Positions 1 to 43,502 of a stretch of DNA of 43,502 bases are shown in pieces. The stretch spans positions 1 through 43,502 of the forward strand of contig NZ_FZMP01000229.1 of assembly GCF_900196725.1 (NCBI RefSeq), in the 5' to 3' direction. The stretch's first letter is position 1. Every line of letters starts with the position of its first letter. The stretch is from Candidatus Methanoperedens nitratireducens. Its GTDB lineage: Archaea > Halobacteriota > Methanosarcinia > Methanosarcinales > Methanoperedenaceae. The position numbers and the translations under genes are program-made. The notes beneath the pieces were generated by a model that did no database searches, was not told the DNA's origin, and saw only the letters and a program-made list of their open reading frames with translations.

Positions 1-190
1 CGAGCTTCTTCCGCAGGTATTCGGGATTTGTTATCCGTTTTTCTTCATGCACCTCCCTTCCCTTCAGTACCTTGAACCTTGATTCTTCATGCTGCCGGAT
101 ATCAAGACAGCGCATAAAATAAATAAAGCGCGGGCAGAAAAGGTACTCAAGCACATCGGAAATCGTGATAATCGTGTCCCTGGCAGTCAT
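1..190 (-). CDS. cas4: Cas4 CRISPR adaptation nuclease (N-terminal part, runs off window)
   Basis: The complement of 190-1 opens with ATG at 190 and stays open to the window edge, giving about 63 residues. The N-terminus (ISDVLEYLFCPRFIYFMRC, then RFKVLKGREVHEEK) is the classic Cas4 start, with the first Fe-S cysteine inside the LFCPRF motif and the conserved G-x-x-x-H of the RecB-like fold. Cas4 proteins are Fe-S nucleases that trim and PAM-select prespacers together with Cas1-Cas2. The gene begins 12 nt after the cas2 stop, so it is the last visible member of the cas1-cas2-cas4 adaptation cluster. The C-terminal nuclease motifs and the remaining Fe-S cysteines lie outside the window, so activity cannot be judged. 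Confidence 0.9.
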   Translation of the reverse strand, partial: MTARDTIITISDVLEYLFCPRFIYFMRCLDIRQHEESRFKVLKGREVHEEKRITNPEYLRKKL

Positions 191-202
191 AATTCGATAC
201 CC

Positions 203-496
203 TCAAAAAAATTTCGTCAATACTTCATCGCTTACAAGCTCTTTATCGAAAGCCTGACCGAGAAGCTTTACCTTCTTAAAAGACTCATCATCCATAGGAA
301 ATACATACACCGAATCTACATCAGGATCAATCACCTCTTCGCATTCTAAAGCCATGGAATCCCTCTCGTTCGCATTAAGAGTACCAAGAAAAACACTCTT
401 CTGCACCCGGTACAGACCTTTATCAAGGCAAATGCGGGCAACATTCTTGCGTCTGGTATTATCTGCAATATCATACACTACCCATACAATTGTCAT
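203..496 (-). CDS. cas2: Cas2 CRISPR adaptation protein
   Basis: A 97-aa protein of normal Cas2 length. It starts MTIVWVVYDIADNTRRKNVA, the ferredoxin-like first strand with the conserved Asp of the YDI motif, followed by the typical RVQKSVFLG strand and a VYVFPMD segment. Cas2 dimers bridge two Cas1 dimers in the spacer-integration complex. It begins 11 nt downstream of the cas1 stop and is followed closely by cas4, so the three are surely co-transcribed. Base composition is moderate in GC, like cas1 and unlike the AT-rich interference genes further upstream. Confidence 0.97.
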   Translation of the reverse strand: MTIVWVVYDIADNTRRKNVARICLDKGLYRVQKSVFLGTLNANERDSMALECEEVIDPDVDSVYVFPMDDESFKKVKLLGQAFDKELVSDEVLTKFF

Positions 497-507
497 ATCA
501 TCTCATC

Positions 508-1476
508 CTATTTTATCAAACTGTTCGCTATACTGTGACATACCATCTGTATCGTGTTACGAATTTTGACATTGCGTCCGTTGTATTCGATTTCCCTGTC
601 AAAAGTATCGTTAATAGCAGAGATCAACACAGATTTGCCCTCTTTGTTCAGGTATAAACCGCCTGGGATTTTATCGAACAAGCCCTCATGCACCTGTTTT
701 TTCGAAAAAAGGTTAATAACAGTCCTATCGATGTGTACCCTGAAAATCTCTATAAGATCGAAAACAAATGATCTTTTATTGTAATTATCAGTATGCAGGA
801 AGCCCATGTAAGGGTCAAGTCCTGCGATGATGCATGCTTTCTCAACCTGTGAGTACAGAACCCCATAGCCGTAATTGAGCAGGCAATTGAAGGCATCGTG
901 CGCCGGGTCCCGGCTCCTGCCGTTGAACTTCCAGGCATCGGGCATAATGCTGCTAAGAGCATCGAAATACGTGAGGGATGCCATGCCCTCAGTCCCCATA
1001 ATCGAGCCGCGCTTCTCTTCAAGTGAACCTTTCATGCCCATAAGGTCTTCCTTCAATTGCGCCATCTTCGCAATGCGCGGCTCAAGCACATCCTTATCGT
1101 CAGGACGGTTCTTTTTCAGGTCTTTGAGGAATTCAAGCTGGTTTTCAAGTTTTTGCACGATCCAGCCGCGCGCCAGGTTGAATCCCACAGCAGACGCCTC
1201 AGCCTCAAGCTGCCTGCGCCTGATAAGAGTGGTGCTTCCAAGCCTGGAGTGCCATACCCTGCCAAACGGGTTTCCATTATAATCAAGGAAAACTATATCG
1301 ATATTGTTCTCAACAGCAAACTCAATGGCATCTGTGGTAATGGTCGCAGATGTGGAAATAAGGATGCTGTCCACTTTATCAGCCGATATTTCAAGGCTCT
1401 TGTCATCGTTCTTTACAAGGAAACAGTTCTTTTCCTTTTTGAGATACGCGCCCCGCGTGTTTATTACAAGTTGCAT
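508..1476 (-). CDS. cas1: Cas1 CRISPR integrase
   Basis: About 322 aa, the usual Cas1 size. I chose ATG at 1476 (MQLVINTRGAYLKKE), the normal Cas1 start; an in-frame ATG at 1488 would add four residues. The N-terminal beta-domain (ISTSATITTDAIEF) is followed by the alpha-helical catalytic domain with GTEGMASLTYFDAL (metal-binding Glu), LNYGYGVLYS, GFLHTDN (catalytic His) and FDLIEIFR (acidic metal ligand). Cas1 integrates new spacers at the leader end of CRISPR arrays. A TATA-like box at 1503-1510 suggests that the adaptation genes have their own nearly leaderless promoter in addition to readthrough from cas6. Confidence 0.97.
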   Translation of the reverse strand: MQLVINTRGAYLKKEKNCFLVKNDDKSLEISADKVDSILISTSATITTDAIEFAVENNIDIVFLDYNGNPFGRVWHSRLGSTTLIRRRQLEAEASAVGFNLARGWIVQKLENQLEFLKDLKKNRPDDKDVLEPRIAKMAQLKEDLMGMKGSLEEKRGSIMGTEGMASLTYFDALSSIMPDAWKFNGRSRDPAHDAFNCLLNYGYGVLYSQVEKACIIAGLDPYMGFLHTDNYNKRSFVFDLIEIFRVHIDRTVINLFSKKQVHEGLFDKIPGGLYLNKEGKSVLISAINDTFDREIEYNGRNVKIRNTIQMVCHSIANSLIK

Positions 1477-1502
1477 GTCGCACAACATACTACAATCTTT
1501 AC

Positions 1503-1510
1503 ATATATAA
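1503..1510 (-). promoter_or_regulatory. TATA box for cas1-cas2-cas4
   Basis: On the minus strand the sequence TTATATATG lies 25-35 nt upstream of the two possible cas1 ATG codons (1488, 1476). That is the spacing for an archaeal TATA box serving a leaderless or very short-leader mRNA. Promoter function is inferred from position and composition only. Confidence 0.45.
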
Positions 1511-1578
1511 TATTATTTTGAACTTTTAAACAATCCTGTGAACACTTTGCGTCCTTTGCACGTTTTTGCGGTGCATGA

Positions 1579-2253
1579 CTATTTGTCTCGGTTTTGATTT
1601 TCCGAACTGATAACAGCCCCGAAGCCCCGTGAGACCGATTTCCCTACGCCGAGATAATCAGGTATGAGGAAGTTGGCGCAAAACCCTCCTGTGAAGCTCA
1701 TCACGTTCACGTCTTTTAACCTGCTTTTCCTGATTTTTACATCAACATCGCACTTTATCATCCCAGACACCTGGTAATCCAGCGATTTCGACATGGAGAG
1801 CAAGTTCGCTATCAGCGTTTTTCTCAGGAATTCCTTTCTTTCCTCCATTCCGCTCATCCCATAGTACCGCATATAATTCTCCTGGTTCAGCGCAAGCCAC
1901 GGGGTTGCGAACTCATAGGAATGTATCTTATCGGTTATCCCGAACTCCTGGTTCCTGACAGCGATGCCCTTCTCCACTATCTCATACACCTCCCCACCAA
2001 GTTTTATTTCATCGTATTTATCATAAATCTGTTTTAAAACTTCGGCGCCGTCATTAATGCCAATGACCATCGGTGCGCCGTCTATCATTTTGTACTGCAC
2101 CAGAGGATAGCGGTAGATGAGCTTATCGGCATTGTGCTGGTGGAGGAGGGAGTATTCATTGAATCTGGTGGCGAAGAAGCCGCGCAGTTCAGGAGCGGAG
2201 CCACGGATGGGGCGGGTGGAGGCGAGGGTGAGGGTGAAGGTTTTAATATTCAT
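1579..2253 (-). CDS. cas6: Cas6 crRNA-processing endoribonuclease
   Basis: A 224-aa Cas6b-like protein that cuts the CRISPR precursor transcript within repeats. The N-terminal ferredoxin-like half carries APELRGFFATRFNEY, LLHQHN and YRYPLVQYK, as in Cas6b families. The C-terminal glycine-rich RNA-binding loop YLGVGKSVSRGFG lies near residues 199-211. The histidines of LLHQHN (about residues 38-40) are candidate catalytic residues. The gene is intact and lies just upstream of cas1, away from its more usual place beside the cascade genes. Its first ~220 bp are duplicated at 3032-3242 on the other side of the vapBC module. A TATA-like sequence around 2276-2283 could give a leaderless cas6 transcript. 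Confidence 0.93.
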   Translation of the reverse strand: MNIKTFTLTLASTRPIRGSAPELRGFFATRFNEYSLLHQHNADKLIYRYPLVQYKMIDGAPMVIGINDGAEVLKQIYDKYDEIKLGGEVYEIVEKGIAVRNQEFGITDKIHSYEFATPWLALNQENYMRYYGMSGMEERKEFLRKTLIANLLSMSKSLDYQVSGMIKCDVDVKIRKSRLKDVNVMSFTGGFCANFLIPDYLGVGKSVSRGFGAVISSENQNRDK

Positions 2254-2409
2254 ATTTCAATGCACTGAACAGGGATTTATTAACACAGATAATCGTGCTA
2301 TTTATCCTCCTGTCGGTTATAGATTTCTGATTTTTTTTCTCAAATCGTTCAGAACCCCAAAATATATAGCAAACAGTAGCTATTTATACGATAGAACAAA
2401 GTAGATAAG
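2254..2409. promoter_or_regulatory. Divergent promoter region between cas6 and vapBC
   Basis: This 156-bp AT-rich spacer separates cas6 (minus) from vapB (plus). Minus-strand GTTAATAAAT (2284-2275) lies about 25 nt from the cas6 ATG. Plus-strand TATTTATA (2381-2388) lies about 25 nt from the vapB GTG at 2410. Both spacings fit leaderless archaeal transcription. The two units could share regulation, for example by the VapB antitoxin; that is inference. Confidence 0.4.
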
Positions 2410-2655
2410 GTGGTAAAAGTGCCATTCAAGACCATTAAAATAAGGGATGAGACCTATGAGAACTTGAACGCCCTTATAGGTGACCTGATGAAAGAGTTCA
2501 AAAGACCTGTATCCATGGATGAGGCATTGAGATATTTACTTAAGAGCAGGAAAAATATGCCAAGTAAGTTTGCCGGGGGCTGGAAGATGGACGAGGATGA
2601 ACTTGATAAGATGAGAAGCGAATTAAAGGAGGCGTGGAAAAGATGGGAATTGTAG
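2410..2655 (+). CDS. vapB: VapB-like antitoxin
   Basis: An 81-aa acidic/basic small protein with GTG start (a second GTG at 2419 is possible). The N-terminal segment TIKIRDETYENLNAL resembles the ribbon-helix-helix or AbrB-like strand of archaeal VapB antitoxins of the 'antitoxin VapB family' (often KTI-x-hydrophobic-RDETY). The C-terminus (KMDEDELDKMRSELKEAWKRW) is a charged helix expected to wrap the PIN toxin. It overlaps vapC by 13 nt (or 22 nt with the alternative vapC start), typical of TA operons. It points opposite to the cas operon and sits between cas3 and cas6. The antitoxin class is inferred from the sequence motif and its partner. Confidence 0.85.
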   Translation: MVKVPFKTIKIRDETYENLNALIGDLMKEFKRPVSMDEALRYLLKSRKNMPSKFAGGWKMDEDELDKMRSELKEAWKRWEL

Positions 2656-3035
2656 TAGATACCAATATCCTGATCGATCTTCTAAGGGATGAACGGTATG
2701 CTGTTAACAAAATGAAAGAGCTTGAGAAAAACGAGGATATCGCCACTACGGATATAAACGCCTTCGAGCTGTACTTCGGAGCTTACAATTCCAGGGATAA
2801 AGAGAGGAATATCGCATCGACAAGGGGTCTTTTGAAAAACCTGACCCTGCTGCATACAGGGGAAGGGAGTATGGAGACCGCAGGGAGGATATTTGCGCAA
2901 AGAAGGGCAGAAGGCAGGATGATTGAAATCAGGGATCTGCTCATCGCCTCAATCGCATTGCAGAGTGGATACAGGCTCCTGACGAACAACAGGGATCATT
3001 TTGAAGGGATAAAAGGGCTGGTCATTCAGGATTAA
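2643..3035 (+). CDS. vapC: VapC PIN-domain ribonuclease toxin
   Basis: A 130-aa PIN-domain protein. I start it at ATG 2643 because AGGAGG at 2627-2632 is ideally spaced for it; an in-frame GTG at 2634 lies too close. The four PIN motifs are visible: VVDTNILIDLL (first Asp), TDINAFELYFGA (Glu), IEIRDLLIASIAL (Asp) and LLTNNRDHF (Asn/Asp). Family members are Mg-dependent RNases that cleave tRNA or rRNA when free of VapB. The stop codon abuts the truncated second copy of the cas6 5' end, and the TAA may even lie within the outer edge of that duplicated sequence. The module probably stabilises the locus, which is inference. Confidence 0.93.
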   Translation: MGIVVDTNILIDLLRDERYAVNKMKELEKNEDIATTDINAFELYFGAYNSRDKERNIASTRGLLKNLTLLHTGEGSMETAGRIFAQRRAEGRMIEIRDLLIASIALQSGYRLLTNNRDHFEGIKGLVIQD

Positions 3036-3242
3036 ATTTTCGGCGCAGTCAATAGTGCCCGGCGCGCCGTCTGTTGTTTTGTACTGTGCCGGAGGATAGC
3101 GGTAGATGAGCTTATCGGCATTGTGCTGGTGGAGGGGGGAGTATTCATTGAATTTGGTGGCGAAGAAGCCGCGCAATTCAGGTGCGGAGCCGCGGATGGG
3201 GCGGGTGGAGGCGAGGATGAGGGTGAAGGTGCGGAGGAGCAT
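3032..3242 (-). pseudogene. Truncated duplicate of the cas6 5' end
   Basis: On the minus strand from ATG 3242 the first ~62 residues (MLLRTFTLILASTRPIRG, then APELRGFFATKFNEYSPLHQ) are nearly identical to Cas6 residues 1-62. At the DNA level the similarity is roughly 90% by eye, with a 9-nt deletion, and ends within or beside the vapC stop codon. After that the frame runs into vapC antisense sequence. The remnant begins 2 nt after the cas3 stop codon, the position expected for an operonic cas6. It is therefore probably the broken original or a hybrid junction, while the complete copy lies at 1579-2253. It lacks the glycine-rich RNA-binding loop and cannot be a functional nuclease. Confidence 0.9.
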
Positions 3243-3244
3243 AA

Positions 3245-4822
3245 TTAAAAAAGTAAGGTTCCCCCTGAACCCGGTATGAATCCAATTTCTGTATCATACC
3301 TATCTTTTAATTCTTCTATTGAAATATAGGCTATACCAGTTTCATTTTCAGGATTTGGTGCCTTATTTTTGGGGATTGAAATAACGTATTCATAGAAATC
3401 TTTTTTTATTTTTAAGAATTCGTTTTTTCTATCAAGTGGGTTTTTTAGTTCTCTTATTGCCTTATATTGATTCCATACAGCTTTAGCGAAATAGTCCAAC
3501 TCGATATACACATCGATTTTATAGTAGTCATCTTGAATAAGTTTGAAATTTTTACATAGTTGTTCAAATTCTAATTTTTTGACAAACGAAAGAATACTAT
3601 CGGATTCGTCATCACTTCCACTGTCTTTGATTTTTTTAAAGTAATTATTACTCAAAGTTAAAAAGTAATTTTCGCTTATCCTTTCTGGAGCCTCTTTGAG
3701 GACGTCCCTAGTTTTATCGATTAGAAAGGGTGAATAGATATACCTATAGAATTCCTTATTTTCATCTTTAAGGATAAATAATTTTACGAGTCCTTTCTTC
3801 CCATCTGTATAGTTTCGATTGCATCTTCCAGAAACTTGATTTATTGAATCCATTGGTGAAAAATCACGATAAACAATATCCACATCAATATCTACCCCAG
3901 CTTCAATTAATTGAGTACTGACAATTATTTTTCTATCTTTATTGTCTTTTATTTCGTTTATTCGTTCAAGCCGCTGATAAGGGGTAATATTAGTAGAAAG
4001 ATAATACAACTTTGTATCTGGAATTTTTAAAGATTTTAAATATTGGTACACATTTTTTGAAGAATTTATTGTATTCAGGACAATAAGAAAATTTTTACTA
4101 TTATTTGCTTCAACATCCTTTTTTACAATCTCTTCAAAATCATCAAGAATCATGGGTTCAATATTTGGTATTAGTTCGATTCTATCAAATCTGTCAAAAT
4201 AAGTTTTTTTGTTTTTTACAAGTTCAACGATTTCATTCTTACTTTCATCAAATATCAAAGGTTGAGTAGCGGTTACAAAAACAAAATAAGTATTGAAACA
4301 TTTTGAAAATAATGAAATAACCTCTTTGAATAAAAGCCAATATTCATGAGGGATCGATTGAACTTCATCAAGAATTACAATTGAATTTATAATGTTATGA
4401 CATTTTCGTAAGGACCTATTTTTATTTGAAATTAAAGTATGAAATAATTGTATGAATGTTGTTACAATGATCTCAGCGTTCCATCCTTCAATCAATAGTA
4501 GGCTTTCGGGGGTTTCGTAATCAGATTTTTCCTCCGTTTCATAAAAAATGTCAGATAAATGGTGATGCTTCAATAGAATATCAGTTGTTGGAGTTTTTCC
4601 CTGAACTTTTTCAAATACTTCTTCAAAAACCTTGAAATTCTGATCTATAATACTTAAAAATGGAAGTGAATATATAATTTTAGGTGTAAAGTTAATCTCC
4701 TTTCTAATTTTTTCCCTTAGTTTTAAAGAAAAAGATAAAACAGTAAGTGTTTTCCCAGTTCCAGTCGGAACATTCAAAGAATAGATATTATTATTCAAAT
4801 TCAAGGTTTTTAATTCTCCCAT
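3245..4822 (-). CDS. cas3: Cas3 helicase part (Cas3')
   Basis: A 525-aa superfamily 2 helicase. Motif I (NVPTGTGKTL) lies only 17 residues from the ATG; motif II is ILDEVQSIPHEYW (the DEVQ form common in Cas3), motif III FVTATQP, and motif VI QVSGRCNRN. Cas3 is the ATP-dependent motor of type I CRISPR interference, unwinding DNA that Cascade has marked. The same frame is open upstream to 4870 and encodes KIDIIRNEIYSDV, a normal Cas3 lead-in to motif I. It overlaps the stop of the HD gene, so the two ORFs look like one cas3 split by a 1-nt shift in an A-rich stretch (see the findings). The gene is very AT-rich. Confidence 0.93.
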   Translation of the reverse strand: MGELKTLNLNNNIYSLNVPTGTGKTLTVLSFSLKLREKIRKEINFTPKIIYSLPFLSIIDQNFKVFEEVFEKVQGKTPTTDILLKHHHLSDIFYETEEKSDYETPESLLLIEGWNAEIIVTTFIQLFHTLISNKNRSLRKCHNIINSIVILDEVQSIPHEYWLLFKEVISLFSKCFNTYFVFVTATQPLIFDESKNEIVELVKNKKTYFDRFDRIELIPNIEPMILDDFEEIVKKDVEANNSKNFLIVLNTINSSKNVYQYLKSLKIPDTKLYYLSTNITPYQRLERINEIKDNKDRKIIVSTQLIEAGVDIDVDIVYRDFSPMDSINQVSGRCNRNYTDGKKGLVKLFILKDENKEFYRYIYSPFLIDKTRDVLKEAPERISENYFLTLSNNYFKKIKDSGSDDESDSILSFVKKLEFEQLCKNFKLIQDDYYKIDVYIELDYFAKAVWNQYKAIRELKNPLDRKNEFLKIKKDFYEYVISIPKNKAPNPENETGIAYISIEELKDRYDTEIGFIPGSGGTLLF

Positions 4823-4854
4823 AACATCTGAATAAATTTCATTTCGAATAATAT

Positions 4855-5631
4855 CTATTTTATTTTTGGTTTATCGTAGCCTTTAATTGTCCGATAATTA
4901 TCAACCAAATCAAAAGGAATCACTTTATTGCTTTCGATTTCTTGAAGACCTGACGCATCTAATTTATCTGAATTTAAAAGAATAGAATAAAAAAGCTGAG
5001 TTAAGAGATAACATTGGATGGATTTTTCTTTTTCTAAATAATCAGAAAAACCCCTTCTGTTACTTTTAATTTCTCCAATTATTCTTTCATAACCACAAAT
5101 AAATTTAGTTATATCAATATTAGGCAGCAACTCTAAGTAGATTTCTTTGAGTTCTTCGAAATATAATAATTTAATTTGCCTTCCCAAAATTTCGATATTA
5201 TCCTTGTCTAAACTTAAAATTTCATCTTGCGCATCTTCCAAGTTTCCATGATGTTTTTTTACTACAAGATAACCTATCAAAGGTAAAAATTGGAATTTTA
5301 ACTCTTTAAATGACTCTTTTATCACAAAATAAGTAAATATTGAAGATAGCAGGCCATGCCTTGTTTCAGGATTATTCTTTAGGGAAGCTTTGCGTTTTTC
5401 ATCTTTTTCGTTTATATAACTTTGAAAATTACAGGTACCTTTTCCAAAATCATGTGAAACACCTGTAAAATAGGAAAAATTTGCAAATATTTCATCATTT
5501 AAACCAAAAAACTTTGAATTGATGTTCTTTGATTCAACAGTAGTTTTACAGAATAATCCTACATTTCTAAGATGGTCAATTAAGAATTTGTCAGGATGAG
5601 ATTTTAGATCAAAGGAAGATGATTGATTCAT
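4855..5631 (-). CDS. cas3: Cas3 HD nuclease part (Cas3'')
   Basis: About 258 aa from ATG 5631 (MNQSSSFDLKSHPDKFLIDH); an in-frame ATG at 5658 would lie deeper inside cas5. HD-domain signatures are DHLRNVG, GVSHDFGKGTCNFQSY (the HD pair), TRHGLLSS and KKHHGN, giving the metal-binding histidines and aspartate of the Cas3 nuclease that degrades target DNA. It overlaps cas5 by 23 nt. It ends at TAG 4857-4855, just where the helicase frame takes over. Either this is a naturally split Cas3''/Cas3' pair or a frameshifted single Cas3; the perfect continuity of homology across the junction favours the latter. Confidence 0.9.
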   Translation of the reverse strand: MNQSSSFDLKSHPDKFLIDHLRNVGLFCKTTVESKNINSKFFGLNDEIFANFSYFTGVSHDFGKGTCNFQSYINEKDEKRKASLKNNPETRHGLLSSIFTYFVIKESFKELKFQFLPLIGYLVVKKHHGNLEDAQDEILSLDKDNIEILGRQIKLLYFEELKEIYLELLPNIDITKFICGYERIIGEIKSNRRGFSDYLEKEKSIQCYLLTQLFYSILLNSDKLDASGLQEIESNKVIPFDLVDNYRTIKGYDKPKIK

Positions 5632-6331
5632 TATTATCCAATTCCCAATATCTATCAACTTTTGCCGTTATTCCTTTTCCATTAATTCCATTTCTTTCGA
5701 ACATAACTTTTCTATATTCTTTTAATGTTCTATCCAGTTCCATTTCAGTTGGAATTGTTTCAGAAAAATATTCCCCATCTTCCAATTTGATTTCTTTGAT
5801 CAAGTCAGTAGGAATAGCGGAATCCATTTTTACGAAATCGGAGGATGATTTTTCTTTTATTACCGTTTCTCCAATGAATTCAAAATTAGCTATATGTTCG
5901 GTAATCCCTAAGCATGGAGTATAGACGCATTTATGATATAAAAGCAGAGATTTTGCTTTATTAAATATATTTGGATCTGTATGATGGAAATATATTCTGT
6001 ATTTTGCATCTTTCACAAATTCGAACCTGATTTGTGTTCGAGGTCCATGTGAGCCTTTTTTAATCGGAATGAAATAGTCATCCTTAGTATTAATAAGATT
6101 TTCAGCAATTCTTACTTTTTTAATTGGATTCAAGATTTTAACGGCAATCTGCGCCTGTTGTTTTGAGAAATATTTTAAATATTCATCTTTTGGAAGGCCT
6201 AAGATAGCCCCTATAAGCCCACTAATTGCGGTTCTTGGTGGAATTGAAAAAGTAAGAGGCGATGTTGTAGTGTAGTATTTCCTAAAATGTGCATACTCAC
6301 CCCAAACATCGAATACCAATATTTTATCCAT
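5609..6331 (-). CDS. cas5: Cas5 (type I-B) Cascade subunit
   Basis: 240 aa, the size of Cas5h. The N-terminal RAMP strand ILVFDVWGEYAHFRKYYT and SPLTFSIPPRTAISGLIGAI (glycine-rich turn) are diagnostic of Cas5 of subtype I-B. The middle section, with KKGSHGPRTQIRFEFVKD, is also typical. Cas5 caps the 5' handle of the crRNA in the Cascade complex and contacts Cas8b and Cas7. It lies 5 nt after cas7 and overlaps the HD gene downstream. Strongly AT-rich codon choice matches cas3, cas7 and cas8b. Confidence 0.94.
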   Translation of the reverse strand: MDKILVFDVWGEYAHFRKYYTTTSPLTFSIPPRTAISGLIGAILGLPKDEYLKYFSKQQAQIAVKILNPIKKVRIAENLINTKDDYFIPIKKGSHGPRTQIRFEFVKDAKYRIYFHHTDPNIFNKAKSLLLYHKCVYTPCLGITEHIANFEFIGETVIKEKSSSDFVKMDSAIPTDLIKEIKLEDGEYFSETIPTEMELDRTLKEYRKVMFERNGINGKGITAKVDRYWELDNNESIIFL

Positions 6332-6336
6332 ACATC

Positions 6337-7380
6337 CTACAATGATAACGGTAGTGCTGGAATTCCGGTGCTTTTAAAAGCTTCATTAATCGCGACTTCT
6401 TTACCTTCTAATTCAAATCTAGCTCGTTCATCAATTTTGTATTCAACATTTTGAATTAAATCCTTTTTGTTTTTTAGGACGTCGATTATTTTTGTCAGAT
6501 TTATCTTTACTTGAGAGATGTCTCTCAATTCTTCATCAGGAACTTCTTTCACTAAAGAAATCATACTATTGAGGTCACCTATGTGATAATTAGTCTCTTT
6601 GTAATTTACTTTTATAAGCAATCTTGGAACTTGGCCAACTTTTGATCTTGAGATTAGATTTTTTGTACCGTTCCATATACTATCGAGTAGAAGCTTTACA
6701 TCATCATCTGTTAGTTTTGTCTCTTTTGCGGCATTTTCATTTATGATTCCATAGAAGTTTATTAATGAGTAGAATAGAAAATCTTCTTCACGGAACGTCT
6801 TTTGTTCAGCATTCTTACCAGAGGCAAATGCACCCGTTCCTTTGAAGTGTTTAATGAATACTTTATGCAGCGATCTACCTATCTTAAATTGAACAGGTCC
6901 CGTAAAAGTCAAAGAACTTGTCTGTTCTTTGCTTTCAGTTTGTTCTTTAATATCTTCTTTAGGCTTTTCAGTCTTTTTTCCCTTCTTAACTTTCAATTCC
7001 AACGGAATTGTTGCTCCGAAGAGTCTCACGTCTATACATTGTTTTAGAATTTCAAATGTAGCTATCTCTTTTTGTTGCTGAAGTGTTTTGCCCTCTCGTT
7101 CCGCTAATGGAATATGTTTTAAAAAATCTGATGCTCTTAGTTTTGCGTCCTGAATGTGGCCTTCTTCATCGGATATCTCTCGTACAAAAATATCTTGTTT
7201 CTTAAAGTTGTATAAATAGTCCCGGATAGTTCTCTTAAGCCTTACATCTGTTACAAGATTGACGCCTGTTTCTTCATCAATTCTTGGTTTATTTTCATCC
7301 AAAGGGTCTCCATTTGGATTTGCATCTTTCACATCGTACAAAAAAACAAGTTCCGACCTATTTGTGATTATATTGCTCAT
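6337..7380 (-). CDS. cas7: Cas7 (Csh2-type) Cascade backbone
   Basis: 347 aa. The N-terminus SELVFLYDVKDANPNGDPLD followed by KPRIDEETGVNLVTDVRLKR is the signature of Csh2, the Cas7 family of subtype I-B. Multiple copies polymerise along the crRNA. A lysine/glutamate-rich insert near residues 120-140 is probably a disordered loop. The ATG overlaps the cas8b stop by 4 nt (ATGA), implying translational coupling and co-transcription. AT-rich composition matches its neighbours. Confidence 0.96.
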   Translation of the reverse strand: MSNIITNRSELVFLYDVKDANPNGDPLDENKPRIDEETGVNLVTDVRLKRTIRDYLYNFKKQDIFVREISDEEGHIQDAKLRASDFLKHIPLAEREGKTLQQQKEIATFEILKQCIDVRLFGATIPLELKVKKGKKTEKPKEDIKEQTESKEQTSSLTFTGPVQFKIGRSLHKVFIKHFKGTGAFASGKNAEQKTFREEDFLFYSLINFYGIINENAAKETKLTDDDVKLLLDSIWNGTKNLISRSKVGQVPRLLIKVNYKETNYHIGDLNSMISLVKEVPDEELRDISQVKINLTKIIDVLKNKKDLIQNVEYKIDERARFELEGKEVAINEAFKSTGIPALPLSL

Positions 7381-9185
7381 GTTGTTTCCTCCGTTGTTGA
7401 TTTAAATAAATTTGAGAGATTCATACCCAGTACAAAATAAAAGCTGATCTCATCGTTAGACATTTTCCACCCTTCTCCTGACTGAACCATATATTTCCCA
7501 ATTAAAAATTCAAGACCTTTATAATAATTTTTCCCGTACTCTTCAAGCTTATTTTGAATTTCTGGCAACAACTTCTTTACATGTTTTTCATCTAATTTCA
7601 ATCCCTGAAGTTTTACTCTAAATGGCGTAGCTTTTCGATCATTGTACTGAATATTTAATAAGTATTGTGTTAATACACCTTCTAAGAATATTGCTTTTTT
7701 CGAGTCTTTATTAAAGAAATCAGGAAACTCTTTAAACAAAGTATTGGCTTTTTCTTCTAACGGTAAATTCGTTCCTTGCAGCAGGTTTGTGATGCTTTTT
7801 TCATTCATATTTTTACCTCCATTAAAATTGTCAAGAAGTTCTAATTCGTTTAAATAAATAAGAAGTTGAAAACCCTTCAAAGTAAGATATTTTGTAAATT
7901 TTTTTTCATCTTGAAATTCTATTCGGATTTTCCTCATTATTGCCAAAATTAAAAATGAATAATCTATTTTCTTATTCGTAAAAATTTTATTTGTTATTTC
8001 AAGGAAATTGCTTTTAGGAAAAAATGAAAAAATGTTTCCAAAGTTAAATTCCATCGATTTACCATCTTTCAAAACTTTAAAGATGGATTTTTTATCAACA
8101 TTCTCTTTAGCCTTGAAAAGTATTCTCAATCGAGAAGGTAATATATCTTCTATGTAGAGTAAAATCCTGAATGCTGATTTATCTATTCTATAAATTAATA
8201 AATTATTATTGAAAAAATTATCCTGTTCAGCAAGCTTATTTAAAATTTCCTTTTCATTGTCATCTAAAAGATGAATATATTTTGTTTCAAATTTTGGATC
8301 TTTTTCCTTGAATTCTTCTAAGATTTTGTATATTTCTTCAGCTTTATTTTGATTCAAAAGTTTCGGGATTATATAATAATTGAATCCGTAAAATTTAAAA
8401 TTTGAATTCTCATGAATATATTTTTTCCCTTCTTCTAATGTTAATGCACATTTTAAACATACTGGATAATTTTTCCATGCCAACGATTGATTGAATCCAC
8501 CACTAACGAATCCAGGCTTATCAACTGTATAGTCAAAAGTTCCAACAAAGCCAAATACTTCTTCGGATTTTTTTCTACAGACTGAACAAAACTTCTCAAT
8601 AGCTTTCGATTCCTTTCCATATTTTTGGTAATATCCATTGGAAGTGTCCTCAATTAAAACTTTTCTAAATACTGGAAAGTCGCCAATATATTTTTTATCG
8701 GGAGAATAAATAAGCAGTGTTGTTATTTTATTTTCTTTTTTATCTAAACTACCATATTTTAATTTTAGATCGGAAAGAATTATCGTATTATTTGATTTCA
8801 AGCAATCTTCAATCCCTTTTAGAAATATGATTTCCTCAGCATTGAAAGAATTATTATTTTTTTCAATAATTTTTGTAAACCATTTAATAATTTTGTTAGC
8901 AAAGGTCTTATCAATTTCTGTGACCCTACTGGTAGGTGTTAAATCAGTTCCATTGGGATCTCCTTGTTTATACAGATATTGTTTTATTTTACTTTTGCTA
9001 TATTCTTCCAATTCAATTCCTGCATATTCAAACCCTTTTTCAGTTTTATTAATTTTAATACCGAGAATATGTTTATATGTATTATTGGTCGCTGGATCCT
9101 CAATTACGATATCTGTTGGGTCTTCTAATCGTCTTCCAGCTTTTTCAAGTGAGTATTCTCCAATTTCTTTTACAGCCTCAATCAT
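7377..9185 (-). CDS. cas8b: Cas8b (Csh1) Cascade large subunit
   Basis: 602 aa, the size of Csh1/Cas8b. It carries a split zinc-binding motif, CSVC at residues 200-203 and CLKC at residues 243-246, typical of this large subunit. Cas8b recognises the PAM and recruits Cas3. The C-terminal part, rich in helices, would hold the small-subunit-like domain. It is the first gene of the minus-strand operon, with GGAGG about 9 nt upstream of ATG 9185 and a TATA box about 100 nt upstream. GC content is visibly low (whole lines under 25% G+C), while the DNA immediately upstream of the start is GC-rich. This marks one edge of the AT-rich block. Confidence 0.95.
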   Translation of the reverse strand: MIEAVKEIGEYSLEKAGRRLEDPTDIVIEDPATNNTYKHILGIKINKTEKGFEYAGIELEEYSKSKIKQYLYKQGDPNGTDLTPTSRVTEIDKTFANKIIKWFTKIIEKNNNSFNAEEIIFLKGIEDCLKSNNTIILSDLKLKYGSLDKKENKITTLLIYSPDKKYIGDFPVFRKVLIEDTSNGYYQKYGKESKAIEKFCSVCRKKSEEVFGFVGTFDYTVDKPGFVSGGFNQSLAWKNYPVCLKCALTLEEGKKYIHENSNFKFYGFNYYIIPKLLNQNKAEEIYKILEEFKEKDPKFETKYIHLLDDNEKEILNKLAEQDNFFNNNLLIYRIDKSAFRILLYIEDILPSRLRILFKAKENVDKKSIFKVLKDGKSMEFNFGNIFSFFPKSNFLEITNKIFTNKKIDYSFLILAIMRKIRIEFQDEKKFTKYLTLKGFQLLIYLNELELLDNFNGGKNMNEKSITNLLQGTNLPLEEKANTLFKEFPDFFNKDSKKAIFLEGVLTQYLLNIQYNDRKATPFRVKLQGLKLDEKHVKKLLPEIQNKLEEYGKNYYKGLEFLIGKYMVQSGEGWKMSNDEISFYFVLGMNLSNLFKSTTEETT

Positions 9186-9207
9186 TCACGTCACCCTCCG
9201 CCCTCAT

Positions 9208-9486
9208 CTCTCTCCCGCCTTCCATTTCCATCGCCTCAACATCATCATTACAATCCACCATCCTCCCTGAAAACTACTCCTTTATTTATATATTTTACGA
9301 GAGCGGTACGAAAGTATTCCATCGAGATCATCCGCCAACTTGACTTGTTGCGATAGAACACGGCTGACACCGATGATTACTGATTTCGTATCCGTGAAAA
9401 TCCGTTTGATCCGTGTCATCCGTGTTCGTTTTAATTTGTCTAAAACGACTGGCAGAATACTATATATCCTGTCAATCCTGTAAATC
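9208..9486. repeat. Left copy of the duplicated cas upstream region
   Basis: Direct repeat of 10095-10323. It is composed of part A (about 9208-9327) and part B (9380-9486), separated here by 52 nt (9328-9379) that are missing from the right copy. The parts match the right copy at about 90-95% by eye. Part A contains the cas8b promoter. Part B contains short iterated phrases of the type ATCCGTG and ATCCTGT, common in dispersed intergenic repeats. The two copies bracket the relBE-like module. Confidence 0.93.
9283..9292 (-). promoter_or_regulatory. Predicted cas operon promoter (TATA box)
   Basis: Read on the minus strand, AAATATATAAATAAAGG lies about 100 nt upstream of cas8b, with an upstream CGTAAA that could serve as BRE. 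The predicted start is near 9260, leaving a ~75-nt leader that ends in a GGAGG ribosome site. The same box occurs in the duplicated copy at 10171-10180. Confidence 0.6.
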
Positions 9487-9540
9487 CAGTCTAAAAAGTT
9501 CAGAAATAAGGTACACGAAGGGTCAAAAATCGTGCCTGCG

Positions 9541-9786
9541 TCACCTGTAAACTTTCTTCCTGTGCTCAAACTTGTGAAGGATTATTAAATCGCTCTTGAA
9601 CTCGTATATAACCCTGAAAGGCGGGACTTTAATGCTTCTAAGCGTGAAAAGGTCGTATCTTAAAGGCTTTCCAACTTCAGGGTCATCGATAATCTTTTGA
9701 ACTATTTTCTTAACTCTCGCCTGGATTTTCTTATCCCCTATCTTCTTTAAATCCCCCTTGAATTCATCGGTGTATATAACTTTCAT
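9541..9786 (-). CDS. RelE/ParE-family toxin
   Basis: An 81-aa basic protein, KVIYTDEFKGDLKKIGDKKI to FEHRKKVYR. It has the fold pattern of RelE/ParE toxins: an N-terminal strand, two helices, then strands LRSIKVPPFRVIYEF (with the conserved Arg and Tyr) and IILHKFEHRKK. RelE members cut mRNA in the ribosome A site, while ParE members poison gyrase; the sequence does not separate the two. It overlaps the antitoxin gene by 4 nt. It sits upstream of the cas operon in the same orientation, so readthrough from here could also enter cas8b. Confidence 0.9.
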   Translation of the reverse strand: MKVIYTDEFKGDLKKIGDKKIQARVKKIVQKIIDDPEVGKPLRYDLFTLRSIKVPPFRVIYEFKSDLIILHKFEHRKKVYR

Positions 9787-10001
9787 ACCCAGACTTCATC
9801 GAGGTCGTCCACGCTTTTTAACTCATGCACTCTGCCTGCTTTTACATCATCCTTTGACTTTTTTATTCCTGCCATAAGCGTTTCATCGTTCATTATTTCA
9901 ATAGTTTCGATTATTGACTCAAGTTCTTCCTTTAATTTTTTAAGATTATTCAGTGCGTCATAGCTTATGACTATCTTGTTTTTGGAAAGGGTTTCTGGCA
10001 T
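9783..10001 (-). CDS. Antitoxin of the RelE/ParE-like pair
   Basis: About 72 aa, acidic, starting MPETLSKNKIVISYDALN. I chose ATG 10001 over the GTG at 10010 because a TATA box at 10033-10026 predicts initiation just upstream of 10001. A helical centre (NNLKKLKEELESIIETIE) and an extended acidic C-terminus (VHELKSVDDLDEVWV) are as expected for an antitoxin that wraps its toxin. The DNA-binding family is not clear to me. The end overlaps the toxin start (ATGA-type overlap), the usual TA arrangement. Confidence 0.85.
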   Translation of the reverse strand: MPETLSKNKIVISYDALNNLKKLKEELESIIETIEIMNDETLMAGIKKSKDDVKAGRVHELKSVDDLDEVWV

Positions 10002-10025
10002 AACTATCACATGTATGCATATTAT

Positions 10026-10033
10026 TATTTATA
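10026..10033 (-). promoter_or_regulatory. TATA box of the relBE-like pair
   Basis: Minus-strand TATAAATA lies 25-32 nt upstream of the antitoxin ATG at 10001, which fits a leaderless archaeal promoter. The pair therefore has its own promoter in addition to the duplicated cas promoter further upstream. Confidence 0.5.
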
Positions 10034-10094
10034 GACTACTGGTATCATCCACAAAAATTTACCCTCAAGATTTTTAATAATACATTCCCTGCCG

Positions 10095-10323
10095 CCTCTC
10101 GCCCGCCTTCCATTTCCATCGCCTCAACATCATCATTACAATCCACCATCCCCCCTGAAAACTACTCCTTTATTTATATATTTTACGAGAGCGGCGCGAA
10201 AGTATTCCATCGAGACTGATTTCGTATCCGTGAAAATCCGTTTGATCCGTGTCATCCGTATTCGTTTTAATTTGTCTAAAACGACTGGCAAAATACTATA
10301 TCCTGTCAATCCTGTTAATCCTG
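10095..10323. repeat. Right copy of the duplicated cas upstream region
   Basis: Direct repeat of 9208-9486 without the 52-nt internal segment: part A at 10095-10215 joins part B at 10216-10323 directly. Similarity stops abruptly after CTGTCAATCCTGTTAATCC. It lies upstream of the antitoxin gene on the minus strand, and therefore places a copy of the cas promoter in front of the TA module. Confidence 0.93.
10171..10180 (-). promoter_or_regulatory. Duplicate cas-type promoter upstream of the TA pair
   Basis: Same minus-strand TATATAAATA box and flanks as at 9283-9292, including the CGTAAA element and the downstream GGAGTAGTTTTCAGG. It would start a transcript near 10150 that reads into the antitoxin and toxin genes and possibly onward into the cas operon. 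Confidence 0.5.
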
Positions 10324-10834
10324 TCCACTATCTGTTTTTCACCCTCGATGATTGTATACGATCTGAGACGCCGGAATTGGCGGATAGCCTCGCATAGAGT
10401 ATATGCTGAAAAAGCGCCGCGATATAAACAGTGGACTGGTACGAACCCCCGTCGAGTTCGTTGTGAGTTCGTATTAAGTTCGTTGTTTCACATTTTGCGC
10501 CATCGCCTCCGACATCCTTAAATCTACGATTAGTGTTTTAAATTCAAATTCAGTTTTCAATACTGTGCTATTTTACAGATATGATTTTAAGTTGTCGCAT
10601 ATGTGAATGTACTCTAAATTGTGGAGCAACCGATTTTTTACACACACTCAGCAATGGTGCTACCGGTTTTTTGCGATCAACTTGCTCGTATCTGTTAGGG
10701 AAAAGAGCGAACTGACCAGCATGTCCATTCGTCCGAAAACTTGGAATGCCAACTTTTTTATTAACCAGCAACATATAGTTGTGCATAGTTTGAGTGAGGA
10801 TATGATTTTAGCAGATAATTATACGGCTGGCAAT
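10324..10834. other. Gene-poor stretch upstream of the DUF2551 gene
   Basis: No convincing gene. Visible items are three AGTTCGT iterations around 10456-10486 and a loose direct repeat, GAGCAACCGATTTTTT (10623-10638) versus GTGCTACCGGTTTTTT (10659-10674). The open frame that joins onto the DUF2551 gene has no conserved-looking sequence before about residue 65. No array, tRNA or insertion sequence was recognised. Confidence 0.5.
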
Positions 10835-11128
10835 ATGGATGATAAAATCAAGGACAGGCTGATGAAATTTTTGATAAAGGACAAAAAAGGTATCAGGAAG
10901 TGCCTGTTAAGACTCTTTTTGCAAACTAGGAGCTATACTACAAGCGAGGTCTATGAGTACCTTATAAAGCAGGGTTTTGATGTGAGCTACAGGGGAATAT
11001 ATGCCCTTGTCGGACAGATGCACAGCAGACTCGGAATCCTGCACATATACCCGGCTCGTGAGCACCGTATCTATTCCCTTAAGGAAAACTGCGGAAATAT
11101 TGTAGAGATGGTTTTATCAACCGGATAA
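10835..11128 (+). CDS. DUF2551-family protein
   Basis: About 97 aa from ATG 10835 (MDDKIKDRLMKFLIKDKKG); an in-frame ATG at 10802 is also possible. The sequence RKCLLRLFLQTRSYTTSEVY followed by GFDVSYRGIYALVGQMHSRL and IYSLKENCGNIVEMVL matches my recollection of DUF2551, a small family from Methanosarcinales. The pattern suggests a winged-helix fold, hence possible DNA binding, but the function is unknown. The frame is open further upstream to 10607; that extension does not look conserved. A short hairpin followed by a T-run downstream (11141-11175) may be its terminator. Confidence 0.8.
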   Translation: MDDKIKDRLMKFLIKDKKGIRKCLLRLFLQTRSYTTSEVYEYLIKQGFDVSYRGIYALVGQMHSRLGILHIYPAREHRIYSLKENCGNIVEMVLSTG

Positions 11129-11456
11129 ATAGATAAAATAAGATTTTACGTATTGTAAAACCGTAAATTATTTTTTCTTAGCTGAATTGTGCTTCCTGAC
11201 ATTCCGGTTAATAGCAATCTCTTTATAGATAATATTTATATCTATTTTATACTTTTTTTCTTCTATTTGTTGCTGAAGGTCTATGCAGTCCATAAATGTC
11301 AATAGCCATTTATCAAAAGTCATCTATATAAACAGGGTTGTGAGGTATGTGTGATATGTATGATCATTGAAATCGGCTTTGTAGAAATATCATCTAATCC
11401 ATAGAAAAACAATTATATAACAGGGATTACAATATAAGTACACAAGAGGGTGCACT
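11129..11456. other. Intergenic region with a putative terminator and promoter
   Basis: The stretch starts with a small hairpin (TTTACG/CGTAAA, about 11145-11168) followed by a T-rich run, a possible terminator for the DUF2551 gene. Near the end, AATTATATAAC (about 11410) lies some 25-30 nt from a likely start, and AGAGGGTG precedes the next ATG. No gene was seen. Confidence 0.45.
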
Positions 11457-11825
11457 ATGTCAATTCTCGATGTGACCGAAGACCAGATATTTCAGACGTT
11501 GGGCAAAGGAAGAGATCCGAATTTTAAACAGATAGAAAAAGTGAGACCCGTAGTGGCCAAACCAAAGAAAACTTACACGCTCAACAATATGAAATCAGTG
11601 CAGGCATCAAAAACCGTAACAGCACAGCCGCAAACGCAGTCTGTGGTCGAACCTGCAAAACCTGCTCTCTCGCCCGAAGTTGATGAATCCATGAAGAAGC
11701 TCAGCGTGGAATTAAGCGAGCTGAACACAAGGGTAAGCGGGATCCAGAGAATGGTCAGGTGGTATATAATACCGCAGTTCATGGTGGTCCTTGTTCTGCT
11801 GCTTACACTGATCGCGAAAAGCTGA
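11457..11825 (+). CDS. Unknown small membrane-anchored protein
   Basis: 122 aa. A polar, probably disordered N-terminal two thirds (MSILDVTEDQIFQTLGKGRD, then K/P/Q-rich sequence) leads to a predicted coiled coil (MKKLSVELSELNTRVSGIQR, about residues 79-98) and a single C-terminal membrane helix (IIPQFMVVLVLLLTLIA). This is the layout of a tail-anchored cytoplasmic protein. AGAGGG lies 7 nt upstream of the ATG. It ends 21 nt before apgM, so the two are probably co-transcribed. I do not recognise a functional family. Confidence 0.8.
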   Translation: MSILDVTEDQIFQTLGKGRDPNFKQIEKVRPVVAKPKKTYTLNNMKSVQASKTVTAQPQTQSVVEPAKPALSPEVDESMKKLSVELSELNTRVSGIQRMVRWYIIPQFMVVLVLLLTLIAKS

Positions 11826-11846
11826 TATTCCTTTTTAGAGGGTGAC

Positions 11847-13022
11847 ATGAAATTTATCGTTCTCGTTGGAGACGGAATGGCTGATTATCCCATTCCCGAA
11901 CTTGGGGACTTAACGCCTCTTCAGGCAGCGAATACCCCGAATATGGATTTTATCGCAAAGCACGGCAGGAACGGTGTTGCGAAGACCGTGCCTGAAAGCA
12001 TGACCCCGGGGAGCGATGTGGCCAACCTCTCCATCATGGGCTACGACCCTGTGCAGTATTATGCCGGGCGCGGTCCTCTTGAGGCTGCAAGCATGGATGT
12101 AGCTCTCGGGAAGGATGACATCGCTTTCCGGTGCAACCTCATAACCGAAAAAGACGGACTGCTTGCCGATTACAGTGCAGGGCACATCTCAAGTGAGGAA
12201 GCCCGGATTCTTATCGGGGCTGTGGACAGCGAGCTTGGGAACGATTGCAAATTCCATGCCGGTGTGAGTTACAGGCATCTGCTCGTAATGGGGCAGGGAG
12301 AAAGAGCCGTATGTACGCCCCCGCACGATGTGGTAGGGCAATCTATTGCCGATGTGCTGCCGCGCGGGGAAGATTCTGAGATTTTAATAGACCTTATCAG
12401 GGCATCAAAATCCATTCTTGAGACCCATGAGCTTAATGCGAAGCGGAAGAAGGACGGGAAGAACATCGCTAATCTTATCTGGCCGTGGGGTCAGGGAAAA
12501 GCGCCCCTGATGCCGTCCCTCATGGAATTATACGGCATCTCCGGCTCGATCATCTCAGCCGTTGATTTACTGAAAGGTATCGGCAAGTATGCAGGTCTTT
12601 CGGTCATAGATGTCCCCGGAGCTACAGGATACCTGGATACCAATTTCTCAGGCAAGGCGGCATATGCCCTTGAATCACTGCAGGAGCGGGATTTTGTCTT
12701 TGTCCATGTGGAGGCGCCGGATGAGGCGGGGCATATGGGCAATACAGAAGCCAAGGTAAGGGCTATTGAGGATTTTGATGAGAAAGTGGTGGGCGGGATG
12801 CTGAATGAGCTTGGCGGTTTTGGCGAGTACCGTATCATGGTTTTACCCGACCATCCTACGCCCGTTTCCATCAAAACGCACACAAGAGAGCCGGTCCCTT
12901 TTGCGCTCTATTCCTCGACAAGGAAAGCGGATTACGTGAACAGGTTCGATGAGTTTTCAGCCAGGAATGGGGTTTTCGGGCTTGTGGAAGGACACACGCT
13001 GATGAAACTGTTGACGAAGTGA
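11847..13022 (+). CDS. apgM: 2,3-bisphosphoglycerate-independent phosphoglycerate mutase (archaeal type)
   Basis: 391 aa. It interconverts 3- and 2-phosphoglycerate in glycolysis/gluconeogenesis. Alkaline-phosphatase-superfamily metal sites are visible: [11 protein letters not shown] (first Asp), [17 protein letters not shown] with the phospho-acceptor Ser (about residue 56), [13 protein letters not shown] and [15 protein letters not shown] near the C-terminus. [12 protein letters not shown] and IAFRCNL are typical of the archaeal ApgM branch. GAGGGTGAC lies just upstream of the ATG. The length is normal and no damage is seen. Confidence 0.96.
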
Positions 13023-13039
13023 TAACAGGTATATAAGAG

Positions 13040-13098
13040 TTTGATGGGCGGTGGGGAGTGGGGGTTAGTATTAAAAAAGTTTATAACCGCCCATCAAA
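13040..13098 (-). repeat. Imperfect-palindrome interspersed repeat, copy 1
   Basis: TTTGATGGGCGGT (13040-13052) and ACCGCCCATCAAA (13086-13098) form a perfect 13-bp inverted repeat around a 33-nt centre. The complement of this unit matches 38548-38609 closely, including the centre (AAACTTTTTTAATAC and TAACCCCCACTCCCC). It is read on the minus strand relative to copy 2. It lies between apgM and the ACT gene and could act as a terminator-like hairpin or be a small mobile repeat. Confidence 0.85.
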
Positions 13099-13132
13099 TA
13101 TATCATATGTTCCTCTTACATATATAGTTTAC

Positions 13133-13190
13133 ACATGCTTTTAGTACATGCTCAAAGCATATGTCAATGCTATATGCTAAAAGCACATGT
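13133..13190 (+). promoter_or_regulatory. Nested inverted repeats upstream of the ACT-UPF0210 operon
   Basis: AGCATAT (13156-13162) pairs perfectly with ATATGCT (13172-13178). CTTTTAG (13138-13144) pairs with CTAAAAG (13177-13183). The arms overlap at 13177-13178, so the two helices are mutually exclusive unless trimmed. It lies about 75 nt before the ACT gene ATG. This could be a structured leader or an operator; no known riboswitch consensus was recognised. Confidence 0.35.
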
Positions 13191-13262
13191 TTTGCCGTGA
13201 TTTTGCCATGATAAAATTTAACTCTCAGTTCCGATATTAATTGAACCCGGAAGAGGCAAAGA

Positions 13263-13541
13263 ATGACCAAATACCTTGTATTCATAACAGTGATAGGAAA
13301 AGACCGAAAAGGGATAATCGCCAGGATCTCAAACGCTGTTTTCAGGCATAACATCAACATCGAGGACCTGAACCAGAAAGTAATGGAGGGTTATTTTGTA
13401 ATGACCATGCTTGTGGACATGTCCGACTCGCCGATAACGATAGCAGAGTTGAAAAAAGAACTTTCGGTCATCGAAACTGAGATGGGTCTTAAGATACAGG
13501 TCCAGCACGAGAACATTTTCCAGACCATGCACCGGGTGTAA
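13263..13541 (+). CDS. ACT-domain regulatory protein (UPF0237 type)
   Basis: 92 aa, a single ACT domain: YLVFITVIGKDRKGIIARIS, then FRHNINIEDLNQKVMEGYF and MTMLVDMSDS. ACT domains bind small ligands, often amino acids. This stand-alone type is the usual partner of UPF0210 proteins. GGAAGAGG precedes the ATG, and the UPF0210 gene follows after 3 nt, so the two form an operon. It is presumably a ligand-sensing or assembly partner of the downstream protein; the ligand is unknown. Confidence 0.94.
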   Translation: MTKYLVFITVIGKDRKGIIARISNAVFRHNINIEDLNQKVMEGYFVMTMLVDMSDSPITIAELKKELSVIETEMGLKIQVQHENIFQTMHRV

Positions 13542-13544
13542 ATC

Positions 13545-14900
13545 ATGGAATACTCGCTTGAAGAGGTCATGGAAACCGTAAACATGACGCTCTATCATAA
13601 TTTCGATATAAGGACTGTGACTCTCGGGCTTAACCTGAAAGACTGCATCAATTCGGATATCGAGGTCTTCAGCTCAAATGTGTATGATCGTGTTACGGAA
13701 TACGGGGAAAAACTTGTCGCGCAGGCAGGGATGCTTGAGGAAAAATACGGTGTTCCGATAATCAATAAAAGGATATCGGTGACACCGGTTTCCCTTATAA
13801 TAGAATCCAGCGTTGCGGATGCATCTGTCAGGATCGCACAGGCTCTTGATAATGCCGCCCGCGATGCAAATATCGATTTCATCGGCGGGTACGGCGCCCT
13901 TGTCCAGAAAGGGATGACGCGTGCCGATACGCGCCTCATCGATTCGCTTCCCGATGTCCTGTCCGGCACAGAAAGGGTGTGCGCTTTTCTTAACGTTGCC
14001 TCAACAGCATCGGGTATGAACATGGACGCAATAATAAGGCTCGGGTGTATTCTCAAGGAAATCTCGGACAGGACCGAGAACGGGGCAGGATGCGCGAAAT
14101 TCGTGGTGTTCTCAAACGCTCCTGAGGATAACCCGTTCATGGCAGGGGCTTTCCACGGAGTCGGTGAGCCTGATTTTTCGCTGAATATAGGCATCAGCGG
14201 CCCTGGTGTGGTAAGGAACGTGGTCGAGAAGAACAGGGACTGCGACCTGACCGCGCTTTCCGAGACAATCAAACGCACGTCTTTTAAGATAACAAGAGCC
14301 GGCGAATTAATAGGAAGGGAGCTTGCGATGAATATGGGTGTTCCTTTCGGGATAGTGGACATCTCGCTTGCATCGACCACCAGAGTAGGAGATTCCGTCG
14401 CCGGGATAGTGGAAATGATGGGCATAGAGAAAATGGGCGCACCGGGAAGTACAGCCGCGCTTGCACTTCTTATCGATGCAGTAAAGAAAGGCGGTGCCAT
14501 GGCGTCGGGGAACGTGGGCGGCCTGAGCGGGACATTCATCCCGGTGAGTGAGGATTCAGGCATGAACGCCGCTGTAAAGTGCGGTGCGCTCTCGATAGAG
14601 AAGCTTGAGGCTCTTACTGCGGTATGTTCGGTCGGGCTTGATATGATAGCCATCCCCGGCGACACGCCTGCCGAGACCATATCAGCCATAATTGCAGATG
14701 AGCTTTCCATAGGCGTCGTGAACGCAAAGACAACCGGCGTGAGGCTCATCCCGGTTCCGGGTAAGAAAGCAGGGGATTATGTAAACTTCGGCGGGCTGCT
14801 CGGTGAAACTTACGTAATGGAGACAAACAAGTTCAGCTCGCGCGATTTCATATTGCGGGGCGGAAGGATGCCAAGCCCGGTCACGAGCATGAGGAATTAG
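13545..14900 (+). CDS. UPF0210 (DUF711/PFL-like) family protein
   Basis: 451 aa, the family's normal length. Signature stretches include DIRTVTLGLNLKDCI, KRISVTPVSLI, FIGGYGALVQKGMT, NPFMAGAFHGVGEPD, VGLDMIAIPGDTP and GGRMPSPVTSMRN at the C-terminus. Crystal structures show a pyruvate-formate-lyase-like barrel, but no reaction is established for the family. It follows the ACT gene by 3 nt, and the ACT/UPF0210 pairing is conserved in many bacteria and archaea. It ends in TAG, followed by a perfect hairpin at 14918-14937. Confidence 0.95.
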   Translation: MEYSLEEVMETVNMTLYHNFDIRTVTLGLNLKDCINSDIEVFSSNVYDRVTEYGEKLVAQAGMLEEKYGVPIINKRISVTPVSLIIESSVADASVRIAQALDNAARDANIDFIGGYGALVQKGMTRADTRLIDSLPDVLSGTERVCAFLNVASTASGMNMDAIIRLGCILKEISDRTENGAGCAKFVVFSNAPEDNPFMAGAFHGVGEPDFSLNIGISGPGVVRNVVEKNRDCDLTALSETIKRTSFKITRAGELIGRELAMNMGVPFGIVDISLASTTRVGDSVAGIVEMMGIEKMGAPGSTAALALLIDAVKKGGAMASGNVGGLSGTFIPVSEDSGMNAAVKCGALSIEKLEALTAVCSVGLDMIAIPGDTPAETISAIIADELSIGVVNAKTTGVRLIPVPGKKAGDYVNFGGLLGETYVMETNKFSSRDFILRGGRMPSPVTSMRN

Positions 14901-14917
14901 CATTAATATGGCACAAT

Positions 14918-14937
14918 CCTGATTTTCACAAATCAGG
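14918..14937 (+). terminator. Hairpin after the UPF0210 gene
   Basis: CCTGATTT and AAATCAGG form a perfect 8-bp stem with a TCAC loop, 18 nt after the UPF0210 stop. There is no strong T-run behind it, so it may be an mRNA 3'-end stabiliser or a weak terminator. Confidence 0.45.
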
Positions 14938-14993
14938 CGTGTGAAATTGATGTGAATCATATTTAATAGCGTGTCAATCTAATAAAATATTTT

Positions 14994-15458
14994 ATGGACA
15001 TTACAACGCCCCTTCTACCAAAACTATTAAATCTTAAAGAAAAATCAAGTGCCAGGGCTGTAGTGCTGCTTGACCCGACATATCTTAAAGGAGAAGCTTC
15101 ACATATAGCAGGAATTAAGACACCTGAAGTAAAACTTTCTTTTGAGGAACTGACAGAATATCTCACAGGATATGCTGCTTTTACAAAGAACTTTCTAAAA
15201 AATATACACATTGAAGACCCGCTGGCACCGAGAACAGTATATATCTCAACTGAAGACCGGAGGGTATATCTTTTCCATTTCTATGTCAAAACCAAACAAA
15301 AGACAGACCCATTTTCTATTTTCCTTGGACTCACTGTCAGAAAAAACATGGATGCAATTAAAGAAGGTAAAGAAAATCCATGGGAAATTCCACAGTACGT
15401 TTTTGATAATGCATGGGATACTATCAGAGAGATACAAGAGATATACAGTCGATTTTGA
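14994..15458 (+). CDS. Unknown 154-aa protein upstream of the giant cytochrome
   Basis: A soluble-looking, slightly basic protein (MDITTPLLPKLLNLKEKSSA to IQEIYSRF) with no signal peptide or membrane helix. Visible pieces are a strand-like ARAVVLLDPTYLKG and VYISTEDRRVYLFHFYVKTK. I do not recognise a family. A TATA-like CATATTTAATAG (about 14959-14970) suggests leaderless transcription from the ATG. The cytochrome gene starts 65 nt downstream on the same strand, so the two may be co-expressed. Confidence 0.72.
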   Translation: MDITTPLLPKLLNLKEKSSARAVVLLDPTYLKGEASHIAGIKTPEVKLSFEELTEYLTGYAAFTKNFLKNIHIEDPLAPRTVYISTEDRRVYLFHFYVKTKQKTDPFSIFLGLTVRKNMDAIKEGKENPWEIPQYVFDNAWDTIREIQEIYSRF

Positions 15459-15523
15459 TTTTTAACCATATCTAATAAAACTTGATATCGACAGGTTGAA
15501 TCTGATATGCAACTAAGATAATA

Positions 15524-18500
15524 ATGAGCACTTTATGGAACAATGCTAATATGCCATCTTTAGCGCTTATATTTGTCATACTATCAGGAGTAGTATCAGT
15601 CTTATTATTTTTTTTACCGGTAACCACGCAAACGACAGAGAGTTATACAAATGCACAGACATGGAATGAGTTGCCTGCCAGAATCAATGCAGTAAACAAC
15701 ATCCTGAGCACAACAGTCAACATCAGGTCATATGACAAAAGCAAAACACTGAAAAAAGTGGCAGTTCATCTCAAAGTAAACAAAGTAAGCAAGGGTGAAA
15801 TCGTACTGGATGACTACGGGAAGAACAGCCCTGTTTCAGTTCAGCTTCCTGCAAGGGCTGTGAAGTTCATGGAGATCGGTGCAAAGGATATTTCTTACTC
15901 TTCTGCAAATATAACCGTACGCTATACCGATGCTGAACTAGGTAGCGTTGATGAAAATTCCCTTTTGATATACCACTGGAGCGGTGAAGCATGGGAGCCT
16001 TTACCAACGACAGTGGATGTTTATAACAATACCCTGACAGCCACGACGACTTCTCTTTCGCCTTTCGGTGTGGCTGGAACTGTCACATATCGCTATCTTC
16101 CAAGCAATGGTATAGCGATTGCAAGTGGTATCGCCACTAATTGGGATTGCTCCGGAATAACCGGTTATGCAAGGTCAGAACTTACAAACGCGAGCAGTTC
16201 AGGTTGCGCGGACCGTAATGAAAGATCAAACGGTCTTCTTGATCCTGCAGTGGACATGTTCCTGAACACACCATATACCGTGGATACACAGGTCCAGGGT
16301 AACTGGTATTTCGGGCATTTCAGAGACAGGACATCCTCAGGCATTGTTACATTCAGGTTAATATACATCTATTCTAACGGAACAATAAATGCTCTTCCGG
16401 GTACGGGGAGCCAGGTGCTAAATGGTGCGGATAATAATTTCAACGTCTCGTTAACAGGCATCAGCGGAACTGTTCCCGCCGGTACCAAACTGGGTTTGAG
16501 AATGTCGTCATCCGCGGATATAGATATTATTGTGGGCGATACCGCTGGTGTGGGGAATGTAGCATCAGGCTATTTCTCGATAACAGACAATCCTGTTAGT
16601 GGTCAGCCCCCGCCAAATATAATCACGTGGGGCAATAATAAAACCAATAACCAAACTACATCTATCACCATAAACACCAGCGAAGCTGTTAGATTCAATG
16701 CAACAGCCAACCAGACGATAACTACATGGAACTGGTACAGGGACGATGTGAACCAGAACAACAACTTTGATAATTTCACAACTTCATGGAGCGCAGCAGG
16801 CAGCTACCATATTGACGTTAATGCTACGAACGCAAATGGAACAAGCAGCTCCATCAGATGGGACGTAACGGTAACGGCTCTGCCCGGGGAATCATCTGGA
16901 GGTACTCCGGACCTGAAATTGGCAGTCAACCGGCGCGTAATACTGGATGATCCCACATTTGCAGGAAGTTCAAAAGGCACGGGTTTTAGCATGCCTCCTG
17001 ACCCGGCGACCCAGGACCGGTATCCTGGCAATGATTGGGGAATAAGTGCGAACTACTGGAAAGATGAGGCAACGACTCTGCGTGTATATGCACTTGTCCT
17101 TAACCAGAGCGGATTTCCTCAGAGCGGGGCAGGTATAATATTCTCGGCTGTGAACGCCACAGGATATAAAAATATTACGTCCCCTACGGTAACAACATCT
17201 TCCTCCGGAGTGGCATCATACTTTTTTAACCTCGACACTCAGAGCTCATATGGTAACTGGACTATATGGGCAAATACGACCATTGAGGGTACCGACGTAA
17301 ACCGCTCCACAATGATAATATACAACTGGTGGGGCTGTGCATTGTGCCATGGAGAACCAAGCAATAAACTGGAAACCAGTGTTACTAAAGTACGTGGAAA
17401 TTCACCTTATTACAATAACCATACAACAACAGCCTTAGCGCGTTATCGTGAACCTCACTTAGGGGTCAGTAAATCTGAACACACAAATCATCAATCACAT
17501 GACCGAAACCCAGCCGGATACAGTGCTTTTCCAGATACAAAATGTACACACTGTCACCAATCCTATGATGGTTTACCGGGTGGGAATACCATTGCTACTT
17601 ACAGGATTTATACAGTGGACTATCATGGCGGCGGTACGAACAACCGATCATGTATAGACTGCCATGGGAACGTAGCTTCGTTAACTAACGGTATCCCGAA
17701 CATGCCCTCTTGTAACGATTCAGGCTGTCATGTTAACGAAAGCTTACAGAGAAACAAGAATCTGACGCAGGTGAGCACGACCAATACATCGCTCCTGGAC
17801 GGTAGAAATAACCCGAGAACGATGTTTTCCGACAATATCCCGACTTCTTCATCGCCTCTTAAAGCACATAAATTTGACCGGAACGTGCCGTGCATTATAT
17901 GCCATAACGCCATGCACAATCTTACAAAGCCTGACCCATCTGTACCGCAAAGCAGCAATATAACGGAATACACCCAGTGCACCTACTGCCACACTACCTA
18001 TAGCCGCCACAACGACAGCGTGAGCTGCACAGTATGTCATTCGCAGGATGTGCATCTAATAAAAGTGCTCGCCCAGAATGCCACTTATATCTATGACAGT
18101 ACTTCTTCTTCCAGGGGAAACTGTACTAACTGCCACCAGAACTCCTCTTTCTTCAGCACATTACTATCACAGCCAAAAGCAGGCAATCATTCAGGAAGTC
18201 CGCCTCAAATCCCGGGCACTTTAAAACATTCATCCAACCTCTCAAATGGCAGCATCTGGAACAGTACAACTACTCCTTACTGGACTTCAAGCAGCGGCTC
18301 ATGCTATTACTGCCATAACGATACAAAACATAATTCAACAGCCCTTGGCAAGATCAGCAGTCTCCTTGGAGATGCGAACAATACAAGGAACGGTTCTCTC
18401 AAGACCACCACCTGGTGTGCAGACTGCCATTATAACGAATCAGTCAATACCAACTATATGGGCACCCGGTGGTCTCCCAGTCCTCCGGTGATCACTTTCA

Positions 18501-21500
18501 ATAATACAGGTAAGAGCAGATGGCAGAACCACAGCAGTTTCTTATCGGGAGGCTATAAGGACAATGACTGTAATTTCTGTCATTCCCTGAATGGCACTTA
18601 TTTAGCTACCTCCTTGAATTACTCACACAGCCTTAACGAAGGAGTGGCTGGCGGAGCTAATTGTACTTCCTGTCATAACATCGGGGGCACAGCAGGTCCA
18701 GGCAGACTTGTGAACTTTACTGCCATGAACAATACCGGTGCCATTCACAGGAACCTGAATAGTGATGCTGTAACATCTCTCTCAGCAGAGAACAAGAAAT
18801 GCTGGGCATGCCACGGCAACGGCAGCCAGCCAGGAAATAGCCATCCTTCCAATTACAGGAATCCATACCGCTGTCCTGATTGCCATGTACCAGGCGCAGG
18901 GCAGAATTTTAATTTTACTCCTGCAAGCATACTCAACGTCACCCAGCACTACTGGAACGGTGCAAGTATCAAGACTTCAGCAGTTACCTCCTGTTATGAC
19001 TGCCATAACAAGAGCGAGATGATGCTCGGTGATCTTGATCCGGACAGTTCAGCCAGCGTGTATAGCGGTGCTAACGGCGGTAATAACAGCACAAGCCATT
19101 ACGGCAGGAAAAGACCTGATCTACGCACCTGGAATTCCGGTCTATCTGTGAACTGCGGTTACTGCCACAAGAACGCAAGCACTGCTTTTTCAACAGCCAT
19201 GATCGATCCTGCATATAATAGTTCGATCCAGAATCACAGCCTCAGCCAGGCATCTCCGGACTGTTTCAATTCAACCTGTCACTCAAGCGGCTGGATACAT
19301 AACAGCACTCTTAATAAACCTGCATTCAGTCTGCCCAGCACCGCCTATTGCCAGAACTGCCATGCAGATAAACAGAAACATAACAACTCCCAGGACTGCA
19401 GCAGGTGTCACATAAACAGCACAAGTAGCGATACTATTCACCCCATAAAATATATCCAGACGGGGGGCAGCTATGCCAGCACGAGCACGCAGGCGGCAAA
19501 CTGTACCAACTGCCACCAGGATACGGGATTGAGCGGGTTCAGTGCTCCAATCGTCCCGAATACTCTTAAGCACTCATCCAACTTCTCAAACGGCACTATC
19601 TGGGGCACGTTCTGGACATCAGAGGAGGGAGCATGTTATTACTGCCACAGCAATACGAAACATAACGCGACAGCCCTCGGCAGGATAAATGCTCTGCTAG
19701 CGGATTCGAACAACACAGGAAATGGCTCCCTTACAACCACAACATGGTGTGCAGACTGCCATTACAATGATTCTGTGAATATAAATTATAAAGGCAACCA
19801 GTGGTCTCCCAATCCGCCGGTGATCACAGTTAACAATACAGGTAATAGCAACTGGGTGAACCACAGCAGTTTCTTATCAGGAGGGTACAGGGATAATGAT
19901 TGTAAGGCATGTCATGCCCTGAACGGCACCTATTCATCCACATCACTGAACTATTCCCACAGCCTTAATGAAGGGGTGGCTGGTGGGGCTAATTGTATCG
20001 CCTGCCACGATACAGGAGGAAGAGGGGCACCGGATAACAAAAGGATACTCGCATCTGTCGTAAAGCAGGGAGTACATGGGAACTTAAATGCCGATGCCAC
20101 CAATTCCTCTGCCGTGGACATAGTAAGTAAAGCTTGCTGGGCATGTCACGGAGAAGGTACTGAACCTGACAGACATCCATCCCGATATAAGTCTCCGCGT
20201 AAATGCGGTAACAATGATTGTCACTCACTTTCTCAGTCTTTCAAAGCACCTATGGTCTATTCTCATTTCAAAGATGCCGGACTGAACAGCAATCCTGACA
20301 ACGCCGTTAATTACAACATATCTACCCGGTACTCATGTGAATCATGCCACTCTAACAGCCTGCTTGAAAAAAGTGAAAATCTTAACGCTTCTGTCGCTCA
20401 CTATGCCACCACCGAGAACCTGATAGATTCCATAAACTGCATGTATTGCCATCTGGATAGGGACAATGCGATAAAGTGGGGTAATGCCACTGAGATAAAT
20501 AAAAACAGAACAGCTCTGATTGAAATGGACAGAGAACAGAATAAATTCACGGCTCATACAGGGGAGTTCGTAGAGCTTGGTCTGGGATATAGAATAAAGG
20601 TAAAAGATATCTCAAAACAGAGAGGCAGTGCAGCCATAGAACTATATCAGTCTGAAAATCTGATAGATAGCAGGCTGGTCAATGTCGGACAGTATATCTA
20701 TGAAGAGAGACGCATAATAAACAACGCATCCCTTAAAATTCCGGTTATTGTTCTTAATATAACAGCCATGTTCATTTCCGGTAATGATAACTTTATGCAA
20801 TTTGAGGGCTGGCGGATAAAAAGACTGCATGAAGAGAACAAAACAACATCCTGTTACCTCTGCCATTTCAACGGCATTATTGAAAAACGCAGATATACGG
20901 TAATAGACCGAATGGATGAGGATATATATTACACAGAGCTATTATTAAATTCCTCGGACAAAGAAGAATACGATCAGCAGCAAGCCCTGCAGATACTGGC
21001 TGTTAAAACCCCGAAAGATGCGTATACGGATATAGGAATATCAAGAAGAAAGACCTTAAAGGAAGGGCAGAGGTGGAATATAGGAGAACGTTATAGTCTT
21101 ACTTTGAAAGATGTTGCCGCAAATAGCGGCTCAGCCGTGTTTTTGTTGGAAGTGGGCAATAAGACTTATTCAGATATTGTTGAAAAAGGGGAGATATTCA
21201 ATTATGAATCGGGTATAAATTATCCTGGATATAAGTACAGCAACATTACAATATTCAGGGCAAAGGTATCTGAAATATCACAAGGAAAACCCAATATAGT
21301 TATCCTGGAAGATATTATGGCACTGTCACCGGAAATAAAGGCAATGAAAGATAATTCCACAATATATGGATATAATGCAAGCTGGCTATGGGAAAATTCC
21401 ACTTTTCTGACTGGTAGAATCCCGGCCAATTTGCATTCACCGTTGCTGATTGACGGCAGGGACGGGGGTGCAAATTGCATATCATGCCATAATATCAGAG

Positions 21501-22195
21501 AACTGGGATTCCATAGTACCGTCAATCAAGGGGCATCAGCCGGTATTGTTCCTGCTGTCAATAAAGCCTGCTGGGCGTGCCATGGGACTGGAAAAGAACC
21601 GGAACGGCATCCTGCAAGTCATAAAAAACCCAGGCAGTGTAAATCATGCCATGTAGAGCGCAAAGTGCCGTTTTTTAATGCCACCTATATCGGAAATGAG
21701 AACCACAGTGCAACTGAGGAGTGCAGTCCATGCCATGTTGTGGATAAACACAGGATAATACGTTTCAAAGTGACCCCAAGTATAAAGATGCTGTCATTAT
21801 CTAAAAAAGACGTTTATGCCGGGGAAGAAGTTATTATCAATGCTACTGCCGTTTCAGGATACAGAATGAGCATTCGACGCATTGAATATTATGCGGATTC
21901 TCCGTCTAATGCACTTCCCATGTCGGCACTGGATGGCTCTTTTGATGAGCGGGTCGAAGAAGCGACAGCCAGTATCGATACAACCGGGTTAAAGCCCGGG
22001 ATACATTCAATTTATATCAGGGCGATGGAGCGTGATGAGACGTGGGGTCCGGAAAGTACGATATCTCTGGTTGTGAAAGAAGATGAACCGCATGTATCTG
22101 GTAAATCAGAGAGAGCACCATTCCCGCTTCTATGGTTTATAATATTTATAATAATTATATCGTTGCTGCTGATTATTTCCTTGGGAAAATCATAA
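15524..22195 (+). CDS. Giant surface multihaem cytochrome c (33 haem motifs) with S-layer-like domains
   Basis: 2223 aa. An N-terminal hydrophobic helix (residues ~11-33) acts as signal or anchor. Residues ~90-190 resemble a PGF-pre-PGF module (YTDAELGSVDENSLLIYHWS). Then come a beta domain, a PKD-like domain (~370-450) and an Ig-like domain (~500-595). From residue 605 to about 2071 I count 33 c-type haem motifs: 30 CxxCH and three CX4CH (CNDSGCH, CFNSTCH, CGNNDCH). Between haems 28 and 30 lie two beta-rich stretches (~1660-1770 and ~1790-1940) resembling Methanosarcinales S-layer domains. An Ig-like domain (~2085-2190) and a C-terminal membrane helix (LLWFIIFIIIISLLLIISL) follow. Many N-x-S/T sequons suggest surface glycosylation. 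It probably carries electrons across the S-layer. It overlaps a convergent gene by 23 nt. Confidence 0.96.
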   Translation: MSTLWNNANMPSLALIFVILSGVVSVLLFFLPVTTQTTESYTNAQTWNELPARINAVNNILSTTVNIRSYDKSKTLKKVAVHLKVNKVSKGEIVLDDYGKNSPVSVQLPARAVKFMEIGAKDISYSSANITVRYTDAELGSVDENSLLIYHWSGEAWEPLPTTVDVYNNTLTATTTSLSPFGVAGTVTYRYLPSNGIAIASGIATNWDCSGITGYARSELTNASSSGCADRNERSNGLLDPAVDMFLNTPYTVDTQVQGNWYFGHFRDRTSSGIVTFRLIYIYSNGTINALPGTGSQVLNGADNNFNVSLTGISGTVPAGTKLGLRMSSSADIDIIVGDTAGVGNVASGYFSITDNPVSGQPPPNIITWGNNKTNNQTTSITINTSEAVRFNATANQTITTWNWYRDDVNQNNNFDNFTTSWSAAGSYHIDVNATNANGTSSSIRWDVTVTALPGESSGGTPDLKLAVNRRVILDDPTFAGSSKGTGFSMPPDPATQDRYPGNDWGISANYWKDEATTLRVYALVLNQSGFPQSGAGIIFSAVNATGYKNITSPTVTTSSSGVASYFFNLDTQSSYGNWTIWANTTIEGTDVNRSTMIIYNWWGCALCHGEPSNKLETSVTKVRGNSPYYNNHTTTALARYREPHLGVSKSEHTNHQSHDRNPAGYSAFPDTKCTHCHQSYDGLPGGNTIATYRIYTVDYHGGGTNNRSCIDCHGNVASLTNGIPNMPSCNDSGCHVNESLQRNKNLTQVSTTNTSLLDGRNNPRTMFSDNIPTSSSPLKAHKFDRNVPCIICHNAMHNLTKPDPSVPQSSNITEYTQCTYCHTTYSRHNDSVSCTVCHSQDVHLIKVLAQNATYIYDSTSSSRGNCTNCHQNSSFFSTLLSQPKAGNHSGSPPQIPGTLKHSSNLSNGSIWNSTTTPYWTSSSGSCYYCHNDTKHNSTALGKISSLLGDANNTRNGSLKTTTWCADCHYNESVNTNYMGTRWSPSPPVITFNNTGKSRWQNHSSFLSGGYKDNDCNFCHSLNGTYLATSLNYSHSLNEGVAGGANCTSCHNIGGTAGPGRLVNFTAMNNTGAIHRNLNSDAVTSLSAENKKCWACHGNGSQPGNSHPSNYRNPYRCPDCHVPGAGQNFNFTPASILNVTQHYWNGASIKTSAVTSCYDCHNKSEMMLGDLDPDSSASVYSGANGGNNSTSHYGRKRPDLRTWNSGLSVNCGYCHKNASTAFSTAMIDPAYNSSIQNHSLSQASPDCFNSTCHSSGWIHNSTLNKPAFSLPSTAYCQNCHADKQKHNNSQDCSRCHINSTSSDTIHPIKYIQTGGSYASTSTQAANCTNCHQDTGLSGFSAPIVPNTLKHSSNFSNGTIWGTFWTSEEGACYYCHSNTKHNATALGRINALLADSNNTGNGSLTTTTWCADCHYNDSVNINYKGNQWSPNPPVITVNNTGNSNWVNHSSFLSGGYRDNDCKACHALNGTYSSTSLNYSHSLNEGVAGGANCIACHDTGGRGAPDNKRILASVVKQGVHGNLNADATNSSAVDIVSKACWACHGEGTEPDRHPSRYKSPRKCGNNDCHSLSQSFKAPMVYSHFKDAGLNSNPDNAVNYNISTRYSCESCHSNSLLEKSENLNASVAHYATTENLIDSINCMYCHLDRDNAIKWGNATEINKNRTALIEMDREQNKFTAHTGEFVELGLGYRIKVKDISKQRGSAAIELYQSENLIDSRLVNVGQYIYEERRIINNASLKIPVIVLNITAMFISGNDNFMQFEGWRIKRLHEENKTTSCYLCHFNGIIEKRRYTVIDRMDEDIYYTELLLNSSDKEEYDQQQALQILAVKTPKDAYTDIGISRRKTLKEGQRWNIGERYSLTLKDVAANSGSAVFLLEVGNKTYSDIVEKGEIFNYESGINYPGYKYSNITIFRAKVSEISQGKPNIVILEDIMALSPEIKAMKDNSTIYGYNASWLWENSTFLTGRIPANLHSPLLIDGRDGGANCISCHNIRELGFHSTVNQGASAGIVPAVNKACWACHGTGKEPERHPASHKKPRQCKSCHVERKVPFFNATYIGNENHSATEECSPCHVVDKHRIIRFKVTPSIKMLSLSKKDVYAGEEVIINATAVSGYRMSIRRIEYYADSPSNALPMSALDGSFDERVEEATASIDTTGLKPGIHSIYIRAMERDETWGPESTISLVVKEDEPHVSGKSERAPFPLLWFIIFIIIISLLLIISLGKS
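18118..18890 (+). repeat. Internal heptahaem module, copy 1 (within the cytochrome)
   Basis: Encodes haems 8-14, from NCTNCHQNSSF to YRCPDCH. It is repeated at 19495-20222 with the same order and spacing of motifs, including TLKHSSN, CYYCHNDTKHN, TWCADCHYN, NHSSFLSGGY, SLNYSHSLNEGVAGGANC and CWACHG. DNA identity is high over long stretches (by eye about 75-80%). Confidence 0.92.
19495..20222 (+). repeat. Internal heptahaem module, copy 2 (within the cytochrome)
   Basis: Encodes haems 20-26, from NCTNCHQDTG to KCGNNDCH. It matches copy 1 along its length; the last site has changed from CPDCH to the longer CGNNDCH. A third, partial copy (haems 30-32, about 21467-21655) keeps ANCISCHN, KACWACHGTGKEPERHP and QCKSCH. 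Confidence 0.92.
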
Positions 22196-22523
22196 CGAAC
22201 CATTCATAAGCAAGGATGACAAGAAATACGAGCGCCGTAAACTCTAATATGTCTGAAAGCTGATATACCCAACCTGTCTTTGCGATGTAGTTCAGCGATT
22301 GCAGAAGATCTATGAACTGGTGAGATGCTAAAAAAGCTCCTGAAAGGAAGGTGTGTATCCAGTTCTTTGTGATGAAATTTTTATTCAGAAACACCCGGGC
22401 TTTAAGAACATCTATATCGATATTATTCCATTTTAACCATATTCTTAACACGAAATAAAGTCCTATTAATGCAGCTATAACCGAACTGCTGCTACGTACG
22501 GTAAATAAATATATATTATCCAT
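22173..22523 (-). CDS. Unknown small membrane protein, convergent with the cytochrome
   Basis: 116 aa with about three hydrophobic segments: SSVIAALIGLYFVLRIWL, HTFLSGAFLASHQFIDLL and LEFTALVFLVILAYEWFVMI. No family recognised. The 3' end overlaps the cytochrome gene's 3' end by 23 nt in a tail-to-tail arrangement. It could be a membrane partner of the surface cytochrome, but position alone does not show that. There are conserved-looking charged residues (KARVFLNKNFITKNW) between helices 1 and 2. Confidence 0.72.
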   Translation of the reverse strand: MDNIYLFTVRSSSSVIAALIGLYFVLRIWLKWNNIDIDVLKARVFLNKNFITKNWIHTFLSGAFLASHQFIDLLQSLNYIAKTGWVYQLSDILEFTALVFLVILAYEWFVMIFPRK

Positions 22524-23016
22524 TTTTCTCCACCAGAGTTTTTCAAAACCAAAACCTGTTTACGGCTTAATCTTAGTTCTCATTACACCAATCATTTCAC
22601 ATTTTAATTATCGTTTGTGTGAAGAAAGTGTGATTAAAGAATAGCTGCTGTGTTGAATAAATCCTCGGATTCCCGGCATACCCGCTCTGACGCTCTTTAA
22701 ATAACTCATCAATAGTGTCCTGAGACTGGTTGAATAACCCATAAAAATTTTCGTCAGATTATAGCATGGATTTTTTATAGATTAATTAATATATTCCCGG
22801 CTCATCATGTGAAAATATGCCAGGTTTCCCTCGTAACAGTTCCTAAAAGCCCGAAATAATTATTAACATGCGTTCATGCGTAAATGATACACAACCGCTA
22901 TGTTATGATGTAGTAATCTGGGTTTTTGGGAAAATTTTAAATGATCATAATACAATACCCCCCCCGGCTTTAACTCATTAGCATTATTATCATGTATATG
23001 ATAAAAAATAGATAAA
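22524..23016. other. Long intergenic region upstream of cdrS-ftsZ
   Basis: About 490 nt without a convincing gene. It holds a run of eight C at about 22958-22965 and AT-rich tracts such as TTTTTTATAGATTAATTAAT near 22770. No tRNA or repeat was recognised. Such a long leader side is common before archaeal cell-division operons and may hold further regulatory sites. Confidence 0.5.
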
Positions 23017-23061
23017 TTTATATAGTATGCTGTGATACATGTGTCTGACAAATGTCAGACA
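23017..23061 (+). promoter_or_regulatory. cdrS-ftsZ promoter with palindromic operator
   Basis: The TATA box TTTATATA (23017-23024) predicts a start near 23043-23048. Exactly there lies a perfect inverted repeat, TGTCTGACA (23042-23050), AA, TGTCAGACA (23053-23061). A palindrome over the start site is the classical place for a repressor. The first gene encodes a ribbon-helix-helix protein that would bind such a site as a dimer, so autoregulation is likely (inference). Confidence 0.7.
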
Positions 23062-23116
23062 AATGGCATACTAAAGGCGTACAGGTGTATGTCTACTGCC
23101 GAGGGAGATACCAATA

Positions 23117-23341
23117 ATGCAAAGAGTAACACTAAGGCTCCCGGAACAGCAACTAAAAATGATCGACATGTTAGTAGAGTATGGTGAATTTCCGTCCGCA
23201 AGCGAAGCAATCAGGACGGCTATAAGGGATTTAATCGATCAGAGAAGCGAAAAATTGGTCGGCAGGATCAAACTGTTCGAAAAAACGCAGGAGCAATCCA
23301 AGAATGCGGATAGTTATCTGCGTTTAAAAGACGAGCAATAA
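23117..23341 (+). CDS. cdrS: CdrS-like ribbon-helix-helix transcription regulator
   Basis: 74 aa. The first 45 residues are a ribbon-helix-helix domain: QRVTLRLPEQQLKMIDMLVE (DNA-binding strand and helix 1) and GEFPSASEAIRTAIRDLIDQ (helix 2). A charged C-terminal tail follows. It lies 36 nt before ftsZ on the same strand. In haloarchaea the short RHH protein CdrS is co-transcribed with ftsZ2 and controls division genes, and the pairing is conserved in Euryarchaeota. I use the symbol by that context. GAGGGAG lies about 10 nt before the ATG. Confidence 0.85.
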   Translation: MQRVTLRLPEQQLKMIDMLVEYGEFPSASEAIRTAIRDLIDQRSEKLVGRIKLFEKTQEQSKNADSYLRLKDEQ

Positions 23342-23377
23342 GACGAACAATAAATAATAATCAGGAGGGGATGAATA

Positions 23378-24526
23378 ATGGAATCATTTGTGCAAGATGC
23401 ACTTAAAATGGCGGAAAAGGAACAGCAGATAAAGAGAGCAGCTACAGGCGCGGCTGAAGACGTTGAGGATTTCGGCACGCCGAAAATCGTTGTGGTCGGA
23501 TGCGGTGGCGGCGGCAACAACACAGTAAATCGTCTTTACAACATCGGAGTAGCAGGCGCGGATACGATCGCGATAAACACCGATAAGATCCATCTCGATA
23601 TCACCCAGGCAGACAAGAAAATATTGATCGGCAAATCAATAACAAGAGGACTTGGCGCAGGCGGCTTCCCTGAGATAGGGAAAAGAGCGGCTGAACTTGC
23701 AAGGGGAACTCTTGAAGAGGTTCTCAAGAACGCGAACCTCGTATTCGTAACTGCCGGCATGGGCGGCGGAACAGGAACAGGCGTGGCTCCGGTCGTTGCG
23801 CAGATAGCCAAGGACCAGGGCGCAATCGTAATAGGGATGGTCACAAGCCCGTTCAGGGTCGAGAGAGCAAGAATGGTTAAAGCGGAAGAAGGCCTGGATG
23901 ATCTGAGGAATTCGGCAGACACGGTTATTGTACTTGATAATAACCGACTCCTTGACTATGTGCCCAACCTCCCGATCGACCAGGCATTCTCTGTAATGGA
24001 CCAGTTGATCTCAGAGACCGTAAAAGGCATTTCCGAGACCATAACCCAGCCCTCACTGATCAACCTTGACTACGCTGATGTCAGGGCTATAATGAAGGGC
24101 GGAGGACTTGCAGTAATGCTTGTCGGCGAAGCGAAGGGACAGGACAAGGCAAAGGAAGTCGTAAGAGCGGCATTGAACCATCCGTTGCTCGATGTGGATA
24201 CCAACGGCGCAACAGGGTGCCTGTTGCACATCACAGGCGGGCCGGATATGTCCCTGCACGAGGCAGAACAGATAGCATCCTCGCTGACCTACGAGCTTGA
24301 TTCCCATGCCAACGTGATATGGGGCGCAAGAGTAAGGAAGGATTACGAGAGCAAGGTGCGCTGTATGGCCATAATGACAGGCATCAAATCAGCCCAGATA
24401 ATGGGCCCGAAAAGTCAAAGGGAAGCTTCAAGAGAAGCACGTGCCAGCCCGGCTCTTGCCGGGAAACCCCGAGTAGCGGCTGTCAGAGGGGTCACAGGCG
24501 GCTCAATAATCGACCAGATCCTGTAA
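23378..24526 (+). CDS. ftsZ: Cell-division GTPase FtsZ
   Basis: 382 aa. The tubulin/FtsZ GTPase has [15 protein letters not shown] at residues 39-53, the signature [12 protein letters not shown] (T4 loop, 127-138) and the T7-loop [11 protein letters not shown] that completes a neighbour's active site. The N-terminal ~35 residues are a charged, probably helical extension. The C-terminus after ~350 is a flexible linker ending in GGSIIDQIL, a likely short peptide for binding partners such as SepF. FtsZ polymerises into the division ring. GGAGGGG precedes the ATG. The linkage to a CdrS-like gene suggests the FtsZ2 lineage, which is not proven here. Confidence 0.97.
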
Positions 24527-24564
24527 CTATACAAATCGTAAAGACTGACAGACTAAAGGCGCGG

Positions 24565-24597
24565 GTCCGGCAAGAGGGTATTGCCGGACTATTTTTT
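24565..24597 (+). terminator. Strong hairpin terminator after ftsZ
   Basis: GTCCGGCAA (24565-24573) and TTGCCGGAC (24581-24589) form a perfect 9-bp stem with a 7-nt loop, followed by TATTTTTT. It lies about 40 nt after the ftsZ stop. It ends transcription before the convergent metalloprotease gene and looks like a textbook intrinsic terminator. Confidence 0.85.
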
Positions 24598-24627
24598 ATC
24601 ATCTTTGAGGCCTTGGTAAAAATAGGT

Positions 24628-26178
24628 TTAGAAAAAGCCCCTTTTAATAAACACATCTCTGATTTTTTCACTATCACTTCCTTTATAGAGGTTCTTATTA
24701 GCCATGATAATGGCCTCCGCGCCGTCAATGAAATTTGAGAGTGCAGTGAGAAAAAAGTGGCTTTCAAGTACGAGCCGTATTGAACGCTCTCTTGCTCTTG
24801 TCCTGTTATCTTTTTCCTTTGAGGACCCTCCTAAAGTAAGATACAAGTCCCATAAAGCTGCTGACCATATCTCTCCATCGGCATCGCATGTCATTACTCC
24901 CTGGAAATTCTCCGGGTAATATTTTTGGTTATCTACCCTGCGAATACACTGCAATACAGTGCCTATGCCGTTCCAGTCTCCCACAGCTTCACGGTTAAAT
25001 CCATCATTTTCTTCTGAAAAATAACACGCAGCAAGGAAATCCCCGAAGCCCTGCTCTATGGCACAGCCTTCTTCTGTCAAGCCTAAAAAAGGAACCTGTT
25101 CGTCTATTATGGCATGGGCATACTCGTGAATAATGATATCAGCATCCTCTGCATCCGGTATTCCAATTGCACCGTACGTAATAGATTTGGCATCGGAATC
25201 AAAATAAGAACCAGTTCCTTCAGCGTAGGCATTCACTTTTATCTGTTTATTGCAAACGTTTTTAAACCCGAGCTCCTGGATAAATCTCTGGCACGAATCG
25301 ATATGATAATAAACCATGACCTCACAGAACCTGCTATCTCCGCGTTTGTAATAAAATAAATGGGAAGGTTCGTATGTCCTATTCGGTGTATCACCTGTAT
25401 CGACGTATTCTCCCCTTAAAAAACCTGAGCCGTCAAGACCTTTTAAAACCACTGTGGTGTAGGAATCTTCCGGAATGTCCGATTCAGGGGTAAGATTCTG
25501 GTCTCTAAGAGCCACTACAGGATTAGGAATAAAAACTCTGCCTTTTCCAGTTGTGTTTCTTCTAAAAACATCCATCCTCTTAATTATTTCCCCATGTCTA
25601 ACATCAACATAAACATGATGGCTTTCTGGCGGATTTTTTAATGCAACACTTACTTCCAATGTTAGATAAAATTCATCATCTACTGGAAGAATTACAAGAT
25701 TCACATTAGAATCTCGCATCAATCTTGTTTCAGCATTTATATCTAAATGTACGATTTCGATGGCTTTCTCTTTTGATATTCCTCCATTTAGAATGGCTTT
25801 TGTATCTAATTCAATAAAAGGATGATAATTGTTTTTAACCATAATGATTTTAAATTCTGAATTTAAGTGAATTGATGTAAAAGCGTATAGAACAGGAATC
25901 TCCTGGTAAAACTGTTGATAATTTATATGATATGTATCATGGCCATAAGACTTATTAATAAATTTCAAATCAGACAGATCTTTTTTAAACCCGAAGAGAG
26001 CGCTGTATTCCATCAAGAAATGACGGACTGACTCATCGATATCTTTTGTTATCGGAATTGTGATAAGCCCATCTACCAGAGATACAACTCCTGTTCCCTT
26101 CCACAGTATTTTAATATCTTTATCCAGAATTTTTAATTTTTCCGCGAGCTCATTTTGTTCTTCAGTAGGTTCAACCAT
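24628..26178 (-). CDS. M4/M36-like zinc metalloprotease without visible signal peptide
   Basis: About 516 aa from ATG 26178 (MVEPTEEQNELAEKLK); a TTG at 26199 is less likely. The first ~200 residues resemble a thermolysin/fungalysin propeptide (FTP/PepSY-like: KSYGHDTYHINYQQFYQEIP and KNPPESHHVYVDVRHGEI). The catalytic domain has IIHEYAHAIIDEQ (HExxH, His351/His355) and the downstream EQGFGDFLAACYF carrying the third zinc ligand Glu. Family members are normally secreted zymogens, yet no signal peptide or membrane helix is visible. It lies 36 nt after an unknown 206-aa gene, probably in one operon. The cell location and target are unknown. Confidence 0.85.
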   Translation of the reverse strand: MVEPTEEQNELAEKLKILDKDIKILWKGTGVVSLVDGLITIPITKDIDESVRHFLMEYSALFGFKKDLSDLKFINKSYGHDTYHINYQQFYQEIPVLYAFTSIHLNSEFKIIMVKNNYHPFIELDTKAILNGGISKEKAIEIVHLDINAETRLMRDSNVNLVILPVDDEFYLTLEVSVALKNPPESHHVYVDVRHGEIIKRMDVFRRNTTGKGRVFIPNPVVALRDQNLTPESDIPEDSYTTVVLKGLDGSGFLRGEYVDTGDTPNRTYEPSHLFYYKRGDSRFCEVMVYYHIDSCQRFIQELGFKNVCNKQIKVNAYAEGTGSYFDSDAKSITYGAIGIPDAEDADIIIHEYAHAIIDEQVPFLGLTEEGCAIEQGFGDFLAACYFSEENDGFNREAVGDWNGIGTVLQCIRRVDNQKYYPENFQGVMTCDADGEIWSAALWDLYLTLGGSSKEKDNRTRARERSIRLVLESHFFLTALSNFIDGAEAIIMANKNLYKGSDSEKIRDVFIKRGFF

Positions 26179-26214
26179 GACCAACACCAACCAAACCAAA
26201 TATTTATTTACTTT

Positions 26215-26835
26215 CTATGCATTTTTAACAGTCTGGTGAAAGGATTTCATAGATTCATCATCTATTAATCTTAAGTTCTTGGTTTTTAGAAATTCTCTTG
26301 CCTCTCTCATTTTTTTAGCATATATGTACAACCACCCTTCATTAAGAAGAATAGCCGCATCTCTTATTGTCTCTTTATTCAATGTTCCTACTCCAAATTC
26401 CTTGAGTAATTGTATTACTGCTATTAGAGCAGCAACATGTTCGTCCATGTCTTTATTCTCAGTAGCAATATCATGAAGCAACATTTTAAAAAGATCTCTA
26501 AATTTAGCGGGTACTATACGAACTCCTTCGGTTGTTTCAAGAACATGGATTTCAGTAAGTTCATCGATCAGTTTGTCGATTTTATCATTTTCCCATGCAT
26601 CAACAGGATATTCAGTTTTTTTATAAATCTCAAATATACTTTTCAGAATTCCGTCTATTTCATCTTTGTCTTCAAACCTTTTTAACTCATAATCCTTTGA
26701 CTTTAATTCGGGTATGGAAGATAAATAATACCTGTAAAGACTTCTTAATTTTTCTCCATCTTTCCCTTCTACCTTTTCCAGAGATATAAGAATCTCAAAT
26801 TCTTTATCTGTCAGGTTCACCTCAACTTTTGGCAT
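26215..26835 (-). CDS. Unknown 206-aa helical protein, partner of the metalloprotease
   Basis: A soluble, charged, mostly helical protein (MPKVEVNLTDKEFEILISLE to ESMKSFHQTVKNA). The start, with LTDKEFEILISLEK, recalls a helix-turn-helix or winged-helix beginning, and the middle (KIDKLIDELTEIHVLETTEG) is winged-helix-like, but I do not recognise a family. GGGGAGTGA lies upstream of ATG 26835. It is the first gene of a two-gene unit with the protease and could be a substrate, inhibitor or regulator of it. Confidence 0.75.
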   Translation of the reverse strand: MPKVEVNLTDKEFEILISLEKVEGKDGEKLRSLYRYYLSSIPELKSKDYELKRFEDKDEIDGILKSIFEIYKKTEYPVDAWENDKIDKLIDELTEIHVLETTEGVRIVPAKFRDLFKMLLHDIATENKDMDEHVAALIAVIQLLKEFGVGTLNKETIRDAAILLNEGWLYIYAKKMREAREFLKTKNLRLIDDESMKSFHQTVKNA

Positions 26836-26984
26836 TTATATCACTCCCCGATTTACTCTGATCTTTTAACTCAAGATATAAGTATTTGAATACAGTTACT
26901 TAACACTTACCAAGCATGTCAAACTATTATTAACTGTTCCAGGCGACCGAAAGGTTTAATAGCTAAAAACTTCCCGTATAATCT

Positions 26985-27230
26985 ATGATAATTGAGCTGA
27001 CATTATTATTTCTTTTAATAGTAGCCATAATTGCCGGATACTTTATCCTGAGAACTGCGGGGCGTTTGATCATAAATACTATACTGGGTCTTATCCTGCT
27101 TGTTGTCAGCAACTTCGTTTTTAATTTAGGTATTGCCTATTCGATCCCCGTGATATTGATCTGCGCGCTTGGAGGTATACCGGGTGCGATCCTTGTAATA
27201 TTACTTCATGTACTGGGCATAGCCTTCTAA
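26985..27230 (+). CDS. BofA-family membrane protein
   Basis: 81 aa, almost entirely membrane-embedded: ELTLLFLLIVAIIAGYFIL, LIINTILGLILLVVSNF and PVILICALGGIPGAILVILL. The glycine-rich GGIPGAILVILLHVLGIAF end is the hallmark of the BofA family (inhibitor of pro-sigma-K processing protease in Bacillus). Archaea lack sigma-K, so here it may control an intramembrane protease or do something else. TTTAATAG lies ~25 nt before the ATG, suggesting a leaderless mRNA. Confidence 0.82.
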   Translation: MIIELTLLFLLIVAIIAGYFILRTAGRLIINTILGLILLVVSNFVFNLGIAYSIPVILICALGGIPGAILVILLHVLGIAF

Positions 27231-27240
27231 TGGTTGAAAT

Positions 27241-27504
27241 ATGACGGAATGGGACGTATCAGAATGGGAGAAGCCATATATAGACAAATATAAAATATTT
27301 GTGATAGACCCTGGCAGGGTAGTAGCAATAATGCCATGGAGAACGGATGAAAACACATGCTGGGCAATCAATGCCGGCATAAAAGAAGTTGCAAAGGAGC
27401 ATATTATCAGGAGCATAACCAGTGTCCAGGAAAAGACATTTGAAGGCATTTCCCACACCACTGAAGTGATCCTTATCGTGGAACCAAAGGTAATGGGTCA
27501 GTAA
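27241..27504 (+). CDS. Unknown small protein following the BofA gene
   Basis: 87 aa, soluble, starting MTEWDVSEWEKPYIDKYKIF; the rest alternates strands and helices (KIFVIDPGRVVAIMPW, AINAGIKEVAKEHI, TTEVILIVEPK). No family recognised. It starts 10 nt after the BofA gene stop on the same strand, so the pair is probably co-transcribed. The compact alpha/beta pattern, lacking cysteines other than one, gives no mechanism. Confidence 0.7.
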   Translation: MTEWDVSEWEKPYIDKYKIFVIDPGRVVAIMPWRTDENTCWAINAGIKEVAKEHIIRSITSVQEKTFEGISHTTEVILIVEPKVMGQ

Positions 27505-27659
27505 TTGAAAGTTCTTTCAGGATTCTTGAAAATTAATATTGTGCCGGCGTACTACTATAGCGCCGTATAAAACGGGAACAGGTTGGTTCGCTTATAGGGG
27601 TATGATAACATGCGCATCGGAATTAATGAAGTTCATGATAACTAAGAACCCGGCTATAA

Positions 27660-27976
27660 TTATCTTGCCCTTCCGTTCTTGCAGAAGTATCCCGCCGGGT
27701 TCCTGCTTGCCAACCCGTATTCCTGCCAGACTGCGCAACTATCGCAAATACAGGGCTGCAAAGTGTCAAGGTCCCTGCATGTAGTATTGCCGTTAGCACA
27801 GTGTACCCTCCTGACGTTTTCATGTCCCTGTACATCACCTTTTCCCAGATGGCTCATTTCGTCTCTGGAGCTTTTTAATTTCGTACCCACACACCCGCTG
27901 CCAGCACCGGACATTCAGGACACATACATCTTCCGATATTTTCCTCTGTATACGGGATTTTTAAACCGTTACTCAT
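27660..27976 (-). pseudogene. DUF2769-family cysteine-rich protein, frameshifted
   Basis: From ATG 27976 the minus strand encodes MSNGLKIPYTEENIGRCMCP then ECPVLA, the typical DUF2769 start. The frame then shifts by one base around 27893-27908, after which SGCVGTKLKSSRDEM, ANGNTTCRDLDTLQPCICDS and CAVWQEYGLA continue the family pattern to the TAA at 27660. The six or more cysteines suggest metal binding; the function is unknown. The two halves together make one normal-length protein (~105 aa), so either the gene is recently broken or one base was lost in the sequence. Confidence 0.8.
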
Positions 27977-28134
27977 TTTTAGCCACCCTGTTTCCCATTT
28001 ATAATCATAACTGCGAGGATTAAAAGCTTCCTGTTGATAGTCATTTACAGATATCAGACACCCAATAATGCCAATCGACCTACATGCATATATACAATAA
28101 AAACATAATAAATATGGGAACTGGAGGTATAAGT

Positions 28135-28419
28135 ATGGCAAGATTTATTATGATATCTACACTGACAGATGAGGGTGCCAGAACCCTCAAGAAGAACCCT
28201 GAAAGAATAAGGGAAGTTAACTCGGAGCTTAAAGAGATGGGTATAAACGTGCTTGAACAGTTTGTCGTCCTTGGAAACTTTGATTTCTTGAATATCATTG
28301 AAGCAGATGATAACACCGCAATCACAAAAGGGGTTGTTGAACTATTATCCCGGGGCAGCATCAGGACAGCGACATACAGGGTAATACCTGTGAATGATTT
28401 TATAGAGTCACTTAAATGA
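28135..28419 (+). CDS. GYD-domain protein
   Basis: 94 aa from ATG 28135, chosen because GGAGGT lies 6 nt upstream. The sequence ARFIMISTLTDEGARTLKKN, LEQFVVLGNFDFLNIIEADD and IRTATYRVIPVNDFIE fits the GYD family (dimeric ferredoxin-like fold), with GNFDFL in place of the G-x-YD core. No function is established for the family. The stop overlaps the next gene's start (ATGA), a sign of translational coupling to the cytochrome-b5-like gene. Confidence 0.88.
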   Translation: MARFIMISTLTDEGARTLKKNPERIREVNSELKEMGINVLEQFVVLGNFDFLNIIEADDNTAITKGVVELLSRGSIRTATYRVIPVNDFIESLK

Positions 28420-28668
28420 ACGCAGCACAGGAATTGAAAAAATTCAGTAAGGAGGAGCTTGCCAGAAACATTGGCAAAAATGGGGCGCCGGCGTTCTTCG
28501 CTGTGAACGGGAAGGTTTACGATGTAACAGATAGTCCCCTGGGAAGACGGGGAGCATGAATCCCTTCATGAGGCTGGCAGAGACCTGACACAGGAGCTTG
28601 AGTTAGCTCCGCACGGGGCGGACGTGATCGAGAGATATCACGTAGTTGGAACGCTAAGCGAAGGCTGA
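28416..28668 (+). pseudogene. Cytochrome-b5-like haem-binding domain protein, frameshifted
   Basis: The first 41 codons (ELKKFSKEELARNIGKNGAP, then AFFAVNGKVYDVTDSP) are a typical small cytochrome-b5-like domain start. The frame then hits TGA at 28557. In the next frame from TGG 28540, WEDGEHESLHEAGRDLTQEL and HGADVIERYHVVGTLSEG complete the domain, including the two histidine-containing segments expected around a b5-type haem. The break falls at a CCCC run (28536-28539). Without the extra base the gene would be ~83 aa. It overlaps the GYD gene by 4 nt. Confidence 0.82.
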
Positions 28669-28740
28669 CGCCTTCAAAAACATTTTCAGCATAACTGCGC
28701 CATTATATCGCTGATATACGTTTACGAGCTTCCGGTGTTA

Positions 28741-31104
28741 TTAAAGCACTCCTCTGAAATAATGACCTTTTGTGTACCCGCCGGAATCATTGCATTCCTC
28801 ATCAAACCTCTTTCCGCTAATACTGCTATCTATAGCCTTCCTGTACGCCTCTGTTATTTTCCCCGTCTTTCCCTTATTATACGTTCTGGCTTCTATCCGC
28901 AGGCAATCAACACCCGTTTTGATTAGGTCGGGCACGTATTCAAGCATGCATAGCTCACGTGAATTCATGATGTATGTCCGCCCCTGCGAATCGGTCTTGA
29001 CCGGAAAAACAAAGCCTTTTTCATCCTTCAGGCAGATATCGTGCGCCCTGTGCCCGGGGAATAGACCGCTAACAAGACCATGCTCGGAAACCATCAGAGG
29101 GAAAAGACCGTGCACGATGCACTCAGTTGAACCGAACGGGGTCAGTTTTTCTATTTCTTTCAGCGTGAGTTCAGGAGACAGTGTTATTCTCTGACCGTAG
29201 TTTAAAAGAAATTCCATTGTGATCCTGTTGAAAACATTGAATGGATAATCAATTATTACCGTTGCACCAGACCTGTGAAGGGAATACAGAACTCCGATAT
29301 TTGCAACGAGAAAACCATCTGGAGCCAGATCAGTTTTCAGGTTTTTGACACCTTTAACATCTTTGATGATTCGTGCCGTGCTGATGAACACACTTACGTC
29401 CTTTTCCTTACCATATTCAATAGCGTACCTCAAATCATCCGTATTTAGCTCACCTCCGAAGCTTTCTCCTCCGATATATACGGCATCAGCGCCGCTATCA
29501 ACAGCAGCCTCCAGGCATTCGATAGAACCTGCATTTACAGATAAGGCCGGTTTGATATCCGGCTTTCTTTCTTCGGGGTTTATTCCGGGAATGTTTAGAT
29601 TGCTGCACTGGCGTTTCCATTTCTGCGCGCGCAGTTCCTCAAGCCTGCTGACAGCTTCCCTGCGCAGGGAATTAAGCCCTGATACCGGAATAAAAATGTT
29701 ATCATCGCCTTCAAATTTGATTTCCTGCGCTTCAAAAACAGTATTCCCGAGCTTTTTTAACTGTTCTGTTATCGAGTTTCTGGATATCGGCTTAGCTTCT
29801 GCCTTACTTACTTTCGCTCCCCGGACTGTGATATCGTTTTCTCCATCGGTAATGTAAAGCTCAACGTGCTCATTTATGCAGGCTTTGATCAACATCCTGA
29901 CAGGGATTTTTCTATCATTCCCGGCTTCCAGTGATGCCATAAGCCCGGCATCATAGGTTTTGAAAACCGCATCGCCCGTTGCGACACCGGTATCAAGATG
30001 TATCCTGACCGCGGAACCGGGACTTGCTGCCGCCGCCCTTTGATTGTTGACATACATGCTCCTGACGATAACTCCCGTGTCCTGTTCCCCTATGCCGATG
30101 CCGTCCCCTGTTCTCAACGGAGCTTTCAGGGATATCGATACAAGTTTCTTTCGCGGCTCATAATCAAGAACCCTGCCAAGCTCTGTACCGATATTATGGG
30201 GGCACTTGCGGCTCATCAGTTCGCAGCCCGGGTTCCCGAAAAAATATCCTGTTGTGAATTCCCGATTAAAAAGCTGGCGCAGCGTATGCTTTTCGCCTTC
30301 AGTTACCCGGAATCTTCCTGGCGCTTCAAAAAACCTGTCAATGAGCTTCCGGTAAACTCTCACGACACCTGCCACATATTCAGGACGCTTCATGCGCCCT
30401 TCTATCTTGAAAGAATCTATTCCTGCCTTTACAAGAGCGCCGATATGCTCGCTCATATTCATGTCCTTCGGGCTGAGAAGGTAGCCTTCTACTTCGTTTA
30501 CCCGGTATTTCTTCCTGCACGGCTGGGCACAGTATCCGCGGTTGCCGCTCCTGCCGCCTATCATGCTGCTTAAAAGACACTGCCCTGAGTAGGAAAAGCA
30601 TAAAGCCCCGTGGATAAAAGTTTCAATCTCCATATTAGTTTCAGATTTTATCCTTCGTATTTCCTCAAGCGAGAGTTCGCGGGCAAGTACTAAGCGCTTC
30701 ACGCCCATATCTTTCAGGAATTTCACACCTTCTGTGTTGTGGATGGTCATCTGGGTGCTGGCATGGATCGGAAGCCCGGGAAGCTGCTCCCGCAGCAGCC
30801 GCAGGATGCCGAGATCCTGCACGATGACCGCATCCGCGCCTGCATTGCAGAGGAACCTGAGATAATCGGCGGCTTCTTCAAGCTCGGAATCCTTGATAAG
30901 GGTATTTACGGTTACGTATGCCTTAACCCCCATTTTATGTGTATAATCGATCGCCCACTCAAGCTCTTCGCGGTTGAAGTTTGAGGCATACTGTCGGGCG
31001 CTGAAAGCTCTTCCGCCGAAATATACGGCGCCGGCTCCGTTCTTTACTGCTGCGATGAGGGATTCTTTGTTGCCAACAGGAGCGAGTAGTTCGGGTTTGT
31101 GCAT
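28741..31104 (-). CDS. U32 family protein, RlhA-like (23S rRNA hydroxylase type) with DUF3656
   Basis: 787 aa. The N-terminal U32 domain starts PELLAPVGNKESLIAAVKNG and has GALCFSYSGQCLLSSMIGGR then GNRGYCAQPCR, supplying the four cysteines that bind Fe-S in RlhA-type proteins, followed by DSFKIEGRMKRPEYV. A DUF3656-like middle (about 300-480) is followed by a second TIM-barrel-like U32 segment (ALSVNAGSIECLEAAVDSGA and DAVYIGGESFGG). Bacterial relatives hydroxylate 23S rRNA cytidine using prephenate-linked chemistry; others are annotated as collagenase-like peptidases. I favour an RNA-modifying role. The gene is full length with no operon partner visible. Confidence 0.9.
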   Translation of the reverse strand: MHKPELLAPVGNKESLIAAVKNGAGAVYFGGRAFSARQYASNFNREELEWAIDYTHKMGVKAYVTVNTLIKDSELEEAADYLRFLCNAGADAVIVQDLGILRLLREQLPGLPIHASTQMTIHNTEGVKFLKDMGVKRLVLARELSLEEIRRIKSETNMEIETFIHGALCFSYSGQCLLSSMIGGRSGNRGYCAQPCRKKYRVNEVEGYLLSPKDMNMSEHIGALVKAGIDSFKIEGRMKRPEYVAGVVRVYRKLIDRFFEAPGRFRVTEGEKHTLRQLFNREFTTGYFFGNPGCELMSRKCPHNIGTELGRVLDYEPRKKLVSISLKAPLRTGDGIGIGEQDTGVIVRSMYVNNQRAAAASPGSAVRIHLDTGVATGDAVFKTYDAGLMASLEAGNDRKIPVRMLIKACINEHVELYITDGENDITVRGAKVSKAEAKPISRNSITEQLKKLGNTVFEAQEIKFEGDDNIFIPVSGLNSLRREAVSRLEELRAQKWKRQCSNLNIPGINPEERKPDIKPALSVNAGSIECLEAAVDSGADAVYIGGESFGGELNTDDLRYAIEYGKEKDVSVFISTARIIKDVKGVKNLKTDLAPDGFLVANIGVLYSLHRSGATVIIDYPFNVFNRITMEFLLNYGQRITLSPELTLKEIEKLTPFGSTECIVHGLFPLMVSEHGLVSGLFPGHRAHDICLKDEKGFVFPVKTDSQGRTYIMNSRELCMLEYVPDLIKTGVDCLRIEARTYNKGKTGKITEAYRKAIDSSISGKRFDEECNDSGGYTKGHYFRGVL

Positions 31105-31110
31105 GTGGTT

Positions 31111-31230
31111 CTGTCAAGTCTTCGGTTGCTAAATAAATTTCCATTTATCTGTAGTTTTCAGAAAGGCGATTGATAGCGATTAACTTTGTAAAAACCAGCG
31201 TTCATCTGCGAACAACCGATAACTTGACAG
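31111..31230. repeat. 120-bp element with 18-bp terminal inverted repeats
   Basis: CTGTCAAGTCTTCGGTTG (31111-31128) and CAACCGATAACTTGACAG (31213-31230) are inverted repeats matching at 16 of 18 positions. They enclose 84 nt with no gene. It sits between the divergent U32 and SDR genes, beginning 6 nt from the U32 start. It could be a miniature inverted-repeat element or a shared operator. No flanking target duplication was seen. Confidence 0.65.
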
Positions 31231-31319
31231 TACCTAAAAAGATACATGCGACTATGCATGCTGGGGAAAATTATAAATTGATTAGGTTTCAACTGTTAAA
31301 GGATTAAGGAGGATAATAC

Positions 31320-31391
31320 ATGGGAAACGCTCTGCAATATGTCCAGAATGAGTATTTACACAATACAAAGGGATGGTTAAAATGGCTTTAA
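31320..31391 (+). CDS. Possible 23-aa leader ORF upstream of the SDR gene
   Basis: ATG 31320 follows a strong AAGGAGG (31306-31312) at ideal spacing and encodes MGNALQYVQNEYLHNTKGWL then KWL, ending in TAA that overlaps the SDR start (ATG 31382) by 10 nt. It could be a translationally coupled leader peptide or the remnant of a lost gene. It has no recognisable family. Confidence 0.4.
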   Translation: MGNALQYVQNEYLHNTKGWLKWL

Positions 31392-32142
31392 GTTTAGAGG
31401 GCAAAGTTGCTCTTGTAACAGGCGGCAGTTCCGGAATCGGAAGAGCCACAGCCTGGTATTTGCCAGGGAAGGGGCAAAAGTTGTGGTGGCTGATGTCCAG
31501 ACCGATGGTGGGAAGGAAACAGTTCAGATGATAATCGATACAGGGGGCGAAGCTATCTTCGTTAAAACCGACGTATCAAAAGCTGCAGAGGTTATGGCAC
31601 TGGTTGACAGTGCGGTCAGTACCTACGGGAGGCTTGATTGCGCCTTCAACAATGCAGGCATTGAGGGAACCATGGCTCCGACCGCTGACTGTACAGAGGA
31701 GAACTGGGACCGTGTTATCGCCGTCAACCTCAAAGGCGTGTGGCTGTGCATGAAGTATGAGATCCCTGAAATGCTCAAGCGGGGTAATGGAGCCATAGTC
31801 AACACAGCCTCATTTTTAGGACTTGTCGGTCTCCAGGGTGCGCCAGCCTATTGTACATCCAAGGGCGGCGTTATACAGCTTACACGTACGGCTGCACTGG
31901 AATACGCTACTAAAGGGATACGTATTAATGCCGTATGCCCTGGTGTTATCCGCACGCCGATGTTAGAACGGGTAACAGGCGGCAAACCTGAGCTTGAGGC
32001 GCTGTTCACGGCACGTGAGCCAGTGGGACGTATGGGTGCACCGGGAGAAGTAGCTGAGGCTGTTGTATGGTTATGCTCTGATGCAGCTTCTTTTGTCACA
32101 GGTCACCCGCTGGTCGTTGACGGCGGTTTTGTCGCACAGTAG
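31382..32142 (+). pseudogene. Short-chain dehydrogenase/reductase (SDR), frameshifted near its N-terminus
   Basis: From ATG 31382 the first 24 codons give LEGKVALVTGGSSGIGRAT, the NAD(P)-binding Rossmann motif TGxxxGIG. The frame then slips by one base at about 31451-31453 (GCCTGG where GCCCTGG would keep frame), and SLVFAREGAKVVVADVQTD continues in the next frame to TAG 32142. Later motifs are intact: NNAGIEG, the catalytic Ser region, YCTSKGG (Tyr-x-x-x-Lys) and the C-terminal PLVVDGGFV. With the missing base restored it would be a normal ~253-aa classical SDR; the substrate cannot be told. Confidence 0.88.
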
Positions 32143-32163
32143 CGGCGCCGGGTGAAAGCTTAT

Positions 32164-32730
32164 TCATTTTTTATTCCCTTCCAATTTTTTCCTCATCACT
32201 TCTTTCAACCTCCCCACATCCCCCTTTTTCGCGCTCACGGGCACTATCGAATCAAGCCACTGCCTCCACGGCGGCATCATGCCCAGGCGCTCCGCAATGC
32301 CATTAAGCGTCCTGTCCATATCATCGACCTTATCCATCTTATTCGCAGCCACGACCACATCGATATCCAGCTCATGCAGGAACTCGAAAAGCTCGACCTC
32401 CACAGGCGTTTCATCCCTTCCGGCCCACCTGTCCACGATATCGGCAAATGAGGATGCGTTCACGACCATCACGGCAAGCACGATATTCCCGGCATTGTCC
32501 TCGATGTAATGAACGATATTATCCTTGATAGCCTCTATACTTTCTTCGCTTATCCCGCTCATGAAACCGAACCCCGGCATATCCGTTATCTGGATATCCT
32601 GGTAAGCAACATGCCGCGGCTTTCTCGTCACGCCGGGACGCTTGCCCGCAGGGAGCTTTTTCCCGGTGAGCGCGGTGATCAGGGTGGACTTGCCCACATT
32701 TGAGCGCCCCACGAATATTATCTCTTTCAT
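32164..32730 (-). CDS. engB: EngB-type GTPase
   Basis: 188 aa. The TRAFAC GTPase has FVGRSNVGKSTLITAL (G1), PGVTRKPRH (G2 region with Thr), TDMPGFGFM (G3), ANKMDKV (G4) and VPVSAKKG (G5). The GRSNVGKST P-loop and PGxT are hallmarks of EngB/YihA, which assists large-subunit ribosome assembly in bacteria; archaeal members are presumed similar. It starts 3 nt after the DHH gene stop, in an operon with the DHH phosphoesterase and the surface protein. Confidence 0.92.
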   Translation of the reverse strand: MKEIIFVGRSNVGKSTLITALTGKKLPAGKRPGVTRKPRHVAYQDIQITDMPGFGFMSGISEESIEAIKDNIVHYIEDNAGNIVLAVMVVNASSFADIVDRWAGRDETPVEVELFEFLHELDIDVVVAANKMDKVDDMDRTLNGIAERLGMMPPWRQWLDSIVPVSAKKGDVGRLKEVMRKKLEGNKK

Positions 32731-32733
32731 AAT

Positions 32734-33675
32734 TCATCTGCCTAATGCATCATCGAAGTCGTATAAAAATGCTTCCAGTTGCTTTCCCGGGATGCGCGCG
32801 CCCCCTGCAAAGTGGTGTCCTCCTCCGGTCCCACCGTGCGATACCGCCACGGTGCGCAGTATAGTATTCAGATCCACATCGCAGCCTCTCGAACGGATGC
32901 TCATATCGTAAACGTGCTTATGCTGCCTGTACTCACAGGATACCCCCACACAGCAGTTCCCGTATGATGCAGCATATATGGCGGCTTTTGACATGTAGCC
33001 GTTAATATCGACAACATAAGCAAGGTTCCTTAATCTCACCACCTTTTCCCGGACAAGCCCCATTATGTGCTCTTCCTTTTTCGATGCAACAATTGCCGAA
33101 TCAAGAAGCCCTTCTATCTCAGGTGGCGGTGTATCCAGGGAGAGCGCGTTTAATATCTGTCTTTTATAATCGTAATTCCTTCCTGCCTCGATTATCCCCT
33201 GGATAAGTGTGCCTGCAAAAAAATAGAGCGTCCTCTTATCCCAGTCGCGCTCCCATTTCTGTATCACGGGGGTTTCTGCGAACTCCCCGATTGCACCGTA
33301 TATAGCCACGCGCCTCATATCACGGTTCATTTTTCTTGAAAAAAGGGTGTATGCCATCTCTGCAGTTGAACATTCATCGTGGTAGAACCAGTCTGCCGAA
33401 AATTTCTTCACAGGCAGCGGATGATGGTCTATATAGAAAATATCTGATACCTCTGCAAGCTCATTTAACTTTTCTTCAAGCTCAGGATAAGTCCTTTCAT
33501 CTATAGCGATATCGCATATAACAATGTTATCATATGTTCCGGTAAGGTTGTTCAAGTCCCCCAGCAGGCTGACAGGACTTGTAAAAAAGACATCCGGCCG
33601 GTCAAGAGCTCTTTTAACGATTGCTCCTGAGCATACTCCATCGCAATCCCCGTGGGTCAGGACGATGGAACTCAT
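32734..33675 (-). CDS. DHH/DHHA1-family phosphoesterase (archaeal)
   Basis: 313 aa. DHH-domain motifs are SIVLTHGDCDGVCSGAIV (motif I, DxD), IVICDIAI (motif II), DIFYIDHHPLP (the DHH motif itself) and CSTAEMAY. The DHHA1 C-terminal domain ends with SHGGTGGGHHFAGGARIPG, the substrate-binding GGGH motif. These enzymes hydrolyse phosphodiesters such as short oligonucleotides, cyclic dinucleotides or single-stranded nucleic acid ends (RecJ-like); the substrate here is unknown. It overlaps the surface-protein gene by 4 nt and is followed by engB after 3 nt. Confidence 0.93.
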   Translation of the reverse strand: MSSIVLTHGDCDGVCSGAIVKRALDRPDVFFTSPVSLLGDLNNLTGTYDNIVICDIAIDERTYPELEEKLNELAEVSDIFYIDHHPLPVKKFSADWFYHDECSTAEMAYTLFSRKMNRDMRRVAIYGAIGEFAETPVIQKWERDWDKRTLYFFAGTLIQGIIEAGRNYDYKRQILNALSLDTPPPEIEGLLDSAIVASKKEEHIMGLVREKVVRLRNLAYVVDINGYMSKAAIYAASYGNCCVGVSCEYRQHKHVYDMSIRSRGCDVDLNTILRTVAVSHGGTGGGHHFAGGARIPGKQLEAFLYDFDDALGR

Positions 33676-35327
33676 CTTCGCCTGTGGTGAACAGCCGCGA
33701 TGATCAATATCGGGATTGCTATCATAACGTCAAAACCCGGCGTTATCGGGGTAGGCGTGGGTTCAGGCGTATTTTCAGTTTGTGGAGCCTGGGTTGTTTG
33801 CTTCACAGCAGTCCCTGCAGGAATTGCAACAGTAGGAAGCGGAGGAGGGACTTTGCTCGGGTCGATAACTGTTATAACAGGTGTTTCTGAGCTTTTTACC
33901 GCCCGCCCGGCGCCTCTCCATTCGACATCCGTATAAGTGGCAGTAGCAGCAGGCAATGAGATGTTCCCATCCGTATCCATCCTGATAATATAGCTGAATC
34001 CCAGAGGCTTGTTATATTCTAAATACGTGGAAGCAAGGGATATCGGGCCGCTTACAAGGCTTGCCCCGGCTGGCAACGTATCCTTTACTTCAGCACTTGT
34101 GCCTATATTCCCTGAGTTACTGATGCTCACAGTGACAGTTACATCTTCTGTTATGTTCACTTTAGCTTTATTTACCGTTTTATTCAGGACGATCTGCGGT
34201 CCATTAACAATGACATTTGTAGTCTGGGAGGAGATACTGGATGTTATATTGGTATACGTGAATTGAGCTGCAGCTGCCGGGATGATAAAACCGGTCGGGC
34301 TTGCCGAAAGAGGTTTAATGGGATAGCTTGTGCTCCATTCCTGCCCCGGCTTGAGCATAGGGGGGTCCCATTGCAGGGATTCGTTTGTTTTTAACTCAAA
34401 ATTTCCATTCATACTATCATTGACATGGATATTGTACACGTCGTATGTCCCGCCGTTACCCACCGTGATCTTCACATACACCGTGTCCTTTAGATAAATA
34501 TTATTTTTTATAGACTTGCTTATAGTAACTCTCGGCGGGTCCATTGGCTTTGGCGAAACCGCCAAAGATAAGTTGCCAGATGACTTATATTCGATATCTT
34601 TGACATCATACCCTTTTGCTACCGCGTTCAGGGTGTACGATTTCTGGCTAACCAGCTTTGGTACGGAGATTACGACGCTGTAGGTCTGGCTATCACCTTT
34701 TGCCATACTCAGATAATTATTATGAAGCAGCTCCGTCCTGCCGTCTTCAAGCTTCAATTCACCGATATTAAGGTTGACATCAACATTTTTTATAACTGCC
34801 GTACCTGTGTTCTTTATAGTGACCTTTGCAATTATAACCCTGTCGTTGGATGAAGTATATGCCGTCTTATCGGCGGTGACTGTAACTGTAAGTGCGGGTT
34901 TTGCCCTGAGCTCGATTGCTACCTTCGCCCAGGGGTTATAGAACTGGTAAATCCATTCTTTGGCATTCCCTGCCATAAAACCGGTAGCGTATATCTTTGC
35001 TTCATAATCAGGATCAATATAAGGATCGCTTCCCGGGGCCATTATGATCTCTTTGATAAGAACGTCCTTTTTATAAACCTCAAGATAAACCATCGGATCA
35101 ACATCGTCCTCGGGCAACCATTTCCCATAAACATCCTGCCTCCCCAGCACGGGGCCGGGGAATTGTACCGCTTTGACCTTATAATCTCCATTGCTCAGGG
35201 TGCCGTCTTTATTAAGGGTGCCTATCACAGCAGGCGACCATTCGATATCGCCTGGGACAAAAGCCGCTGCTAGCGGAATGCTCGTCAGCCATAGGGCTAT
35301 GACTAAAGCGCCTAAGTACAGTCTCAT
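33672..35327 (-). CDS. Secreted surface protein with DUF11-like repeats and PGF-type C-terminal sorting signal
   Basis: 551 aa. The signal peptide RLYLGALVIALWLTSIPLAA is cleaved near AAA-FVPGD. Residues ~30-150 resemble the S-layer/halocin-type beta module. CARDB/DUF11-like domains follow (ALTVTVTADKTAYTSSNDRV; PRVTISKSIKNNIYLKDTVY; PQIVLNKTVNKAKVNITEDV). A Thr/Pro-rich stalk (TENTPEPTPTPITP) leads to PGFDVMIAIPILIIAAVHHR, with arginines at the very end, matching PGF-CTERM archaeosortase substrates. It is probably anchored to the cell surface by a lipid after sorting. It is the first gene of the operon, with the DHH gene overlapping its stop. Confidence 0.88.
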   Translation of the reverse strand: MRLYLGALVIALWLTSIPLAAAFVPGDIEWSPAVIGTLNKDGTLSNGDYKVKAVQFPGPVLGRQDVYGKWLPEDDVDPMVYLEVYKKDVLIKEIIMAPGSDPYIDPDYEAKIYATGFMAGNAKEWIYQFYNPWAKVAIELRAKPALTVTVTADKTAYTSSNDRVIIAKVTIKNTGTAVIKNVDVNLNIGELKLEDGRTELLHNNYLSMAKGDSQTYSVVISVPKLVSQKSYTLNAVAKGYDVKDIEYKSSGNLSLAVSPKPMDPPRVTISKSIKNNIYLKDTVYVKITVGNGGTYDVYNIHVNDSMNGNFELKTNESLQWDPPMLKPGQEWSTSYPIKPLSASPTGFIIPAAAAQFTYTNITSSISSQTTNVIVNGPQIVLNKTVNKAKVNITEDVTVTVSISNSGNIGTSAEVKDTLPAGASLVSGPISLASTYLEYNKPLGFSYIIRMDTDGNISLPAATATYTDVEWRGAGRAVKSSETPVITVIDPSKVPPPLPTVAIPAGTAVKQTTQAPQTENTPEPTPTPITPGFDVMIAIPILIIAAVHHRRR

Positions 35328-35366
35328 CTCAGAATAGATAATAACGTCTTAACTAATATATTTTTC

Positions 35367-37136
35367 CTAGGTTTTATCCATGCTGTAATAATACTCCCCT
35401 TCGGCCTTCTGGGTGCGGTCAAGGCGCGAATCCAGCTTGTTGACCCTCGGCCTTTTAGTCTCTTCATCCCGCCTGAACGTGATTCCTATGTTCTTAAGGA
35501 ACCTGTTCATGCCTTCCCGCATGTTGAAAGGACCGTGGACCTCGCCCCTCACCATAGGCTGCCCCTCAAAGACGAGGAGCCTGTCGCTCAGCATATCTAT
35601 CATGTATATGTCGTGATCTACGACCATTGCAGTTACCTTGTTGTTCTCGGCAAACCGCCGGATGACTTTTGTAGCCAATACCCTTTGCTCCACATCAAGA
35701 TGTGCAGACGGCTCATCAAGAAGATACAGGTCAGCAGCACGGGACAGGCACGCCGCTATCGCCACCCTCTGCAGCTCTCCGCCGCTCAGATCGCTCACAG
35801 GCTGGTTAAGGAGCCTCTCTAATTGAAGCGGTCTCAGGATTTCGGTCTGGTAATAGCTTGTATCCAGCTGTTTGTTTATGGAACGCAGGAAATCGCCGGT
35901 GGCAACAGGCTCTTCTGCTTTGATGTACTGGGGTTTGTATGAGACCTTGATATTCATTTCGAGCTTTCCCTCTGTGGGTTGTATTTCTCCGGCCAGTATC
36001 TTGACAAATGTGGATTTGCCTATGCCGTTCGGGCCTACAATCCCTGTTACCTCACCTTTCCTTATTTCTCCGCCCAGTGCCACAAGTTCAAATCCTTCCT
36101 CGTATTTTTTCGTGAAGCGCCCGAATTTTAAAAGGGAGGATATTTCCTTTGTGACCTGGGGCGCATGCACTTCAAACTCTATGGCTTCTGTTCGTATCCT
36201 TACGTTCTCTTCCCTCAGGTAACCTTTGAGGTATTCATTTATCCCCACCCTGACCCCTTTGGGATGGGTTATGACGCCGAAGCCTCCAGGCGTACCGTAG
36301 GCTATGTGAACAATATCTGCGAGCAAGTCCAGTATCGCAAGGTCATGTTCCACTACCATCACGGCTTTTTTCTCGGCAAGTTCCCGTATAAGCTGCGCGG
36401 CTTTGATCCTCTGGTAAATATCAAGATAAGGGCTTATCTCATCAATGAAGTAAAAATCCGCATCCTTTGCGATGCAGGCTGCAAGGGCCACCCTCTGGAG
36501 TTCGCCGCCGCTCAGTTCTTCTATCCTGCGGTCTATGATATTGGCGATATCGAGTTTGGACAAAAGTTCTTTGAGAATACCCCGCTCGTCCGTTTTCGAT
36601 AAAAGGTCCCAGGCTTTCCCTTTGAACTTCCTGGGGATCATATCCACATACTGCGGCTTCTGAGATGTCTTTATTTTTCCTTTTGATACCCCTTCAAGGT
36701 AATCGTGGAGAGCCGTGCCTGCATAGTGTTTGAGGATCTCCTCCCAGCTGATTTTTCCTTTTCCGAGGTTGGGTTTGAGTGTTCCTGAAAGTATGTTTAT
36801 TGCTGTACTTTTCCCTATGCCGTTCGGTCCCAGGATGCCTGTTACTTTCCCCACCGTGGGAACCGGGAGACCGTACAGGGCGAATCCATTCTTGCCATAA
36901 CGGTGCGTGGGCTCTTCTAGCTTTTCAGGAAGCCCGATAATCATTATGGACCCAAAAGGGCAGCGCTTGACGCAGATGCCGCATCCGACGCACAGCTCTT
37001 CTGAGATGACGGGCTTTCCGTCCTCACCCTCAACAATGGTCTCGTCCCCGGTGCGTACACGGGGACAGAATTTGATGCACTGGAAGCCGCACATTTTGGG
37101 CTGGCACCTGTCACGGTCTAATACTGCAAGTCTCAT
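35367..37136 (-). CDS. ABCE1/Rli1 ribosome-recycling ATPase
   Basis: 589 aa. The N-terminal domain holds two [4Fe-4S] clusters: RCQPKMCGFQCIKFCP and CVGCGICVKRCPFGS. Two ABC ATPase domains follow, each with a Walker A (GPNGIGKST, twice), a signature LSGGELQRVA (twice) and Walker B (DFYFIDEISPYLD and DLYLLDEPSAHLD). The hinge lies near the C-terminal end. ABCE1 splits archaeal ribosomes after termination and is essential. It starts 16 nt after the small membrane-protein gene, in an apparent argB-membrane protein-ABCE1 operon. Confidence 0.97.
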   Translation of the reverse strand: MRLAVLDRDRCQPKMCGFQCIKFCPRVRTGDETIVEGEDGKPVISEELCVGCGICVKRCPFGSIMIIGLPEKLEEPTHRYGKNGFALYGLPVPTVGKVTGILGPNGIGKSTAINILSGTLKPNLGKGKISWEEILKHYAGTALHDYLEGVSKGKIKTSQKPQYVDMIPRKFKGKAWDLLSKTDERGILKELLSKLDIANIIDRRIEELSGGELQRVALAACIAKDADFYFIDEISPYLDIYQRIKAAQLIRELAEKKAVMVVEHDLAILDLLADIVHIAYGTPGGFGVITHPKGVRVGINEYLKGYLREENVRIRTEAIEFEVHAPQVTKEISSLLKFGRFTKKYEEGFELVALGGEIRKGEVTGIVGPNGIGKSTFVKILAGEIQPTEGKLEMNIKVSYKPQYIKAEEPVATGDFLRSINKQLDTSYYQTEILRPLQLERLLNQPVSDLSGGELQRVAIAACLSRAADLYLLDEPSAHLDVEQRVLATKVIRRFAENNKVTAMVVDHDIYMIDMLSDRLLVFEGQPMVRGEVHGPFNMREGMNRFLKNIGITFRRDEETKRPRVNKLDSRLDRTQKAEGEYYYSMDKT

Positions 37137-37152
37137 AAGTCACCCCGCATCC

Positions 37153-37509
37153 TTAATTCAATAAAAGTGTCCAGAAGACAAGCAGATAGATGATGGTCAA
37201 AAATTCAACATACAGCCAGTCCTTTACTTCAAATTCCTTCACCCTGATGTCAATCAAAGGATATAAAAACCGCTGGATATAATATGAAACAAGGACGACC
37301 AGCAAGAGAACCAGATACCATGGCTTCCCTGCGATCTTATCCGCTGTCAGGACGAACAACAACGCCAGGGCTGCACCAATGAACGCTGGCACTGCGGTCT
37401 TTTTAATACCCTCTATCAGCAATTTTTTCCGCTCATCAGGCGTCAATATTTTAGCGACTGGTTGTGCTTCTTTCTTCTCTTCCTTTTTATCTTTCACAGT
37501 AACACTCAC
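37153..37509 (-). CDS. Small three-helix membrane protein (possibly EMC6-like)
   Basis: 118 aa. A charged N-terminal ~35 residues (KDKKEEKKEAQPVAK) precede three hydrophobic segments: AVPAFIGAALALLFVLTA, WYLVLLLVVLVSYYIQRFLY and WLYVEFLTIIYLLVFWTLLL. The layout resembles the archaeal EMC6-like family, which might aid membrane-protein insertion; I am not sure of that match. It overlaps argB by 4 nt and is followed by ABCE1, so a link with translation or membrane insertion is plausible. Confidence 0.85.
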   Translation of the reverse strand: MSVTVKDKKEEKKEAQPVAKILTPDERKKLLIEGIKKTAVPAFIGAALALLFVLTADKIAGKPWYLVLLLVVLVSYYIQRFLYPLIDIRVKEFEVKDWLYVEFLTIIYLLVFWTLLLN

Positions 37510-38390
37510 TCTTTCCTGTATATCATCGTTCCGATACCTTCATCCGTGAAAAGCTCAAGCAGCAGCGAGTGGGGAGTGCTCCCGTCGATGATGTGGACCT
37601 GCCCGACCCCGCCTTTAACAGCGGCTGCGCTTGAGGTCACTTTGGGTATCATGCCGCCGTTTATGGTTTTATTCTGTATGAGCATCTCAATATCATCAAG
37701 CGCGATCCTGGAAATCCGTGATTCGTGGTCTTCAGGGTCTCTCAGGACGCCGGGCACATCTGTTAGCGAAATCAATTTCTTGGCTTTCAGAGCAGCAGCT
37801 ATATCTCCTGCTACGGTGTCAGCATTCACATTCAAATCGTTGCCCTTATCATCTGTTGCGATTGGCGATATGACCGGGATGTATCCTTTGTCAGTAAGGA
37901 TTTGCAATAATTCCGGGTTTATTACCTCGGTCTCACCGACCCAGCCAAGATCGACCTCTTTCTCGATACCGCCTACTGTTACGCGCTGAGGAGCGAGCTT
38001 TCTTGCCACGATGAGCCTGCTGTCGCTGCCCGATAACCCGATACCTTTCCCCCCATGCTTGCTTATCAATGAGACTATCTTGCTGTTGACGTTACCAACG
38101 AGCACCATGCGGGCTATCTCAAGTGTTTCGTCATCTGTAACGCGAAGTCCCGCAACGAACTCAGGCTTTTTTCCCATGCGTTCCATCTTTTCCGTGATCT
38201 CAGGACCGCCGCCGTGCACTATCACAGGCCGGATGCCCACGAACTTGAGCAGTACGATATCCTGCACTATCCCGTCCATTATAACAGGGTCTACGATTGC
38301 ATGACCTCCCATTTTGACTACCATTATGGAGTCGTAGAATTCGCGGATGTACGGGAGGGCTTCGATAAGGATATTTTCACGCTTGAGCAT
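37506..38390 (-). CDS. argB: Acetylglutamate kinase
   Basis: 294 aa, normal ArgB length. It phosphorylates N-acetyl-L-glutamate, the second step of ornithine/arginine synthesis. Signatures are SIMVVKMGGHAI (phosphate-binding lysine and glycines), VIVHGGGPEIT, EFVAGLRVTDDETLEI (acetylglutamate site), NVNADTVAGDIAAAL, KLISLTDVPGVLRD and TINGGMIPKVTSS. The amino-acid-kinase fold is complete. The first gene of the minus-strand argB-membrane protein-ABCE1 unit; the region upstream (38391 onward) contains no minus-strand gene. Confidence 0.97.
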   Translation of the reverse strand: MLKRENILIEALPYIREFYDSIMVVKMGGHAIVDPVIMDGIVQDIVLLKFVGIRPVIVHGGGPEITEKMERMGKKPEFVAGLRVTDDETLEIARMVLVGNVNSKIVSLISKHGGKGIGLSGSDSRLIVARKLAPQRVTVGGIEKEVDLGWVGETEVINPELLQILTDKGYIPVISPIATDDKGNDLNVNADTVAGDIAAALKAKKLISLTDVPGVLRDPEDHESRISRIALDDIEMLIQNKTINGGMIPKVTSSAAAVKGGVGQVHIIDGSTPHSLLLELFTDEGIGTMIYRKE

Positions 38391-38771
38391 TCGGGGGCTA
38401 AAATGGTGGTGGCGGGTATTAAAACTTATTCTTAATTATTCTACTGGATATCATCAAGGGCTTCAACTCAAGCCAGCATGATAGCATACCCGGGGCTCCC
38501 CTGAAACATTCCAGTTAGATTTAAATACAATGCGAATGTTCTGAGGATTGATGGGCAGGAAAAACTTTTTTAATACACTAACCCCCACTCCCCAACCTGC
38601 TCATCGAAACTTATTTAACCAAAACTCTTTTATAGCATTAAGTATAAAATGTTCATCGGGGGCTAACGTAACTATCTGTTGATATCATTGAGTTCGTAAC
38701 TTTAAGTGACTTTAAATTTCAATGGTATCGAAGTTATGATTGCTCAAATAAATTTAATATAAGGAGGAGTG
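38391..38771. other. Intergenic region containing palindromic repeat copy 2
   Basis: About 380 nt between the divergent argB and KGG genes. The main content is the repeat at 38548-38609. Just before the KGG gene there is an AT-rich promoter-like stretch (AATAAATTTAATATAA, about 38746-38761) and a GGAGG ribosome site (38763-38767). No gene was seen. Confidence 0.6.
38548..38609 (+). repeat. Imperfect-palindrome interspersed repeat, copy 2
   Basis: TTGATGGGCAGG (38548-38559) and CCTGCTCATCGA (38596-38607) pair through Watson-Crick and G-U pairs. The centre (AAAACTTTTTTAATACAC and TAACCCCCACTCCCC) matches the complement of 13040-13098. Some stem bases differ from copy 1 but pairing is kept. Confidence 0.85.
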
Positions 38772-39116
38772 GTGAAAATTCCAGGAGTGGACGAAAGACA
38801 AAAAGAAGACCCCGGTAAAATGACCGTAGAGGAAGCGGGGCGTAAAGGTGGAGTGACAACAAGGAAAACCCATGGCCGCGAGTTCTACCAGGAAATAGGA
38901 AGAAAAGGCGGAGAAGAGCGTGCCCGGGAAATCCGCGAAGAAGGTATCTCACCGGAAACACGTGAGAAGCTTTCTGAAGCCGGGCGCAAAGGAGGGGAAG
39001 CAACGAGAGAGACCCGTGGTCGTGAATTCTACCAGGAGATAGGAAGAAAAGGCGGAACTGCACCAAGAGGAGCTGCAGCAAGAGGCGAAATCCCGAAAAA
39101 GGGGAAGTTATCGTAA
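38772..39116 (+). CDS. KGG-repeat stress-type small protein
   Basis: About 114 aa from GTG 38772 (GTG 38769 is too close to the GGAGG at 38763-38767). Three KGG-type units are visible: EEAGRKGGVTTRKTHGREFY, EIGRKGGEERAR and SEAGRKGGEATRETRGREFY, then EIGRKGG again. The pattern is that of the stress-induced 'KGG' family (con-10/GsiB-like), hydrophilic proteins linked with desiccation and general stress. The next frame continues with VIVRRSGKDLDITFSSQEEA and more to TGA 39274 without a start codon of its own. So the protein may originally have been ~50 residues longer, the frame being lost by one base at the AAAAAGGGG run (about 39099-39107). Confidence 0.8.
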   Translation: MKIPGVDERQKEDPGKMTVEEAGRKGGVTTRKTHGREFYQEIGRKGGEERAREIREEGISPETREKLSEAGRKGGEATRETRGREFYQEIGRKGGTAPRGAAARGEIPKKGKLS

Positions 39117-39280
39117 GACGCAGCGGAAAAGACCTGGATATTACGTTCTCAAGCCAGGAAGAGGCTGAAGAGTGGAGAAACCGCTTTGCGCCAATGCTGG
39201 AACAGGAAGGATATCATTTCACAAGGGAAAAGCCGATGGCTGTACAGGCGCAGGCGGAGGCTGCGGCAGGGTGAATGAAC

Positions 39281-40006
39281 TCAGGATGATCGGTTCGGGC
39301 TGGGCGTTCCTGTCTCCTTATTTTTTATCACCAGCATTTCATTTCCATTTTTCATGAATTCATAACCCACATTCCTTATAGACATCGTGGATTGTTCAAA
39401 GTCCTCATCGCACATAAGGGACTCAACTAACGACGACCTTTTCCCTTTTAAATTTACGATCGGGAATATGCGGATTTCTTTTGATGTAATTCTGAGGAGC
39501 TCAAGAATTGTCCTTTTGTGGAACTCGTAATCAAGGCGGTCTTCATATAAGAACAAAAAATGCGACACAAGCGAGATAGTGAATTGATCTTCCCCAAAAT
39601 CCGTGACCGGATACTCTACGGGTACGTATCTTTCCTGCCCGTATTTCTTAAAATCCCGGACGAATAATTTATATGCCATTTCCCGCTGTGCTTTTAGCGA
39701 TGGTATGTCTTTAAAATAATCCCAGACGTACAAATCAGCAATATCCGGCAGCTGTTTTATTACTGTATCAAGGTCGCGTGCGCATTTCTGCCCGATATCG
39801 GAGGCGCTGGACTTATATATCCTATCCGAAGCAGTTACATCGTACCCTTTTGCGTTCGCTTCGGCGCAAAAAGAACTCACGCCTGAGGCAACATCGAGGA
39901 CGGTTTCGTTTTTAAGCGAAATATTACCGAGATCGAACATCCTGTAGTATTCGTCGAATGTTCGGCCTATCAATACAACGTCTTTTAGGTTCAGTTGTTT
40001 AGCCAT
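39281..40006 (-). CDS. Class I SAM-dependent methyltransferase-like protein
   Basis: 241 aa. The Rossmann start ETVLDVASGVSSFCAEANAK carries the glycine-poor AdoMet motif I (D-x-A-S-G), followed by GYDVTASDRIYKSS, with the acidic residue that would bind ribose. The later part (FTISLVSHFLFLYEDRLDYE) is a motif-IV-like strand; SHFLF recalls methyltransferases of unknown substrate. The C-terminus includes RNVGYEFMKNGNEMLVIKN. The substrate is unknown. It lies close to the convergent KGG gene. Confidence 0.82.
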   Translation of the reverse strand: MAKQLNLKDVVLIGRTFDEYYRMFDLGNISLKNETVLDVASGVSSFCAEANAKGYDVTASDRIYKSSASDIGQKCARDLDTVIKQLPDIADLYVWDYFKDIPSLKAQREMAYKLFVRDFKKYGQERYVPVEYPVTDFGEDQFTISLVSHFLFLYEDRLDYEFHKRTILELLRITSKEIRIFPIVNLKGKRSSLVESLMCDEDFEQSTMSIRNVGYEFMKNGNEMLVIKNKETGTPSPNRSS

Positions 40007-40039
40007 ATGTTACTAAAAATCATTCGCATTGCTTAAACT

Positions 40040-40672
40040 CTATATTTCCACTCGGTCGGATTTATCGCGATTGCAGTCGAAGCACGTCAGACGAATATTA
40101 TGCTCTTCTGAGCTTCCACCTTTTGAAAGGGGGATAATGTGGTCGAATTCTACCTCGTTATCGAGAAGATGCTTGCCACAGACTTGGCATGTATAATTAT
40201 CGCGCCGAACTACTCGCATTTTAACTTTGAATGATATGTACCTTCGACGTCGGCGAACTTCATTGGTTTCTGTAAAATCTTCTGCTATGAAAACGACTGG
40301 ACAAATATGACCAAAAACGGTACATGCCATCTCAGCAATTTTTTCAGGGATTTCTTCAGGATAGTCCTCAGGGTTGAATTCATCAGTCCATTCTTTAAAC
40401 AGCCGTCGGCGTTCATCATCTAACGGCTCTCCGCCTTCCAAAATTCCTGTTTTCAGGCAGTTCTTTAGATATTCTTGATATTTTTCTGCCTCTTTTCGTG
40501 TTGATGGTAAAAGTGGCGAGTCTTCAACCCAGGGTCCATATGGACAGTATTTTAGCTCCCAACAAGGTTTACAAACACGAGTAGCTGCTACTTTCCACTC
40601 TGCAAGAGCCTCGTCATCAGGTTTATCAGATTCGAATCCGAGCAGAGATTTGATTTTCGGGTCAATCATCAA
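40040..40672 (-). CDS. HNH endonuclease-domain protein
   Basis: 210 aa. The C-terminal HNH module is complete: NYTCQVCGKHLLDNEVEFDH then IIPLSKGGSSEEHNIRLTCF and DCNRDKSD, with two CxxC-type zinc pairs (CQVC and CFDC), the catalytic His of FDHIIP and the Asn of HNIRL. The N-terminal region has another cysteine cluster, CKPCWELKYCPYGPW, seen in a family of HNH proteins of unknown target. It may be an orphan nuclease of a defence system or a housekeeping protein. It lies between ilvD and the methyltransferase gene on the same strand, with gaps of 65 and 33 nt. Confidence 0.9.
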   Translation of the reverse strand: MMIDPKIKSLLGFESDKPDDEALAEWKVAATRVCKPCWELKYCPYGPWVEDSPLLPSTRKEAEKYQEYLKNCLKTGILEGGEPLDDERRRLFKEWTDEFNPEDYPEEIPEKIAEMACTVFGHICPVVFIAEDFTETNEVRRRRRYISFKVKMRVVRRDNYTCQVCGKHLLDNEVEFDHIIPLSKGGSSEEHNIRLTCFDCNRDKSDRVEI

Positions 40673-40737
40673 TCTTATCTTATTTTATGTAATTTATAAT
40701 AGTTTTTAGCTCTACAATTCATCCAGAGTGAGAATGT

Positions 40738-42402
40738 TTACGAGAAAATCGCGCCCTTATCCGCCGAGCCGACCTGCTTCTGGTACCGCGCGAGGTAACC
40801 CTTCGTGACACGGGGCGCCGGCGGTTTCCACGCCTTTTTCCTCCTGTCCAGCTCTTCTTTTGAGACCTTGATGTCCAGTATTCTTCCGGGAATGTCTATC
40901 TCCACAATATCGCCCTCCCGCACAAGTGCTATCGGTCCGCCTTCCGCAGCTTCAGGCGATACATGGCCTATGCATGGCCCCCTTGTTCCTCCTGAGAACC
41001 TGCCATCAGTGATTAACGCCACCGAATCTATCAATCCCATCCCTGCTATTGCGGCTGTCGGGGAGAGCATCTCGCGCATCCCGGGTCCGCCTTTCGGGCC
41101 TTCGTAACGTATGATTATACAGTCGCCGGATTTGATATTATTTCCCATTATAGCCTTCATCGCAAGCTCCTCGCTGTCAAAAACACGCGCGGCTCCCGAA
41201 AACTTTATCATCTTCCGGCTCACGGCGGTCTGCTTTATCACAGAGCCGCCGGGCGCCAGGCTTCCGTGCAGCACAGCGATGCCGCCTTCTGCGTGTACGG
41301 GCGACTCAAGCGTGGCTATGATCTCTTTGTTGGCGCGCGGATTGATGATGATATACTCATCGAGGTTCTCTTTCAGGCTTTTTCCCGTGACGGTCAAAAC
41401 ATCAAGGTTAAGCTTCTCGCTGAGTCGCTGTATTATGGCAGGAACGCCGCCTGCGCGCTCAAAATCGATAAGGTACCTGTCCCCTCCGGGTCGCAGGTTT
41501 ATAAGATGCGGAGTCTCTTTGCTTATATCATCGAACCTTGAGAGCGGAAGCTCAATCCCGGACTCAGCCGCTATCGCGGGCAAATGGAGCGCAGTATTTG
41601 TGCTTCCCCCGATCGCCATGTCCACCCGGATGGCGTTATCAAGCGAATCCCCGGTAACTATCCGATGCGGGGTTATCCCGTTTTTCATAAGTTCGATTAC
41701 CTTCATTCCGGACTGCTTTGCTATCCTTATCTTCTTTGCATCAACAGCATGGGCTGTGCCGCATCCGGGCAGGCTGAGTCCCAGAGCCTCGGTCACGCAT
41801 CCCATTGTATTGGCTGTGAACAGACCCGCGCACGAACCCGCGCCGCAGCAGGAGCAATCCTCAAGGTTCTTCAAATCCTGGTCATTGATCTTATTGCTTC
41901 TTCGCGCTCCCACAGCCTCAAACAGGGATATTACATCACGCGGCTCGTCTCCTACAATGCCCGGCATCATAGGTCCTCCTGTTACCACAACTGTGGGGAT
42001 ATCGAGCCTTCCCGCAGCCATCAGGTGTCCGGGCACGATCTTGTCACATGTGGGTATCATGACCATCCCGTCGAACTGGTGCGCCTCGACCATGAGTTCA
42101 ATGCTATCCGCTATCAATTCCCTGCTTGGGAGTGAGTTCTTCATGCCCGTATGCCCCATCGCTATGCCGTCGCATATCCCGATGGTATTGAATTCGAACG
42201 GGACCCCGCCAGCCATCCTTATCCCGGCTTTTACTGCTTCCGCAAGCTTATCAAGATGGATATGACCCGGTACGACCTCATTCCATGAATTTACAACCCC
42301 GATGAACGGCAGATCCATTTCTTCATCCGTCAGCCCGACTGCTTTTAGTAAAGACCTGTGTGGGGCGCGCTCAAGTCCTTTCTTGATGTTATCGCTTCTC
42401 AT
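40738..42402 (-). CDS. ilvD: Dihydroxy-acid dehydratase
   Basis: 554 aa, full length. It dehydrates 2,3-dihydroxy-3-methylbutanoate/pentanoate in valine and isoleucine synthesis. Family signatures are [60 protein letters not shown] (signature 1, cluster Cys), [20 protein letters not shown] (cluster Cys) and [20 protein letters not shown] (signature 2). It is an oxygen-sensitive Fe-S enzyme, in keeping with an anaerobe. No other branched-chain genes are next to it. Confidence 0.97.
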
Positions 42403-42561
42403 GATGATCCTGTTCAGATTATGCTGAATATACGCTCTGACTTAAATTTGTTTTTGTTCAAGTTGATTCTAATCATGACTTTTGGTTGCTAACATTGGTA
42501 GCACTCTTTAATATCCTGTTGTGTGGCCGATTATCGTTGTTAAATTATTCAGAGGATTTGT

Positions 42562-42759
42562 ATGAACGGGAACATCCAGAATGGAAGAATGACTAAAGAC
42601 CACAAAGTACGGACCGTGTGCGCCATAAATGCTTCTATTGGCATAACCTTTGCAACTACGGTAGCAGTATCTCTTATCCCGATATGGAACTCCATGGCTT
42701 TACTAATGGCTTTGCTGTTCTTTGCTCCGATTGCTGTCGTTTTGTATATATTCAGATAA
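42562..42759 (+). CDS. Small two-helix membrane protein
   Basis: 65 aa. A polar N-terminus (MNGNIQNGRMTKDHKVRTVC) is followed by two membrane segments: AINASIGITFATTVAVSLI and MALLMALLFFAPIAVVLYIF. AGAGGA lies about 6 nt before the ATG. No family recognised. Its size and helix layout resemble small archaeal inner-membrane proteins of unknown role. Confidence 0.65.
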   Translation: MNGNIQNGRMTKDHKVRTVCAINASIGITFATTVAVSLIPIWNSMALLMALLFFAPIAVVLYIFR

Positions 42760-42906
42760 TGTTTAACCACATACTTCCGAAACCGATGTAAGTAGCTCCG
42801 TTTTTACATGTTGTCCCTGCCTGAGGTTGAGTAGAGCGTTATGATAAGAGGACGACTCCGTTACTTCTATTAATAAGATATTTCCAAACCAGTATATGGT
42901 TAGTGT

Positions 42907-43320
42907 ATGCAGGATAATATCAACGAAACAAAATCCGGGATTGAACGCTTCTGGGAGTTCATTCAATTCGGTCTTGTCAGGATTCTTGTTGCAATGGGCA
43001 CAGGTTTCATTATCGCATCCATACTGAATCCCGCAGGAACAAGCCGCGTGATAGGGATGATCCTTTAGGATCCCGATTTTTTATCTAACCAGTTCAAACT
43101 CGGAGAAACATGGATACTGCTCGGCTTCGGGTTGAGATTGATAACATTCGGAATACTGTTGTACACTTTTATGTATCTTACAGAGTACTGTTTCAGGCTT
43201 CTTTTACAGAAACTGAGAAAAAACCAGATTAAAGAGATATATAGAAGAGGGCACAGCCAGCTTCTGGAACTTCAGTTCATAATTCAATACCTTCGCCACA
43301 TCACTATATCTATAAGATAA
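42907..43320 (+). pseudogene. Small membrane protein gene interrupted by an in-frame TAG
   Basis: From ATG 42907 the frame encodes IERFWEFIQFGLVRILVAMG, then TGFIIASILNPAGTSRVIGM and IL, reaching TAG at 43066-43068 (codon 54). The same frame then continues without another stop: DPDFLSNQFKLGETWILLGF, LRLITFGILLYTFMYLTEYC, and a basic tail to TAA 43320. Together this is a coherent 138-codon two-helix membrane protein. The TAG may be a point mutation (for example CAG to TAG), a sequencing error or, less likely, a recoded codon. The family is unknown. Confidence 0.65.
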
Positions 43321-43331
43321 GATGAATAATT

Positions 43332-43367
43332 CTGGGATATACCACTTGTCCTGCCGATATATCCCAG
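43332..43367 (+). terminator. Hairpin after the interrupted membrane-protein gene
   Basis: CTGGGATATA (43332-43341) and TATATCCCAG (43358-43367) form a perfect 10-bp inverted repeat with a 16-nt loop, 11 nt past the stop codon. There is no clear T-run, so it may be a terminator or an mRNA 3'-end structure. Confidence 0.5.
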
Positions 43368-43401
43368 GAACTTGTATGTTCAACATTATTTCACGTCTCC
43401 A

Positions 43402-43502
43402 ATGTTTAAAAACCTGTCTGAGTTCAACGGCTATATCTCAGTTGAATGTCATCGTGACAGCGCTATTAGCCATGACCGGTCAAGTTACCATGCCTGGTAT
43501 TC
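43402..43502 (+). CDS. Possible start of a gene running off the window
   Basis: ATG 43402 opens a frame (MFKNLSEFNGYISVECHRDS, then AISHDRSSYHAWY) that has no stop before the window edge, giving 33 residues. No clear ribosome site is seen. No family recognised. Short open frames of this size can occur by chance. Confidence 0.3.
   Translation, partial: MFKNLSEFNGYISVECHRDSAISHDRSSYHAWY

What the first reader, a model, noticed from the sequence alone, without database searches (positions are those of the whole stretch)
9208..10323. A second TA pair in the same locus, also bracketed by duplicated cas-locus DNA
The RelE/ParE-like pair (9541-10001) lies between direct repeats of the ~230-nt region that sits upstream of cas8b (9208-9486 and 10095-10323, with a 52-nt indel). 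This is the same architecture as vapBC between cas6 duplicates, at the opposite end of the interference genes. Two independent TA modules, each sandwiched in a copy of its cas neighbour, suggests a shared way of arriving, such as insertion coupled to tandem duplication or homologous capture, rather than chance. The pair of TA modules exactly brackets the AT-rich cas3-cas8b block.
Basis: partly seen in the sequence, partly recalled or inferred. Interest (0 to 1): 0.78.

Follow-up and report, generated by a model that had tools for sequence, protein, structure and literature searches.

The report
Toxin-antitoxin between duplicated cas promoters
In a methane-eating archaeon, a small toxin-antitoxin gene pair sits between two copies of the promoter of a CRISPR immune operon, and some relatives show the same layout with other versions of the immune genes, which suggests that the pair is tied to keeping or controlling those genes.

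Summary
A RelE/ParE-type toxin and its antitoxin (9541-10001, minus) lie between direct repeats 9208-9491 and 10096-10325. The repeat is composite: one half is the cas operon leader (motif plus TATA before the first cas gene in 16 of 17 loci), the other a dispersed intergenic element. In a close relative the pair with this second half lies elsewhere, without the leader, beside a lone CRISPR repeat; so the pair joined the leader first and the joint was duplicated later (inferred). The layout recurs: of 18 genus cas loci, 6 have this antitoxin family directly upstream of the operon (4 intact pairs, 2 remnants); the leader is duplicated around it in 4 of those 6 and in 0 of the other 12. The cas3-cas8b cassette is swapped between conserved arms, and other toxin-antitoxin families sit at the cas6 end in 15 of 19 arms. 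Best reading: a protein addiction module at the edge of an exchangeable cas cassette, in the slot that CreTA uses in haloarchaea. Function is inferred only; the regulatory coupling is weakened because two loci keep only part of the outer leader.

The parts
9208..9491 (-). R1, cas8b-proximal copy of the repeat (leader half A plus distal half)
9302..9319 (-). A-motif GAATACTTTCGTACCGCT of the inner cas leader; TATA box about 9284-9294
9327..9378 (.). 52-nt block present in R1 and in G027:C120, absent in R2
9352..9437 (.). dispersed intergenic element (part of the distal half)
9541..9786 (-). RelE/ParE-type toxin, 81 aa
9783..10001 (-). RelB-like antitoxin, 72 aa from ATG; overlaps the toxin start by 4 nt
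   Evidence: no family model names it
10026..10034 (-). putative TATA box of the pair's own promoter (read by eye; similar TAGTCTATA/TAGCCTATA in relatives)
10096..10325 (-). R2, outer copy of the repeat, upstream of the pair
10190..10207 (-). A-motif GAATACTTTCGCGCCGCT of the outer cas leader, pointing into the pair
3245..9185 (-). exchangeable interference cassette cas3'-cas3''-cas5-cas7-cas8b (type I-B)
203..2253 (-). conserved arm cas2-cas1-cas6
2410..3035 (+). VapBC at the cas6 end of the cassette
3032..3242 (-). cas6 5' fragment, duplicate of 2034-2241 region

Best explanation
A RelE/ParE-type toxin-antitoxin pair has become resident at the upstream edge of an exchangeable type I cas interference cassette. 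In this genome the pair (with its own downstream tail) joined the leader of the cas8b operon; the new joint was then duplicated, leaving leader-pair-leader-cas8b, with any outer copy of the pair lost. The pair most likely acts as an addiction module: loss of the cassette edge, including collapse between the repeats, deletes the antitoxin source and exposes the toxin, so the pair and the duplication are kept together with the cassette. In this window the outer leader also reads into the pair, so it may be expressed under the same control as cas8b. Shown by sequence: composition of the repeat, recurrence in relatives, cassette swapping, the pair's different address in G027. Inferred: order of events, addiction, co-regulation.
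For: Leader motif plus TATA before the first cas gene in 16 of 17 loci. RelB(E) directly upstream in 6 of 18 loci: intact in G000, G003, G024, G021, remnants in G012 and G001. Leader duplicated in 4 of these 6 and in 0 of the other 12 (p 0.005, loci not phylogenetically independent). Sibling leaders in own contig C151 and in G027:C52 share about 50 further nt beyond the motif that both window copies lack, so both copies come from one joint. The 52-nt block and distal half are part of the pair's unit at G027:C120. At that address G027 has the 758-nt unit (L108 6405-7162) where the own genome's C141 has 807 nt of other DNA. Cassette exchange between like flanks: G003 against G024, G029 against G019, C10 against C151 and G027:C52.
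Against: Function, toxicity and transcription are untested. In G021 only 47 nt of the leader lie upstream of the pair, and in G009 about 85 nt, without the motif and TATA, so promoter capture is not general. In G012 RelBE is a remnant. G003 has the pair upstream of a single leader. In G024 the two leader copies are not each other's closest relatives, so that case is not a simple duplication. Four closest window relatives of the cas locus have no RelBE at all. The genome is a MAG (250 contigs, 5.18% contamination); no reads were seen.
Confidence: 0.55

Rival explanations
1. Recombination scar: the outer leader is the promoter of a previously resident cassette and the pair came in with a new cassette and its own leader. 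No function of the layout.
For: Cassettes are swapped at this edge. In G024 the inner leader is closest to G003 and the outer to G030. The window cassette is 84-90% identical to G003 while the cas2-cas1 arm is 78%, so it moved between lineages. The outer copy is closer to sibling leaders: 88 against 83% to C151, 84 against 78% to G027:C52 (aligned lengths differ).
Against: In the window the two leaders are 97% identical, far closer to each other than to any other leader tested, and share the same novel joint; a foreign cassette's leader should differ. Gene conversion could hide this.
Confidence: 0.25
2. Passenger pair in a recombination hotspot: TA modules collect at the edges of this variable locus, and the leader repeats are incidental.
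For: TA families differ by locus (VapBC, HepT-MNT, AbiE, HicAB, RelBE). Pairs of this family also lie at non-cas sites (G027, G007, G009).
Against: Leader duplication is confined to RelB-bearing loci (4 of 6 against 0 of 12); HepT hits are concentrated at cas arms (16 of 157 hits).
Confidence: 0.15
3. Assembly artefact or strain mixture in the MAG.
For: Two related cas loci (C10, C151) with contig ends at homologous positions; contamination 5.18%.
Against: Copies differ by a 52-nt indel and substitutions; three other genomes show the same kind of layout.
Confidence: 0.05

Closest known systems
CreTA of haloarchaeal type I-B CRISPR-Cas (passages of PMC8501985 and PMC12737573)
   Same: [quoted passage not shown] hubeiense (passages); proposed outcome, addiction to cas.
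   Different: CreTA is an RNA pair repressed by Cascade through a crRNA-like CreA with degenerate repeats. Here toxin and antitoxin are proteins and no CRISPR-like repeat was found in 9186-10760 above shuffles.
vapBC pairs in cas cassettes of Sulfolobales (passage of PMC4390879)
   Same: Type II protein TA pairs interspersed in cas cassettes, suggested to help maintain them (passage); [quoted passage not shown]
   Different: Here RelBE sits at a fixed slot between duplicated operon leaders, next to swapped cassettes in one genus; the passages seen do not mention duplicated leaders.
RelE/ParE toxin superfamily with RelB-like antitoxin
   Same: Pfam ParE_toxin; weak profile matches to RelE3 and YoeB structures; overlapping small operon.
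   Different: Not assigned to RelE or ParE activity; the model was too poor to use (pLDDT 46).

Membership tests
Type II toxin-antitoxin (RelE/ParE superfamily) | toxin of the RelE/ParE fold family | tested here: met
   PF05016 1.3e-11, above its cut-off; TIGR02385 just under its cut-off
Type II toxin-antitoxin (RelE/ParE superfamily) | cognate protein antitoxin encoded next to the toxin | tested here: inconclusive
   overlapping ORF co-conserved in 7 loci, but no family model names it
Type II toxin-antitoxin (RelE/ParE superfamily) | toxicity and neutralisation | not testable with these tools
   needs expression
CreTA | position inside or directly upstream of a type I cas operon | tested here: met
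CreTA | crRNA-like antitoxin with one or two degenerate CRISPR repeats | tested here: not met
   best match score 23 against shuffle maximum 24 of 100; no repeat at 6 edits or fewer in the window; strongly degenerate repeats could be missed
CreTA | RNA toxin | not tested
   a conserved small ORF in the leader was seen by eye only
Type I-B CRISPR-Cas | Cas8b, Cas7, Cas5, Cas3, Cas6b | tested here: met

The most novel reading that the evidence does not exclude
A protein counterpart of CreTA: a RelBE-type pair wired to the cas operon by a second copy of the cas leader, so that cas expression and antitoxin supply are coupled and loss or silencing of the cassette is punished. The same logic would explain why direct repeats persist here: any repeat collapse removes the pair and kills the cell, so leader duplications survive only around a toxin-antitoxin pair.
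Probability: 0.2. Interest if true: 0.8.

Novelty: new variant of a known kind. Interest (0 to 1): 0.58.

Why it matters
It offers a natural series (no pair, pair with one leader, pair between two leaders, decayed pair) in one genus whose cas cassettes are being swapped, so the question whether toxin-antitoxin pairs hold CRISPR-Cas modules in place becomes directly testable. It also marks the fixed edges at which interference modules are exchanged.

Tried and rejected
Degenerate CRISPR repeat near the pair (CreTA proper): not found above shuffles or at 6 edits or fewer. Toxin relatives on viral contigs: 212 pattern matches, none confirmed. Structure of the toxin: mean pLDDT 45.8 from 7 sequences, so no fold search was made. 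Remnant of a second toxin or antitoxin in 10326-10745: no blastn match to the pair. Repeats as a purely dispersed element: rejected for the leader half, accepted for the distal half. Leader motif as cas-specific: largely, not wholly. It was derived from these same loci; at most 1 mismatch it occurs in 31 of 34 genomes, several times in most. Of the 9 hits examined in 8 re-fetched non-cas stretches' listing, 1 had a TATA in range, and G007:C57 has one too. In 594,448 bases of other fetched loci motif plus TATA occurred once, in G021:C58, which proved to be a cas locus; loci brought in by the motif itself were left out of that count. A 17-nt leader match in G029 was not counted as a duplication. 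G022 had only 2,000 upstream bases, the others 3,000. G004 has no leader motif. G021 was added to the 17 loci after the motif search pointed to it; for the first 17 the table is 3 of 5 against 0 of 12, p 0.015.

A literature search for promoter duplication with relBE and cas8b returned 0 papers; this narrow query does not show absence from print. PMC12737573, PMC4390879 and PMC8501985 were seen as passages, all other papers as search listings only.

Full report
What is there. The repeats and the pair are as described. Reading away from cas8b on the minus-coded locus: cas8b start 9185; R1 9208-9491; toxin 9541-9786; antitoxin to 10001; R2 10096-10325; then about 280 nt without annotation and a DUF2551 gene at 10607. 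Both repeats point the same way, so R1 lies upstream of cas8b and R2 upstream of the pair.

What the repeat is. Searching it in the own genome gives 13 places and in 34 family genomes hits in 33. The hits fall in two classes. Positions about 141-230 recur in most genomes: a dispersed intergenic element. Positions 1-116 recur next to cas genes: own contig C151 (upstream of a Cas6b gene), G027:C52, G015:C131 and G008. Aligned, this half holds a motif and a TATA box. With up to 3 mismatches the motif plus TATA is found upstream of the first cas gene in 16 of 17 loci, G004 being the miss. The motif was derived from these loci, and it also occurs at other genomic places, so it is a cas leader element but perhaps not only that.

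Recurrence. The window's genus includes a genome whose contig is, by identical length, that of Candidatus Methanoperedens sp. BLZ2 (G003). RelB(E) lies directly upstream of the first cas gene in G000, G003 and G024 as intact pairs and as remnants in G012 and G001. G021 makes a sixth: contig C38 ends in the pair, and its last 127 bases equal the start of contig C58, which continues with leader, cas genes, MNT-HepT and cas6. A second leader copy lies beyond the pair in G000, G024 and G012 and as a 47-nt piece in G021. None of the other 12 loci has one, apart from a 17-nt match in G029. The table 4 of 6 against 0 of 12 has p 0.005, ignoring relatedness; without G021 it is 3 of 5 against 0 of 12, p 0.015. 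G030, whose cassette is 93% identical to that of G012, has one leader and no pair. Between the G012 leaders lie the RelB remnant and a HicAB pair on the other strand.

Order of events in the window. In G027 a unit 89% identical to 9312-10079 lies at another address, without leader. Its flanks match own contig C141, where 807 other bases, with a 159-aa ORF, take the place of the 758-base unit. Both addresses keep a lone CRISPR repeat at that edge. So the distal half and the 52-nt block belong to the pair's unit, and the leader half to the cas operon. The sibling leaders in C151 and G027:C52 match each other for about 50 nt beyond the point where the window copies turn into the pair's tail. Both window copies carry the same new joint, hence one joint, later duplicated; R2 lost 52 nt. 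Which way the unit moved between addresses is open. The operon tree pairs the window with G027 (support 1.0) and G003 with G024 (0.997), so cas linkage is on two branches.

The cassette is exchangeable. Own contigs C10 and C151, and G027:C52, share cas2-cas1-cas6 at 91-94% and the leader, with different interiors. G003 and G024 share 94% beyond the pair, 93% over pair and leader, 86-91% at the cas6 side and only patches of 67-74% between. G029 and G019 show the same. The window cassette is 84-90% identical to G003, its cas2-cas1 arm 78%.

The other edge. TA genes lie between the last interference gene and cas1 in 15 of 19 arms where cas1 and cas6 are seen; the four without are C151, G027:C52, G029 and G019. 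Some contigs end inside the region (G020, G030:C72, G031). HepT-family hits: 15 of 157 lie within 3 kb of an arm's cas1 and one more beside cas6 in G021. TA pairs lie between cas6 and a cas6 fragment in the window, G015, G022 and, with a weak fragment, G021; fragments without TA between occur in G001, G008 and G019.

How it probably works. A RelE/ParE-type toxin with a labile antitoxin punishes loss of its locus; at the edge of a cassette that is being swapped and is bounded by direct repeats, it would select against collapse. In the window and G024 a full leader copy reads towards an intact pair, which would couple it to cas expression; in G021 and G009 the outer copy lacks motif and TATA, so coupling is not general. 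Toxicity, transcription and selection are untested.

Comparison. CreTA occupies this slot in haloarchaea (passages) but is RNA-based and Cascade-repressed; its defining repeats were not found. VapBC pairs in Sulfolobales cassettes have been suggested to maintain them (passage). The present case is therefore a new variant of a known kind.

Noticed in passing
window 9208-9290 and 10096-10180, minus strand: The cas leader carries a short ORF (MMMLRRWKWKAGER-like) that stays open in the sibling leaders of C151 and G027:C52, with a codon-sized indel; translated by eye only.
   Followed up: no
L108 7161-7197 and L212 3632-3660: A lone CRISPR repeat is conserved at the edge of the pair's address in G027 and at the matching site in the own genome, where a different insert lies.
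   Followed up: partly
own genome contig C151 (L039): A second cas locus with the same arm (93%) and a different cassette; its cas1 is split in two ORFs.
   Followed up: partly
L115 7737-8006: An ORF in G024 that joins HicB-like and RelB-like parts.
   Followed up: partly
L113 3399-3640: RelBE of G009 has about 85 nt of cas leader upstream but no cas gene on its 6,894-base contig.
   Followed up: partly
window 10546-10682: Intergenic stretch 82-83% identical to DNA upstream of the leader in G027:C52.
   Followed up: no
window 15524-22195: 2223-aa multihaem cytochrome-like protein with S-layer domain and a 300-nt internal repeat at 76%.
   Followed up: no
L218 694-3896: In G007:C57 the leader motif plus TATA lies upstream of an AbiE-like pair, outside any cas locus seen.
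   Followed up: no
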